The position numbers and the translations under genes are program-made. A stretch of 40,475 bases of DNA, taken from the NCBI RefSeq assembly GCF_009695655.1, contig NZ_VUNM01000026.1, positions 1 through 40,475 of the forward strand, given 5' to 3'. This document shows positions 1-40,475 of this stretch, piece by piece; within the stretch, counting starts at the first letter, position 1, and every line of letters begins with the position of its first letter. A model generated the notes under the pieces. The model ran no database searches. It worked only from the letters and a program-made list of their open reading frames with translations, and was not told where the DNA came from. The stretch is from Sharpea porci. GTDB taxonomy: Bacteria; Bacillota_I; Bacilli_A; Erysipelotrichales; Coprobacillaceae.

Positions 1-218
1 ACTCCGAGCTGTGGGTCTACTTCCATAAGCAAGTGTACATGGTCTGGCATGATTTCCATTTCAATAATTTCGACATTAAGTTGGTCGCATGTTTCTTTAA
101 TCAGCTCCTTTAGACGAACATCAACACCGTCTATTAAAACGGAACGTCGATACTTAGGACACCATACCACATGGTATTTGCAGGAATAGACTACATTGCG
201 ATTAGATTTGTATTTCAT
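1..218 (-). CDS. tnpA: IS200/IS605-family transposase TnpA, N-terminal part (cut by window edge)
   Basis: About 72 N-terminal residues are visible, starting MKYKSNRNVVYSCKYHVVWC and reaching MPDHVHLLMEVDP. The opening 'YHVVWCPKYRR' and the metal-binding HVH (HUH) pair are hallmarks of the Y1 transposases of IS200/IS605 elements, which cut and rejoin single-stranded DNA at hairpins near the element ends. The catalytic tyrosine lies further downstream and is off the window, so activity cannot be judged. The ATG at 218-216 is the natural start; upstream lie the two hairpins expected at the left end of such elements. No TnpB/IscB partner is visible. Confidence 0.9.
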   Translation of the reverse strand, partial: MKYKSNRNVVYSCKYHVVWCPKYRRSVLIDGVDVRLKELIKETCDQLNVEIIEMEIMPDHVHLLMEVDPQLG

Positions 219-283
219 ATAGATATTATACCACTCTTACCTATCTAATACAAAAGGGTTTAGATAACTTTCAGCAAGATAAT

Positions 284-330
284 TGTCGCCTTATATCCCC
301 ATTGATAAAGCAAGGGGCTTTACGGCGACA
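284..330. repeat. Subterminal hairpin of the IS200-like element
   Basis: TGTCGCC (284-290) pairs with GGCGACA (324-330) and, inside it, CCCC (297-300) pairs with GGGG (314-317). It lies in the 5' region of tnpA, where IS200-type elements carry secondary structure for end recognition or for repression of translation of the transposase messenger. Confidence 0.6.
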
Positions 331-336
331 TTTGGT

Positions 337-376
337 AAATGATAGTAATGACCACACTCATTGCTATCATTTTTTA
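337..376 (+). terminator. Hairpin with T run at the left end of the IS element
   Basis: A 15-bp stem with one G/T mismatch is formed by 337-351 and 358-372 and is followed by Ts on the plus strand. It may be an IS end hairpin, or a terminator protecting the element from outside transcription, a known IS200 trait. I cannot choose between the two from one copy. Confidence 0.5.
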
Positions 377-441
377 TTGAAAGCAAGATTTGCTTGATTA
401 AAACAATCGTTCTTGTCGATCTTACTTTCCTTTGATACTAT

Positions 442-470
442 TTGAGAATTCAGGATAAATTGTGTATAAT
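442..470 (+). promoter_or_regulatory. Distal promoter of the GGDEF/EAL gene
   Basis: TTGAGA (442-447), 17-bp spacer, TATAAT (465-470). It would give a leader of about 195 nt before the start at 674. I looked for a c-di-GMP riboswitch in that leader and did not see its conserved core. Confidence 0.55.
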
Positions 471-565
471 TGCCTAAAACTATGATTAACTTCTATCTGA
501 TGGCGATATTGTTTAGGAATGTTCATTTTTTGCAGGATATAAGTCACATAAAAACATAGAAAGTA

Positions 566-594
566 TTCATATATATTCTAGTATGACATATAAT
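566..594 (+). promoter_or_regulatory. Proximal promoter of the GGDEF/EAL gene
   Basis: TTCATA (566-571), 17-bp spacer, TATAAT (589-594). The ribosome site AGGAGG is at 658-663, ten bases before the ATG. Apart from the two promoters the stretch 377-673 shows nothing else I can support. Confidence 0.5.
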
Positions 595-673
595 ATTCTT
601 TAGGATAAGACTTAGGGAACATGATTATCACATTAGAAAATGACCTTTTACTATATGAGGAGGGAAAATAAAC

Positions 674-3600
674 ATGAAGCTAAGTTTAAAGAAGGCTCTA
701 CAAGAACTTGAAATGATATATGGAAAGCAGGAAATCGTTGTGTCCATGAAAGAACCAGCTATAAGAATGGAATTCTATCGCTATGATCTTTCTCTTTGTA
801 TTACGGCAGCATTGATTCTTTGTATTATTTTCTTTATTGGGATGGTAGGAGCTTTTAGTCCTTTTGCATCAGGATTTGTCTTGCCAATCATTAATGCTAC
901 GTTTGTTTATTTGTTGGCATTTTTTATCAACTTGTTCTTTATATTGTTGTTAATTCATGAACTGAATTCTTATGACAAAACAAGAGTCAAACGAGCTGGT
1001 AGGGTGATGAAATGGTTCTTGGCTTGTAATATGATTATTGCGAACTTAACATTCTATACGACCCAGAGAAGTAGTAGTTTCTTTTTTGAATATATTTTAG
1101 TGACATTGATCATTAATTTGATTCCTTTAGCGACAATACCTGTTTTTATTCGTAATATCTTTATTAACTTAATAGCCATGATATGTGTTCTTGGGATCGC
1201 AAATTATCCCATTGCCTGGCAGGATATTCTCGATATTATCGCTATGCAAGGTATCTGTTTGTTTGTGAATTATGCAAGATTAGTAAGTATTGTAAGAGAA
1301 GAGCGTAACAGACAAGCAATGATCAAAGAAAAGGATCAGTTTTATCAAGATAGTCGTCACGACGAGCTTACACAACTCCTCAATCGTTATGCCTTACGTG
1401 AAGATTTTCCAACCTTTATTAATAAGCACTTATGTGTCGCATTAATCGATATTGATTACTTTAAAAGCTACAATGATCATTATGGTCATAGTAAAGGCGA
1501 TGAGGTTTTGACTGTATTTAGTCAGGATCTTAAAAAAGTATTCAATGAAGATCATGAAATTGGCTATCGCTATGGTGGCGATGAGTTCCTCATGATTGCT
1601 TTTAACGAAGAAACCAACATCTTTCGTACCAAGTTATACCAATTAAGTCAGACTTTAGCAGATCATAACGATCTTCATATGAGCTGCAGTATTGGCTATT
1701 ATGGTGACTTCGTTAGCCAGATAGAGACAATCACCACACTTATTAATAAAGCAGATCATTATCTTTATGAAGCAAAGCATAAAGGTGTTGGCCAGATTGT
1801 TGGCTCTATTCCTTTATCAGATAGAGAGCATAAAGAGAAAAATAGCCAAAATGAAGAAAAGACTCTTGATGCTTTGACAGGCCTTCCTACAATGCATACA
1901 TTCTTTAAGCTCATCAGTGAAAAGCGTAAAGAAGAGCGTAATGTAGGAAAAGATGGTGAACTTGCTGTTCTCTACTTTGATTTAATGAATTTTAAAACAC
2001 TAAATATACGTTATGGTATTAACGCAGGTGATCAGTATTTAGTGAAGATGGCGAATGATCTTAAAAAATGTTTCCCTCATGATATTATCTCGCACTTGGA
2101 AAGTGACCGTTTTGCGATCTTGACCAATACGATTCAATTAGATGAACGGGTAAGAAAAGCACATACTATTATCAAGACATTATTCCCAGATAATATTGAT
2201 TGCAGTATTGGCATTTGTGTCTGGGATGATTATACCTATTCTGCTGAAAAGGTGTGTAATTGTGCACGTATTGCGAATGATGAAAGTCGTGATAATGTGG
2301 GTCATTTTTATGCGTACTATTCCAAAGAGACAGGTGAAAAGCTAGAAATGTCAGCCTATGTTGTCTCACATTTATATGATGCAATTAAAAATGACTGGAT
2401 TGTTGTTTATTATCAGCCAATTGTGCGTACATTATCCAATAAAATATGTGGCATGGAGGCATTAGCACGCTGGCAGGATCCTGAGCGCGGCTTACTTCCA
2501 CCTATATCATTTATTCCAGCTTTGGAAGAGTCGCGTATGATATGGCATCTTGACCTCTATGTGATTAAAAAAGTCATTATGCAGATTGCCCAGCGTTATC
2601 GTTTGGGGATTGCGGAAATTCCTGTTTCAATTAATTTATCACGTCTTGACTTCCTCTATTGTGATATTTTCCGGGAGATTGAAGCACTAGTTATGGAATA
2701 TGATGTGCCACGTCGTATGCTTCATATAGAAATTACGGAAAGCATTATGACTTCCAAAGAAAATCATATTCTCCAAACGCTCCAGTCCTTCCAGGAAGCG
2801 GGTTATGAAATTTGGATGGATGACTTTGGTAGTGGCTATTCAACGCTTAATTTATTAAAAGACTATACATTTGATGTTTTAAAGCTTGATATGGTCTTCT
2901 TGCACCAAGATTCTTCCCGTTCTCGTGATATTATTGCTTCTATTATCAATATGGATAAGAATATTGGAATCAGAAGCTTAGCAGAAGGGGTAGAGACAGC
3001 AGAGCAGGTTGAATTCTTAAAGAAATGTGGCTGTGAAAAGATGCAGGGCTATTATTTTGGTCAACCAATGCCTTTTGAGGATTTAATGAAAGCATGTCAT
3101 GAAAAAGGTCTTAGTGTTGAAGGGGCAAAGCAGAAAGTTTGTTATGATCAGCTGTCACAAGTCAATTTCATGTCTGATATTCCATTGGTGGTTACGGAAT
3201 ATCGAGAGGGGAAAGTTCATATTCTATTTGTGAATGAACAGCTCAAAGCTATCATGCATAGAGATGGCTTTGTAGATAGTACTGAGATTGAAAACAGTAT
3301 TAATAATCAGAATAATGTTATTGGTCGGGAATTGATAAAAGCTGCGAAAATGACGAATATGTCAAGAAATACAGGAAAGATGATCATCCCATTCAATAAT
3401 AAAGAACGTTTACTCAGCTATCATTTACTTGGTCAATACGATGGGACTTCTTTAATTGTCGCCAATATCTATGCTTATGGTGATTGGAATGACGAGATGA
3501 ATCTCAAAACAGACATGCTTCTCAATTTAAGTTATTTCTACCGCTATATTTATAGTATTGACCCACAGACAATGATGATGACAAGTGTACTTTTCACTAA

Positions 3601-4810
3601 TAGCTCGATGGCCCAAAGTGATGCTGTCCCACTTCTCAACAAGCAGGGACAATATGCTAATACATTGCCAAAAATCTTTTCAGAAGATGAACAACGATAC
3701 CATACATTCATTAATCCAGCTTCTTTAATCAAACGCTTGAAGGATTCAAAAAATGGAGAAATCGTTGAAGCCTTCCGTACACAAGATTATTTAGGACATT
3801 TTGTCTGGATGACCCATCTCATTCTATTGATTCCTAATAGTCATGAAATGCGTATTCTCTATGTGATTCGGATAATGGATGATGTAAAGATGATTGGTAA
3901 TCAGGAGATGTTTGATGAAAGCAAGATGACGGATGCTCTTCAATCATTTAAGGTGGATGCAGACTATTTTAAAGATCTTATTCATCATTGTCCTATTCCC
4001 TTATTCTGGAAAGATAATCAACGTCGTTTTATTGGCGTAAGCAAGGCATTCTTAGAATTTTATGGTTTTAGTTCAGAAGAAGAACTCATTGGAAAAACAG
4101 ATGAGGATATGAAATGGCATCCCAATAATGAAAACTACAGAGTTATTGAAGAGAACGTGCTCAAAACAGGTAAATCCTATTACAATATGCCAGGTCAATG
4201 CATTGTGCATGGTGTCAGCCATGAAATTTATGCCTCAAAATGGCCAACATACCAAAAGGGTCAGATTTCTGGCTTAATGGGCTGCTTCCTCGATCAGGAT
4301 CTATTAGATGGAGAAAGTCTTAGAAATGATCCAGATAAACTTTTAGCAACTATGAGCACTTCGCATTTTATTGACGACTTAATTGCTTTTAAGAATGATT
4401 TTGAACTTAATCAAAAGAGTTTTGGCGTGATTTTTGTGAGAATACCTGAACTATTGAGAATTGGAAAGAATTTCGATCGTGAAATTATGCATGAAGTCAC
4501 ACGTGAATGTTATGAAGTAATTGCTCAAGTTGCGAATGTGCGAGCAGCAATTGCTTATTTAGATACTGGATGTTTTGCGATTACGACAAGCTATTTGTCA
4601 CCACAGAAACTTGTGACAATGGCAAATGGTATTCGTGAAGGCATCAATAATATACGTATAGTTCATGGTGTACCTTGCTCACTTTATGCCAAAGTGAAAG
4701 TCTTTTATACACCAGAAGTCATTAAGTTACTTAAGAAGTTAACACAACAAGTATTTGAAGACGAAATGACTTCTGAAATTCTTGATGACAAGCTATTAAG
4801 TCATATCTAA
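674..4810 (+). CDS. Membrane-bound multidomain GGDEF/EAL/PAS cyclic-di-GMP protein
   Basis: This 1378-residue protein should make and/or break cyclic di-GMP at the membrane. Residues about 33-215 hold several hydrophobic helices. A first GGDEF domain follows with an intact GGDEF signature at 301-305 and no RxxD inhibitory site just before it, so cyclase activity is plausible. A second GGDEF-like domain is degenerate (ESDRF at 476-480). The EAL domain (EAL at 595-597) keeps SINLS, EITES, DDFGSGYS, LKLD, AEGVET and QGYYFGQP, so it should be an active phosphodiesterase. A PAS-like sensor lies at about 1100-1210, and the last 130 residues look like a third, decayed GGDEF fold (LDTGCFAITT near 1296). 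It is monocistronic, with its own promoters and terminator. Domain borders are approximate. Confidence 0.9.
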   Translation: MKLSLKKALQELEMIYGKQEIVVSMKEPAIRMEFYRYDLSLCITAALILCIIFFIGMVGAFSPFASGFVLPIINATFVYLLAFFINLFFILLLIHELNSYDKTRVKRAGRVMKWFLACNMIIANLTFYTTQRSSSFFFEYILVTLIINLIPLATIPVFIRNIFINLIAMICVLGIANYPIAWQDILDIIAMQGICLFVNYARLVSIVREERNRQAMIKEKDQFYQDSRHDELTQLLNRYALREDFPTFINKHLCVALIDIDYFKSYNDHYGHSKGDEVLTVFSQDLKKVFNEDHEIGYRYGGDEFLMIAFNEETNIFRTKLYQLSQTLADHNDLHMSCSIGYYGDFVSQIETITTLINKADHYLYEAKHKGVGQIVGSIPLSDREHKEKNSQNEEKTLDALTGLPTMHTFFKLISEKRKEERNVGKDGELAVLYFDLMNFKTLNIRYGINAGDQYLVKMANDLKKCFPHDIISHLESDRFAILTNTIQLDERVRKAHTIIKTLFPDNIDCSIGICVWDDYTYSAEKVCNCARIANDESRDNVGHFYAYYSKETGEKLEMSAYVVSHLYDAIKNDWIVVYYQPIVRTLSNKICGMEALARWQDPERGLLPPISFIPALEESRMIWHLDLYVIKKVIMQIAQRYRLGIAEIPVSINLSRLDFLYCDIFREIEALVMEYDVPRRMLHIEITESIMTSKENHILQTLQSFQEAGYEIWMDDFGSGYSTLNLLKDYTFDVLKLDMVFLHQDSSRSRDIIASIINMDKNIGIRSLAEGVETAEQVEFLKKCGCEKMQGYYFGQPMPFEDLMKACHEKGLSVEGAKQKVCYDQLSQVNFMSDIPLVVTEYREGKVHILFVNEQLKAIMHRDGFVDSTEIENSINNQNNVIGRELIKAAKMTNMSRNTGKMIIPFNNKERLLSYHLLGQYDGTSLIVANIYAYGDWNDEMNLKTDMLLNLSYFYRYIYSIDPQTMMMTSVLFTNSSMAQSDAVPLLNKQGQYANTLPKIFSEDEQRYHTFINPASLIKRLKDSKNGEIVEAFRTQDYLGHFVWMTHLILLIPNSHEMRILYVIRIMDDVKMIGNQEMFDESKMTDALQSFKVDADYFKDLIHHCPIPLFWKDNQRRFIGVSKAFLEFYGFSSEEELIGKTDEDMKWHPNNENYRVIEENVLKTGKSYYNMPGQCIVHGVSHEIYASKWPTYQKGQISGLMGCFLDQDLLDGESLRNDPDKLLATMSTSHFIDDLIAFKNDFELNQKSFGVIFVRIPELLRIGKNFDREIMHEVTRECYEVIAQVANVRAAIAYLDTGCFAITTSYLSPQKLVTMANGIREGINNIRIVHGVPCSLYAKVKVFYTPEVIKLLKKLTQQVFEDEMTSEILDDKLLSHI

Positions 4811-4885
4811 GCTAATAGACCATCTCTTGGTTAACTTATTTCAATATGGTCATAAGGTAAATTCCTAGGATGTTGTAACGATGAC

Positions 4886-4911
4886 AGAGGCAGTCTAACT
4901 GCCTCTTTTTT
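4886..4911 (+). terminator. Intrinsic terminator of the GGDEF/EAL gene
   Basis: AGAGGCAG (4886-4893), 5-nt loop, CTGCCTCT (4899-4906), then Ts. Confidence 0.9.
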
Positions 4912-4949
4912 GTAAACAAAAGGGTACTATATCATTAAATATAGTACCC
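4912..4949 (-). terminator. Intrinsic terminator of the siderophore operon
   Basis: A perfect 11-bp stem is formed by 4922-4932 and 4939-4949 and is followed, on the minus strand, by a T-rich tract. It lies directly after the ATPase pseudogene. Confidence 0.85.
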
Positions 4950-4955
4950 GTTCTA

Positions 4956-5708
4956 TTAATAAATCGCATATTTCCCACGTGGTGTCAGCATGATGTCAAT
5001 GGGTGTTTCATAGATTTCAGTTAGCAGTTGACCATTCATGATTTCATCAATGTCACCATAAGCAACAATCTTGCCATCTTTCATACAACATATATAATCA
5101 GAATATTGGGCTGAGAAATTGATATCATGCATTACCGCAATAATCGTCTTAACAAACTGGTCACAGACCTTACGTAAAAGTTTCATCATATCGACTGACC
5201 TTGCGACATCAAGATTATTCAGTGGTTCATCAAGAAGAATATAATCCGTATCCTGAGTAAGAACCATGGCGACATAAGCACGTTGACGCTGGCCACCCGA
5301 AAGCTCTTCAAGATAGCGATTTTCTAATTCCTTTAAGGCAAAGAAATCGATATAGCGTGAAATAATTTTTTCATCTTCTGCACTGAGACGCCCTTTACTA
5401 TAAGGATAACGGCCAAAAGAGACAAGCTGACGGACAGTGAGCTTTGTCACAAAATGATTTTCCTATCTTAATATCGTCATGATTTTCGCAAGATCCTCAC
5501 TATGACTTTTGACGACATCCATGCCTGCAATCTCAATCTCACCCTCATCCATCCCAAGCAATCTGCCAATCATATGTAAGGTTGTACTCTTGCCTGCACC
5601 ATTGGGGCCAATAATGCTTGTCAGCCCACCTTTTGGAAACGTTAAGGAAAGGGGTCCAATCTTTGTTTTTGTCGCATAGGTTTTTGAGACATTTCTTAAT
5701 TCAATCAT
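4956..5708 (-). pseudogene. Siderophore ABC transporter ATPase (FecE/YclP type), interrupted by an in-frame TAG
   Basis: The full reading frame would encode a 250-residue iron-complex transporter ATPase: Walker A GPNGAGKST in the N-terminal part, then LSGGQRQR signature, Walker B YILLDEP and the switch histidine (AVMHD). After residue 81 (IMTILR) a TAG codon at 5465-5463 interrupts the frame; reading through gives ENHF and then the continuation VTKLTVRQL without a frame change. A single base change (CAG to TAG is the simplest) explains it. A GTG at 5450 could restart translation, but that product would lack Walker A. It is the last gene of the operon, two bases from the preceding permease. 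Confidence 0.85.
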
Positions 5709-5709
5709 A

Positions 5710-6717
5710 CTATTCTCCTCGATGTTTTCTTAGCATCATGATGATAAAGACAATACCACCAACAAGTTCAATAATAATAGAAACCACACCCTGAGCATTA
5801 AAGATGTGATACATAAAGAAGTAACTCGCTGTGATGACTAGATAGGCGAATAGAATCGCAAAGGGATAGGTATATTGATGATCCGATGTCCCAACAATTT
5901 CATATGTGAAAGTCACAACGAGAAAGCCATAGAAAGTAAGTAATCCAAGCATGGCTGTCGAAACAGCCATTAAGAGGGAAATAATGGAAAGCAGTAAGAG
6001 AGAGTAGAAGCGATGGTTGATCCCAAGGACACTGCTGATATCTTTGCCTAATGTGATGATGTTGAGTTTTTTGGAAAGTCTTAAGAGAATGATGACGGAT
6101 AAGAAGATGATGGGAATGGCAATAAGGAAATATTCTGATTTCGAATTATTAACAGAACCAAACATTTTTGCCTGCAGGACATCAAATTCACTAGGGGAAA
6201 GTAGCTTGTTGAAAAATGAAGAAATGGCGCGTAATCCAGTGCCAAGAATAATGCCAATCAATAGAACATATTGCATATCTTTCTGGCTGTCTTTAAGAAG
6301 TGTGCCATAGATTGACAAAGATAAAGCCATCATCAAAATAATCTCCAAAATAAAAGTGACAAGATTATGAGAAGAACTAAAGGTATCAACACCTAATATC
6401 ATAACCATTAGAGTCTGAATTAATCCATAAAGGGCATCAAAGCCAAGTAAGGAAGGGGTGATGATGCGATTGTTGGTGAGTGACTGGAAGGTGAGTGTTG
6501 CGGTTGTATTCGCAAATGCCGCTAACAACATGGCAATAATTGCCACGCCCCGTCTTAAAACAATCGGCATGAAAGCAGGGGATGAGGGGGAAACAGGATT
6601 TTTATAGAGAATGAGGCCAAGTGTAAAGAGTATAGATAATATACTCATAATAATCATCGACATATGATAGTGGCGTAATGACTGTCTTGTTGGAAATGCT
6701 TGTGTACTACGCTCCAT
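5710..6717 (-). CDS. FecCD-family siderophore ABC transporter permease (second permease)
   Basis: This is an integral membrane protein of about 335 residues with many hydrophobic helices and FecCD-family features: LTFQSLTNNRIITPSLLGFD near the N-terminus and GLLTFYGFLVVTFTYEI late in the chain. It resembles the YclO/FatC type used for catecholate siderophores such as petrobactin. The ATG at 6717 is preferred over the GTG at 6726 because AAGGAAG lies ten bases before it. Its start overlaps the end of the first permease by 11 bases, so translation is coupled. The frame is intact, but its partners (first permease start, ATPase, binding protein) are all broken, so a working transporter is unlikely. 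Confidence 0.85.
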   Translation of the reverse strand: MERSTQAFPTRQSLRHYHMSMIIMSILSILFTLGLILYKNPVSPSSPAFMPIVLRRGVAIIAMLLAAFANTTATLTFQSLTNNRIITPSLLGFDALYGLIQTLMVMILGVDTFSSSHNLVTFILEIILMMALSLSIYGTLLKDSQKDMQYVLLIGIILGTGLRAISSFFNKLLSPSEFDVLQAKMFGSVNNSKSEYFLIAIPIIFLSVIILLRLSKKLNIITLGKDISSVLGINHRFYSLLLLSIISLLMAVSTAMLGLLTFYGFLVVTFTYEIVGTSDHQYTYPFAILFAYLVITASYFFMYHIFNAQGVVSIIIELVGGIVFIIMMLRKHRGE

Positions 6718-7665
6718 GAGTTCCACGCTTCCTTTCTCTTAAAAGAATCATCATAAAAACAATGCAACCCACTGTACCAAGAATAAGCGATACAGGGACT
6801 TCAAAAGGGGCAATGAGTATGCGTGAGAGAATATCACATAGGGTTATCGTTGCCATGCCCGCTAAAGCAACATAGGGTAGATTCTCTTTTAAGTGATCAC
6901 CACGAATAAGAGAAATCAAGTTAGGAACAATCAAATCTAGAAAAGGTAAATTGCCAATAACAGCAGCCACAATACCAACTGTTAGAGAAATGAAAGCTGT
7001 ACCTATAAGCACTACACGATTGTAGTTCACCCCTAATGTCTTTGCGATATCCTTACCAAGTGAGGCAACGGCGAGCTTATTGGCATAGAGGTAAATAAGA
7101 AATGTCATGATGATAATCAAGAATAAATATTCATAACGACCTTTCTGGATACCTGAAAAACTCCCTACAAACCAGTTCGAAACAATCTGGGAAGCCTGAA
7201 ACTCTAACGCAAGGAAATTTACGAAGGCCGATATCACAGCACTCATCATCATCCCAATAATAGGCACAAGCATACTTGACTTCAGCCTAATTCTTGAAAG
7301 CAGGACAAAGAATATCATTGTCCCAACAAAGGAAAATACAATACAGGCAATAATCTTCATAGTGATTGTTGGGGCAGGGAAAATCACAGAAACAAGCAAT
7401 AAGCCTAGTGATGCCCATTCGATTGTTCCGGTTGTTGTTGGCTCAACCATCTTATTTTGGGTCAATGTCTGCATGACTAGCCCACTGATGGACATCGCCG
7501 CACCAGTAAGAAGGAGGGCAATCGTCCGGGGAATTCTTGTCAGGAAAAGCATCTTCATGCCACCATCATCTTTATAGATGTCATAGACACCAACGTGAAG
7601 GGAAATCATCGCCAATAATAAAACGATTACTACAAGTATGCAAAGCTGGTATTTTTTTTACGCAT
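6707..7665 (-). pseudogene. FecCD-family siderophore permease (first permease), frameshifted at an A8 tract near its start
   Basis: From 7615 down the frame encodes a FecCD permease like YclN/FatD (LTRIPRTIALLLTGAAMSISG, then QTLTQNKMVEPTTTG). The expected start is the ATG at 7665, six bases after AAGGAA, but the eight As at 7659-7652 put it out of frame, giving a short dead end. With nine As it would read MRKKKYQLCILVVIVLLLAM, a normal first membrane helix joined to the rest. The homopolymer may be a true deletion, a slippage or phase-variation site, or a sequencing error. Starting at the TTG at 7615 would lose the first helix. Confidence 0.75.
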
Positions 7666-7687
7666 AGAAAGTTCCTTTCCAGCCTAC

Positions 7688-8668
7688 TTACTTCTTAGTA
7701 AAGAGAGTATCAAGCTTGTTCATGATTTTGATATAGGTTTGTATGCTTTCATTTGTATAAGTGTCATTTGGGGCATAGACAATGGCATTGTTTTTGACAG
7801 CTTTGACATTCTGCAGGGCAGAGGCCTTGGCAATGATATCTGAAGCTTGATCACTGTCAGTGGAAATAGCCGCATCACGATCTAATACAACAATATAGTC
7901 AGGGTTACTTTTGGCAATGGCTTCAACTGAGACATCATCACCTTTATCGGTTGATGTTGACTGATCGACAGTTAAAGCGCTCTTCCAGTTAAAGATGTCA
8001 TAAAGTGGACCCTATACGCGTCCATAATGTGGGGCAACATAAGTGATCTCCCCACCAGTTGTCGTTAATGACATCACACTCTTTGATGGATCATAATGGC
8101 TTTTCGCTTTTTTGATAGGCGCGTCAAACTGACTATTTAGTTTTTTGGCTTCTTTTTCTTTATCAAAGATTGTCCCAAGAATTGTTGTATTGTTTTTAAG
8201 GCCATTGACTAATGCCTTGTCTGGTTCTTTCGCACTTTCATCAACAGTCACGTCAAGTGAAATCACTGCAGCTTGAGGGACAAGTTTTTTGATCTGATCA
8301 TAATAACTTGCGAATCTCTGGCCTACAATAACTAAATCAGGATTAACCTGGGCAATGGCTTCTAAATTAGGCTCACGATGATTACCAATATCTATAACCT
8401 TCTCATTTTTTGTATACGATAGGGATTTGGGCATAAGTGGTTTAGGTGCTGCGGCTAGTTCAATCTTCCACTCGTCACGCGTCTCAAAAGTACGATTATC
8501 GAGCGCTACGACACGATTTGGCTTAAAAGGCACTTTGACCTTTCCTTTGGCATCGGTGATTTCAACGGTCTTTTGCACATTCGTATCAGCTTTGGTTGTT
8601 GTAGCACAACCTGAAAGCAGTGCTAAAACTGTCAAAGTAGTGAATGTTTTCATCAATGTCTTGTTCAT
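7688..8668 (-). pseudogene. Siderophore-binding lipoprotein (YclQ/CeuE/FatB type), interrupted by an in-frame TAG
   Basis: The N-terminus has a lipoprotein signal (TLTVLALLSGC), followed by a periplasmic-binding fold of the iron-siderophore class (PNRVVALDNRTFETRDEW, NPDLVIVGQRF). After residue 218 (APHYGRV) a TAG at 8014-8012 stops the frame. Reading through gives GPLYDIFNWKSALTVDQS and continues in the same frame, with no other stop, to a TAA at 7690-7688: 326 positions in all, the normal length for this family. This is therefore a nonsense mutation, not a shift. It is first in the operon, behind a strong promoter with DtxR-type operators. Confidence 0.85.
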
Positions 8669-8687
8669 ATTGTTCCTTCTCTTTCTT

Positions 8688-8705
8688 GGTTAGAAATACC
8701 TAACC
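8688..8705. promoter_or_regulatory. DtxR-type operator, siderophore operon proximal
   Basis: GGTTAG, 6-bp spacer, CTAACC. It lies between the promoter and the start of the binding-protein gene, where bound repressor would block transcription. The half sites match the GTTAG/CTAAC pair at 8755-8772. Confidence 0.6.
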
Positions 8706-8719
8706 GATTGATAAACAAG

Positions 8720-8748
8720 ACTATACAAGAAGACTTCAAGACTGTCAA
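8720..8748 (-). promoter_or_regulatory. Promoter of the siderophore operon
   Basis: On the minus strand: TTGACA (8748-8743), 17-bp spacer, TATAGT (8725-8720). It is near consensus and intact although the genes behind it are broken. Confidence 0.8.
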
Positions 8749-8754
8749 TAAGAT

Positions 8755-8772
8755 AGTTAGGAAGCCCTAACT
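8755..8772. promoter_or_regulatory. DtxR/IdeR-like box
   Basis: Perfect 7-bp inverted repeat AGTTAGG-AAGC-CCTAACT. The TTAGG...CCTAA core agrees with the known DtxR/IdeR consensus. It lies just upstream of the siderophore promoter, between it and the divergent repressor gene. Confidence 0.7.
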
Positions 8773-8853
8773 TATATGAAAATTAGAATATAAATATATC
8801 TTTTGTATATGTTATGTAATCGATGTGATTACATATAATCAAGGATATTACAT

Positions 8854-8887
8854 GTTAGTTGACGTTAACTAACCAAATGGTTATAAT
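8854..8887 (+). promoter_or_regulatory. Promoter and operator of the repressor-feoAB operon
   Basis: TTGACG (8859-8864), 17-bp spacer, TATAAT (8882-8887). The -35 box lies inside a near-perfect 20-bp palindrome (8854-8873, GTTAGTT...AACTAAC), built from the same half sites as the two other boxes but spaced further apart. Autorepression by the encoded regulator is the simplest reading. Confidence 0.75.
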
Positions 8888-8915
8888 GTGACTATGTTTT
8901 GAAAGGGGAATGTGT

Positions 8916-9299
8916 ATGGAAGAAAGACATTTGACTGAATCAGAAGAAGATTATCTTGAATCAGTCCTTATGATTACAAAAGAAAAAGGTGTATGTCATT
9001 CTATTGACATCGTCAACCATCTACAGCACCGTAAGTCTTCAGTTTCTGTTGCTTTAAGTAAGCTAGAAGAGAAAGGCTATTTAAGAAAAGAAGGAAGAGA
9101 TATTATCTTGAGTGATGCTGGCATGAAGGCAGCAATGCATGTCTATGAACGTCATCTGTTCTTCAAAAATGCCTTGATGGAATTAGGCGTTGATGAGCAT
9201 CAGGCAGAAGAAGAGGCTTGTGCCATCGAACATGATATCTCCAATGATACATTTAGAAGAATACAAACCAGAGTTCAAGAATTGCGAGGCGAACAATAA
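8916..9299 (+). CDS. DtxR/MntR-family metal-dependent transcriptional repressor
   Basis: This 127-residue protein has the winged-helix plus dimerisation layout of the DtxR family: LTESEEDYLESVLMI, then the recognition-helix region (HRKSSVSVALSKLEEKGYL), then the metal-site helix with H and E residues (EEEACAIEHDIS). It should sense Fe(II) or Mn(II) and repress the flanking iron genes. It is a short form with no C-terminal SH3 domain; interestingly the next gene begins with the related FeoA fold. The ATG at 8916 is chosen over 8910 because GAAAGGGG ends one base before the latter and seven before the former. Its stop overlaps the feo start in TAATG. Confidence 0.88.
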   Translation: MEERHLTESEEDYLESVLMITKEKGVCHSIDIVNHLQHRKSSVSVALSKLEEKGYLRKEGRDIILSDAGMKAAMHVYERHLFFKNALMELGVDEHQAEEEACAIEHDISNDTFRRIQTRVQELRGEQ

Positions 9300-11671
9300 T
9301 GAAAACACTCAAAGACCTCAATCTTAATGAATCGGCTTATGTCAAGACGGTTGGCGGAGAAGGAGAATTACGCCAGCATTTCCTAGATATGGGTGTGATA
9401 CCTGGTGCGAAGGTTACATTAGTGAAATATGCTCCTATGGGAGATCCAATGGAACTACGTATTCATGGTTATGAACTGACATTACGTCTGAATGAAGCCA
9501 AACAAATTGAAATTACCGATCAACCACTTCATGAAGAAAGTGATGCGCCTGATCATCTTGATCGGCCATATCTTGATGCTTCCAATTCACCCTTTGATCA
9601 TCATCCAGGACTAGGTGAAGATGGTATTTATCATGATGACAAGAATGCGCATCCCTTACCTGAAGGAACAACACTCACTTTCGCTTTAGCTGGTAATCAG
9701 AACTGTGGCAAGACAACCCTCTTCAATCAGCTAACAGGCTCTAATCAGCATGTCGGCAATTTCCCAGGAGTGACTGTTGATCGCAAGAGTGGGGCTATCA
9801 AAGGTCATCCTGATACATTGATTACGGATTTACCTGGCATTTATTCCATGTCCCCTTATAGTGCTGAAGAAATTGTTTCAAGACAATTCATTCTTAATGA
9901 AAAGCCAATGGGTATTATTAATATTGTTGATGCAACGAATATTGAAAGAAATCTTTATTTAACGATGCAGCTTATTGAACTTAATAAACCTATGGTAGTT
10001 GCCTTAAATATGATGGATGAAGTCCAGGGTAATGGTGGCAGTATTAAGATTAATAAGCTTGAAGCTATGCTTGGTGTACCAGTTGTCCCTATTTCAGCGG
10101 CTAAGAATGAAGGGATTGATGAATTGGTGCGTCATGCCTTACATGTTGCGAAATATCAAGAAACACCTACACGTTATGATTTTTGTGATGAAAATGATCA
10201 TGGGGGAGCTGTCCATCGTGCCCTTCATGCCATCATGCATTTAATTCAGGATCATGCTGATGAAGCACAAATTCCTATTCGTTTTGCGGCAAGTAAGCTT
10301 ATTGAAGGTGATGAAGTCGTTCTTGGTGCACTTAATCTTGATGATCAAGAAAAGAAGACCATTGAAGCCATCATTTCACAAATGGAAAAAGAACGTCATC
10401 TTGACCGTGCAGCAGCAATTGCAGATATGCGCTTTGCCTTTATTGAAAAATGTGTAGCAGCAACTGTTATTAAGCCAAAAGAAAGCAAAGAACATGAACG
10501 TAGCCGTAAAATTGATACTATTCTTACAGGAAAATATACAGCTGTACCAGCCTTTATCATTATTATGGCGATTATTTTCTATCTGACATTCAACCTTGTT
10601 GGTGCTTATTTCCAGGATTTGATTGCGAATGGGATTGATCAGCTGACTCATATTGTTGCCATAGCTATGAAGGCTGGCGGGGTCAACGAAGTTCTGCAGT
10701 CTCTTGTCATTAATGGTATTTTCACGGGCGTTGGTTCAGTCTTGAGCTTCTTGCCTTTAATTGTTTTGCTTTTCTTCTTCCTCTCATTATTAGAGGATAC
10801 AGGATATATGGCTCGTATTGCCTTTGTCATGGATAAGCTCTTAAGAAAAATAGGCTTGTCAGGACGAAGTGTTGTGCCAATGTTGATGGGATTTGGTTGT
10901 TCAGTACCAGCAGTCATGAGTTCGCGTACTCTGCCAAGTGAGCGTGATAGAAAGATGACCATCATGCTTGTACCTTTTATGAGCTGTACTGCCAAACTAC
11001 CAATCTATGCCTTCTTTACTGCAGCTTTCTTCCCAAAGAGGGGTGCTCTTGTCATGGTATTATTGTATTTTATGGGTATTGCGGTAGGAATATTGACAGC
11101 ACTCTTAAGCAAGAATACTTTCTTTAAGGGTGAGGCAGTACCTTTCGTCATGGAATTGCCTAACTACCGTTTGCCTAGTGCACGTAATGTTCTACAACTT
11201 CTATGGGAAAAATCAAAAGACTTTATTCAACGTGCCTTTACAATTATCTTTGTCGCTTCAATTATCATCTGGTTCTTACAGAACTTTGGTTTACATTTAC
11301 AGCTTGTCAAAAATCCTGATGACTCCATCCTGGCCTATTGTGCAAGCTTTATTGCCCCTATCTTCAAGCCTCTTGGCTTTGGTGACTGGCGCATTACATC
11401 CGCTTTAATTACTGGCTTTATGGCAAAAGAATCTGTTGTATCCACATTGACTGTTCTTTTTGGTAGCACAGCTCATCTTATGTCAACATTGACAACACTA
11501 GGCGCAGCAAGCTTGCTTGTCTTCTGTCTGCTTTATACGCCTTGTGTAGCCGCTATCGCAAGTATTAAACGTGAACTAGGTGGACGCTGGGCTGGCTTTA
11601 TTGTCATTTTCCAGTGTGTGGTTGCCTATATTTGTGCGTTTGTCGTGCATACAATTGGATTATTATTTTAA
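9299..11671 (+). CDS. feoB: FeoA-FeoB fusion ferrous iron transporter
   Basis: This 790-residue membrane protein imports Fe(II). Residues 1-75 form a FeoA (SH3-like) domain, followed by a His/Asp-rich linker (residues about 80-120) and the FeoB G domain with G1 GNQNCGKTTLFN, G2/G3 GNFPGVTVDRKSG and DLPGIYSM, G4 NMMDE and G5 SAAKNEG. The C-terminal half carries the transmembrane Gate regions, including the cysteine-bearing GFGCSVPAVMSSR and FMSCTAKLPIY segments. FeoA and FeoB are usually separate genes, and the fusion is known in some Bacillota. It is translationally coupled to the DtxR-type repressor (1-base overlap) and ends at a terminator. No FeoC is seen. Confidence 0.96.
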   Translation: MKTLKDLNLNESAYVKTVGGEGELRQHFLDMGVIPGAKVTLVKYAPMGDPMELRIHGYELTLRLNEAKQIEITDQPLHEESDAPDHLDRPYLDASNSPFDHHPGLGEDGIYHDDKNAHPLPEGTTLTFALAGNQNCGKTTLFNQLTGSNQHVGNFPGVTVDRKSGAIKGHPDTLITDLPGIYSMSPYSAEEIVSRQFILNEKPMGIINIVDATNIERNLYLTMQLIELNKPMVVALNMMDEVQGNGGSIKINKLEAMLGVPVVPISAAKNEGIDELVRHALHVAKYQETPTRYDFCDENDHGGAVHRALHAIMHLIQDHADEAQIPIRFAASKLIEGDEVVLGALNLDDQEKKTIEAIISQMEKERHLDRAAAIADMRFAFIEKCVAATVIKPKESKEHERSRKIDTILTGKYTAVPAFIIIMAIIFYLTFNLVGAYFQDLIANGIDQLTHIVAIAMKAGGVNEVLQSLVINGIFTGVGSVLSFLPLIVLLFFFLSLLEDTGYMARIAFVMDKLLRKIGLSGRSVVPMLMGFGCSVPAVMSSRTLPSERDRKMTIMLVPFMSCTAKLPIYAFFTAAFFPKRGALVMVLLYFMGIAVGILTALLSKNTFFKGEAVPFVMELPNYRLPSARNVLQLLWEKSKDFIQRAFTIIFVASIIIWFLQNFGLHLQLVKNPDDSILAYCASFIAPIFKPLGFGDWRITSALITGFMAKESVVSTLTVLFGSTAHLMSTLTTLGAASLLVFCLLYTPCVAAIASIKRELGGRWAGFIVIFQCVVAYICAFVVHTIGLLF

Positions 11672-11694
11672 GTCTGGTCATATCCAGGCTTTTT
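11671..11694 (+). terminator. Intrinsic terminator of the feo operon
   Basis: AGTCTGG (11671-11677) pairs with CCAGGCT (11684-11690) with one G-T pair; a T run follows. Confidence 0.8.
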
Positions 11695-11718
11695 CTTTTC
11701 GTTTTAATGGAAAAAGGC

Positions 11719-11724
11719 TATAAT
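11719..11724 (+). promoter_or_regulatory. -10 box of the zinc-ribbon gene
   Basis: TATAAT; the -35 position (TTTTCG) is weak. The box overlaps an upstream in-frame ATG (11723), which rules that ATG out as the start. Confidence 0.45.
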
Positions 11725-11773
11725 GAAAGCGGGAATCATTTTATTAAAAAATATAAGAAGCGAAGGAAGAAAT

Positions 11774-12022
11774 ATGGAACTTAAAGACTTATATGAAACA
11801 CTTAGCCCGGAAATGAAACACAAAATAAGAAAATGTCATTCTTTTATCGAAGCACTGGATGTGCTTGAAGAAAATGATATTAACTTTCCTGATGATATGT
11901 CAGCCGGTAACTTTTTTCTCGAAAATACGATCATCTGTCCAGATTGTGGCAGTGTGGATGTCGTTGAAAATAGTGATGGCAGTTATACATGCCAGACTTG
12001 TGGGAGAGTCTTTATTGTATAA
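11774..12022 (+). CDS. Small zinc-ribbon protein of unknown function
   Basis: This 82-residue protein begins MELKDLYETLSPEM after a GAAGGAAG ribosome site. The N-terminal half is acidic and helical; the C-terminal end has two cysteine pairs (CPDCGS and CQTCGR, 20 residues from first to third cysteine) that form a classical zinc ribbon. Such small proteins often bind nucleic acid or act as partners of larger enzymes, but no role can be assigned from sequence. It sits alone between feoB and nadE, each with its own promoter. Confidence 0.75.
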   Translation: MELKDLYETLSPEMKHKIRKCHSFIEALDVLEENDINFPDDMSAGNFFLENTIICPDCGSVDVVENSDGSYTCQTCGRVFIV

Positions 12023-12032
12023 TAAAAATTTA

Positions 12033-12061
12033 TTGCTTTGATAAAGAATTGAGCCTATAAT
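12033..12061 (+). promoter_or_regulatory. Promoter of nadE
   Basis: TTGCTT (12033-12038), 17-bp spacer, TATAAT (12056-12061). The upstream ATG at 12060 lies in the -10 box and cannot be the start. Confidence 0.6.
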
Positions 12062-12086
12062 GGGACACATATGGAGGATATGTATT

Positions 12087-12866
12087 ATGTTGAAGAATCC
12101 TGAAAAGACAAAGAATGAAATTGTAGCTTGGATTAGAGATTATTTTGAAAAGAATGGGCCAGAATGCTCGGCTGTCATTGGTATTAGTGGGGGCAAGGAT
12201 AGTGGTGTTTGTGCTGCTTTATTGAAAGAAGCACTTGGTAAAGATCGTATTGTTGCCATACTGATGCCTAATGGTGAACAGAAAGATATTGATGACGCTA
12301 AATTACTTGTTAAACTATTGGACTTGCCACATGCTATATTAAATATTGAAGGGGCTTTTAAAGGCATGGCTGATATGCTTGAAGGAAGTGATGAACTCAA
12401 GGCAATCACTGGTCTTGATCAGCTTTCTACGGATACAAGAGTCAATTTGCCACCTCGTTTACGTATGGCAACACTTTATGCCGTAGGTCAGATGCTTCCA
12501 CATGGTGGTCGTGTTGTCAATACATGCAACCGTTCAGAAGACTATGTTGGCTATTCGACGAAATATGGTGATGCAGCAGGTGACTTCTCACCACTCGCTA
12601 ATCTTCTTGTTGAAGAAGTGTATCAGATTGGCGAAGTGCTTCATTTACCTGAAAAGCTTGTCAAAAAAGCACCAAGTGATGGCTTATCTGGCAAGACGGA
12701 TGAAGATAAGCTTGGCTTCACTTATGCCACTCTTGATCACTATGTCCTAACTGGTGAATGTGAAGATGCAAAGACAAAGACAAGAATTGATCATTTACAT
12801 AAGATCAATTTACATAAACTTGAATTAATGCCTTCATTCCCATTAGATCAGGTTGAACATGAATAG
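12087..12866 (+). CDS. nadE: NH3-dependent NAD+ synthetase
   Basis: It joins ammonia to nicotinate adenine dinucleotide with ATP in the last step of NAD+ synthesis. The PP-loop ISGGKDSG near the N-terminus, RMATLYAVGQM, and CNRSEDYVGYSTKYGDAAGDFSPLANL are the ATP and substrate-binding signatures of NadE. At 259 residues it is the short, ammonia-dependent form without an N-terminal glutaminase domain. The ATG at 12087 follows GGAGG by nine bases. NAD+ made here is the substrate of the sirtuin encoded at 21637, though nothing ties the two genes transcriptionally. Confidence 0.95.
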   Translation: MLKNPEKTKNEIVAWIRDYFEKNGPECSAVIGISGGKDSGVCAALLKEALGKDRIVAILMPNGEQKDIDDAKLLVKLLDLPHAILNIEGAFKGMADMLEGSDELKAITGLDQLSTDTRVNLPPRLRMATLYAVGQMLPHGGRVVNTCNRSEDYVGYSTKYGDAAGDFSPLANLLVEEVYQIGEVLHLPEKLVKKAPSDGLSGKTDEDKLGFTYATLDHYVLTGECEDAKTKTRIDHLHKINLHKLELMPSFPLDQVEHE

Positions 12867-12886
12867 ACTCTATGAGTCTATTTTTT
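12863..12886 (+). terminator. Intrinsic terminator of nadE
   Basis: ATAGACTC (12863-12870), 3-nt loop, GAGTCTAT (12874-12881), then Ts. The stem starts within the last codons of nadE. Confidence 0.85.
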
Positions 12887-13051
12887 CGTTTAAAAACAAA
12901 TTTTTTCTTCTTTTCATGAATATTTTTCTTTGAAAAAATGCACAAAAAACTGTTTACGCTTACACCTTGGTTTATCCTTAATTTTTACTGAATTTTGTGT
13001 TAAATTAGTGTTGTAAATTTATGTGTATTGTATTTATTTTTGAAGGAAATT

Positions 13052-14245
13052 ATGAAATTGAATGAATTTAACTGCCACAATCTAGAACAAATTAAAAAAG
13101 ACTATGAAGTTACGGATTTAGTAGCTCAGGTTATTGAATCACACAATCTTTCACAGGATGCTTTTAAGGAGTTTGATGAACGTATTGAGTTAGATCTCAA
13201 CAATCATCCTGAATTACAGCCTTTAAAAGCACAAATTGAAAGATGCCACGATGAAAATGAAAAAATTATCATTTTATCTTCACATACTGTTGATAATCTC
13301 TTTGCGGCGATTATCTTTGCCCGTTTATGTGTTATTAAGAAAATTGCTTATACATTAACACATATCAATAAAGATGAAACAATGGTCAGAGGAAATATTC
13401 TGATCTTAGGGGAAACTATCCGTTTCCTCAATAAAGCAAAGGGCATTGATATTGTCTTGCCAGAATCCTATCTCGCAAATTCAGGAATCGCCTACTTGAT
13501 TTCTTCATGCTTTGCGAATGACCGCTATGCCTTAGCCTTAGCTTGTATGGGAACAATTGCTTCCAACAAGGACTTAATTAAGGAAAATCGTACATTATAT
13601 CATGATGGCAAGCAGCTCTTAGAAGACCAGCGTTATAAATGCATGGAACGTGTGCTTATTTCAAGAGAAAAACGTAATCAGCAACTGCTCTATAATGGTC
13701 GCAACTATACACCTTATAGTGCTGGCATGATTCGTCGTCGCTTCGTCTACCCACTTGATCGCTATTTAGAAGAACATGCTGATAAGCGCTTTGTCGGCCT
13801 TCTTCAGTACTTCTTTAATCCCAATAAGGAAGATAAGAAATATCAGCTGTTTGGTACAATGTTGAATGGTATTGATGTCGAAGTACCAGAACTGAATGAC
13901 AATCCAACATATATAGAGACAAATCTCGATCTTGTCACAATTGATAATGTTCGTGCATTAGATCATACCTTTGAACCCTATCATGCCGGATTCAATCGAC
14001 CACATTGGGTCATTCGTGATGTTGAAGTCGCTGAATATCGCAAGTTTGATATGGCTCGTGGGCTAGAATTGTCATTTCGTACAAATCACGGCTTAGTCAA
14101 GGCGAGTGCATATGAGAATGAATGTGTTCATGTCAAGATCAATAATGGTGATCATGTAACAGTAGCTGGCACATTATCCATTAATGGCTTTTCTGGCTTG
14201 CCAATGTTGCATATGAAAGTGTTAGAAAATCTGAGTAATGAATAG
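13052..14245 (+). CDS. RecJ-like protein lacking the DHH catalytic motifs
   Basis: This 397-residue protein aligns by eye with the RecJ exonuclease plan. Residues near 75-90 (LSSHTVDNLFAAI) sit where RecJ has its DxDxDG motif but lack the aspartates, and no DHH triad is seen. SGIAYLIS followed by ALACMGTIASNKDLIKENR matches RecJ 'AGVAFKL ... VALGTIADVVPLxGENR'. The C-terminus (EPYHAGFNRPHWVIRDVEV, then VTVAGTLSINGFSGLP) matches the RecJ OB-like domain. It is shorter than RecJ (about 550 or more). It is probably a non-catalytic paralog that binds single-stranded DNA or a partner nuclease. The ATG at 13052 follows GAAGGA. It is the first gene of an operon with rlmI and the kinase. Confidence 0.6.
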   Translation: MKLNEFNCHNLEQIKKDYEVTDLVAQVIESHNLSQDAFKEFDERIELDLNNHPELQPLKAQIERCHDENEKIIILSSHTVDNLFAAIIFARLCVIKKIAYTLTHINKDETMVRGNILILGETIRFLNKAKGIDIVLPESYLANSGIAYLISSCFANDRYALALACMGTIASNKDLIKENRTLYHDGKQLLEDQRYKCMERVLISREKRNQQLLYNGRNYTPYSAGMIRRRFVYPLDRYLEEHADKRFVGLLQYFFNPNKEDKKYQLFGTMLNGIDVEVPELNDNPTYIETNLDLVTIDNVRALDHTFEPYHAGFNRPHWVIRDVEVAEYRKFDMARGLELSFRTNHGLVKASAYENECVHVKINNGDHVTVAGTLSINGFSGLPMLHMKVLENLSNE

Positions 14246-14255
14246 GGGAGTTATG

Positions 14256-15449
14256 ATGCGAAAACAAGTTGTGATATCAAATCAGGGGGCACCTTTTATT
14301 GAAAAAGGACAAACCTGGATGTATGCCAATAACTTAGTAAGAATGGATGAGCATGCAAAGAGTGGTGATGTTGTTGATATCATCTATGAGAATGGCCGGT
14401 ATCTTGCGACAGGCTTTCTCAACAAAGACTCCCATGTAGTGGTAAGAATTCTAACACGTCAGCAGAATGAAGAAATTGATGAAGCATTCTTTAAAAAGCG
14501 TATTAAATTTGCCTATGATTATCGTAAATGTGTTGAACGCAAGAATCTCACAAACTGTCGCTATGTCTTTGGTGAAGCAGATGGTCTTCCAGGGCTAACG
14601 GTCGATCGCTATAATGATCTACTTGTCACGCAGATTACATCTTATGGCTTAGAAATGCGTAAGGATATGCTTTATAAGTGCTTGCTTGAAGTCTTCAAGC
14701 AGGATGGTGTAGAAATAGCGGCAATCTATGAACGCAATGATGTCAAAGCAAGAGAAAAAGAAGGCTTAAAACTCTATAAAGGCTTTTATGGCAATAAAAA
14801 ACTATCGACAACAACAATCATTAATGAAAATGGCTTAAAACTCTATGTTGATATTGAAAATGGTCAGAAGACAGGCTATTTTCTTGATCAGAAAAGCAAC
14901 CGTCTCTTGCTTAGAGAAATGGCTTATGGCAAGAAGGTCTGTGATTGTTTTAGCCATACAGGTGGATTTGCCCTCAATGCAGCATTGGGCGGCGCAAGTG
15001 AAGTCACTGCTGTCGATGTCAGCAAGACAGCTCTTGATGAAGCATTGGCTAATGCCCAATTAAATCATCTTGAAGATCGGATGAAGTTTGTCCAGGCTGA
15101 TGTCTTTGACTTCCTTGATACCATCAAAGAGAATCAGTATGATATCATTGTTCTTGATCCACCAGCTTTCACAAAAAACCGCCGCACAATTGATCATGCC
15201 TACAAGGGCTATCTCGAAATCAATAAGAAAGCTATGAATGTCTTAAGACATGGTGGCTATCTTATTAGCTGTAGCTGTTCACGCTTTATGGAAAGAGAAA
15301 TGTATGAAAAAATGATTAGGCAAGCAGCGAGTGAAACAGGTGTCATGCTTAAACAAGTCAGTGTGACTCAACAAAACCATGATCATCCCATTCTTTGGGG
15401 CATGGCAGAAACAAGTTATTTAAAATTTTATATCTTCCAGATCATATAA
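14256..15449 (+). CDS. rlmI: 23S rRNA (cytosine-5)-methyltransferase, RlmI family
   Basis: This 397-residue SAM-dependent enzyme probably methylates one cytosine in 23S rRNA (C1962 in E. coli numbering). It has an N-terminal PUA domain (residues 1-75, SNQGAPFIEKGQTWMYANN), a central EEHEE-like region (VFGEADGLPGLTVDRY), and a Rossmann methyltransferase core with CDCFSHTGGFALNAA (motif I), VDVSKTALDEA (II), IIVLDPPAFTKNRR (IV) and LISCSCSRFM with the catalytic cysteine (VI). The ATG at 14256 is preferred over 14253 because GGGGAG ends five bases before it. The ribosome site overlaps the stop codon of the RecJ-like gene, so the two are coupled. Confidence 0.93.
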   Translation: MRKQVVISNQGAPFIEKGQTWMYANNLVRMDEHAKSGDVVDIIYENGRYLATGFLNKDSHVVVRILTRQQNEEIDEAFFKKRIKFAYDYRKCVERKNLTNCRYVFGEADGLPGLTVDRYNDLLVTQITSYGLEMRKDMLYKCLLEVFKQDGVEIAAIYERNDVKAREKEGLKLYKGFYGNKKLSTTTIINENGLKLYVDIENGQKTGYFLDQKSNRLLLREMAYGKKVCDCFSHTGGFALNAALGGASEVTAVDVSKTALDEALANAQLNHLEDRMKFVQADVFDFLDTIKENQYDIIVLDPPAFTKNRRTIDHAYKGYLEINKKAMNVLRHGGYLISCSCSRFMEREMYEKMIRQAASETGVMLKQVSVTQQNHDHPILWGMAETSYLKFYIFQII

Positions 15450-15461
15450 GGAGAAAACGTA

Positions 15462-16394
15462 ATGGGCGTAGTCGTTATTGGAGCAGTATTTGTGGATATC
15501 AAGGGATATCCTAACGAATTATATATACCAGCAGGAAGAAATGCCGGCAGAGTAACACAGGTTCATGGTGGTGTTAGTCGTAACGTGGCTGAAGATATTG
15601 CTAATGTTGAATTGAGACCAACCTTTGTCTCAGTTGTCGATCAAAGCGGTATAAGTGATGATGTCATCAACAAGCTTAACCGTCATAAAGTCAATACACA
15701 ATATATCCGTAAAACAGAGGATGGACTTGGAACATGGCTAGCGGTCTTCGATAATGAAGGGGATGTTGTTGCTTCTATTAGTAAGCGTCCTAATCTTGAT
15801 GAAATTGCATCCATTCTTGATGAACAGGGTGATGAAATTATCAAGAATGCCGATAGTGTTGTTTGTGAAATTGATATGAAAGCAGAGATCATGAAGAAAG
15901 TCTTTGCCTTGGCAGAAAAGTATCATAAGAAAGTCTATGCCCTTGTTTCCAATATGTCGATTGCGGTTGAACGCAGAGACTTGATTAAACGTACGGATTG
16001 TTTTGTCTGCAATCTTCAGGAAGCTGGTATCTTCTTCTCTGATGACTACGAAGGCAAAACACCTGAAGAGATGTGTGATATTCTTAAGGTCAAGATTCAA
16101 AGTGCTGAACTGAATGAAATGATTATCACAATGGGATCACAAGGCGCCGTCTATGCTTCTTGTGATGGGGAATATGGCTATATTCCTGCTCAGAAAGTCT
16201 CAGTCATTGATACAACAGGCTGTGGTGATAGCTTCTTTGCCGGGGTTGTGATTGGCTTAACATATGGCAAGAGCTTGGGTGAAGCCTGTGCGATTGGGAC
16301 AAGACTTGCATCAAGTGTCATTGCGACAAAAGAAAATGTTTGCCCGAGATTTTTACCGTCTGAATTTGGCTTGAATATTGATGTTGAGGAATAA
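15462..16394 (+). CDS. PfkB-family carbohydrate or nucleoside kinase
   Basis: This 310-residue protein has the ribokinase fold: the N-terminal substrate region (GGVSRNVAEDIANV) and the C-terminal signature DTTGCGDSFFAGVVIGL with the catalytic aspartate and the anion-hole GCGD. The substrate cannot be read off; the layout is compatible with a sugar kinase, or with a pseudouridine kinase, which would suit its place next to an RNA-modification gene, but that is inference. It lies 12 bases after rlmI with AAGGAG between them, and a strong terminator closes the operon. Confidence 0.88.
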   Translation: MGVVVIGAVFVDIKGYPNELYIPAGRNAGRVTQVHGGVSRNVAEDIANVELRPTFVSVVDQSGISDDVINKLNRHKVNTQYIRKTEDGLGTWLAVFDNEGDVVASISKRPNLDEIASILDEQGDEIIKNADSVVCEIDMKAEIMKKVFALAEKYHKKVYALVSNMSIAVERRDLIKRTDCFVCNLQEAGIFFSDDYEGKTPEEMCDILKVKIQSAELNEMIITMGSQGAVYASCDGEYGYIPAQKVSVIDTTGCGDSFFAGVVIGLTYGKSLGEACAIGTRLASSVIATKENVCPRFLPSEFGLNIDVEE

Positions 16395-16401
16395 TCGCTT
16401 T

Positions 16402-16431
16402 GAACATCCTTTTCTTAGGATGTTCTTTTTT
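16402..16431 (+). terminator. Intrinsic terminator after the PfkB kinase
   Basis: GAACATCCT (16402-16410) pairs perfectly with AGGATGTTC (16417-16425), followed by six Ts. Confidence 0.92.
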
Positions 16432-16435
16432 ATTT

Positions 16436-16444
16436 TGATATAAT
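16436..16444 (+). promoter_or_regulatory. Extended -10 promoter of the YihY fusion gene
   Basis: TGATATAAT (TGn plus TATAAT) with no clear -35 box. The predicted start point is almost at the GGAGGG ribosome site (16451-16456), so the leader would be very short. Confidence 0.5.
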
Positions 16445-16462
16445 AACGATGGAGGGATGGAA

Positions 16463-18571
16463 ATGAAGACAAAGGAAATCATGAAAACGATCAAAGCTTA
16501 TTATCAAAAAGCAGCCACAATCTATTCAGATTATCGTCATTACGTCCCCTCTTATGCGCCAGCTGCCTTAACATTCTATTTGATTATTTTAATTGTTCCC
16601 GCTATTTCTATTGTTGCCTTTACGACAAGTCTCTTTCATTTTAATTCGGATATACTTGTGGATTTATTAGAACAATACCTGACAAGTCCTTATGCCATTA
16701 TGTTGGTAGATATTATCGAAAATCCAACCATTTCATTAGGATCATTCGTTGTCTTTGCTTTGTCTCTTTATGCCATAAGTAGAGGTGTTGGCAATGTCTA
16801 TCAGATCTCCAAAGAACTCTTTCCTGATGCAAAGAATGACGAAGATACAATTATTGGCTATTATGCTTATACTTTTGAAATCACTATTCTTTTATTACTC
16901 TTTGCGATTGGCTTTGTTTTCTTTGTGGCCGTTGGACCTATTGCGGCATTCTTTAATGTCTTCTATGATTACCTATTGTTGCGTCAGATCTTGTTGTTTT
17001 CTTTATTCATTCTCTTCTTTTCATTAATCTATAAACTTATTCCTAAGCCTCATATCTTTCTCAACGAAGCTATGAAGGGGGCTGTCGTGACAACGTTAGG
17101 AGATATCATTCTTTATTTCATTATTCGTTATTATTTCAAGAATGTGTCCTTCTCCAATGTCTATGGCCCACTTGCTTCCATTGTTATGGTTTTCTTTGTC
17201 TTGAATTGGGGTTGTGAGATTTTCTATGTTGGTATGTATGTCACGCATCTCTTTTATGAAAAGCGTTTAGCCCATTCTATTAGTATAGTTAAGGTCGATA
17301 CGATTAACCATCTTGGCCAGGGGATTGCAACGCTAGCAGGAAAGAAAATTTTCCTTAAAAATGTACTCCCTCATGAAATTGTACAGATTGCCATCAAAAA
17401 AGAAAGAGCCCATGACATTGATGCTCTAGCAATAAAGATTCTTATTCCTTCAGTAATGCGCTTGCAACCAGTATGCCTGCAGGCAGATCTTTGTGAAGGC
17501 TGTTCGTTCCAATATATGGCATCTTCTGCCCAAATAACCCACAAGAAAGAAACAATTGCCTTGCTTATTAACCGCTTTACAACATTTAAAAATGACAATA
17601 TTTCTTTCATGCCTCCGCTTAACCCACTTCATTATTTACAAGAAGTCCAATATGATCTCTATGATTATGAAGGAACGCTTTATTTTGGTGAACTTACTAA
17701 AGAAAGCATCACTTTTAAAAGTCAGTGCCTCCTTAATGATACAATGATCAATGATGTCCTTCACTTTCTTGAAGACACCTTCAATAAGTGCCATGTTTCA
17801 ACATATGATGATCCCACCCAAAAGGGTATTAAAGGTGTTCGTATTAAGCGTGTCGAAGAGGGCTGTCTTGTCTTTATTCAAAGTGGTCGAGGCGATTTAA
17901 GTGAGGAACTTGTCAATAGGCTTAAAGCCAATCAACACATCCTTGGCCTTTATAAACGTCCTGTCAATCGGGTGCGACATTATGTAAGACTGAGTCAGCC
18001 TTTACAAATATATGGTCGTCATCATTATCATCTTGTTGTAGAAAATAGATCTTATCGCCTCTCTTCTCTCTCTGACTTTACAATTCATCCTGACAGGAAT
18101 GAAAGAATGCAAAAGCTTGTCGATCAAGAGGAAACGATTCTGTCGCTTTATTGTGGAAATGGTATCATGGAATATGGACTGAGAGGTGATGTGAGTTGTA
18201 TCTTTGAAGAAGATTATGAATTTGAGGATGCAGTGAGAAACAAGAAGAACTTACATCTTAGCAACATGCATCTTTACAAGGGGCCTGTTGAACAGCGTGC
18301 CAGTCTGCTTCTCTCGCACCATCACTATGATACAGTCATTGTCCATTTATCAGATCATCAGTTCTCAAGTATTCTTTCGCAATCCTTTTATCACTCAAAT
18401 ATCAAGAAAGTCATTATTATTAGTGAAGATGTTTATGCTTTTCTAAAATCTATTTATTACTATGATGCGATGCGCTTACAAAGCAGTTACCAACTTGTCT
18501 TAGTTGAAGGGTTTGATCCAAGTCCCTATACGCCTCAAATAGGTGGCATTTTTGTCTTTCTACGTAAATGA
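16463..18571 (+). CDS. YihY/BrkB membrane domain fused to a degraded RlmD/TrmA-type methyltransferase domain
   Basis: This is a 702-residue fusion. Residues 1-262 form the YihY/BrkB multi-helix membrane domain (PSYAPAALTFYLIILIVPAIS ... YGPLASIVMVFFVLNWG). From about 275 on, the chain follows the class of uracil-5 methyltransferases that modify 23S rRNA: a TRAM-like segment, then the Fe-S cysteines C338-x5-C344-x2-C347 and C422, and a Rossmann remnant (LSLYCGNG near 562). The catalytic parts are gone: the family's DPPR loop reads IVHLSDHQ (about 622) and the SCNPAT nucleophile segment reads IIISEDVYAF, with no cysteine. The membrane part looks intact; the second half can at most bind RNA or an Fe-S cluster. 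The ATG at 16463 has better ribosome-site spacing than 16457. Confidence 0.8.
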   Translation: MKTKEIMKTIKAYYQKAATIYSDYRHYVPSYAPAALTFYLIILIVPAISIVAFTTSLFHFNSDILVDLLEQYLTSPYAIMLVDIIENPTISLGSFVVFALSLYAISRGVGNVYQISKELFPDAKNDEDTIIGYYAYTFEITILLLLFAIGFVFFVAVGPIAAFFNVFYDYLLLRQILLFSLFILFFSLIYKLIPKPHIFLNEAMKGAVVTTLGDIILYFIIRYYFKNVSFSNVYGPLASIVMVFFVLNWGCEIFYVGMYVTHLFYEKRLAHSISIVKVDTINHLGQGIATLAGKKIFLKNVLPHEIVQIAIKKERAHDIDALAIKILIPSVMRLQPVCLQADLCEGCSFQYMASSAQITHKKETIALLINRFTTFKNDNISFMPPLNPLHYLQEVQYDLYDYEGTLYFGELTKESITFKSQCLLNDTMINDVLHFLEDTFNKCHVSTYDDPTQKGIKGVRIKRVEEGCLVFIQSGRGDLSEELVNRLKANQHILGLYKRPVNRVRHYVRLSQPLQIYGRHHYHLVVENRSYRLSSLSDFTIHPDRNERMQKLVDQEETILSLYCGNGIMEYGLRGDVSCIFEEDYEFEDAVRNKKNLHLSNMHLYKGPVEQRASLLLSHHHYDTVIVHLSDHQFSSILSQSFYHSNIKKVIIISEDVYAFLKSIYYYDAMRLQSSYQLVLVEGFDPSPYTPQIGGIFVFLRK

Positions 18572-18583
18572 GATAAACGTTTT

Positions 18584-18604
18584 TGAGACGCTTTCAAAGC
18601 ATCT
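18584..18604. other. Small stem-loop upstream of the HPr-dehydrogenase gene
   Basis: GAGACGCTTT...AAGCATCTC forms a stem with one mismatch and no T run. It may end the preceding transcript weakly, or the first half (TTTGAAAGCG on the minus strand) may be part of a catabolite-response element; neither is convincing. Confidence 0.3.
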
Positions 18605-18666
18605 CTGTTAACGCTATTAAATTATTGGAGAAAAGTACGTTTTTATTAAACGTGTGTATTATTTTG

Positions 18667-18675
18667 TGCTATTAT
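18667..18675 (+). promoter_or_regulatory. Extended -10 promoter of the HPr-dehydrogenase gene
   Basis: TGCTATTAT. A small inverted repeat ACGTTT/AAACGT (18637-18653) lies just upstream. The strong ribosome site AGGAGG is at 18693-18698, ten bases before the ATG. Confidence 0.5.
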
Positions 18676-18708
18676 TGAATTGTAAAAATATTAGGAGGCT
18701 TATTACAG

Positions 18709-20013
18709 ATGAAAAAATTTTCTTATGTTGTTGTCAACCCTATGGGTGTACACGCACGTCCAGCTGCTTTATTAGCACAGTTATGTGTTGGTTTAAGAAG
18801 TGCCGTTACAATTGAATGCAATGGTAAGACTGCTGGAGGAAACAACGTACTTCAGGTTTTAGCTCTTGAAGCTAAGAAGGGCGATACTTTGAATGTAACA
18901 GTTGAAGGTGTTGATGAAGAAGAAGCAGTTAAACGGGTTGAAGATTTATTACATGGCGATTTCGAAGAAAAAGCACCTGCAAAAGTATTAAAGATTGCTT
19001 TCTTTGGTACAAAGGACTATGACAGAGTATTCTTCTCAGAATTAGTTAAAGATAAAGGTCCTGGTACTTATAATTCAGATATTAAATATTTCTCTACTCG
19101 TTTAACTCCTGAAACAGCTCAGTTAGCTAAAGGCTACGATGCAGTATGTATCTTCGTTAATGATGAAGCTCCTCGTTCAGTTGTTGAAACATTGGCTGAA
19201 TGTGGTGTTAAGTTAATCTTATTACGTTGTGCTGGCTTCAACAATGTTGACTTACAGGCTGCTAAGGAATGTGGTATTAAAGTAGCTCGTGTTCCTGCTT
19301 ACTCACCATATGCAGTTGCTGAACATGCAATGGCTATTCTTCAGGAAGCTAATAGAAGACTTGGCAGAGCTTATAACAAAGTAAAAGATAATAACTTCGC
19401 TTTAAATGGCTTACTTGGTGTTGACTTACATAATAAGGTTTGTGGTATCTTAGGTACAGGTAAGATTGGTCAATGCTTCGCTAGAATTGCTAAGGGATAT
19501 GGCATGACTGTTATTGGCTGGGATGCTTTCCCTAATAAGAAGCTTGAAGAAGAAGGCTTATTAACTTATGTCAGCAAAGATGAATTATTTGAAAGAGCTG
19601 ACTTAATTTCATTACATTTACCACTTATCATGGGTGAAGGTGGAACATATCATATCATCAATAAAGAAACAATTGCTAAGATGAAAGATGATGTTATGTT
19701 AGTAAACTCTGCACGTGGACCATTAATTGATGCTGAAGACTTAATTGCTGCATTAAAAGCTGGTAAATTCCATGCTGTTGCATTGGATGTATATGAAGGT
19801 GAAGACGCTAACGTTTACACTGACAGAAGTGATGAAAGATTACATTCTTCAATCACAGCTCGTTTAACAATGTTCCCTAATGTTGTCTTAACTTCACACC
19901 AGGCATTCTTCACAAGAGAAGCATTACAGGCTATCGCAGTAACAACTATGGAAAATGCACGTAACTTCAATGAAGGCCGTGACTTAGGTGCTGCTGAAGT
20001 CAAAGCTAAATAA
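18709..20013 (+). CDS. HPr domain fused to a D-2-hydroxyacid (D-lactate-type) dehydrogenase
   Basis: This 434-residue fusion starts with an HPr phosphocarrier domain (residues 1-88): MGVHARPAALLAQL places the phosphorylated histidine exactly at residue 15. The Ser46 position is Asn46, so HPr kinase regulation should be absent. Residues about 93-430 form an NAD-dependent D-lactate dehydrogenase-like enzyme: nucleotide site GILGTGKIG (246-254), substrate arginine in NSARGPLID (R336), ALDVYEGE with the catalytic Glu, and the catalytic histidine in TSHQAFF (H397). It should reduce pyruvate to D-lactate while its HPr head exchanges phosphate with the sugar PTS. Codon choice is strongly biased to a few codons, unlike its neighbours, as in highly expressed genes. 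Confidence 0.88.
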   Translation: MKKFSYVVVNPMGVHARPAALLAQLCVGLRSAVTIECNGKTAGGNNVLQVLALEAKKGDTLNVTVEGVDEEEAVKRVEDLLHGDFEEKAPAKVLKIAFFGTKDYDRVFFSELVKDKGPGTYNSDIKYFSTRLTPETAQLAKGYDAVCIFVNDEAPRSVVETLAECGVKLILLRCAGFNNVDLQAAKECGIKVARVPAYSPYAVAEHAMAILQEANRRLGRAYNKVKDNNFALNGLLGVDLHNKVCGILGTGKIGQCFARIAKGYGMTVIGWDAFPNKKLEEEGLLTYVSKDELFERADLISLHLPLIMGEGGTYHIINKETIAKMKDDVMLVNSARGPLIDAEDLIAALKAGKFHAVALDVYEGEDANVYTDRSDERLHSSITARLTMFPNVVLTSHQAFFTREALQAIAVTTMENARNFNEGRDLGAAEVKAK

Positions 20014-20027
20014 TATTTTCATACATA

Positions 20028-20050
20028 AAGGTGGCTATGCCACCTTTTTT
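20028..20050 (+). terminator. Intrinsic terminator after the HPr-dehydrogenase gene
   Basis: AAGGTGGC (20028-20035), TAT loop, GCCACCTT (20039-20046), then Ts. Confidence 0.92.
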
Positions 20051-20104
20051 CTTATGTTGTTTCTTAAGGGAAATTCGTATATACTACTTACGTAGGTGAA
20101 AGAC

Positions 20105-21550
20105 ATGGCTAGAAAAAAGAAAACTTTTGACGATTCTCCCTTAGAAAGAGAACCTCGATATTATACAAAACAATCTCATATGATTTCTAATGCATATAAG
20201 CGTCCCTATAAAGATGAACAAACAGGAGGTATTAGAAAACCTTCCTTATTAGAAATCTATAAAAGAAAGAGAATGAAAGATTCGATTGACCTCACAACAT
20301 CCACAAAGCATTATGAAACTCATGATGAAGAAATGTTGTCACGTGATATCAATCGTCATTATGAAAGAACCTATCAAGCTAAAGAAACAGCGGGCACTCA
20401 GTCACATATAAATTTCGAACGAGAATCACTTCTCAACAAGACACATTATGAAGCACCTCTTCCTACTATTAACTTTCAAAGAGGGACATTAAAAGAACCA
20501 CAATTAAAACAAGAGACACATATCAATTTTGAAAGCAATCAGCATGTAGCTCATCCGCGCACACCGCTTCCTACAATCAACTTTCAAACACAAAAACGCA
20601 CAAATCCTAAGCCATCACAAACACTTCCACAAATACATTTTGGACAAAAACTAGAATTCAAGAAAAAACAATCCGATCTTGTCAACATTCATTTCAAAGA
20701 AGAACGTAGTTTCAAGAAAGCCCCTGACAGGACTTTGCCACAAATACATTTTGAACAAACACTTAAAGAAAAACAATCGCTTAATAAGATTCCTAAGATT
20801 AATTTTCAGAATGAACATAAGGAAACGAAAGTCGTTGAAAGTATTCCTAAGATTCACTTTAGAAGTGAAGAAAAACCAATACGTAAACAAGCGGCTATCC
20901 CACAGATTCATTTCATTCATGAGACACGTCCGGTTAAGAAACCAGCAGAACTACCAAAGATTCATTTTGTTATTCCTCAGCCAGTTAAGAAAAAACAAAA
21001 TGACTATACAATTCACTTTACGCATGAGTCTTCTCTTAAGCCCAAGAAGGCTTCAAGTAAGGCTACTACAAAGATAAGCTTCTCAAGCTACAATAAACAA
21101 AACTATAAAATGACGAAGCCTGTAAGTAAGGCTGTTACGAAAATCACTTTCCCAAGTATTGCCCTCGCTAAGCGCAAGACATATAAACAGGTGGATCGTG
21201 GTGTGACAAAGCCTCATTTTTCACTCAAAAGCAAGCAGGCTAAAGAGATGCTTTATCATACGCATGCTCCCACAAAAACACAAAAATCAGCTTATATCTT
21301 TAAACAGTATGAAACACAATCGATGGGCAGTATGCTTAAAGGAAATGCCATGCATGATAAATTGCCATTAGAGCTTGATAAGAGCCGCACAGCTAAACGC
21401 ATTCAGCGAGAACACAACTGGTTCTCCGTTGTGATTGGTATTGGTATTGTTGGTTTATTTGCATCACTCTTCTTTAATGTCATGCAGTCAGCAATCATGT
21501 TTGGCTTATTGATTATTTTAGGCATTTATGGCTATTGGACATCACGTTAA
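20105..21550 (+). CDS. Repeat-rich basic protein with 15 I-x-F motifs and two C-terminal membrane helices
   Basis: No family is recognised. The 481-residue product is Lys/Gln/Thr-rich and probably unfolded over residues 1-435, without a signal peptide. Between about residues 101 and 370 a short motif recurs 15 times at 10-25-residue spacing: HINFE, TINFQ, HINFE, TINFQ, QIHFG, NIHFK, QIHFE, KINFQ, KIHFR, QIHFI, KIHFV, TIHFT, KISFS, KITFP, KPHFS. Residues about 437-481 form two hydrophobic helices (FSVVIGIGIVGLFASLFF, then AIMFGLLIILGIYGYW). This suggests a tail-anchored cytoplasmic tether with many copies of one docking motif. The ATG at 20105 follows GTAGGTGA; the GTG at 20096 lies in that ribosome site. 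It is monocistronic between two terminators. Confidence 0.85.
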   Translation: MARKKKTFDDSPLEREPRYYTKQSHMISNAYKRPYKDEQTGGIRKPSLLEIYKRKRMKDSIDLTTSTKHYETHDEEMLSRDINRHYERTYQAKETAGTQSHINFERESLLNKTHYEAPLPTINFQRGTLKEPQLKQETHINFESNQHVAHPRTPLPTINFQTQKRTNPKPSQTLPQIHFGQKLEFKKKQSDLVNIHFKEERSFKKAPDRTLPQIHFEQTLKEKQSLNKIPKINFQNEHKETKVVESIPKIHFRSEEKPIRKQAAIPQIHFIHETRPVKKPAELPKIHFVIPQPVKKKQNDYTIHFTHESSLKPKKASSKATTKISFSSYNKQNYKMTKPVSKAVTKITFPSIALAKRKTYKQVDRGVTKPHFSLKSKQAKEMLYHTHAPTKTQKSAYIFKQYETQSMGSMLKGNAMHDKLPLELDKSRTAKRIQREHNWFSVVIGIGIVGLFASLFFNVMQSAIMFGLLIILGIYGYWTSR

Positions 21551-21560
21551 TAATGAAAGA

Positions 21561-21587
21561 ACGATCTTATGACAAGATCGTTTTTTT
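21561..21587 (+). terminator. Intrinsic terminator after the repeat-rich gene
   Basis: ACGATCTT (21561-21568), ATGAC loop, AAGATCGT (21574-21581), then seven Ts. Confidence 0.92.
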
Positions 21588-21616
21588 GTACGCTTAATAA
21601 GATAAAGGTTTATAAT
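21587..21616 (+). promoter_or_regulatory. Promoter of the sirtuin gene
   Basis: TATAAT at 21611-21616; a poor -35 candidate TTGTAC (21587-21592) is 18 bases upstream and touches the preceding terminator. Confidence 0.4.
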
Positions 21617-21636
21617 GGAGACAAGAGGTGATGATC

Positions 21637-22449
21637 ATGCTTGAAAAAGATTGGATGAAGCAAGGAAGAAAAGAAAGAAGTGCTTATCTATCAAGACTTA
21701 GCGAGAATGAGAAATATGAGGCACTTAATGCCATCATTGATGCTTGTAGGCATATTGTCTTCTTTGGCGGAGCTGGGGTTTCAACGGAAAGTGGTATACC
21801 TGATTTCCGTAGCAAAGATGGGCTTTATAACCAACATGATGTGGAATTTGATCAATATTCACCAGAATATCTTCTTTCCCATGAATGCCTTGTCTATCAT
21901 CCTAAAGTATTCTTTGAATTCTATCGTCAGAAACTTGATACAAGATCCATCAAGCCCAATCGTACGCACTATAAGCTTGCCTTGATGGAAGAGAAGGGCA
22001 AGCTTGATGGCGTGATTACCCAGAACATTGATGGTCTTCATCAAAAGGCTGGCAGCAAGAATGTCTTTGAAATTCATGGCACAACATATCGTAACTATTG
22101 CATGAAATGTAAGAAAATCTATCCTGCTGATTATATTTTCAATTGTAAACAGGAAGTGCCTTATTGCCCGGAGTGTGGGGGAATGATTCGTCCTGATGTG
22201 ACAATGTATGGCGAAGGATTGCCTGGTGATGCCTGGATGCATGCAAGAGATCTTATTAATCAGGCAGATTGCCTTATTATTGGTGGGACAAGCTTAAATG
22301 TTTATCCAGCTGCTAATCTTATTGACTATTTCCATGGGGATTATCTGATTCTTATGAATAAAGGTGAGGTAGGTAGAAGAACGGGGGCTGATCTTGTTTT
22401 TAATGATAATATTGGTAAAGTAATGGATTATATTATTCTTAAGAGCTAG
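21637..22449 (+). CDS. cobB: Sirtuin, NAD+-dependent protein deacylase
   Basis: This 270-residue Sir2 enzyme removes acyl groups from lysines using NAD+. Signatures are complete: GGAGVSTESGIPDFRS (NAD site), TQNIDGLHQKAG, the catalytic histidine in EIHGT, and a zinc site of two pairs, CMKC and CPEC. GGTSLNVYPAANL closes the NAD pocket. The ATG at 21637 is chosen because AGAGG lies eight bases before it; the GTG and ATG at 21628 and 21631 overlap or abut that site. It is a single gene between its own promoter and a terminator. Substrate class (acetyl versus longer acyl) cannot be told. Confidence 0.95.
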   Translation: MLEKDWMKQGRKERSAYLSRLSENEKYEALNAIIDACRHIVFFGGAGVSTESGIPDFRSKDGLYNQHDVEFDQYSPEYLLSHECLVYHPKVFFEFYRQKLDTRSIKPNRTHYKLALMEEKGKLDGVITQNIDGLHQKAGSKNVFEIHGTTYRNYCMKCKKIYPADYIFNCKQEVPYCPECGGMIRPDVTMYGEGLPGDAWMHARDLINQADCLIIGGTSLNVYPAANLIDYFHGDYLILMNKGEVGRRTGADLVFNDNIGKVMDYIILKS

Positions 22450-22466
22450 TTGTTAGCTCTTTTTTT
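22441..22466 (+). terminator. Intrinsic terminator of the sirtuin gene
   Basis: AAGAGCTA (22441-22448) pairs with TAGCTCTT (22454-22461); a T run follows. The stem includes the final codons. Confidence 0.9.
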
Positions 22467-22526
22467 ATTTATAAGACAAAAAACAATAACATTTAGAAAA
22501 ATAATAAATAACTATAAAAAATAGTA

Positions 22527-22555
22527 TTGACGAATATTCTCTTCTCCCGTATGAT
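22527..22555 (+). promoter_or_regulatory. Promoter of the CO dehydrogenase operon
   Basis: TTGACG (22527-22532), 17-bp spacer, TATGAT (22550-22555). The leader is about 50 nt, with GAGGAGAG at 22597-22604 as ribosome site. Confidence 0.7.
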
Positions 22556-22610
22556 ATCCCCAATAACATAAATACCTACCGAAGAGATAGGAAATAGAGG
22601 AGAGAAGACT

Positions 22611-24686
22611 ATGAGTACAGAAAAGCATTCCCATCGTGCCTTAATTGGCTTTGATAAGAACGGTGTTCCTACCGTCATTGTTCCTGCAGATCATCATGAA
22701 CATACTCATGAGGATGAACATGGACATCTTTATACCCACATTCATGAAGCGGAATTTACAGCTGACTATATGCAGGCCGTCAATGATTATCGTAAGACAT
22801 TCCCTAAAGCTGATGAAGTCTTAGAGAAAACACCTGATCCAGCTGTTAAGGAGATGCTGGTGAGAATGAAGGAGCTCGATATGCCAACGGCCTTTGATCG
22901 TTTTGATAGCCAGCAACCACAGTGTGCGTTTGGTTTATCCGGTGTTTGTTGTAAGATATGTAATATGGGACCTTGTAAGATTACAAAGAAGAGCCCTAAA
23001 GGTGTCTGTGGCGCGGATGCTGATCTGATTGTAGCAAGAAATCTCTTGCGTTCAGCTGCTTCAGGTGTTGCCCAGCATGGTATTCATGCCAGAGAAGTGA
23101 TTCTTTCACTTAAGTGGGCGGCTGAAGGAAAGCTCGATCTACCACTTATTGGCGAAAATAAGATTCGTGCTGTTGCCAAGCAGTTTGGCATTAAGACAGA
23201 ACATCGTCAAATCAAAAATATCACGATTGACCTGGCTAATATTTTATTGGAAGATTTATCAAGAACAGAGCCTGATGAATATAAGACAATTACAGCCTGT
23301 GCCCCAAAAGAACGTCAGGAAATCTGGAAGCAGCTCGATATCCTGCCTATTTCCGCCTACCATGAAACATTTGAAGCTTATCACCGTACAGGGGTAGGTA
23401 CGGATGGCGATTGGAAGAATGTCATGCAGCAGTTCTTACGTTGTGGTCTGACATTTGTCTTCAGTACGGTATTAGCGACAAGCATTGCCACGGATGGTTT
23501 ATTTGGTGTTGGTGATCGTGTGACATCGAAGACAAACATGGGGGCTTTAAAGGAAGGCTATGTCAATATTGCGGTTCATGGCCATTTGCCTACTCTTGTC
23601 AGTCAGATTGTTAAGACAGGACAGAGTGAAGAATTCATCAAGATGGCAAAGGATGTTGGAGCTAAAGGCATCCGTTTCTATGGAATCTGCTGCAGCGGTC
23701 TATCAGCAATGTATCGCTATGAAGGGGTTATTCCGCTTTCCAATGCAGTGACTGCCGAACTTGTTCTTGCGACAGGGGCACTTGATTTATGGGTGGCAGA
23801 TGTCCAGGATGTCTTCCCAGCAATCATGGACGTGGCAAGATGCTTTAAGACAACTGTCATTACAACAAGTGATTCCGCACGTTTGCCAGGGGCAGAACAT
23901 ATTGCCTATGATCATCATCATTCCAATATTGGTGAAACAAAGGCTATTGCCAGAAAGATTGTCACACGTGCGATTGAAAGCTTTGCGGCAAGAAAGGGCA
24001 CACCAGTACATATTCCACCATATGAAGTTGAAGCTGAAGTCGGCTTCTCGCTCGAATATGTGCATCGTCATTTTGGCTCAATGAAGCCATTGGCACAAGC
24101 ACTTAAGAGTGGCAAGATTCTAGGTATTGTCAATATGGTTGGCTGTAATAATCCTAAGGTGCCTTATGAACGTACAGTTGTCGATGTTGCTGATGTACTG
24201 ATTAAAAATAATGTCCTTATTCTCACAAATGGCTGTGCTTCTTTCCCACTCATGAAGCTAGGTTATTGTAAGAAAGGTGCAGGCGTCCTAGCGGGGGAAG
24301 GATTGCATGAAATACTAGGTGATGATTTACCACCAGTATGGCATGTAGGAGAATGTATTGATAATGCGCGTTCTTCAGCAATATTTGGTGGTATTGCCAG
24401 TGAACTTGGTGAAAAACTATGTGACTTGCCATTTGCCTTCTCCTCACCTGAATGGGGGAATGAGAAGGGCATTGATGCGGCACTTGGCTTCCGTTTGATG
24501 GGATTGAATTCTTATCATTGCGTTGAAGCGCCTATTCATGGCTCTGCCAATGTCATCAATTTCCTCAAAGAAGAAACAAAAGATTTACTTGGATCAGCTA
24601 TGATTGTCAATGTCGATCCAAAAGCATTGGGTGAACAGATTGTTGAAGATTTCAAGAAACAGCGTCAAGAATTAGGTTGGGATTAA
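22611..24686 (+). CDS. cooS: Ni,Fe carbon monoxide dehydrogenase catalytic subunit with a variant C-cluster
   Basis: This 691-residue protein belongs to the anaerobic CO dehydrogenase family. The D- and B-cluster cysteines are complete, from C105 on (CAFGLSGVCCKICNMGPC, then GVCGA). C-cluster ligands: HGH (H323/H325), GICC (C360/C361), VGCNNP (C512), NGCAS (C542) and GECIDN (C582) are present, but the ligand corresponding to Cys333 of the Carboxydothermus enzyme (usually VQC) is Asp400 in VQDVFP. The first 66 residues are an extra, His-rich extension (DHHEHTHEDEHGH) that could hold nickel. No CooC, CooF or acetyl-CoA synthase genes are in view; instead an ABC transporter follows one base downstream. 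CO oxidation is thus uncertain. Confidence 0.9.
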   Translation: MSTEKHSHRALIGFDKNGVPTVIVPADHHEHTHEDEHGHLYTHIHEAEFTADYMQAVNDYRKTFPKADEVLEKTPDPAVKEMLVRMKELDMPTAFDRFDSQQPQCAFGLSGVCCKICNMGPCKITKKSPKGVCGADADLIVARNLLRSAASGVAQHGIHAREVILSLKWAAEGKLDLPLIGENKIRAVAKQFGIKTEHRQIKNITIDLANILLEDLSRTEPDEYKTITACAPKERQEIWKQLDILPISAYHETFEAYHRTGVGTDGDWKNVMQQFLRCGLTFVFSTVLATSIATDGLFGVGDRVTSKTNMGALKEGYVNIAVHGHLPTLVSQIVKTGQSEEFIKMAKDVGAKGIRFYGICCSGLSAMYRYEGVIPLSNAVTAELVLATGALDLWVADVQDVFPAIMDVARCFKTTVITTSDSARLPGAEHIAYDHHHSNIGETKAIARKIVTRAIESFAARKGTPVHIPPYEVEAEVGFSLEYVHRHFGSMKPLAQALKSGKILGIVNMVGCNNPKVPYERTVVDVADVLIKNNVLILTNGCASFPLMKLGYCKKGAGVLAGEGLHEILGDDLPPVWHVGECIDNARSSAIFGGIASELGEKLCDLPFAFSSPEWGNEKGIDAALGFRLMGLNSYHCVEAPIHGSANVINFLKEETKDLLGSAMIVNVDPKALGEQIVEDFKKQRQELGWD

Positions 24687-24687
24687 A

Positions 24688-25611
24688 ATGATCCGTAAGC
24701 TTACTGCTTTACTTCTTGTTTTATCATTTCTTGTTGGCTGCAGCAGTAAAGCTGAAAACAACAAGACAATCAACCTTGGCTATTTGCCTATCACCCATGC
24801 CTTATCTGTATTTGAAACAAAAGAAATCTTAGATCAAACAAATGTTCATATAAAACTTACTAAATTTAGTAACTGGGCGGATTTAATGGATGCTTTGAAT
24901 GCGGGAAGAATTGATGGAGCATCCGTTCTTGTCGAACTGGCAATGAAAGCGAAAAGCAATGGCATTGATCTTAAAGCAGTGGCATTAGGCCATAAAGATG
25001 GCAATGTCATTATTGCCAAGAAGGACATCAAGAAGATGTCTGACTTAAAAGGCAAAACTATTGCCATACCCCATGCCCAGTCTTCCCACAATATCTTAAT
25101 TCAGCTCGCTTTAGAAAAAGCTCATCTTACAAAGAATGATGTCAAAATCATTCAGCTTGCTCCTAGCGAAATGCCTTCTTCATTAAATAGTGGCGCTATT
25201 GATGCCTATTGTGTTGCAGAACCATTTGGGGCAGTAGCCATTAATACGAAAATAGGTCATGTTCTCAAGACATCGGAAGAACTCTGGCAGAATTCTATTT
25301 GTTGCGCGATGGTCTTCAATAATGCTGCCATTACGAAGAAACAAACACAAATCAATCAAGTCATCTCAGCTTATAAACAAGCTGGCAAGAAACTTGCAAA
25401 AGGAAAAGAAGCAATGCGTATTGCTTCAAAATATCTTGGACAAGACAAAGCTGTTCTCAAAAAGTCACTAGCCTGGATTCACTTTGATGATTTAACATTG
25501 ACCAAAGAAGATTATGATAACTTGGCATTAAAAGTGAAACAGGATGGCATTAATCCTAATCCACCAAGCTATCAAGATTTCATCTATCAAGGAGTCACTG
25601 CCCATGATTAA
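24688..25611 (+). CDS. ABC transporter substrate-binding lipoprotein, SsuA/TauA/NMT1 type
   Basis: This 307-residue protein has a lipoprotein signal (LLLVLSFLVGC, cysteine at about 18). The mature part has the two-lobe NMT1/SsuA plan: NLGYLPITHAL, a middle DLKGKTIAIPHAQSSHNILI, then SGAIDAYCVAEPFGA. It should capture a small ligand outside the cell; the class covers sulfonates, taurine, nitrate, bicarbonate and thiamine precursors, and the substrate is unknown here. Its ATG comes one base after the cooS stop and lacks a strong ribosome site of its own, which implies coupled translation with the CO dehydrogenase. Confidence 0.9.
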   Translation: MIRKLTALLLVLSFLVGCSSKAENNKTINLGYLPITHALSVFETKEILDQTNVHIKLTKFSNWADLMDALNAGRIDGASVLVELAMKAKSNGIDLKAVALGHKDGNVIIAKKDIKKMSDLKGKTIAIPHAQSSHNILIQLALEKAHLTKNDVKIIQLAPSEMPSSLNSGAIDAYCVAEPFGAVAINTKIGHVLKTSEELWQNSICCAMVFNNAAITKKQTQINQVISAYKQAGKKLAKGKEAMRIASKYLGQDKAVLKKSLAWIHFDDLTLTKEDYDNLALKVKQDGINPNPPSYQDFIYQGVTAHD

Positions 25612-26392
25612 AACACTGAAACAAACAAGAACCATACTCATCTCATTTCTTATTCTCATCATTCTCTGGCAGCTTGCCATAAGCTTTGGGGGAATGAATA
25701 CAGCACTCTTTCCTTCACCTATAAAAGTCTTCAATGCCTTTGTTGGCTTAGCGACAAAAGGTCTCTCCGGTTCAACAACCGATGCTATTCTATGGATTCA
25801 TATCAAAGATAGCTTAGTCAGATTCTTCATTGGCTATTTACTGGCGGCATTATTAGGAATAGGATTTGGCTTATTGCTGGGATGGTTTCCTAAAGCCTTC
25901 AGCTATGTCAATCCGATTGTCCAGCTTATTAGACCCATTGCCCCAGTTGCCTGGCTGCCATTTCTTGTCTTAGTGATTGGTATTGGCAATCTACCAGCCA
26001 TTGCGATTATCTTTATTGCGGGATTCTTTCCCATTCTCTTATCCACAGTAAAAGCTGTTATTAATGTTGATCCGGTTTATCTTAAAGTCGCTAAAACATT
26101 TGGCTTAACACAATTACAGACTATCTTCAAGATTGTTTTGCCAGCTGCCTTTCCACAAATCTTCCATAGCTTACATTTAGCGCTAGGAACATGCTGGATA
26201 TTCTTAGTCTCAGGTGAGATGGTTGGCAGTCAGACAGGACTTGGCTTTCTGCTCATGGATGCCAAAAATACTATGCGTCCCGATGCCTTGTTAGCTGTCA
26301 TCATTACGATAGGTATTATTGGTCTGATCTTAGATCAAGCAATCGGTCTTTTCGAAAAGGCCATCAGAAAAACATGGGGATTTGGAGGCTAA
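25604..26392 (+). CDS. ABC transporter permease, SsuC/TauC type
   Basis: This 262-residue inner-membrane protein belongs to the BPD_transp_1 family. It has an N-terminal helix (RTILISFLILIILWQLAI), five to six further helices and the EAA-type loop for the ATPase (KVAKTFGLTQLQTIFKIVLPAAFPQI), typical of nitrate/sulfonate/taurine permeases. The ATG at 25604 follows AAGGAG by nine bases and overlaps the binding-protein gene by eight bases; longer in-frame starts would run far into that gene. It is the third gene of the cooS operon. Confidence 0.92.
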   Translation: MIKTLKQTRTILISFLILIILWQLAISFGGMNTALFPSPIKVFNAFVGLATKGLSGSTTDAILWIHIKDSLVRFFIGYLLAALLGIGFGLLLGWFPKAFSYVNPIVQLIRPIAPVAWLPFLVLVIGIGNLPAIAIIFIAGFFPILLSTVKAVINVDPVYLKVAKTFGLTQLQTIFKIVLPAAFPQIFHSLHLALGTCWIFLVSGEMVGSQTGLGFLLMDAKNTMRPDALLAVIITIGIIGLILDQAIGLFEKAIRKTWGFGG

Positions 26393-26394
26393 AT

Positions 26395-27165
26395 ATGTAT
26401 ATTGATATTCATGATGTTAGTGTAGAATACAAGCAAGACAATACCAGCTTTCTTGCTTTAGATCACATCAATCTCGCTATTGAACGAGGCGAATTCATCT
26501 GTCTCTTAGGCCCATCAGGATGTGGCAAGACAACCTTGTTGAATGCCATAGCCGGCTTTGAGAAAGTGACAAGTGGCACAATCACCATTGATGGCACACC
26601 AGTCACAAAACCTGATACACGCTATGTGACCATCTTCCAGAACTATGGTTTGCTGCCATGGCGTAGTGTTGAAAAGAATGTTGCGTTACCTTTAGAAACA
26701 AAGGGCTTAAGCAAACAAGAACAAGATGAACGCATCCAGCACTATTTAGAACTTGTCGGATTATCGGAGTATAAAGACCGTCATCCACATCAGTTATCAG
26801 GTGGACAGCAACAGCGTGTAGCAATTGCTAGAGCATTGGCAGTTAATCCAGATATACTTTTCATGGATGAACCCTTTGCGGCATTAGATGCCATCACAAG
26901 AATGAAGCTTCAGGATGATACCCGTCTTCTTTCTACGAAAGAGAAGAAAACGATTATCTTTGTCACACATGATATTGAAGAAGCTGTCTATTTGGCTGAT
27001 CGTATTGTCGTATTATCACCTAATCCAGGTCGTATTAAAAGCATTGTGGATGTCCACATGCCTTTCGAAAGAGACCGTACTTCCGATGACTTTATTCACA
27101 TCAGAGACAAAATCTTTGAAATCTTCAATATGAAAGTTGATCATGATCTTGAATATTATATTTAA
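26395..27165 (+). CDS. ABC transporter ATPase, SsuB/TauB type
   Basis: This 256-residue ATPase powers the permease encoded just upstream. It has Walker A GPSGCGKTT (from residue 39), the Q-loop FQNYGLLPW, signature LSGGQQQR, Walker B ILFMDEPFAALD and the switch histidine VTHDIEEA. The ATG at 26395 follows GGAGG (26384-26388), two bases after the permease stop. The last 171 codons and the first bases after the stop are repeated at 31816-32334 with about 18 base differences, mostly silent. The operon's original terminator is not here but behind that second copy, so this gene lies at the left edge of an insertion. Confidence 0.93.
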   Translation: MYIDIHDVSVEYKQDNTSFLALDHINLAIERGEFICLLGPSGCGKTTLLNAIAGFEKVTSGTITIDGTPVTKPDTRYVTIFQNYGLLPWRSVEKNVALPLETKGLSKQEQDERIQHYLELVGLSEYKDRHPHQLSGGQQQRVAIARALAVNPDILFMDEPFAALDAITRMKLQDDTRLLSTKEKKTIIFVTHDIEEAVYLADRIVVLSPNPGRIKSIVDVHMPFERDRTSDDFIHIRDKIFEIFNMKVDHDLEYYI

Positions 27166-27170
27166 CAGGC
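26652..27170 (+). repeat. Direct repeat, copy 1: 3' part of the transporter ATPase gene
   Basis: 519 bp matching 31816-32334 without gaps (offset 5164) and with about 18 mismatches counted by eye. The match starts inside the gene at GCTGCCATGG and ends five bases after the stop (AACAGGC). Confidence 0.95.
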
Positions 27171-27308
27171 AAGCTTGTACCAAATAAAATGCAAGAAGCA
27201 TTCATCAAAAACATCCTTCAGCTCAGAACAGATCGTGTTGATAAGGCCTTGCCACTATCAAGCACAGGGGACGATACAATAATACAGACAGGACGAAAAG
27301 CCGCTTAA
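27171..27308 (+). pseudogene. Unidentified gene remnant at the insertion edge
   Basis: An open frame of 45 codons starts directly at the junction with the repeated ATPase segment and ends TGRKAA plus TAA at 27306-27308; it includes MQEAFIKNILQLRTDRVDKA. Its end coincides with the first arm of a strong terminator, as for a real gene end. There is no full start region, so it looks like the C-terminal remnant of a gene cut by the rearrangement. I do not recognise the family. Confidence 0.45.
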
Positions 27309-27340
27309 AATAAGGCTTTTTCGGACCTGTCTTTTCTTTT
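27286..27340 (+). terminator. Long intrinsic terminator after the remnant
   Basis: AGACAGG (27286-27292) and CGAAAAGCC (27294-27302) pair with GGCTTTTTCG (27314-27323) and CCTGTCT (27326-27332), followed by a T-rich tract. Confidence 0.75.
27322..27335 (+). repeat. 14-bp direct repeat, left copy (flanks the AbiF module)
   Basis: CGGACCTGTCTTTT, identical to 28800-28813. Confidence 0.7.
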
Positions 27341-27470
27341 GGCCGGGTGCCGGGCCAGGGTAAACGAGGCAGAATACATATATGTTCTTGAAACTGGAGA
27401 TATAAAAAACGGGAAGGGGGATGAGAGTACTGAGAGATCAGTAATATATAGATATGCTCAAATTTGGGCA

Positions 27471-27531
27471 ACAAAAAGAGAGCCACAGAGTGACTCTCCC
27501 AGTGCAGTCCGAAAACATACACCTCAATCGT
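27471..27531 (-). ncRNA. Putative small RNA next to abiF
   Basis: A near-consensus minus-strand promoter (27566-27538) and a strong terminator define a transcript of about 61 nt starting near 27531. No ribosome site or useful reading frame lies in it. The 3' end is the hairpin GAGAGTCAC/GTGGCTCTC (one G-T pair) and a T run; the 5' part is single-stranded or weakly paired. Its position, directly behind an AbiF-type HEPN gene on the same strand, resembles the small RNAs reported beside Abi_2/AbiF genes that are thought to hold the toxin in check. Family membership is inference. Confidence 0.6.
27473..27498 (-). terminator. Intrinsic terminator of the small RNA (and of abiF read-through)
   Basis: On the plus strand GAGAG-c-CAC (27478-27486), AGA loop, GTG-a-CTCTC (27490-27498); the Ts follow on the minus strand. 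Confidence 0.75.
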
Positions 27532-27537
27532 GAAATC

Positions 27538-27566
27538 ATTATACCAAAACATAGACTTGAAGGCAA
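27538..27566 (-). promoter_or_regulatory. Promoter of the abiF-linked small RNA
   Basis: Minus strand: TTGCCT (27566-27561), 17-bp spacer, TATAAT (27543-27538). It lies between the abiF stop and the terminator, so it cannot serve abiF itself. Confidence 0.7.
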
Positions 27567-27603
27567 GCTTTATTTGCTTAATGTGGGGGGTATGAGAATA
27601 GGA

Positions 27604-28578
27604 CTATGAGTTCAAATATGCTTTGAGTGAGGTGATTTTGGAAGCAACATTCTGCTGGATGATCATGCTATAAATCTCCGGTGTAACCGAGGATTTAAGA
27701 AGATCATTCTGTTCCTTATACTGCCGTAATAAATCGTTTGCTCGTGTGTTGTTGAAGTCAATTCGCTTAAGTAAACAACAGATGATAATTATGTAATCTA
27801 CCAATGAGTAAAGCGTGATATTTTGTATTCCGGTTTCTTTCTCAACCCACCTTTTGAGAACATTACTGATTTTGCGATCTTTGAATCTTGTATCAAAAAT
27901 AATGTTGTTGTGAGCAACTGCATTACGTAATGCTTTTAAGGTGAAGAGAACAGTAGAGAGCAGTCCTCGATTAGTATCGATTGAAACATCAAATAAATCA
28001 ATCTGATTCAGAATATCCTCACGAGTTGCAGTATTGAGGCATTCAAAAAAACTTGCGAGATCTTTGAGGTACAAAAACTCAAAAATTGCCCATAGAGGTG
28101 CATCTTCACCTCGGTTATAAAAATGGCGTACCATTTGATTTTCTCGACGAGCTTCGTCGCTGTATCTTCTGGATACCTGAGAATATACAGAGTTCCGGAG
28201 CTTTAATCGTTTGAGCTGCAATTTTGCATTGGATGGATTATCTGACATTCGTTCTTTGTAGACGTAGTCAAACGTTCCCTGTCTCAAGCCTTCTACTGAT
28301 GTGTTACAAACAATGTTTTTAAGTGCAGTTTCTAAAAACATCAGTGTGGGATATAGTGCAGCCTTCATATTGTTATCATATTCGATAACTGCTACAACTT
28401 CACTGAAGTCGGTATAAGGGATCTGGGTGTTCTGTTGTTTGACAAAGCGATAACCCTTATATCCATGGTAGTATCCATAACTTACAAGCTGCTTTTTTTG
28501 TTTACTTCCATTGATTTGAACATTGCAATCATTCCGCAGGTGACGCATTAGTCCATTTATTGTTTGAGGAGAAGCCAT
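27604..28578 (-). CDS. AbiF/AbiD-type abortive infection protein (Abi_2 family, HEPN)
   Basis: This 324-residue protein matches the Abi_2 family plan: an N-terminal part (LVSYGYYHGYKGYRFV, then FSEVVAVIEYDNNMKAALYP) and a helical C-terminal part with a HEPN Rx4H site at R218-N-A-V-A-H223, the usual RNase centre. APLWAIFEFLYLKDLASFF is also family-typical. Such proteins sense phage infection and stop growth by cutting RNA. It has its own promoter (TTGTAC, 17 bp, TATCAT) and ribosome site (AGAAGGA), and runs against the neighbouring genes. A small RNA with independent promoter follows it. The module is bracketed by 14-bp direct repeats. Confidence 0.88.
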   Translation of the reverse strand: MASPQTINGLMRHLRNDCNVQINGSKQKKQLVSYGYYHGYKGYRFVKQQNTQIPYTDFSEVVAVIEYDNNMKAALYPTLMFLETALKNIVCNTSVEGLRQGTFDYVYKERMSDNPSNAKLQLKRLKLRNSVYSQVSRRYSDEARRENQMVRHFYNRGEDAPLWAIFEFLYLKDLASFFECLNTATREDILNQIDLFDVSIDTNRGLLSTVLFTLKALRNAVAHNNIIFDTRFKDRKISNVLKRWVEKETGIQNITLYSLVDYIIIICCLLKRIDFNNTRANDLLRQYKEQNDLLKSSVTPEIYSMIIQQNVASKITSLKAYLNS

Positions 28579-28623
28579 TCGCTATCCTTCTTTCTAAATT
28601 TATGATCAATATAATTTTCTTAA

Positions 28624-28652
28624 ATGATATCAGAAAAAGCTGTTTAGTACAA
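28624..28652 (-). promoter_or_regulatory. Promoter of abiF
   Basis: Minus strand: TTGTAC (28652-28647), 17-bp spacer, TATCAT (28629-28624). Confidence 0.6.
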
Positions 28653-28799
28653 GAAAGAAGGCATATGGATGCTTAAATAGTAATGTGCGGTTGAAAAATA
28701 AAACATAAGATAAAGCCTGATTTTTAGAAAAGACAGATCTGGATAACTTAAAAACTTTGCAAATTACAAGTTGATGATATGTAGAGGTATCAGTGCGTC

Positions 28800-28813
28800 C
28801 GGACCTGTCTTTT
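28800..28813 (+). repeat. 14-bp direct repeat, right copy
   Basis: CGGACCTGTCTTTT, identical to 27322-27335. AAAAGACAG (28728-28736) upstream can pair with it over a long loop. Confidence 0.7.
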
Positions 28814-28819
28814 TTGCGT

Positions 28820-28940
28820 TCATTTTTTCTTCCTTCCGCCTTTGCTGCGCTGGATTCCGTGAGCGGCCATGAACTTGGACATGCGAAGGATACCCCATAA
28901 GCGTCACCAGTTCATCCGTTGTGAGGACCTCATATTTGGC
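28820..28940 (-). pseudogene. Gene remnant with frameshift
   Basis: On the minus strand one frame reads AKYEVLTTDELVTLMG and, after a shift of one base, ILRMSKFMAAHGIQRSKGGR with KKK and a TGA (28822-28820). The basic tail and the ATGA overlap with a further short frame (MNAKKTGPDAL) look like the end of an operon gene followed by another start. I do not recognise the family. It is probably debris of a mobile element. The rest of 28653-29000 shows no gene. Confidence 0.4.
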
Positions 28941-28993
28941 ACTTTTTTGTGGAAGTAAAGTAATTGAGTCCGGAAAATGAAATATGTTTGTAG

Positions 28994-28999
28994 TATAAT
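28994..28999 (+). promoter_or_regulatory. -10 box of the three-gene cassette
   Basis: TATAAT with no clear -35 box at the right distance; TTGAGT (28964-28969) is 24 bp away. A second TATAAA lies at 29005. Confidence 0.35.
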
Positions 29000-29039
29000 A
29001 AATAGTATAAAATGAAAATATTAAATAGGAGGAATGAGA

Positions 29040-29849
29040 ATGAAAGCCGGAGATTTCCTTAAAGTTATATATTTTGATGAGCCGTTCGTCTCTGATTTTT
29101 TACAGATTATAGCGGGTGGGGAATTAAAGAAAACTAGTGAATTTTTAAGTGAACTACATTCAAATGCTGATGCTGAAGCAGCTATCGATGCAAAGGCTGG
29201 AACTGATACAAAAGGTATCGCAAAGATTTTCAGCATTTTTTCCGGAATAGATCTTACTGTATCAGGAAAGGCCAGTGCTGAAATATCGCATAAAAGGGAT
29301 AGGATAGTAAAGAACATTTTAGAAAATACATTACTGTCTGATTTTGTATCGATTCTTAAAGCTGATGATAGACGACCGAAAAACAAAAGATGTGAAGGAA
29401 TTGAGGTATTCAAGAAAATCACAGTAAAACCGGTCAAGAATTCTTTTTCGTACTTCATGCTTATAGCACCATATATGTCAATGATGGATGGCAAAGTTGA
29501 TCTTGATGGGAGCACACTAAAGATTGATCCCGCAAAGTTGGAACAGGCATTAGATAAGGGACGTGGATTCTACGAATTTGTTGGTGTTGCTAATGGCAAA
29601 AAATTCATTATTAGATTTAATCGTCAAGCTTTCAGAAACGGATATACAATGTCTGACTTGCCCAAAATGGAACTTACCTATTATGCAATCAAAGTGGGGC
29701 AGATTTCGCTTGATGAATTGGATGTGAGTAAAGAGTTTGAGTTTGGAGCGAAGACCCCGGAGAGATTTGACTATAAACGACAGAATGAGACTGAAAAAGC
29801 AGATGTTCTGGATGTTTATGATGCCGTAATATCGGGGGTTTTACAGTAA
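29040..29849 (+). CDS. Cassette gene 1: unknown protein, DUF6414-like
   Basis: This 269-residue protein has no catalytic motif I can name. It opens KAGDFLKVIYFDEPFVSDFL, like DUF6414 proteins, which start with a similar I-Y-x-D/E strand. A central small-residue stretch (AEAAIDAKAGTDTKGIAK and LTVSGKASAEISHKRDRIV) could be amphipathic or membrane-interacting and is followed by KNILENTLLSDFVSIL. The second half looks globular. The ATG at 29040 is preferred over 29034 because AGGAGG ends seven bases before it. The stop overlaps the next start in TAATG. Family assignment is from memory of the N-terminal pattern and not firm. Confidence 0.6.
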   Translation: MKAGDFLKVIYFDEPFVSDFLQIIAGGELKKTSEFLSELHSNADAEAAIDAKAGTDTKGIAKIFSIFSGIDLTVSGKASAEISHKRDRIVKNILENTLLSDFVSILKADDRRPKNKRCEGIEVFKKITVKPVKNSFSYFMLIAPYMSMMDGKVDLDGSTLKIDPAKLEQALDKGRGFYEFVGVANGKKFIIRFNRQAFRNGYTMSDLPKMELTYYAIKVGQISLDELDVSKEFEFGAKTPERFDYKRQNETEKADVLDVYDAVISGVLQ

Positions 29850-30970
29850 TGGTCGAAAAGGTAGAAGTTTTCTGGGGATCAGATAAGGACTTTGAAGATG
29901 CAATAGCTGGAATACAGCATCCTACTTATCTTGTTGATGTGTTTAACCATATAAATCAAACAAAGGTTAAAGTCGATGGAGTTAATAAAACAGATTCGCC
30001 GCTGGAAGTGGAAAATCTCATTATTCATACTGATGACTATGGTGGCATTCAGGAATGGGCTTTGATGGGATTCTCAATTAATGTTATCGAGAATCCTCGA
30101 TTAAAAGTTAGCAATGTATGGATGTGCAATCCACCGCTTCAGATCTATGATGATATTAAACGAACATACGTAGGCAAGATTGAGGAACATAAAACTGAAT
30201 ATCCTAAAATTACAGAAGAGGCTCTCATGAAAATATCTAAAGGATATGATAAGGCAGTCATCGGCCAACCGCATGTAATTCAAGATATCTTACCTGCAAT
30301 ATATTCACTCATTAAGAAGCATAGAAAAAAACCAGCAACACTTTTATTTTTGGGCACTTCAGGTATTGGAAAAACAGAAACCGCGAATTTCATCGGGGAC
30401 TGTATCGGAAATGGCATGGTTAGAATCCAGTTCTCAATGCAACAGACCAACAATGCTGTACAGTATATTTTTGGAGGTGGACATGGTGAAGATAGCTTGG
30501 CCCGGCGATTAATCCGGCGAAAGAGTAACCTTATATTACTCGATGAGTTTGATAAGGTGTCACCCGGATTTTATAATGCTTTCTATCAGATGTTTGATGA
30601 AGGAGAATTTGTCGATAAAAACTATAGAGTCGATGTGTCTGATTGTATTATTATATGCACTTCAAATTTTTTGACGGAGGAAGATGCAGAGAAAAATCTG
30701 GGCTCAGCCATTTACTCAAGATTTACCAAGGTTCTTCGATTTGAACCGATAAGTGAAGCAGACCGTATTCGCATTGCGAAGATATCATTTAATAGAGTGT
30801 TTGATGAATTAAGCCCGGAAGAACAAGGAATGGTTCCTAAAGAAAAATTGCTGGATTTCTATTCGAATGCGATTCAAAAAGGAGCATATAATAATATTCG
30901 AATGCTGAGAAGTGATATAGAAGAAAGTATATATTTTGAAATATTGAGAGCCAAGAAAATTCTTCCATAG
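29849..30970 (+). CDS. Cassette gene 2: AAA+ ATPase of the ClpA/ClpX-like class
   Basis: This 373-residue protein carries a private N-terminal domain (about residues 1-130) and one AAA+ module: Walker A GTSGIGKTET (169-178), Walker B LILLDEFDKV (D232, E233), sensor 1 IICTSNF, the arginine-finger segment GSAIYSRFTKVLRF and a C-terminal helical lid with sensor-2-like arginines (NNIRMLRSDIEES). The module resembles the second ATPase domain of Clp/Hsp100 proteins. It lacks an obvious ClpP loop and any protease or nuclease domain, so it probably remodels a partner, most simply the proteins of its neighbours. It overlaps gene 1 by one base. Confidence 0.85.
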   Translation: MVEKVEVFWGSDKDFEDAIAGIQHPTYLVDVFNHINQTKVKVDGVNKTDSPLEVENLIIHTDDYGGIQEWALMGFSINVIENPRLKVSNVWMCNPPLQIYDDIKRTYVGKIEEHKTEYPKITEEALMKISKGYDKAVIGQPHVIQDILPAIYSLIKKHRKKPATLLFLGTSGIGKTETANFIGDCIGNGMVRIQFSMQQTNNAVQYIFGGGHGEDSLARRLIRRKSNLILLDEFDKVSPGFYNAFYQMFDEGEFVDKNYRVDVSDCIIICTSNFLTEEDAEKNLGSAIYSRFTKVLRFEPISEADRIRIAKISFNRVFDELSPEEQGMVPKEKLLDFYSNAIQKGAYNNIRMLRSDIEESIYFEILRAKKILP

Positions 30971-31010
30971 CTATATTCGGAAATGTAAAAACAGACAAGG
31001 GGGGAGCGAT

Positions 31011-31568
31011 TTGGGAAATATATTAAATAGTATTTTACAATTTATATCTGAAAATGTGTTGTCAGTAATTACTGCAGCAACTGCGATTGTGTCTGTCTGT
31101 ATTTCTTTGCGAACGCTTCGCCAAAATTCTAAAATGCTCGAAGAATCGAGTAGACCTTATATAACCGCTCAGATTGAGCATATTGGTAATGCTTTTTATC
31201 TTCGTTTTAAGAATTACGGGCAATCAGCAGCGATTATCGATAATATCGAATTAGATGAAAATGCAGAGAGAGTTCAAGTGGAAGATTATATTACGGTCTT
31301 CGAAGATTTTTGTGGAAACACTATTCCGCCAAACTACTCATTTATGACATGTATTCGACAGGATAATGTATCTGGTGAAGAGAATAAAATCTCGATAGAT
31401 ATAAAATATCACTCTGCCGTAAGGAAATACACTGAGCATGTTGAAATTAATTTGGCAGCCTATAAAAAAGTTCTTGAGGCTAGGCGAAATATTGACCGAA
31501 ACAATGCAGAGGTTGTTATAGGTAAGACGTTGCAGGATCTAGTATTTGCGGTCGAAAAACAGCAGTAA
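31011..31568 (+). CDS. Cassette gene 3: single-pass membrane protein
   Basis: This 185-residue protein starts at TTG behind GGGGGAG. One N-terminal membrane helix (NVLSVITAATAIVSVCISL, residues about 14-32) is followed by a short basic/helical linker (RTLRQNSKMLEESSRP) and a beta-rich cytoplasmic domain (YITAQIEHIGNAFYLRFKNYG, IDIKYHSAV). No enzyme motif is visible. Layout and the YITAQIE-type strand recall membrane proteins of unknown function common in mobile islands. It lies 40 bases after the ATPase gene and is followed by a terminator, so it closes the cassette. A membrane anchor or effector role is inference. Confidence 0.7.
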   Translation: MGNILNSILQFISENVLSVITAATAIVSVCISLRTLRQNSKMLEESSRPYITAQIEHIGNAFYLRFKNYGQSAAIIDNIELDENAERVQVEDYITVFEDFCGNTIPPNYSFMTCIRQDNVSGEENKISIDIKYHSAVRKYTEHVEINLAAYKKVLEARRNIDRNNAEVVIGKTLQDLVFAVEKQQ

Positions 31569-31612
31569 GTAGAAAGAAATTCATTCATTAAAAATAAGTA
31601 AACCAAGTCAGA

Positions 31613-31651
31613 GCCCCTTGGCTATCCTAACCGATAGTCAAGGGCTTTTTT
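31613..31651 (+). terminator. Intrinsic terminator of the three-gene cassette
   Basis: Long stem from 31613-31626 and 31633-31645 with one bulge and one mismatch, then six Ts. The following 31652-31815 holds no gene; an imperfect tandem repeat (AGTTCCGCACTCAG, AGTTCCGCTCAG) lies at the very end, touching the repeat junction. Confidence 0.85.
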
Positions 31652-31815
31652 CATGTCTCCGAACCTTTCGGCTCATTCCAAATCCCACAGAAAAAGTTTT
31701 TCAAAAAGTTTTAGCGACCTGAGCGCAAGCCGTCCACATCAAGTTAGTGAGAAGCGATAAAGTTTCCCACTGATTCTTGATAACTGAACAGTTCCGCACT
31801 CAGAAGTTCCGCTCA

Positions 31816-32329
31816 GCTGCCATGGCGTAGTGTTGAAAAGAATGTTGCTTTACCTTTAGAAACAAAGGGCTTAAACAAACAAGAACAAGATGAACGCATC
31901 AAGCGCTATTTAGAACTTGTTGGACTATCAGACTATAAAGACCGTCATCCACATCAGTTATCAGGTGGACAGCAACAGCGTGTAGCAATTGCAAGAGCAC
32001 TGGCAATTAATCCAGATATACTTTTCATGGATGAACCTTTTGCGGCATTAGATGCCATCACAAGAATGAAGCTTCAGGATGATACCCGTCTTCTTTCTAC
32101 GAAAGAAAAGAAAACAATTATCTTTGTCACACATGATATTGAAGAAGCTGTCTATTTAGCTGATAGTATTGTCGTATTATCACCTAATCCAGGTCGTATT
32201 AAAAGCATTGTGGATGTCCACATGCCTTTTGAAAGAGACCGTACTTCCGATGACTTTATTCACATCAGAGACAAAATCTTTGAAATCTTCAATATGAAAG
32301 TTGATCGTGATCTTGAATATTATATTTAA
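31816..32329 (+). pseudogene. Displaced 3' fragment of the SsuB-type ATPase gene (repeat copy 2)
   Basis: The segment holds the last 171 codons of the ATPase gene at 26395, in the same frame to the TAA at 32327-32329, with signature, Walker B and switch histidine but no Walker A or start. It differs from copy 1 at about 18 of 519 positions, mostly third codon bases, so it is another allele rather than a fresh duplicate. Unlike copy 1 it keeps the gene's natural terminator (AACAGGC, TACG, GCCTGTT and Ts). It is thus most likely the original chromosomal 3' end, pushed aside by the insertion. Confidence 0.92.
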
Positions 32330-32350
32330 CAGGCTACGGCCTGTTTTTTA
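32328..32350 (+). terminator. Terminator of the displaced ATPase fragment
   Basis: AACAGGC (32328-32334), TACG, GCCTGTT (32339-32345) and Ts. This is the terminator missing at 27170. Confidence 0.85.
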
Positions 32351-32525
32351 TTGCATACGCCTACCAATAAGTAATGGATTATAGATTCTTATCATGAGAA
32401 CAATCATTAATCTTAAAAGGAACCAGATTCTTTGGCTCTTTCAAGTATGCATCCTCAAACCATATACCTCTATTGACATAATAATATGCTACAATGCTTC
32501 CTTTACTTATGTTGGGAGGGCTTGG

Positions 32526-32597
32526 TCTTTGAAATCTTCAATAAGAAAGTTGATTGTGACCTTGAATATCATATTTAACAAGTTAAGGCTTGTTTTT
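32526..32597 (+). repeat. Third, older copy of the ATPase gene end with terminator
   Basis: The 72 bases match the last 17 codons, stop and terminator of the ATPase gene with clearly more changes than copy 2 (for example AATAAGAAAG for AATATGAAAG, and AACAAG/CTTGTT for the terminator arms). It marks a separate, earlier event at the same gene end. The interval 32351-32525 holds no gene that I can support. Confidence 0.85.
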
Positions 32598-32644
32598 TCT
32601 TACATGTTTATTATTTCTTGGCTCTGTTATCAATAATAAGAAGC

Positions 32645-32653
32645 TGGTATAAT
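32645..32653 (+). promoter_or_regulatory. Extended -10 promoter of the mcrBC operon
   Basis: TGGTATAAT, no clear -35 box; leader about 75 nt. Confidence 0.5.
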
Positions 32654-32733
32654 AAATGCATCATACTTTGTAGTGAACAGAGGAAACAAGACTTATAAAA
32701 AATACAAAATAACTATTATGAAGAGGTTACTAT

Positions 32734-34515
32734 ATGAGTAATAATTATCAACGTTTATTATCATTTTTAATAAAGTATCATGGTAAGCAATATAAAAAAC
32801 AAGAAAAATGTACTGAAGAAGAAAAATTATATATGAATGAGGCAAAAAAAGCCGGGCAAGAAGCGCGAAATGCGTTTACATCATTGGTTGGAATAATAGA
32901 AAAAGAATATGATTTTACTCATGAACGTATTTCTCAGTGGCAAAATAGTGGTACATTTGTAAGTTATTTTTGGTGCCAAATGAAACGTTCAAGTCATAAA
33001 AACAGCCAAATAAGTCTCTCTTTATTTGCTGAAAAAGCAGATGACGTTTTTCGATTTCGTCTAAGTATTGAACTTGCTATTGATAAGGCTCAAAAAGATG
33101 ATTTAGAAACGTATAAAAGACTCTTGGACATACCTCTTAAAAAAGAGTTAGTTTATATTTCAGGCGGTAACAATGAAGATGAATTCCGAGTATTAAATGA
33201 GAGAGATAATAGCATTGTGAAAGCAATGGGATTAAAAAAGGTACAAGTATCTTATGTATTTAAAGATGAACAGTATACAGATGATGATTCTTTTGAAAAA
33301 GAAGTTTTAAAAGCTGCGGGATTATTAATACCCTATTATGAATATCTATTTAATAATAAGGATGAAAAAGTAAAAGATAAAACAAATGAACAAGATGATG
33401 GGAAAGAGCAGGTATCTTTTATGTCTATATCAACGACAGATGCAATTGCACAGATTAAAGATTATATAGTATCAAAAGGATTTAGTTATCCTGATGGTTT
33501 GATTGAAAACTTTTACCTTTGTCTGAAAAGCAAACCATTTGTTATTTTGGCAGGTACTTCAGGAACTGGTAAAACGCGATTAGTTAAGCTTTTTTCTCAA
33601 GCAATTTCTGCTAAATATCACTTGGTCTCAGTGCGTCCAGACTGGAGTGATGGGAGTGATCTTTTTGGTCATACAGATTTAAATGGCAGATTTATTGAAG
33701 GACCAATTTGTAGTGCTTTTCAGGATGCAATTAAAAATCCTGATATTCCTGTGATTCTTTGCTTAGATGAAATGAACCTAGCTAGGGTAGAGTATTATCT
33801 TAGTGATTTTCTTTCTGTAATTGAATCAAGGGAGAGGGAGCAAGACAAAATAGTAACTACAGCAATTGCTCAGTATCAAGAAGGTATACCTGATAATTTG
33901 TATATCGTTGGTACTGTTAACATGGATGAAACAACATTCCCATTTAGTAAGAAAGTTCTTGATCGTGCAAATACAATTGAATTTAGCTTCGTTGACCTTG
34001 TCCCTGATTTTAGTGATGTTGGTAATAGTGTGGATCCTTTAAAGCTATCTAATAGTTTTCTTTGTACTAACTATCTTGTGTTAGGTCAGGATTGCATTGC
34101 TGAAGCAAATTATGTTGTAGATATTTGTAATGAATTACAAAAGATAAATGAAATTTTGTTAGAAGCAAATGCTCACGTAGGATATCGTGTAAGAGATGAA
34201 ATAGTCTTTTACCTACTTAACAACAAACAATCTGGAGATCTTCTTTCTCATGATCAAGCAATGGATAATGAAATTATGCAAAAGATACTTCCTAGAATTC
34301 AAGGAAGTTCTAATACAATACATGATATGCTTTGTGAACTATTTAAAGTTTGTGCAGCTGATTATACACAAAAAACAGGTGATAGTGATTCTGAGAAAAT
34401 GAAAAAAATTCTAGTAGATCAAGACATTAGTTGTAAATACAGAAAGAGTGCAGAAAAACTAGAACTTATGGTTAGAAGATTTGAAGAGGACGGATTTACA
34501 TCATATTGGTTATAA
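32734..34515 (+). CDS. mcrB: McrB-type AAA+ GTPase subunit of a modification-dependent restriction system
   Basis: This 593-residue protein has an N-terminal region like the MrcB_N/DUF3578 domain (residues about 30-200, FRFRLSIELAIDKA) and a McrB AAA+ motor: Walker A GTSGTGKT (274-281), SVRPDWSDGSDLFG, Walker B LCLDEMNLAR, and VGTVNMDETTFPFSKKVLDRANTI, which corresponds to the MNxxD GTP-binding and sensor region, followed by the arginine finger. It moves along DNA and drives the nuclease subunit encoded 34 bases downstream. The DNA-reading N-terminus differs from E. coli McrB, so its target modification is unknown. The region is visibly richer in A+T than the core genes to the left. Confidence 0.88.
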   Translation: MSNNYQRLLSFLIKYHGKQYKKQEKCTEEEKLYMNEAKKAGQEARNAFTSLVGIIEKEYDFTHERISQWQNSGTFVSYFWCQMKRSSHKNSQISLSLFAEKADDVFRFRLSIELAIDKAQKDDLETYKRLLDIPLKKELVYISGGNNEDEFRVLNERDNSIVKAMGLKKVQVSYVFKDEQYTDDDSFEKEVLKAAGLLIPYYEYLFNNKDEKVKDKTNEQDDGKEQVSFMSISTTDAIAQIKDYIVSKGFSYPDGLIENFYLCLKSKPFVILAGTSGTGKTRLVKLFSQAISAKYHLVSVRPDWSDGSDLFGHTDLNGRFIEGPICSAFQDAIKNPDIPVILCLDEMNLARVEYYLSDFLSVIESREREQDKIVTTAIAQYQEGIPDNLYIVGTVNMDETTFPFSKKVLDRANTIEFSFVDLVPDFSDVGNSVDPLKLSNSFLCTNYLVLGQDCIAEANYVVDICNELQKINEILLEANAHVGYRVRDEIVFYLLNNKQSGDLLSHDQAMDNEIMQKILPRIQGSSNTIHDMLCELFKVCAADYTQKTGDSDSEKMKKILVDQDISCKYRKSAEKLELMVRRFEEDGFTSYWL

Positions 34516-34549
34516 ATAATCATTCAAATTAAAGAAGGAATAAAAAACC

Positions 34550-37012
34550 ATGAGTAAAAATACAGATGAGCTAATTTATATACAGACAGATATTTTAACA
34601 GTGACAATCAAAGGTAATGCCTCTCATCCTTCTTTCCCAGGAACTAACTTTGTCGATAAAGATGCAACGTTACAGATATCATGTGATGATATTTTTGAAT
34701 TAAACATGGCAGTGGATTCTACCCCTATTTCAAAACAGCATTTAGGAAAGTCTTGCATAGAACAATATCGGCATTCTCCAGTATTCTTTGAGCAGCAACA
34801 ATATGAGATTGTAATTGAACCAGAGGAAGGTCATATTGTAGAGTTTTGGCATGAAAATTACAATATTCGTAAAAACGTCACACCAGTTGGCCGTAAATCA
34901 AATATGCTTTCTGGAATTATCAATTTTGGAAATGATATTGGATATTCTGATTTATTTATCAAAGTGGATGGTACAAACTATCTTAAAATGACGATAGAAG
35001 TATTTCCTTCAAAAATAGGTTATAAAGATGATTATAAGGCAATTATGGCTGATGTGATGACTGAACTTTATAGCCTCATTTTCGACTTTTTAAAAAAGAC
35101 ATATGATTCATTTGATATTTCTTCAAAACAACAATCTACACCAGTAGAGTTCTTTTCAATCATTCGTAAAATATATAAGGAATTTGTTACTGCAGCTGAC
35201 ATGGTTAACGCAAAGCCTAACCATGTTCTTGAAAGGGAATATTTAGTACTTCCTGGATATAAAGTTAAGCGGACGGATAATCGAACTGTTCGCTGGATTG
35301 AGAAACATCCTGAGCAAGTTTTAAAGACAAATAAGGGTATAATGATTGATCGAGCCTTATCTGTGGAGAAACACATTACATATGATACGAATGAGAATCG
35401 TATGACTAAATACATCCTGAAAACCACAATGAAACGCCTTGAAAATTTTAAATCTCAATATATGAAGTTAGCTAGAGAAACAGACGTAAGTTTGATAAAT
35501 CAACTTGATAATATGATTCAAGGAATACGTAGAAGATATAGCACTGGTTTTATGAGAGAAGTTGAAGCTATTCCAACCAAATCAAGTATGTCATTGGTCT
35601 TTAGTATGGCACCTGGATACAGAGAATTGTATCGATACTACTTGCTTCTTCAGCATGGTCTTTATATAAGTGGTAGTATATTCAATGTCTCAGTTAAAGA
35701 TTTGGCAGTTCTTTACGAGTACTGGTGCTTTATTAAACTTAATAATTTAATGAAGGAACGTTATGAGTTAATCTCGCAAGATATTATAAAAGTAGTTGGG
35801 AATGGGTTATTTGTTTCTTTAGTTAAAGGACAACGTAGTAGGGTTCGCTATCGCAATCCAGAAAATGGAGAACTCATAACGCTTTCATATAATCCTAAGG
35901 AAATTGCAGGAGCAACTGTTCCACAAAAGCCGGATAATGTGTTGAGTTTGAAAAAGAAAGGTGCAAAATTCAATTATGAGTATGTGTTTGATGCGAAATA
36001 TAAAATAAATCCAGCACTCAAGGGTAGTATGTATCAACAAATGTATAATACACCTGGACCTCAAGAAGAAGATATCAATACAATGCACCGTTATAGAGAT
36101 GCAATTGTCAATCAAAATGATGCTTCTCCATATGAGCGTACTATGTTTGGAGCCTATGTGCTATTCCCTTATAGAAATCAAGAAGAGTATAAACAACATA
36201 GATTTTATAAAAGTATTGATCAAGTTAATATTGGTGGATTGCCTTTTTTACCATCAGCTACAGATCTTGTTACGGAAATGCTTGATGAATTGATTTCTGA
36301 CTCTCCTGAGTCAGCCTTTGAACGTGCAACATTGCCGATAGGTATTGAAGAACGTCTTGCACGAGTAGATTGGAATAAGAGGGATGTTTTAATTGGTGGG
36401 TTACAAAGTCATGCACAATTTGAAGCATGTCTAAAAAATAATTTTTACTATATACCATGTAAAAATATTAAAAATAATGATTTACCAATTCATTATGTGG
36501 CTCTTTTCCAAATACCCCGTATTTTTTCAAACAATGCAGGTATATATTATTACGGAGAAGTTTTAAGCTCAACAATTGAACAAAGAAAGGATATCCAAGA
36601 ATTTCCAATAAATAGTAATACTAATCCAGTTGAACCCTATTATAGGTTTGATGTGAGTGAATGGATTTCACTAGATAAACCGATACTTCCTAAAGAATCA
36701 GGATTTGCTAATGAGTTTACAAACTCATTTTTACTTGAAAATTGTGAATTCATACCTGAGCTTTTACTTCAATCTGAAGAGGAATATAGATTATATACGG
36801 AACTTAAGCGTCGGACAGGAAAGGTGTTAGAAGAAAACAAAACAAAAACTGGATTTGAACTTGGAAGTCTGAAAGTATTGTTTGAGGATGGGGATATTAC
36901 TCTTTTCCGCGATGGGAAACTTTTGGATTGTTGTACACTAAAAGATTTTTCAAGACATCCAAATGCAATGTTTAGAAGGTTACAGAGGTACGTTGCTAAA
37001 GAAAATGAATAG
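34550..37012 (+). CDS. McrC-like nuclease subunit (DUF2357, PD-(D/E)xK)
   Basis: This 820-residue protein is larger than E. coli McrC (about 350) and matches the DUF2357-containing McrC relatives. The N-terminal half is a long beta/helical region (EPEEGHIVEFWHENYNIRK); then LAVLYEYWCFIKLNNLM leads into the nuclease core with KPDNVLSL (catalytic Asp) and YEYVFDAKYKI (D/A-x-K) near residues 463-485. The tail after about 600 has an added domain with HYVALFQIPRIF and a final strand region. It should be the cutting partner of the McrB-like GTPase. The ribosome site GAAGGA precedes the ATG. Confidence 0.83.
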   Translation: MSKNTDELIYIQTDILTVTIKGNASHPSFPGTNFVDKDATLQISCDDIFELNMAVDSTPISKQHLGKSCIEQYRHSPVFFEQQQYEIVIEPEEGHIVEFWHENYNIRKNVTPVGRKSNMLSGIINFGNDIGYSDLFIKVDGTNYLKMTIEVFPSKIGYKDDYKAIMADVMTELYSLIFDFLKKTYDSFDISSKQQSTPVEFFSIIRKIYKEFVTAADMVNAKPNHVLEREYLVLPGYKVKRTDNRTVRWIEKHPEQVLKTNKGIMIDRALSVEKHITYDTNENRMTKYILKTTMKRLENFKSQYMKLARETDVSLINQLDNMIQGIRRRYSTGFMREVEAIPTKSSMSLVFSMAPGYRELYRYYLLLQHGLYISGSIFNVSVKDLAVLYEYWCFIKLNNLMKERYELISQDIIKVVGNGLFVSLVKGQRSRVRYRNPENGELITLSYNPKEIAGATVPQKPDNVLSLKKKGAKFNYEYVFDAKYKINPALKGSMYQQMYNTPGPQEEDINTMHRYRDAIVNQNDASPYERTMFGAYVLFPYRNQEEYKQHRFYKSIDQVNIGGLPFLPSATDLVTEMLDELISDSPESAFERATLPIGIEERLARVDWNKRDVLIGGLQSHAQFEACLKNNFYYIPCKNIKNNDLPIHYVALFQIPRIFSNNAGIYYYGEVLSSTIEQRKDIQEFPINSNTNPVEPYYRFDVSEWISLDKPILPKESGFANEFTNSFLLENCEFIPELLLQSEEEYRLYTELKRRTGKVLEENKTKTGFELGSLKVLFEDGDITLFRDGKLLDCCTLKDFSRHPNAMFRRLQRYVAKENE

Positions 37013-37203
37013 GAAATTATCCGGATCTAACTTCTTTGATTATCAGCATGACCATCTTTATTTGCCATTATGAAGCCATTAAATATATAATTAGTGATAT
37101 AGGAATTGGTGTTCCCATTTGAGAGATTTAGCTTTTTTTCTTGTGATGTATTACTGTTAAATATGATTATGTATAAATGTTAAATAATGAATGGAGTGGT
37201 TAG

Positions 37204-38667
37204 ATGTTTGATGCTAAATTGGGTTATGACCCTGCAAGTCCTGATAGCATAGAACAATTTGCTGAGGGTCTTAAAGACAAAACTTTTTATGAAGTCATTA
37301 GTGAAAACGATTCAATAACAAGCGAGGATATTGAATCCTATGCAAATAAGTTAAGAAAAGGTGGATTAGGAAATTTATTAGAAGAAGGTTATTTTGGATA
37401 CAAAGCTAACTCAAAGCAAGAATCAGATTTTCCTGAAGCTGGTGTGGAGCTAAAAGCAACACCTTTTGAATATACCAAGAAGGGGCAATTAAGAGCAGGT
37501 GAACGATTGGTCATTACCATGATTAATTATGATGGTCCTGTTGAAAACGATTTTTATCAATCACATGCATGGGATAAAATGCATTTAATACTCTTGATAT
37601 ATTATTGGAGAAATAAGGCCTTAAAGCGTAACCTTGATTATCAGATAAAGTATGTCCAAATGTTTACTCCACCAGAACAGGACTTAGCGATAATAAAAAA
37701 AGATTATGAGTACATTGTAAAAAAAATACAAGATGGTAAAGCACATGAGCTCTCAGAAGGGGATACAATGTATCTTGGAGCGTGTACTAAAGGAGCATCA
37801 GCAAAGAAAAGTATTGTGCCACAATTCTATGGCGAAAAACTACCAGCAAAAAAGAGAGCATTTTGTTTTAAGAATTCTTATATGACATATGTTCTTAATC
37901 ATTATATTGCAGGCGAAGAAGCAAATGATGCAATTGTAAAAAATGTAGAAGAATTAAAAAAGAAATCATTTAGTGAAATCCTTAAGGATATTGTAAAAAA
38001 ATATATAGATTTCTCAGATAAAGAATTATGCAAGATTTTCCATCGTGAATATAACAATAATAAAGCACAATGGAATGATTTGGCCTTTAAGATTCTAGGA
38101 GTTCGTAATGAACATGCTGATGAATTTGAAAAAGCAAATATTAGAGTTAAAACAATCAGAATAAACGAAAATCATTCTATTCGAGAAAATATGTCTTTTT
38201 CAACTTTTAAGTTTATGGATATAGCTAATGAAGAATTTGATGATTCGGCTCTTTATGAATATTTTGATCAAACACAATTGTTCTTCTTTGTTTGGGTACA
38301 AGATGGTGATGTATATCGTGTTAAGGGCTGTCAGCTTTGGAATATGCCTCATGATGATTTAGAATATACTGTTCGAAAAGAGTGGGAAGACGTAAAGCAT
38401 GTAATTAATGAAGGCGTTAAATTCACAAAGTGTGTTAATTCAAATGGAGAAATCAAGTTTAAGAATAATTTTCCTAACAAAAAACAAACAAAAATTATTC
38501 ATATTAGACCACATGCCATAAAGGCAGCGTATCGCTTTAAAAATGGCGAAGAGTATGGTAATGTAAATCGCGATGCTTATGAACTTCCTAATGGGGAATA
38601 TATGACGAAAATGAGCTTTTGGTTAAACAATGATTATGTATTAAAACAATTAGATTGTATTGATTAA
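37204..38667 (+). CDS. Sau3AI-type type II restriction endonuclease (probably GATC)
   Basis: This 487-residue protein matches Sau3AI in length and plan: two MutH-like domains, the first carrying the catalytic motif in KGGLGNLLEEGYFGYKANS and SDFPEAGVELKATP, where D75, E82 and K84 form the metal site. The second, allosteric domain covers roughly residues 240-487. Sau3AI cuts before GATC; the same specificity is inferred here, not shown. The cytosine-5 methyltransferase 71 bases downstream is its protecting partner. A weak promoter (TATAAA region near 37167) and GGAGTGG precede the ATG. The 190-base gap before it shows no other gene. Confidence 0.9.
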   Translation: MFDAKLGYDPASPDSIEQFAEGLKDKTFYEVISENDSITSEDIESYANKLRKGGLGNLLEEGYFGYKANSKQESDFPEAGVELKATPFEYTKKGQLRAGERLVITMINYDGPVENDFYQSHAWDKMHLILLIYYWRNKALKRNLDYQIKYVQMFTPPEQDLAIIKKDYEYIVKKIQDGKAHELSEGDTMYLGACTKGASAKKSIVPQFYGEKLPAKKRAFCFKNSYMTYVLNHYIAGEEANDAIVKNVEELKKKSFSEILKDIVKKYIDFSDKELCKIFHREYNNNKAQWNDLAFKILGVRNEHADEFEKANIRVKTIRINENHSIRENMSFSTFKFMDIANEEFDDSALYEYFDQTQLFFFVWVQDGDVYRVKGCQLWNMPHDDLEYTVRKEWEDVKHVINEGVKFTKCVNSNGEIKFKNNFPNKKQTKIIHIRPHAIKAAYRFKNGEEYGNVNRDAYELPNGEYMTKMSFWLNNDYVLKQLDCID

Positions 38668-38676
38668 AAGTAATGC

Positions 38677-38705
38677 TTGATCTTATATAAACCTACTGCT
38701 ATAAT
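38677..38705 (+). promoter_or_regulatory. Promoter of the methyltransferase gene, with a GATC in the -35 box
   Basis: TTGATC (38677-38682), 17-bp spacer, TATAAT (38700-38705). The -35 box contains GATC (38679-38682), the likely target of the encoded enzyme, so methylation could feed back on its expression. Confidence 0.7.
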
Positions 38706-38738
38706 GGGAGTACAAAAGCAGTTAGGAGAGAATTATTT

Positions 38739-40130
38739 GTGGAAAAGACAGTTTGTGAGTTATTTGCTGGTGTAGGCGGATTCCGTTGTGGCCTTAATAA
38801 CATTAAAGAGAGTGTTGTTTATTCTCCAGAAAACAATGCTAAAGAAAAATGGAAGACAGTTTGGTATAATCAATGGGAACCTGCAGAAAAGAGTACGCAG
38901 TATGCTCATGATTGTTACAAATATCATTTTGGAGTTTGTCTTGATAAGAATGGTAATGACACTACAAATGTTGATATTGAAAAAGTTGATAAATCAACCA
39001 TACCGGATTTTTCGCTGCTTGTGGGCGGATTTCCATGTCAGGATTATTCAGTTGCTTCATCATTGGCTACTTCTAAAGGATTAGAAGGTAAAAAAGGCGT
39101 TTTGTGGTGGTCGATAAGAAAAATGATTGAAGTTAAGCAGCCACCATTTGTTTTATTGGAAAATGTTGATAGATTGCTAAAATCTCCAGCTAGTCAGAGA
39201 GGCAGAGACTTCGGCATCATGCTCGCTTGTTTTAGAGATGAAGGCTATACTGTAGAATGGCGTGTTATTAATGCTGCCGAATATGGCTATCAGCAAAGAA
39301 GACGTAGAACATTTATTTTTGCTTATAAAAATACGACTAAATATGCTCAGCATATTTCAAAGACTGTTGGTTGCAGTAGCGAAGATAATGACAGTAAGTC
39401 TAGTGCTGCAAAGCTATTAGGAGCTGAAGGATTTTTTGCTAAGACTTTTGCAATAAAACCTATTCAAGAAAGCAAGATAAAGATAATTTCGTTGTCAGAA
39501 AATCTTGGTGATATATCAGATTCTTTTCAGTTTAACTTTGAAAATTGTGGTGTAATGAAAGATGGTATAATTTACACAATCAAAACTACACCTCAATATT
39601 TTGGAAAACAAATCACTTTAGGAGATGTTATGGAAACAGGGAATGTTGATGAATCTTATTTCATTCCTGAAGAGCAATTATATTACACGGATCCTGAAAT
39701 AAATCGTAGTGATGAATCACAAGGAAAATTACCAATCCAACAAAGAAAGACTTGGCAGTATCTTAAAGGTGCTAAGAAGCTTTTAAGAAAATCTGCTAAT
39801 GGACACGAATATATATATTCAGAAGGCCCAATTGCTATGATTGATGAAGAAGATAAGCCAGCTAGAACTATGCTTACATCAGAAGGGTCATTTAGTCGTT
39901 CCACTCACATTGTGAGGGATAGAAAAACAGGCCGTATTAGACTATTAACTGCTGAGGAAGCAGAAAGAATTCAAGGCTTTCCTACTGAACATACAAAGTA
40001 TTGTGATGTTGATGGAAAAGTCGTTGAAATGCCATTACGTAAGCGTAGATTTATGATGGGAAATGCGTTAGTAGTCAATTTAATAAGTGATATGGAAAAG
40101 ACACTTAGCAGTATCATTGATGCTGAATAA
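38739..40130 (+). CDS. DNA (cytosine-5)-methyltransferase, partner of the Sau3AI-type enzyme
   Basis: This 463-residue m5C methyltransferase has motif I FAGVGGFRCGL, motif IV GGFPCQDYS with nucleophile C100, motif VI VLLENVDRLL, motif VIII QQRRRRTFIF, a variable target-recognition region (about residues 215-370), and motifs IX-X (RLLTAEEAERIQGFP, MMGNALVV). It protects host DNA, most likely at GATC. It starts at GTG (38739) behind TAGGAGAG, and has a separate promoter, so it can be made before the endonuclease when the island enters a new cell. Its final codons form the terminator stem. Confidence 0.93.
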   Translation: MEKTVCELFAGVGGFRCGLNNIKESVVYSPENNAKEKWKTVWYNQWEPAEKSTQYAHDCYKYHFGVCLDKNGNDTTNVDIEKVDKSTIPDFSLLVGGFPCQDYSVASSLATSKGLEGKKGVLWWSIRKMIEVKQPPFVLLENVDRLLKSPASQRGRDFGIMLACFRDEGYTVEWRVINAAEYGYQQRRRRTFIFAYKNTTKYAQHISKTVGCSSEDNDSKSSAAKLLGAEGFFAKTFAIKPIQESKIKIISLSENLGDISDSFQFNFENCGVMKDGIIYTIKTTPQYFGKQITLGDVMETGNVDESYFIPEEQLYYTDPEINRSDESQGKLPIQQRKTWQYLKGAKKLLRKSANGHEYIYSEGPIAMIDEEDKPARTMLTSEGSFSRSTHIVRDRKTGRIRLLTAEEAERIQGFPTEHTKYCDVDGKVVEMPLRKRRFMMGNALVVNLISDMEKTLSSIIDAE

Positions 40131-40143
40131 GTGTCTTTTTTTG
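40098..40143 (+). terminator. Intrinsic terminator of the restriction-modification genes
   Basis: AAGACACTTA (40098-40107) pairs with TAAGTGTCTT (40128-40137); inner CAG-ATC/GAT-CTG pairs extend the stem, and Ts follow. The stop codon is within the stem. Confidence 0.85.
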
Positions 40144-40341
40144 TGGTTGTATAGATTAATATGGTGATTTCTGATTTATTTAGTTATTTGCTTAATTGAA
40201 AATTTGCTGATTTTATATTATTTGTAGCAACATAAGGCAGGTACTTGATAGTGTCAATAATTTTGTGTAAATTGATAATCCCTCTTCGCATGATTTCTGT
40301 CTGATGATTTAATTCTTAGCTGAATATGCAGTTACATGCTG

Positions 40342-40475
40342 CTACTTGCAGGAAGCGCTTTCTCCATAAGAGTCATTGAACCAGAAGCTTGTGACTTTTC
40401 CAAATCCCCTGTGCACGCGGTTCAGGAACTTCTCATTGTATCGTTCGAACTGCGAGACTAGATACTTCTCCTCAG
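40342..40475 (-). CDS. C-terminal end of an unidentified protein (cut by window edge)
   Basis: The minus strand has an open frame of 43 codons entering from the right edge and ending in TAG at 40344-40342: it contains EEKYLVSQFERYNEKFLNRV and ends GESASCK. The aromatic, charged composition and higher G+C than the preceding restriction genes suggest a real gene of another origin, perhaps a transposase or other mobile-element protein, but I do not recognise it. Between 40144 and 40341 nothing is seen. Confidence 0.4.
   Translation of the reverse strand, partial: EEKYLVSQFERYNEKFLNRVHRGFGKVTSFWFNDSYGESASCK

What the first reader, a model, noticed from the sequence alone, without database searches (positions are those of the whole stretch)
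18709..20013. HPr phosphocarrier fused to a D-lactate dehydrogenase
An intact His15 HPr domain, with Asn replacing the regulatory Ser46, is joined to a complete dehydrogenase with all catalytic residues. Codon use points to high expression. The link could let PTS flux (phosphorylated versus free histidine) tune lactate formation directly, a control logic not described for standard LdhA.
Basis: partly seen in the sequence, partly recalled or inferred. Interest (0 to 1): 0.65.

Follow-up and report, generated by a model that had tools for sequence, protein, structure and literature searches.

The report
HPr-fused D-lactate dehydrogenase in gut bacteria
In a large group of rumen and gut bacteria the enzyme that makes D-lactate carries, as part of the same protein, an apparently working copy of HPr, the sugar-uptake phosphate carrier, so lactate production may be wired directly to sugar uptake; the fusion is real, old and conserved, but what it does has not been tested.

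Summary
Window 18709-20013 is one 434-codon gene: HPr (residues 1-83), a linker of about 10 residues, then a complete LdhA-type D-lactate dehydrogenase (94-430). It is not a one-genome oddity. Full-length fusions occur in 70 of 294 sampled genomes of the order (Erysipelotrichales, two families); I compared 96 distinct proteins. The LDH and HPr trees each place the fusions on one side of a branch, consistent with one origin. All 96 keep His15, Ala16 and Arg17; none has Ser46 (Asn 77, Asp 19); all keep the dehydrogenase catalytic residues. The HPr face that docks to Enzyme I in known HPrs is the most conserved part of the fused domain. Of 46 fusion genomes, 45 also carry a separate HPr, 45 have one Enzyme I, and 35 show no L-LDH match. 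[quoted passage not shown] Best reading: a D-LDH coupled to the sugar phosphotransferase system through His15, insulated from HPr kinase. Whether His15-P changes activity, only tethers LDH to pyruvate-releasing Enzyme I, or works the other way is undetermined. I found no published description.

The parts
18709..20013 (+). HPr-D-lactate dehydrogenase fusion gene, 434 aa
   Evidence: single ORF; Pfam PTS-HPr + 2-Hacid_dh + 2-Hacid_dh_C; conserved in 96 distinct proteins
18693..18698 (+). Shine-Dalgarno AGGAGG, 10 bases before the ATG
   Evidence: sequence; similar sites before the fusion in most relatives
18709..18957 (+). HPr domain (residues 1-83)
   Evidence: PF00381 E 1e-21; TIGR01003 above cut-off; matches solved HPr structures, best 1y4y E 5e-13; HPr-like secondary structure in a model of mean pLDDT 92.7
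18751..18753 (+). His15 codon (predicted phosphorylation site)
   Evidence: invariant in 96 of 96 distinct fusions, with Gly13, Ala16, Arg17
18844..18846 (+). Asn46 codon (position of the HPr kinase target Ser46)
   Evidence: Asn in 77, Asp in 19, Ser in 0 of 96 fusions; Ser in 20 of 20 canonical free HPrs of the same order (the canonical set was chosen by its KS motif)
18958..18987 (+). linker, residues 84-93, variable
   Evidence: poorly conserved stretch, higher nonsynonymous divergence than either domain in most of the diverged pairs; no alternative start codon in the window
18988..19998 (+). LdhA-type D-lactate dehydrogenase (residues 94-430)
   Evidence: phmmer to Fusobacterium nucleatum D-LDH 5z21 E 6e-98; model against 5z21/5z20/6abj Z 41, TM(target) 0.92-0.95
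19453..19470 (+). NAD-binding motif GTGKIG (249-254)
   Evidence: Gly249, Gly251, Gly254 invariant in 96 fusions
19714..19716 (+). catalytic Arg336
   Evidence: invariant in the 95-row alignment with standalone LDHs; role from knowledge of the family
19801..19803 (+). catalytic Glu365
   Evidence: invariant in the 95-row alignment; role from knowledge of the family
19897..19899 (+). catalytic His397
   Evidence: invariant in the 95-row alignment; role from knowledge of the family
20027..20052 (+). intrinsic terminator (gene probably monocistronic)
   Evidence: 9-bp stem plus T-run

Best explanation
A fermentative D-lactate dehydrogenase (pyruvate + NADH to D-lactate + NAD+) with an N-terminal HPr domain that couples it to the phosphoenolpyruvate:sugar phosphotransferase system. 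Proposed working: Enzyme I docks on the HPr face and exchanges phosphate at His15, so the His15~P/His15 ratio reports PEP/pyruvate and sugar flux. When PTS sugar is plentiful, HPr is mostly unphosphorylated and the dehydrogenase is in its more active state; when sugar runs out, PEP rises and phosphorylation damps lactate formation. Loss of Ser46 frees the domain from HPr kinase, so it reads Enzyme I only. Shown: fusion, conservation, intact sites, presence of Enzyme I, HPr kinase and other HPrs, homology to the allosteric tetrameric D-LDH class. Inferred: phosphorylation by Enzyme I, its effect on activity, and its sign.
For: One ORF with both domains. 96 of 96 distinct fusions keep Gly13, His15, Ala16, Arg17, Val47, Leu48 and the dehydrogenase catalytic residues; none has Ser46. 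Positions that contact Enzyme I in known HPrs are far more conserved than the rest of the fused domain (mean modal frequency 0.88 against 0.62, p 4e-4; 0.86 against 0.60 with the His15 loop left out). The HPr part is under purifying selection, dN/dS about 0.02-0.32, mostly about 0.1. The fusions are one side of a branch in both trees (SH-aLRT 100 for LDH, 94 for HPr), so the pairing has been inherited across two families. 45 of 46 fusion genomes have one Enzyme I and 45 of 46 also a separate HPr, so the fused HPr is not the replacement carrier. 35 of 46 show no L-LDH match. The nearest solved relatives, F. nucleatum and P. aeruginosa D-LDH, are allosteric tetramers (PMC4230899), so the scaffold can take allosteric input. 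A lactate permease gene lies divergently beside the fusion in about 8 of 76 loci. Precedent for the logic: unphosphorylated HPr stimulates PykA in Vibrio vulnificus by lowering its Km for PEP (PMC5987630), and E. coli HPr binds PykF, PfkB, NagB and Adk (PMC8167557).
Against: No biochemical data. 19 of 96 fusions carry Asp46; a negative charge there slows phosphorylation by Enzyme I in B. subtilis HPr (my knowledge), so part of the clade may be poorly phosphorylated. The docking face is conserved but as residues that differ from the host's own canonical HPr (Ala20, Gln24, Val47, Leu48, Leu51, Ala55), which could mean another partner, such as the LDH domain itself. The linker is variable, unlike many domain pairs that signal to each other. 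I could not read model coordinates, so I cannot say whether HPr touches the active-site cleft.
Confidence: 0.5

Rival explanations
1. Tether rather than switch: HPr docks the dehydrogenase onto Enzyme I, which releases pyruvate, the LDH substrate, each time it is phosphorylated by PEP. The fusion places lactate formation at the pyruvate source, with little or no change in LDH kinetics.
For: Same conserved Enzyme I face and His15; Enzyme I present as a single copy in 45 of 46 genomes; often the main LDH candidate; no conserved contact between the domains needed (variable linker).
Against: Pyruvate diffuses fast and HPr-Enzyme I contacts are brief, so the gain is uncertain; strict conservation of His15 itself is not required for docking alone.
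Confidence: 0.2
2. Reverse control: the dehydrogenase senses NADH/NAD+ and pyruvate, and its opening or closing changes access to His15, so redox state tunes phosphate flow through the PTS.
For: Kinetics of the F. nucleatum D-LDH suggest shape changes on NADH and pyruvate binding (PMC4230899); HPr sits beside the mobile catalytic domain in sequence; PTS genes are abundant in this lineage according to PMC5069950.
Against: A separate HPr exists in 45 of 46 genomes and could carry PTS flux unaffected; no direct evidence.
Confidence: 0.1
3. Two independent activities on one chain: the fused HPr is simply another general phosphocarrier, kept at high level because it rides on an abundant enzyme.
For: Intact phosphorylation site and docking face; the genomes keep several specialised HPrs.
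Against: Free HPrs are already present; a fusion inherited across two families suggests the link itself is useful.
Confidence: 0.14
4. HPr is now only a structural or solubility domain; the phosphorelay role is lost.
For: Ser46 is lost and several face residues differ from canonical HPr.
Against: His15, Arg17 and the docking face are the most conserved parts of the domain, the opposite of what a structural relic predicts.
Confidence: 0.06

Closest known systems
HPr of Gram-positive bacteria (PtsH; TIGR01003, PF00381)
   Same: Fold by sequence, HARP active site with His15 and Arg17, conserved Enzyme I face
   Different: Fused to an enzyme; Ser46 replaced by Asn or Asp; a separate HPr lineage from the host's ptsH
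Tetrameric LdhA-type D-lactate dehydrogenases (F. nucleatum 5z21, P. aeruginosa 5z20/6abj, E. coli 5z1z)
   Same: 44-49% identity, same fold and catalytic residues
   Different: Extra N-terminal HPr; clade-specific insertions at 116-120, 281-284, 308-310 and an extra C-terminal tail 425-434; oligomeric state untested
Multiphosphoryl transfer proteins, FPr, DhaM (HPr fused to Enzyme I or IIA domains; PMC2405797)
   Same: HPr as one domain of a larger chain
   Different: Those partners are PTS proteins; here the partner is a metabolic oxidoreductase
Streptococcus thermophilus LacS (IIA domain fused to a lactose carrier; from memory)
   Same: A PTS phosphorylation domain joined to its presumed target
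   Different: IIA, not HPr; a transporter, not an enzyme
V. vulnificus HPr-PykA and E. coli HPr-PykF/PfkB/NagB/Adk regulation (PMC5987630, PMC8167557)
   Same: HPr controlling an enzyme of central carbon metabolism; in V. vulnificus according to its phosphorylation state
   Different: There HPr is a separate protein acting in trans; here it is covalently attached
Crh (B. subtilis HPr-like regulator)
   Same: Specialised HPr paralogue
   Different: Crh keeps Ser46 and lacks His15; the fused HPr is the mirror image

Membership tests
HPr family (PF00381/TIGR01003) | profile match above the curated cut-off | tested here: met
   77.1 bits against cut-off 23; 69.7 against 47.9
HPr family (PF00381/TIGR01003) | phosphorylatable His15 in G-x-H-A-R-P | tested here: met
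   window and 96 of 96 fusions for His15 and Arg17
HPr family (PF00381/TIGR01003) | phosphorylation by Enzyme I and transfer to IIA | not testable with these tools
   needs purified proteins; Enzyme I gene present
Gram-positive HPr regulated by HPr kinase | Ser46 | tested here: not met
   Asn46 in the window; Asn 77, Asp 19, Ser 0 of 96, although HPr kinase is present in the genome
LdhA-type D-lactate dehydrogenase | sequence and fold match to solved D-LDHs | tested here: met
   5z21 E 6e-98, 47-49% identity, Z 41
LdhA-type D-lactate dehydrogenase | GxGxxG motif and catalytic Arg, Glu, His | tested here: met
   G249/G251/G254, R336, E365, H397
LdhA-type D-lactate dehydrogenase | pyruvate reduction to D-lactate | not testable with these tools
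   no assay; a related 2-ketoacid cannot be excluded. A lactate permease gene beside it in about 8 of 76 loci fits lactate
NCBIfam D-LDH equivalogs (PRK12480, VanH) | score above the curated cut-off | tested here: not met
   183-202 bits against 540-579: not one of those named subfamilies
Multiphosphoryl transfer protein | HPr fused to Enzyme I or IIA domains | tested here: not met
   no such domain found in the chain

The most novel reading that the evidence does not exclude
A built-in metabolic circuit: Enzyme I, the HPr domain and D-LDH form a unit in which the pyruvate released during PTS sugar uptake is sensed through His15~P, and possibly handed over directly, by the enzyme that reduces it to lactate; or redox state feeds back from LDH onto sugar uptake. 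No such covalent coupling of the PTS relay to a fermentative dehydrogenase turned up in the searches made here.
Probability: 0.3. Interest if true: 0.85.

Novelty: new variant of a known kind. Interest (0 to 1): 0.62.

Why it matters
Control of metabolic enzymes by HPr binding in trans is known in at least two bacteria; here the pairing is welded into one protein and kept across a group of rumen and gut bacteria, many of which show no L-LDH match. Lactate output by Sharpea has been linked to low methane yield in sheep, and the Sharpea D-LDH gene was reported strongly expressed there (PMC5069950). If His15 phosphorylation sets the enzyme's activity, lactate formation is tied to sugar uptake at the protein level, testable with a single purified protein plus Enzyme I. 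Cultured species (Sharpea azabuensis, Eggerthia catenaformis, Faecalibacillus, Floccifex porci) carry it.

Tried and rejected
Assembly or annotation artefact: rejected, see observation check. Fused HPr derived from the host ptsH: rejected, it is a separate HPr branch. Fusion replacing ptsH: rejected, 45 of 46 genomes keep a separate HPr; G042, with only the fusion, is a fragmented assembly. Conserved operon: none found, no neighbour family in more than 10 of 76 loci. Internal LDH-only start: none in the window's linker; of the 81 fusions that keep the TKDYDR landmark, 16 have a possible start codon nearby and 7 an SD-like string, so not excluded everywhere. Association of the fusion with Enzyme I: of 15 genomes with the closest standalone LDH, 3 lack Enzyme I and 5 have only a weak match, against about 2 of 70 fusion genomes (Fisher p 5e-6; counts taken by hand; test), but most of the 8 fall in two genera, and G036, which has both kinds, is in the 15, so I give it little weight. 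Docking geometry: model coordinates could not be read in the script box. The first structure model (16 rows) had mean pLDDT 76.7 and was replaced by one of 95 rows. The structure search listed only dehydrogenases, as the larger domain fills the list; the HPr half rests on sequence. A placement check of the 'Lachnospiraceae' loci L109 and L110 failed; their family is left open. Ten paper searches found no description of this fusion, but most subscription papers are not held.

Full report
What is there. Window 18709-20013 (+) is one ORF of 434 codons with AGGAGG 10 bases before its ATG and a strong terminator after its stop. Pfam reads PTS-HPr at 3-81 and a complete D-2-hydroxyacid dehydrogenase at 114-425. 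The HPr half matches solved HPrs (1y4y, E 5e-13). The other half matches LdhA-type D-lactate dehydrogenases, best F. nucleatum 5z21 (E 6e-98); a 95-sequence AlphaFold model (mean pLDDT 92.7, pTM 0.85) aligns to 5z21, 5z20 and 6abj at Z 41.

Where it lies. The window is a whole contig of a 2.5 Mb, 99% complete genome. The fusion of Sharpea azabuensis DSM 18934 is 99% identical; its contig has the same length as that of G021, which is in the window's genus. So the host is a Sharpea (Coprobacillaceae, Erysipelotrichales). Synonymous divergence of about 0.2 from that copy suggests another species.

How widespread. 70 of 294 genomes of the order carry the full fusion, 66-99% identical, with 4 more in pieces at contig ends. 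A scan of 84,980 species genomes kept its 80 best loci, all fusions by match span (residues 1-430 or more, one starting at 4), including Eggerthia catenaformis, Faecalibacillus faecis and intestinalis, Floccifex porci and [Clostridium] spiroforme. Some records are labelled Lachnospiraceae; they fall inside the fusion clade of the trees and I could not settle their placement. In a 392-genome sample of the phylum, relatives listed outside the order matched only from about residue 58-120 on, as ORFs of about 260-370 aa: dehydrogenases without HPr.

One origin. In the dehydrogenase tree 56 fusions lie on one side of a branch from 27 standalone enzymes (SH-aLRT 100). In the HPr tree 65 fused domains are likewise together (SH-aLRT 94), apart from the S46, K46, N46 and His15-less free HPr groups (few columns, so modest resolution). 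Long branches caution against over-reading the root.

What selection keeps. Over 96 distinct fusions Gly13, His15, Ala16, Arg17, Val47 and Leu48 are invariant; position 46 is Asn 77, Asp 19, Ser 0; the NAD motif and Arg336, Glu365, His397 are invariant. HPr dN/dS is mostly about 0.1, against about 0.05-0.1 in the LDH part. The twelve positions that contact Enzyme I in known HPrs (list from memory of the E. coli complex) are more conserved than the rest of the domain: 0.88 against 0.62, p 4e-4, and still 0.86 against 0.60 without the His15 loop; sequences are related, so the p-value is only a guide. Several differ in identity from canonical HPr of the same order (Ala20, Gln24, Val47, Leu48, Leu51, Ala55), so the face may be tuned to a different or additional partner.

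Genome context of function. Of 46 fusion genomes, 45 have exactly one Enzyme I, 45 at least one separate HPr, and 35 no L-LDH (PF02866) match. The window genome has HPr kinase, one L-LDH and four other dehydrogenase ORFs of the same superfamily that I read as other enzymes by sequence, so the fusion is its only LdhA-type D-LDH that I recognised. Neighbouring genes are not conserved, but a lactate permease lies divergently beside the fusion in about 8 of 76 loci. Kamke et al. report that in low-methane sheep the D-lactate dehydrogenase gene of S. azabuensis was highly expressed, 12-fold up; HPr does not occur in the text (PMC5069950). That their gene is this fusion is my inference.

How it probably works. 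Established knowledge: Enzyme I takes phosphate from PEP, releases pyruvate and passes the phosphate to HPr His15; HPr is unphosphorylated when PTS sugar flows. In V. vulnificus unphosphorylated HPr activates a pyruvate kinase (PMC5987630), and E. coli HPr binds several central enzymes (PMC8167557). D-LDHs of this class respond to effectors such as FBP and Mg2+ (PMC4230899). The simplest model is that the fused HPr reports sugar flux to the dehydrogenase, active when unphosphorylated, with HPr kinase input removed by loss of Ser46. Each step beyond sequence is inferred. Tethering to Enzyme I as the pyruvate source, reverse control of the PTS, and an ordinary extra phosphocarrier remain open.

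Judgement. I found no published description of this fusion in the searches made.

Noticed in passing
window 16457-18571: Another unusual fusion just upstream: a BrkB/YihY membrane domain joined to an RlmD-like 23S rRNA methyltransferase region (704 aa; below the RlmD cut-off). Full length in G021, G067, G011, G036 and G080; in other relatives the two parts match as separate, sometimes adjacent ORFs.
   Followed up: partly
window 22611-24686: Anaerobic CO dehydrogenase catalytic subunit (TIGR01702 above cut-off) in a lactate-producing gut bacterium.
   Followed up: no
window 20096-21550: 484-aa protein with many repeated I-H-F / I-N-F motifs and a C-terminal hydrophobic stretch; no Pfam or NCBIfam match.
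   Followed up: no
L003 1489-1746; also L175, L178, L182, L186, L205, L206: Crh-like HPr paralogue with Tyr at position 15 and Ser46 kept, in the window genome and family relatives.
   Followed up: partly
L004 and L176, L179, L181, L184, L191, L193, L203, L207: HPr class with Lys45-Lys46 instead of Ser46, His15 kept.
   Followed up: no
L195, L197, L202: Free HPrs with Asn46 (NPKNI motif), sharing Asn46 with the fused domain; a separate clade in the HPr tree.
   Followed up: no

Follow-up and report, generated by a model that had tools for sequence, protein, structure and literature searches.

Two adjacent genes in a chromosomal island of Sharpea porci are firmly identified by their protein sequences as Dodola, a published two-gene anti-phage system; activity of this particular copy is predicted. 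The stretch of DNA analysed (the window) comprises positions 1-40,475 of the forward strand of contig NZ_VUNM01000026.1 (assembly GCF_009695655.1; 40,475 nucleotides). The locus is very probably best explained as a Dodola pair accompanied by a passenger gene, here called gene 3, and the mechanism proposed for the pair is graded separately below.

Identity and layout of the dolAB locus

The product of gene 1 matches the PADLOC model of DolA (5.3e-71, residues 5-267 against positions 4-257 of 258), and that of gene 2 matches DolB (2.2e-116, residues 3-367 against 2-369 of 375); the names used here follow PADLOC. Gene 1 also belongs to DUF6414, as a sequence-only reading of this DNA had proposed (Pfam PF19952, 7.5e-32, 111.6 bits against a cut-off of 25). 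In addition to these near-full-length matches, the locus shares with Dodola its gene order, strand, ClpB-like AAA+ partner and defence neighbourhood, but the S. porci copy adds a third gene, for a protein predicted to be membrane-anchored, in the same apparent operon.

The original report of Dodola is reportedly that of Millman et al. in 2022. An excerpt of PMC11514479 describes a two-gene system active against SPP1 and states that the Dodola of that study had a minimal effect on the phages tested; the same excerpt apparently exchanges the names of the two proteins, with the Clp matches given to DolA. An excerpt of PMC12322248 reports restriction of phages in S. thermophilus by a Dodola carried on a plasmid. 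The mechanism is listed as unknown in a table of that paper and in an excerpt of PMC12926258. Because Dodola has already been published and tested against phages (PMC11514479 and PMC12322248, in the excerpts cited), the claim of a new cassette made in the sequence-only reading falls; the defence function proposed there is supported by the extent of the DolA and DolB matches and by the defence genes found beside related pairs.

These related loci were collected by searching for dolB relatives with two peptide patterns, and 80 of 163 were kept; genes in them are mechanical open reading frames, not annotated genes. In 77 of the 80, dolA lies directly upstream of dolB on the same strand. Two of the three dolB loci without dolA (L063 and L083) begin at contig edges, and the third (L091) has none in the 558 bases upstream. 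Short dolA genes occur in three of the 77, one at a contig edge (L014) and two of 105 aa (L046) and 160 aa (L085). DolA is present in three of the 43 genomes of the family and in four of the 392 of the phylum, one of these four being a weak match (5e-4); the S. porci genome is included in both counts.

Related dolAB pairs often adjoin restriction, BREX, Gabija-like and other defence genes. In particular, 36 of 38 immediate upstream neighbours on the same strand were scanned (L015 and L069 were omitted as near-duplicates), and 25 of the 36 are known or candidate defence genes, 21 of the 36 being assigned to restriction-modification or BREX. A housekeeping role for dolAB was rejected because so many neighbours are defence genes and because the pair is rare. 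Downstream of dolB, where 10 of 75 neighbours were scanned, the third genes coupled to it include GajA-like, AAA_13, TIR, ApeA, Shedu and HNH genes. The GajA-like genes are followed by a second gene (573-623 aa), an arrangement like that of a complete Gabija. Variable Dodola effectors encoded downstream of dolB were also considered, and the coupled genes were taken to be neighbouring systems.

In the S. porci locus, the open reading frame listing gives three frames on the + strand, the first of which spans 29034-29849; the second begins with ATG (the remaining coordinates are given in Table 1). Of the two ATG codons at which gene 1 could begin, 29034 and 29040, the latter is preferred, since AGGAGG occupies 29028-29033. 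Genes 1 and 2 are joined by a one-base overlap (TAATG), and 40 bases containing GGGGGGAG, a ribosome-site-like run, separate gene 2 from gene 3. A terminator-like hairpin lies behind gene 3, and a search for such a hairpin between genes 2 and 3 found none; gene 3 is probably co-transcribed with dolAB. The three co-directional genes, the one-base overlap and the terminator of the sequence-only reading are thus all real. Of the flanks it named, AbiF on one side and McrBC/Sau3AI on the other, the second stands, as an McrB-like gene, a DUF2357/PDDEXK_7 gene and Sau3AI occupy 32734-38667; the first is an Abi_2 gene, for which PADLOC returns AbiD and no AbiF match.

Table 1. Features of the dolAB locus and its surroundings, in positions of the window
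Feature	Position	Strand	Basis
ABC transporter ATPase gene; its 3' end is the left island boundary	26374..27165	+	
Abortive infection gene of the Abi_2 / AbiD type, transcribed divergently from dolA	27604..28578	-	Pfam PF07751 2.9e-29; PADLOC AbiD 5.3e-22
dolA (DUF6414), 269 aa	29040..29849	+	PADLOC DolA, Pfam PF19952, AlphaFold2 model
Hairpin-like part of dolA, residues 43-83	29166..29288	+	Beta-alternation pattern; low pLDDT
dolB, 373 aa	29849..30970	+	PADLOC DolB, catalytic residues, model, ClpA/ClpB structural matches
Gene 3, 185 aa, TTG start	31011..31568	+	PHROG 9607 profile, family alignments
Intrinsic-terminator-like hairpin	31615..31644	+	12-pair stem, T run
Second, 97% identical copy of the 3' part of the ABC gene, closing the AbiD-Dodola-gene 3 block on the right	31816..32334	+	
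Third partial copy, 3' end of the ABC gene	32526..32580	+	

DolB and the Hsp100 family

DolB consists of an alpha/beta N-terminal domain (approx. residues 1-116) and a single AAA+ module of the Hsp100 D2 type (approx. residues 117-373), and its model has a pLDDT of 93.7. The AAA+ part matches the second module of ClpA and ClpB with Z of approx. 21, and nearly all alignments centre on it. That gene 2 carries the AAA+ residues, as had been read from the sequence, was confirmed: G169, G172, K175 (the Walker A lysine), D232, E233 (the Walker B glutamate), N273, R291 and R351 are kept here and in 62 of 62 DolB proteins, which show no variation at the Walker A, Walker B, sensor 1, arginine-finger or sensor-2 residues. 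DolB thus has the fold and the catalytic residues of the second module of ClpA, ClpB and ClpC, but it differs from these two-module proteins in having one AAA+ module and an N-terminal domain of its own. Moreover, the Hsp100 pore-loop motif GYVG is missing from all 62 DolB proteins, and in a profile alignment ClpC carries five extra residues at this position. The AAA+ part (residues 108-365) also matches PDC-M37B (2e-30); DolB nevertheless fits its own model far better, and DolA matched no PDC-M37 model.

DolB may be pictured as an ATP-driven machine akin to the second AAA+ module of ClpA, ClpB and ClpC, in which subunits would form a ring. Its lack of an aromatic substrate-gripping pore loop suggests that it serves as a switch or a remodeller and does not unfold proteins by threading. 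The same loss bears on the possibility that Dodola is chaperone-like and binds phage structural proteins, spoiling virion assembly directly and killing no cells. The Hsp100 affiliation of the AAA+ module agrees with such a role, and one review table (PMC10286901, the table only) gives phage structural proteins as the sites of mutations by which phages escape Dodola. However, the pore loop with which Hsp100 proteins grip substrates is absent from all 62 DolB proteins, and escape mutations in structural proteins would suit a trigger of the system equally as well as its target. The growth delay caused by chromosomal Dodola, which the authors read as a metabolic burden at that locus (PMC12322248, in excerpt), also suits a toxic effector somewhat better. 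Direct interference with virion assembly is accordingly regarded as unlikely, though not negligible.

DolA as the candidate effector

Because Dodola is a two-gene system and DolB shows just an AAA+ module and an unassigned N-terminal domain, DolA is modestly favoured as the effector. Its AlphaFold2 model (pLDDT 76) contains an OB-fold-like C-terminal part and an insertion composed of a helix, an amphipathic hairpin-like stretch and a second helix. The OB-fold reading is weak, with matches at Z 5-6.2: among the best 50 structural rows obtained with VIA-align for residues 116-269, many are OB-fold proteins by their entry titles (Z 4.3-6.2), including single-strand DNA-binding proteins, tRNA synthetases, MCM, toxins and superantigens. 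Searches of DolA against solved structures gave no significant sequence or fold match, and Foldseek returned nothing from PDB or BFVD at E <= 0.001.

These OB-fold rows speak for an action on nucleic acid, by which the OB-fold-like part of DolA would bind phage or host nucleic acid, DolB would remodel the complex, and the hairpin-like stretch would serve as a soluble oligomerisation hairpin. An excerpt of PMC11514479 also mentions weak matches of one Dodola protein to DNA/RNA-binding or modification proteins. The Z scores, however, lie within the range that the tool calls common, OB-folds bind proteins and sugars too (as the toxins and superantigens in the same list illustrate), the Foldseek search offers no help, and neither gene 1 nor gene 2 matches a nuclease family above the curated cut-off. 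A nucleic-acid mechanism is thus considered rather improbable.

Membrane action of DolA would rely on the hairpin-like stretch, in which two small-residue, beta-alternating arms flank a hydrophobic tip (approx. residues 60-69). At residues 46-52 and 74-80, the beta-alternation reaches a mean z of approx. 2.1-3.0, compared with a maximum of 1.23 anywhere in DolB; the weaker of the two arms has a mean z of 1.37 and is positive in 49 of 58 DolA proteins, and residues 232-233 likewise reach z 2.0. A joint hairpin pattern, defined as a min-arm z of at least 2, was found in 63 of 74 DolA proteins (open reading frames of 180 aa or more, with near-duplicates retained), compared with 13 of 409 other genes and none of 80 DolB; the DolA counts are not independent, since these sequences are homologous. 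In the non-redundant set, 49 of 58 DolA proteins show the pattern, including that of S. porci (min-arm z 3.25), and nine fail. Lowering the threshold to z 1.5 enlarges the background to 58 of the 409 other genes. AlphaFold2 did not build the stretch, for which pLDDT is 34-52 (below 50 at residues 42-78).

In beta-hairpin pore formers, bacterial gasdermins among them, small-residue arms with an amphipathic beta-alternation meet at a hydrophobic tip. The DolA stretch, judged by its sequence pattern alone, resembles a membrane-inserting hairpin of this kind, but the partner of DolA is an ATPase and not a protease, and DolA matches no solved structure significantly. The sequence-only reading had noted a small-residue, possibly membrane-active stretch in gene 1, and this suggestion is strengthened by the conservation of the amphipathic beta pattern and the hydrophobic tip, with membrane action remaining putative. 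In the proposed mechanism, DolB would hold DolA inactive until infection causes DolA to be released or remodelled; DolA might then expose its amphipathic stretch and insert into the membrane, and the infected cell would be halted. Insertion of DolA into the membrane is a tentative proposal, suggested by sequence features and held to be less likely than not. An ATPase-gated membrane pore, in which an Hsp100-derived DolB ring that has abandoned threading holds or loads DolA, and the hairpins insert upon infection, is doubtful when taken as a complete scheme. Both features, the hairpin-like stretch in DolA and the loss of the pore loop in DolB, recur across the family members analysed, which makes the question of mechanism directly testable. 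If DolA were a membrane effector, an Hsp100-type ATPase would have been co-opted to control a pore former.

Gene 3 and the boundaries of the apparent insert

Gene 3 is read as cargo, a passenger from a prophage-type membrane family rather than part of the Dodola core. Its product matches PHROG 9607 (1.7e-19, residues 17-151), a family of single-pass membrane proteins that also occurs in temperate phages, and has one predicted N-terminal membrane segment, in agreement with the anchor proposed earlier, followed by a soluble domain with a KNxG motif. The membrane helix, an R-P-Y-I region and the K-N-x-G motif are shared with the family. In contrast to gene 3, which lies behind dolB in a chromosomal island, family members in five phage records are located near repressor or early genes, and no dolAB is annotated alongside them. 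Comparison with solved structures by phmmer and profile searches gave nothing useful (best E 0.6).

A true three-gene system with gene 3 as its membrane effector would explain why the genes share a strand and a terminator, with 40 bases between the second and third, and why one apparent insert contains dolA, dolB and gene 3. Moreover, a distant Kallipyga locus has a gene-3 relative 51 bases behind dolB, which by rough reasoning, rather than a computed test, exceeds chance for a family present in seven of 392 genomes. This is, however, the sole case among the 80 related loci, 75 of which extend 700 bases or more beyond dolB. No such gene accompanies any of the 12 DolB relatives closest to this one (L017 offers just 139 bases), and dolAB stands without one at three plasmid loci. 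The two-gene description of Dodola (PMC11514479, in excerpt) and the phage records cited above likewise speak against a third component. A three-gene Dodola is therefore held to be highly improbable, and the trio of the sequence-only reading is not supported: the co-occurrence expected there was borne out for dolA with dolB, and for their defence neighbours, but failed for gene 3. That interpretation as a whole is partly supported. A second gene-3-like match near dolAB, two genes upstream at L045, appeared with a profile built from few sequences and disappeared with a profile of 17 sequences; it was dropped.

A feature absent from the sequence-only reading is that dolA, dolB and gene 3 are enclosed by repeated 3' ends of an ABC-transporter gene (Table 1). 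Similarity to the downstream sequence of a sister species continues past the third of these copies, to 32653.

Identity and layout of the Dodola genes

Genes 1 and 2 of the window are both genes of Dodola, an already-known system. In PADLOC, gene 1 matches the DolA model (5.3e-71) and gene 2 the DolB model (2.2e-116), each over nearly all of its length, and Pfam matches DUF6414 in the former and AAA_2 in the latter; the proposal of a new defence cassette, made in the sequence-only reading, is accordingly withdrawn. The term DUF6414 was not found in the literature searched. In the available structural text of PMC11514479, the names DolA and DolB are seemingly swapped, with Clp-like matches given there to DolA.

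The three co-directional ORFs, the one-base overlap and the terminator described in that reading are all present in the sequence (see table). ATG 29040, six bases past AGGAGG, is a better start for gene 1 than ATG 29034, which abuts this motif. The start codon of gene 2 lies in the stop of gene 1 (TAATG), and gene 3 starts with TTG at 31011, 40 bases past gene 2, with a G-rich, ribosome-site-like run ahead of it; no terminator-like site was found in the interval between genes 2 and 3.

Features of the dolAB region in the window
Feature	Position	Remark
ABC ATPase gene, full	26374-27165	
dolA (gene 1)	29040-29849	+ strand, 269 aa
dolB (gene 2)	29849-30970	+ strand, 373 aa
Gene 3	31011-31568	+ strand, 185 aa
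Terminator-like site	31615-31644	12-pair stem
Second copy of 519-base stretch spanning ABC gene 3' end	31816-32334	97%
Third, shorter copy of ABC gene 3' end	starts 32526	
ABC 3'-end repeat spans	26374-27192, 31816-32356, 32526-32605	
McrB-like AAA_5, DUF2357/PDDEXK_7, Sau3AI, cytosine-methyltransferase-like ORF (by eye)	32734-40130	one direction

Gene 3 and its relatives

Relatives of dolB were collected from the genome_contigs collection (84,980 species) by a pattern scan with the DolB alignment, and the best 80 of 163 were kept. Among these 80 loci, dolA lies directly upstream of dolB in 77, including three in which dolA is short, one of them at a contig edge. Two of the three remaining loci (L063 and L083) begin at contig edges; in the third, L091 (1-1710), there is no dolA in the 558 bases upstream of dolB, and a solitary dolB is possible. 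A relative of gene 3 was found behind dolB in one of the best 80 of 163 loci, a Kallipyga locus (L031) whose dolB is 33% identical to that of the window, and a profile of the 17-sequence gene-3 family gave the same count; at least 700 bases were available behind dolB in 75 of the 80. Co-occurrence this rare speaks against the trio that had been proposed. Moreover, no gene-3 relative was detected in the 12 nearest DolB relatives (of which L017 offers just 139 bases), nor, within the stretch covered, in five more dolAB loci, three from plasmids and two from genomes.

Gene 3 is a member of PHROG 9607 (1.7e-19), and its family was found in 12 phage records, 19 viral-contig loci and 7 of 392 phylum genomes, counting that of the window; in the five phage records inspected, members lie near repressor or early genes. 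We take gene 3 to be a passenger, possibly with a separate role at the membrane or in superinfection. R/K residues come directly after its single membrane helix, so that, by the positive-inside rule, its main domain would be placed in the cytoplasm. By rough reasoning, the occurrence of the family behind dolB in two distant lineages exceeds chance expectation, and for this reason a possible role as an occasional accessory of Dodola is kept in view. PHROG 9607 members in phage records (A8, the alignment of the family; L117, L123-L145) share a single membrane helix and a conserved KNxG motif; they are candidate superinfection-exclusion proteins.

Family features of DolB and DolA

What is new and useful here is two testable family features, one in DolB and one in DolA. 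The DolB model is of high confidence (pLDDT 93.7), and those nucleotide-handling residues that were checked do not vary among the 62 DolB sequences, in agreement with the intact AAA+ residues noted earlier. The GYVG pore loop, which is the substrate grip of Hsp100 machines, is absent from all 62; compared with the DolB profile, the Hsp100 protein ClpC has five extra residues at the pore-loop position. As had also been noted, the ATPase shows no effector part: no effector domain was found in DolB in the libraries searched. Since published descriptions give Dodola two genes and the searches yielded no such domain in DolB, DolA is somewhat favoured as the effector.

The DolA model is less certain (pLDDT 76), with residues 42-78 not built, and Foldseek returned no significant match. 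The hairpin-like stretch in this part (residues 43-83) is more than random low-complexity sequence. Across 58 DolA sequences, its two arms alternate polar and apolar residues like a beta strand around a hydrophobic tip, and A, G, S and T make up 51% and 56% of the arms versus 29% over the aligned protein. The mean z of alternation peaks at 2.5 around residue 48 and at 2.9-3.0 around residue 76, compared with maxima of 1.23 in DolB (62 sequences) and 1.79 in the gene-3 family (17); a second DolA site lies at residues 232-233 (z 2.0). In a first hairpin test, with the most hydrophobic hexamer as the tip, the mean z was 1.37 for arm 1 (49/58 positive) and 2.34 for arm 2 (54/58). A joint criterion, which asks for two alternating arms, a hydrophobic tip and small-residue content, was passed at z of at least 2 by 63 of 74 DolA, by 13 of the 409 other genes in these loci (4/104 among those close in length) and by none of the 80 DolB; at z 1.5, the counts were 66/74, 58/409 and 0/80. 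Among non-redundant DolA, 49 of 58 pass and nine fail, and the window's DolA passes (3.25). Because DolA sequences are homologous, these counts do not amount to independent tests; what they describe is one property conserved in the family.

Small-residue, alternating segments of this type occur in membrane-inserting beta-hairpins of pore formers. The sequence-only reading had called the stretch possibly membrane-active; this gains a conserved amphipathic hairpin-like pattern, while insertion of DolA into the membrane, the boldest surviving reading, would be rather unlikely. The stretch could also serve oligomerisation in solution. Binding of nucleic acid by the OB-fold-like part of DolA (residues 116-269) is about as probable as membrane insertion; the OB-fold likeness reaches a Z of 6.2, a value that the tool classes as common. 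Direct interference of Dodola with virion assembly carries a similar probability. In a review table, Dodola is grouped with systems from which phages escape through altered structural proteins (PMC10286901). Plasmid-borne Dodola restricts phages in S. thermophilus according to PMC12322248; in the text available from it, the mechanism and abortive phenotype of Dodola are given as 'unknown', and strains with chromosomal Dodola show a growth delay that its authors read as metabolic burden at that locus; such a delay also fits a costly effector. The Dodola studied in PMC11514479 had, in the part available, a minimal effect on the phages tested there.

Genomic neighbourhood and island geometry

In relatives, dolA frequently lies directly behind another defence operon. 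A same-strand upstream gene is found within 100 bases of dolA in 38 of the 71 loci having an upstream gene; 36 of these 38 genes were scanned: for 25, the match to a PADLOC model is at 1e-30 or better, and for 11 none reaches that level. Restriction-modification or BREX genes, BrxL among them, account for 21 of the 36, as if Dodola rides on restriction/BREX operons (related loci L012-L091). Co-localisation of R-M genes with Dodola outside defence islands has been reported in the accessible text of PMC10924106. Downstream, GajA-like proteins are encoded by five of 75 genes, and TIR, ApeA, Shedu and HNH proteins occur among 10 of the 75 scanned with Pfam. In four loci (L035, L050, L058 and L065), dolB shares four bases with a gene of 603-620 aa, similar at the N-terminus among the loci, and a gene of 573-623 aa comes next, possibly forming a Dodola-Gabija operon; AAA_15 and OLD-like TOPRIM domains are present in L050.

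In the window, the neighbours of Dodola are AbiD, then McrB-like, DUF2357-PDDEXK and Sau3AI genes. The McrB-like AAA_5 and DUF2357/PDDEXK_7 genes match the PADLOC candidate PDC-M26 only partially. The block of AbiD, dolA, dolB and gene 3 is bracketed by the first two ABC copies, the first ending and the second starting abruptly. This is expected if a DNA circle of ~5.2 kb carrying a piece of the ABC gene was inserted by a single homologous crossover. A same-genus genome (G031) contains one full-length match to the ABC gene with other ORFs at the same place, so the site behind this gene may be a recurrent one for defence cargo. In that genome (L115, G031:C1:60000-79000, 5000-14301), two ORFs behind the ABC gene are, by eye, cytosine-methyltransferase-like.
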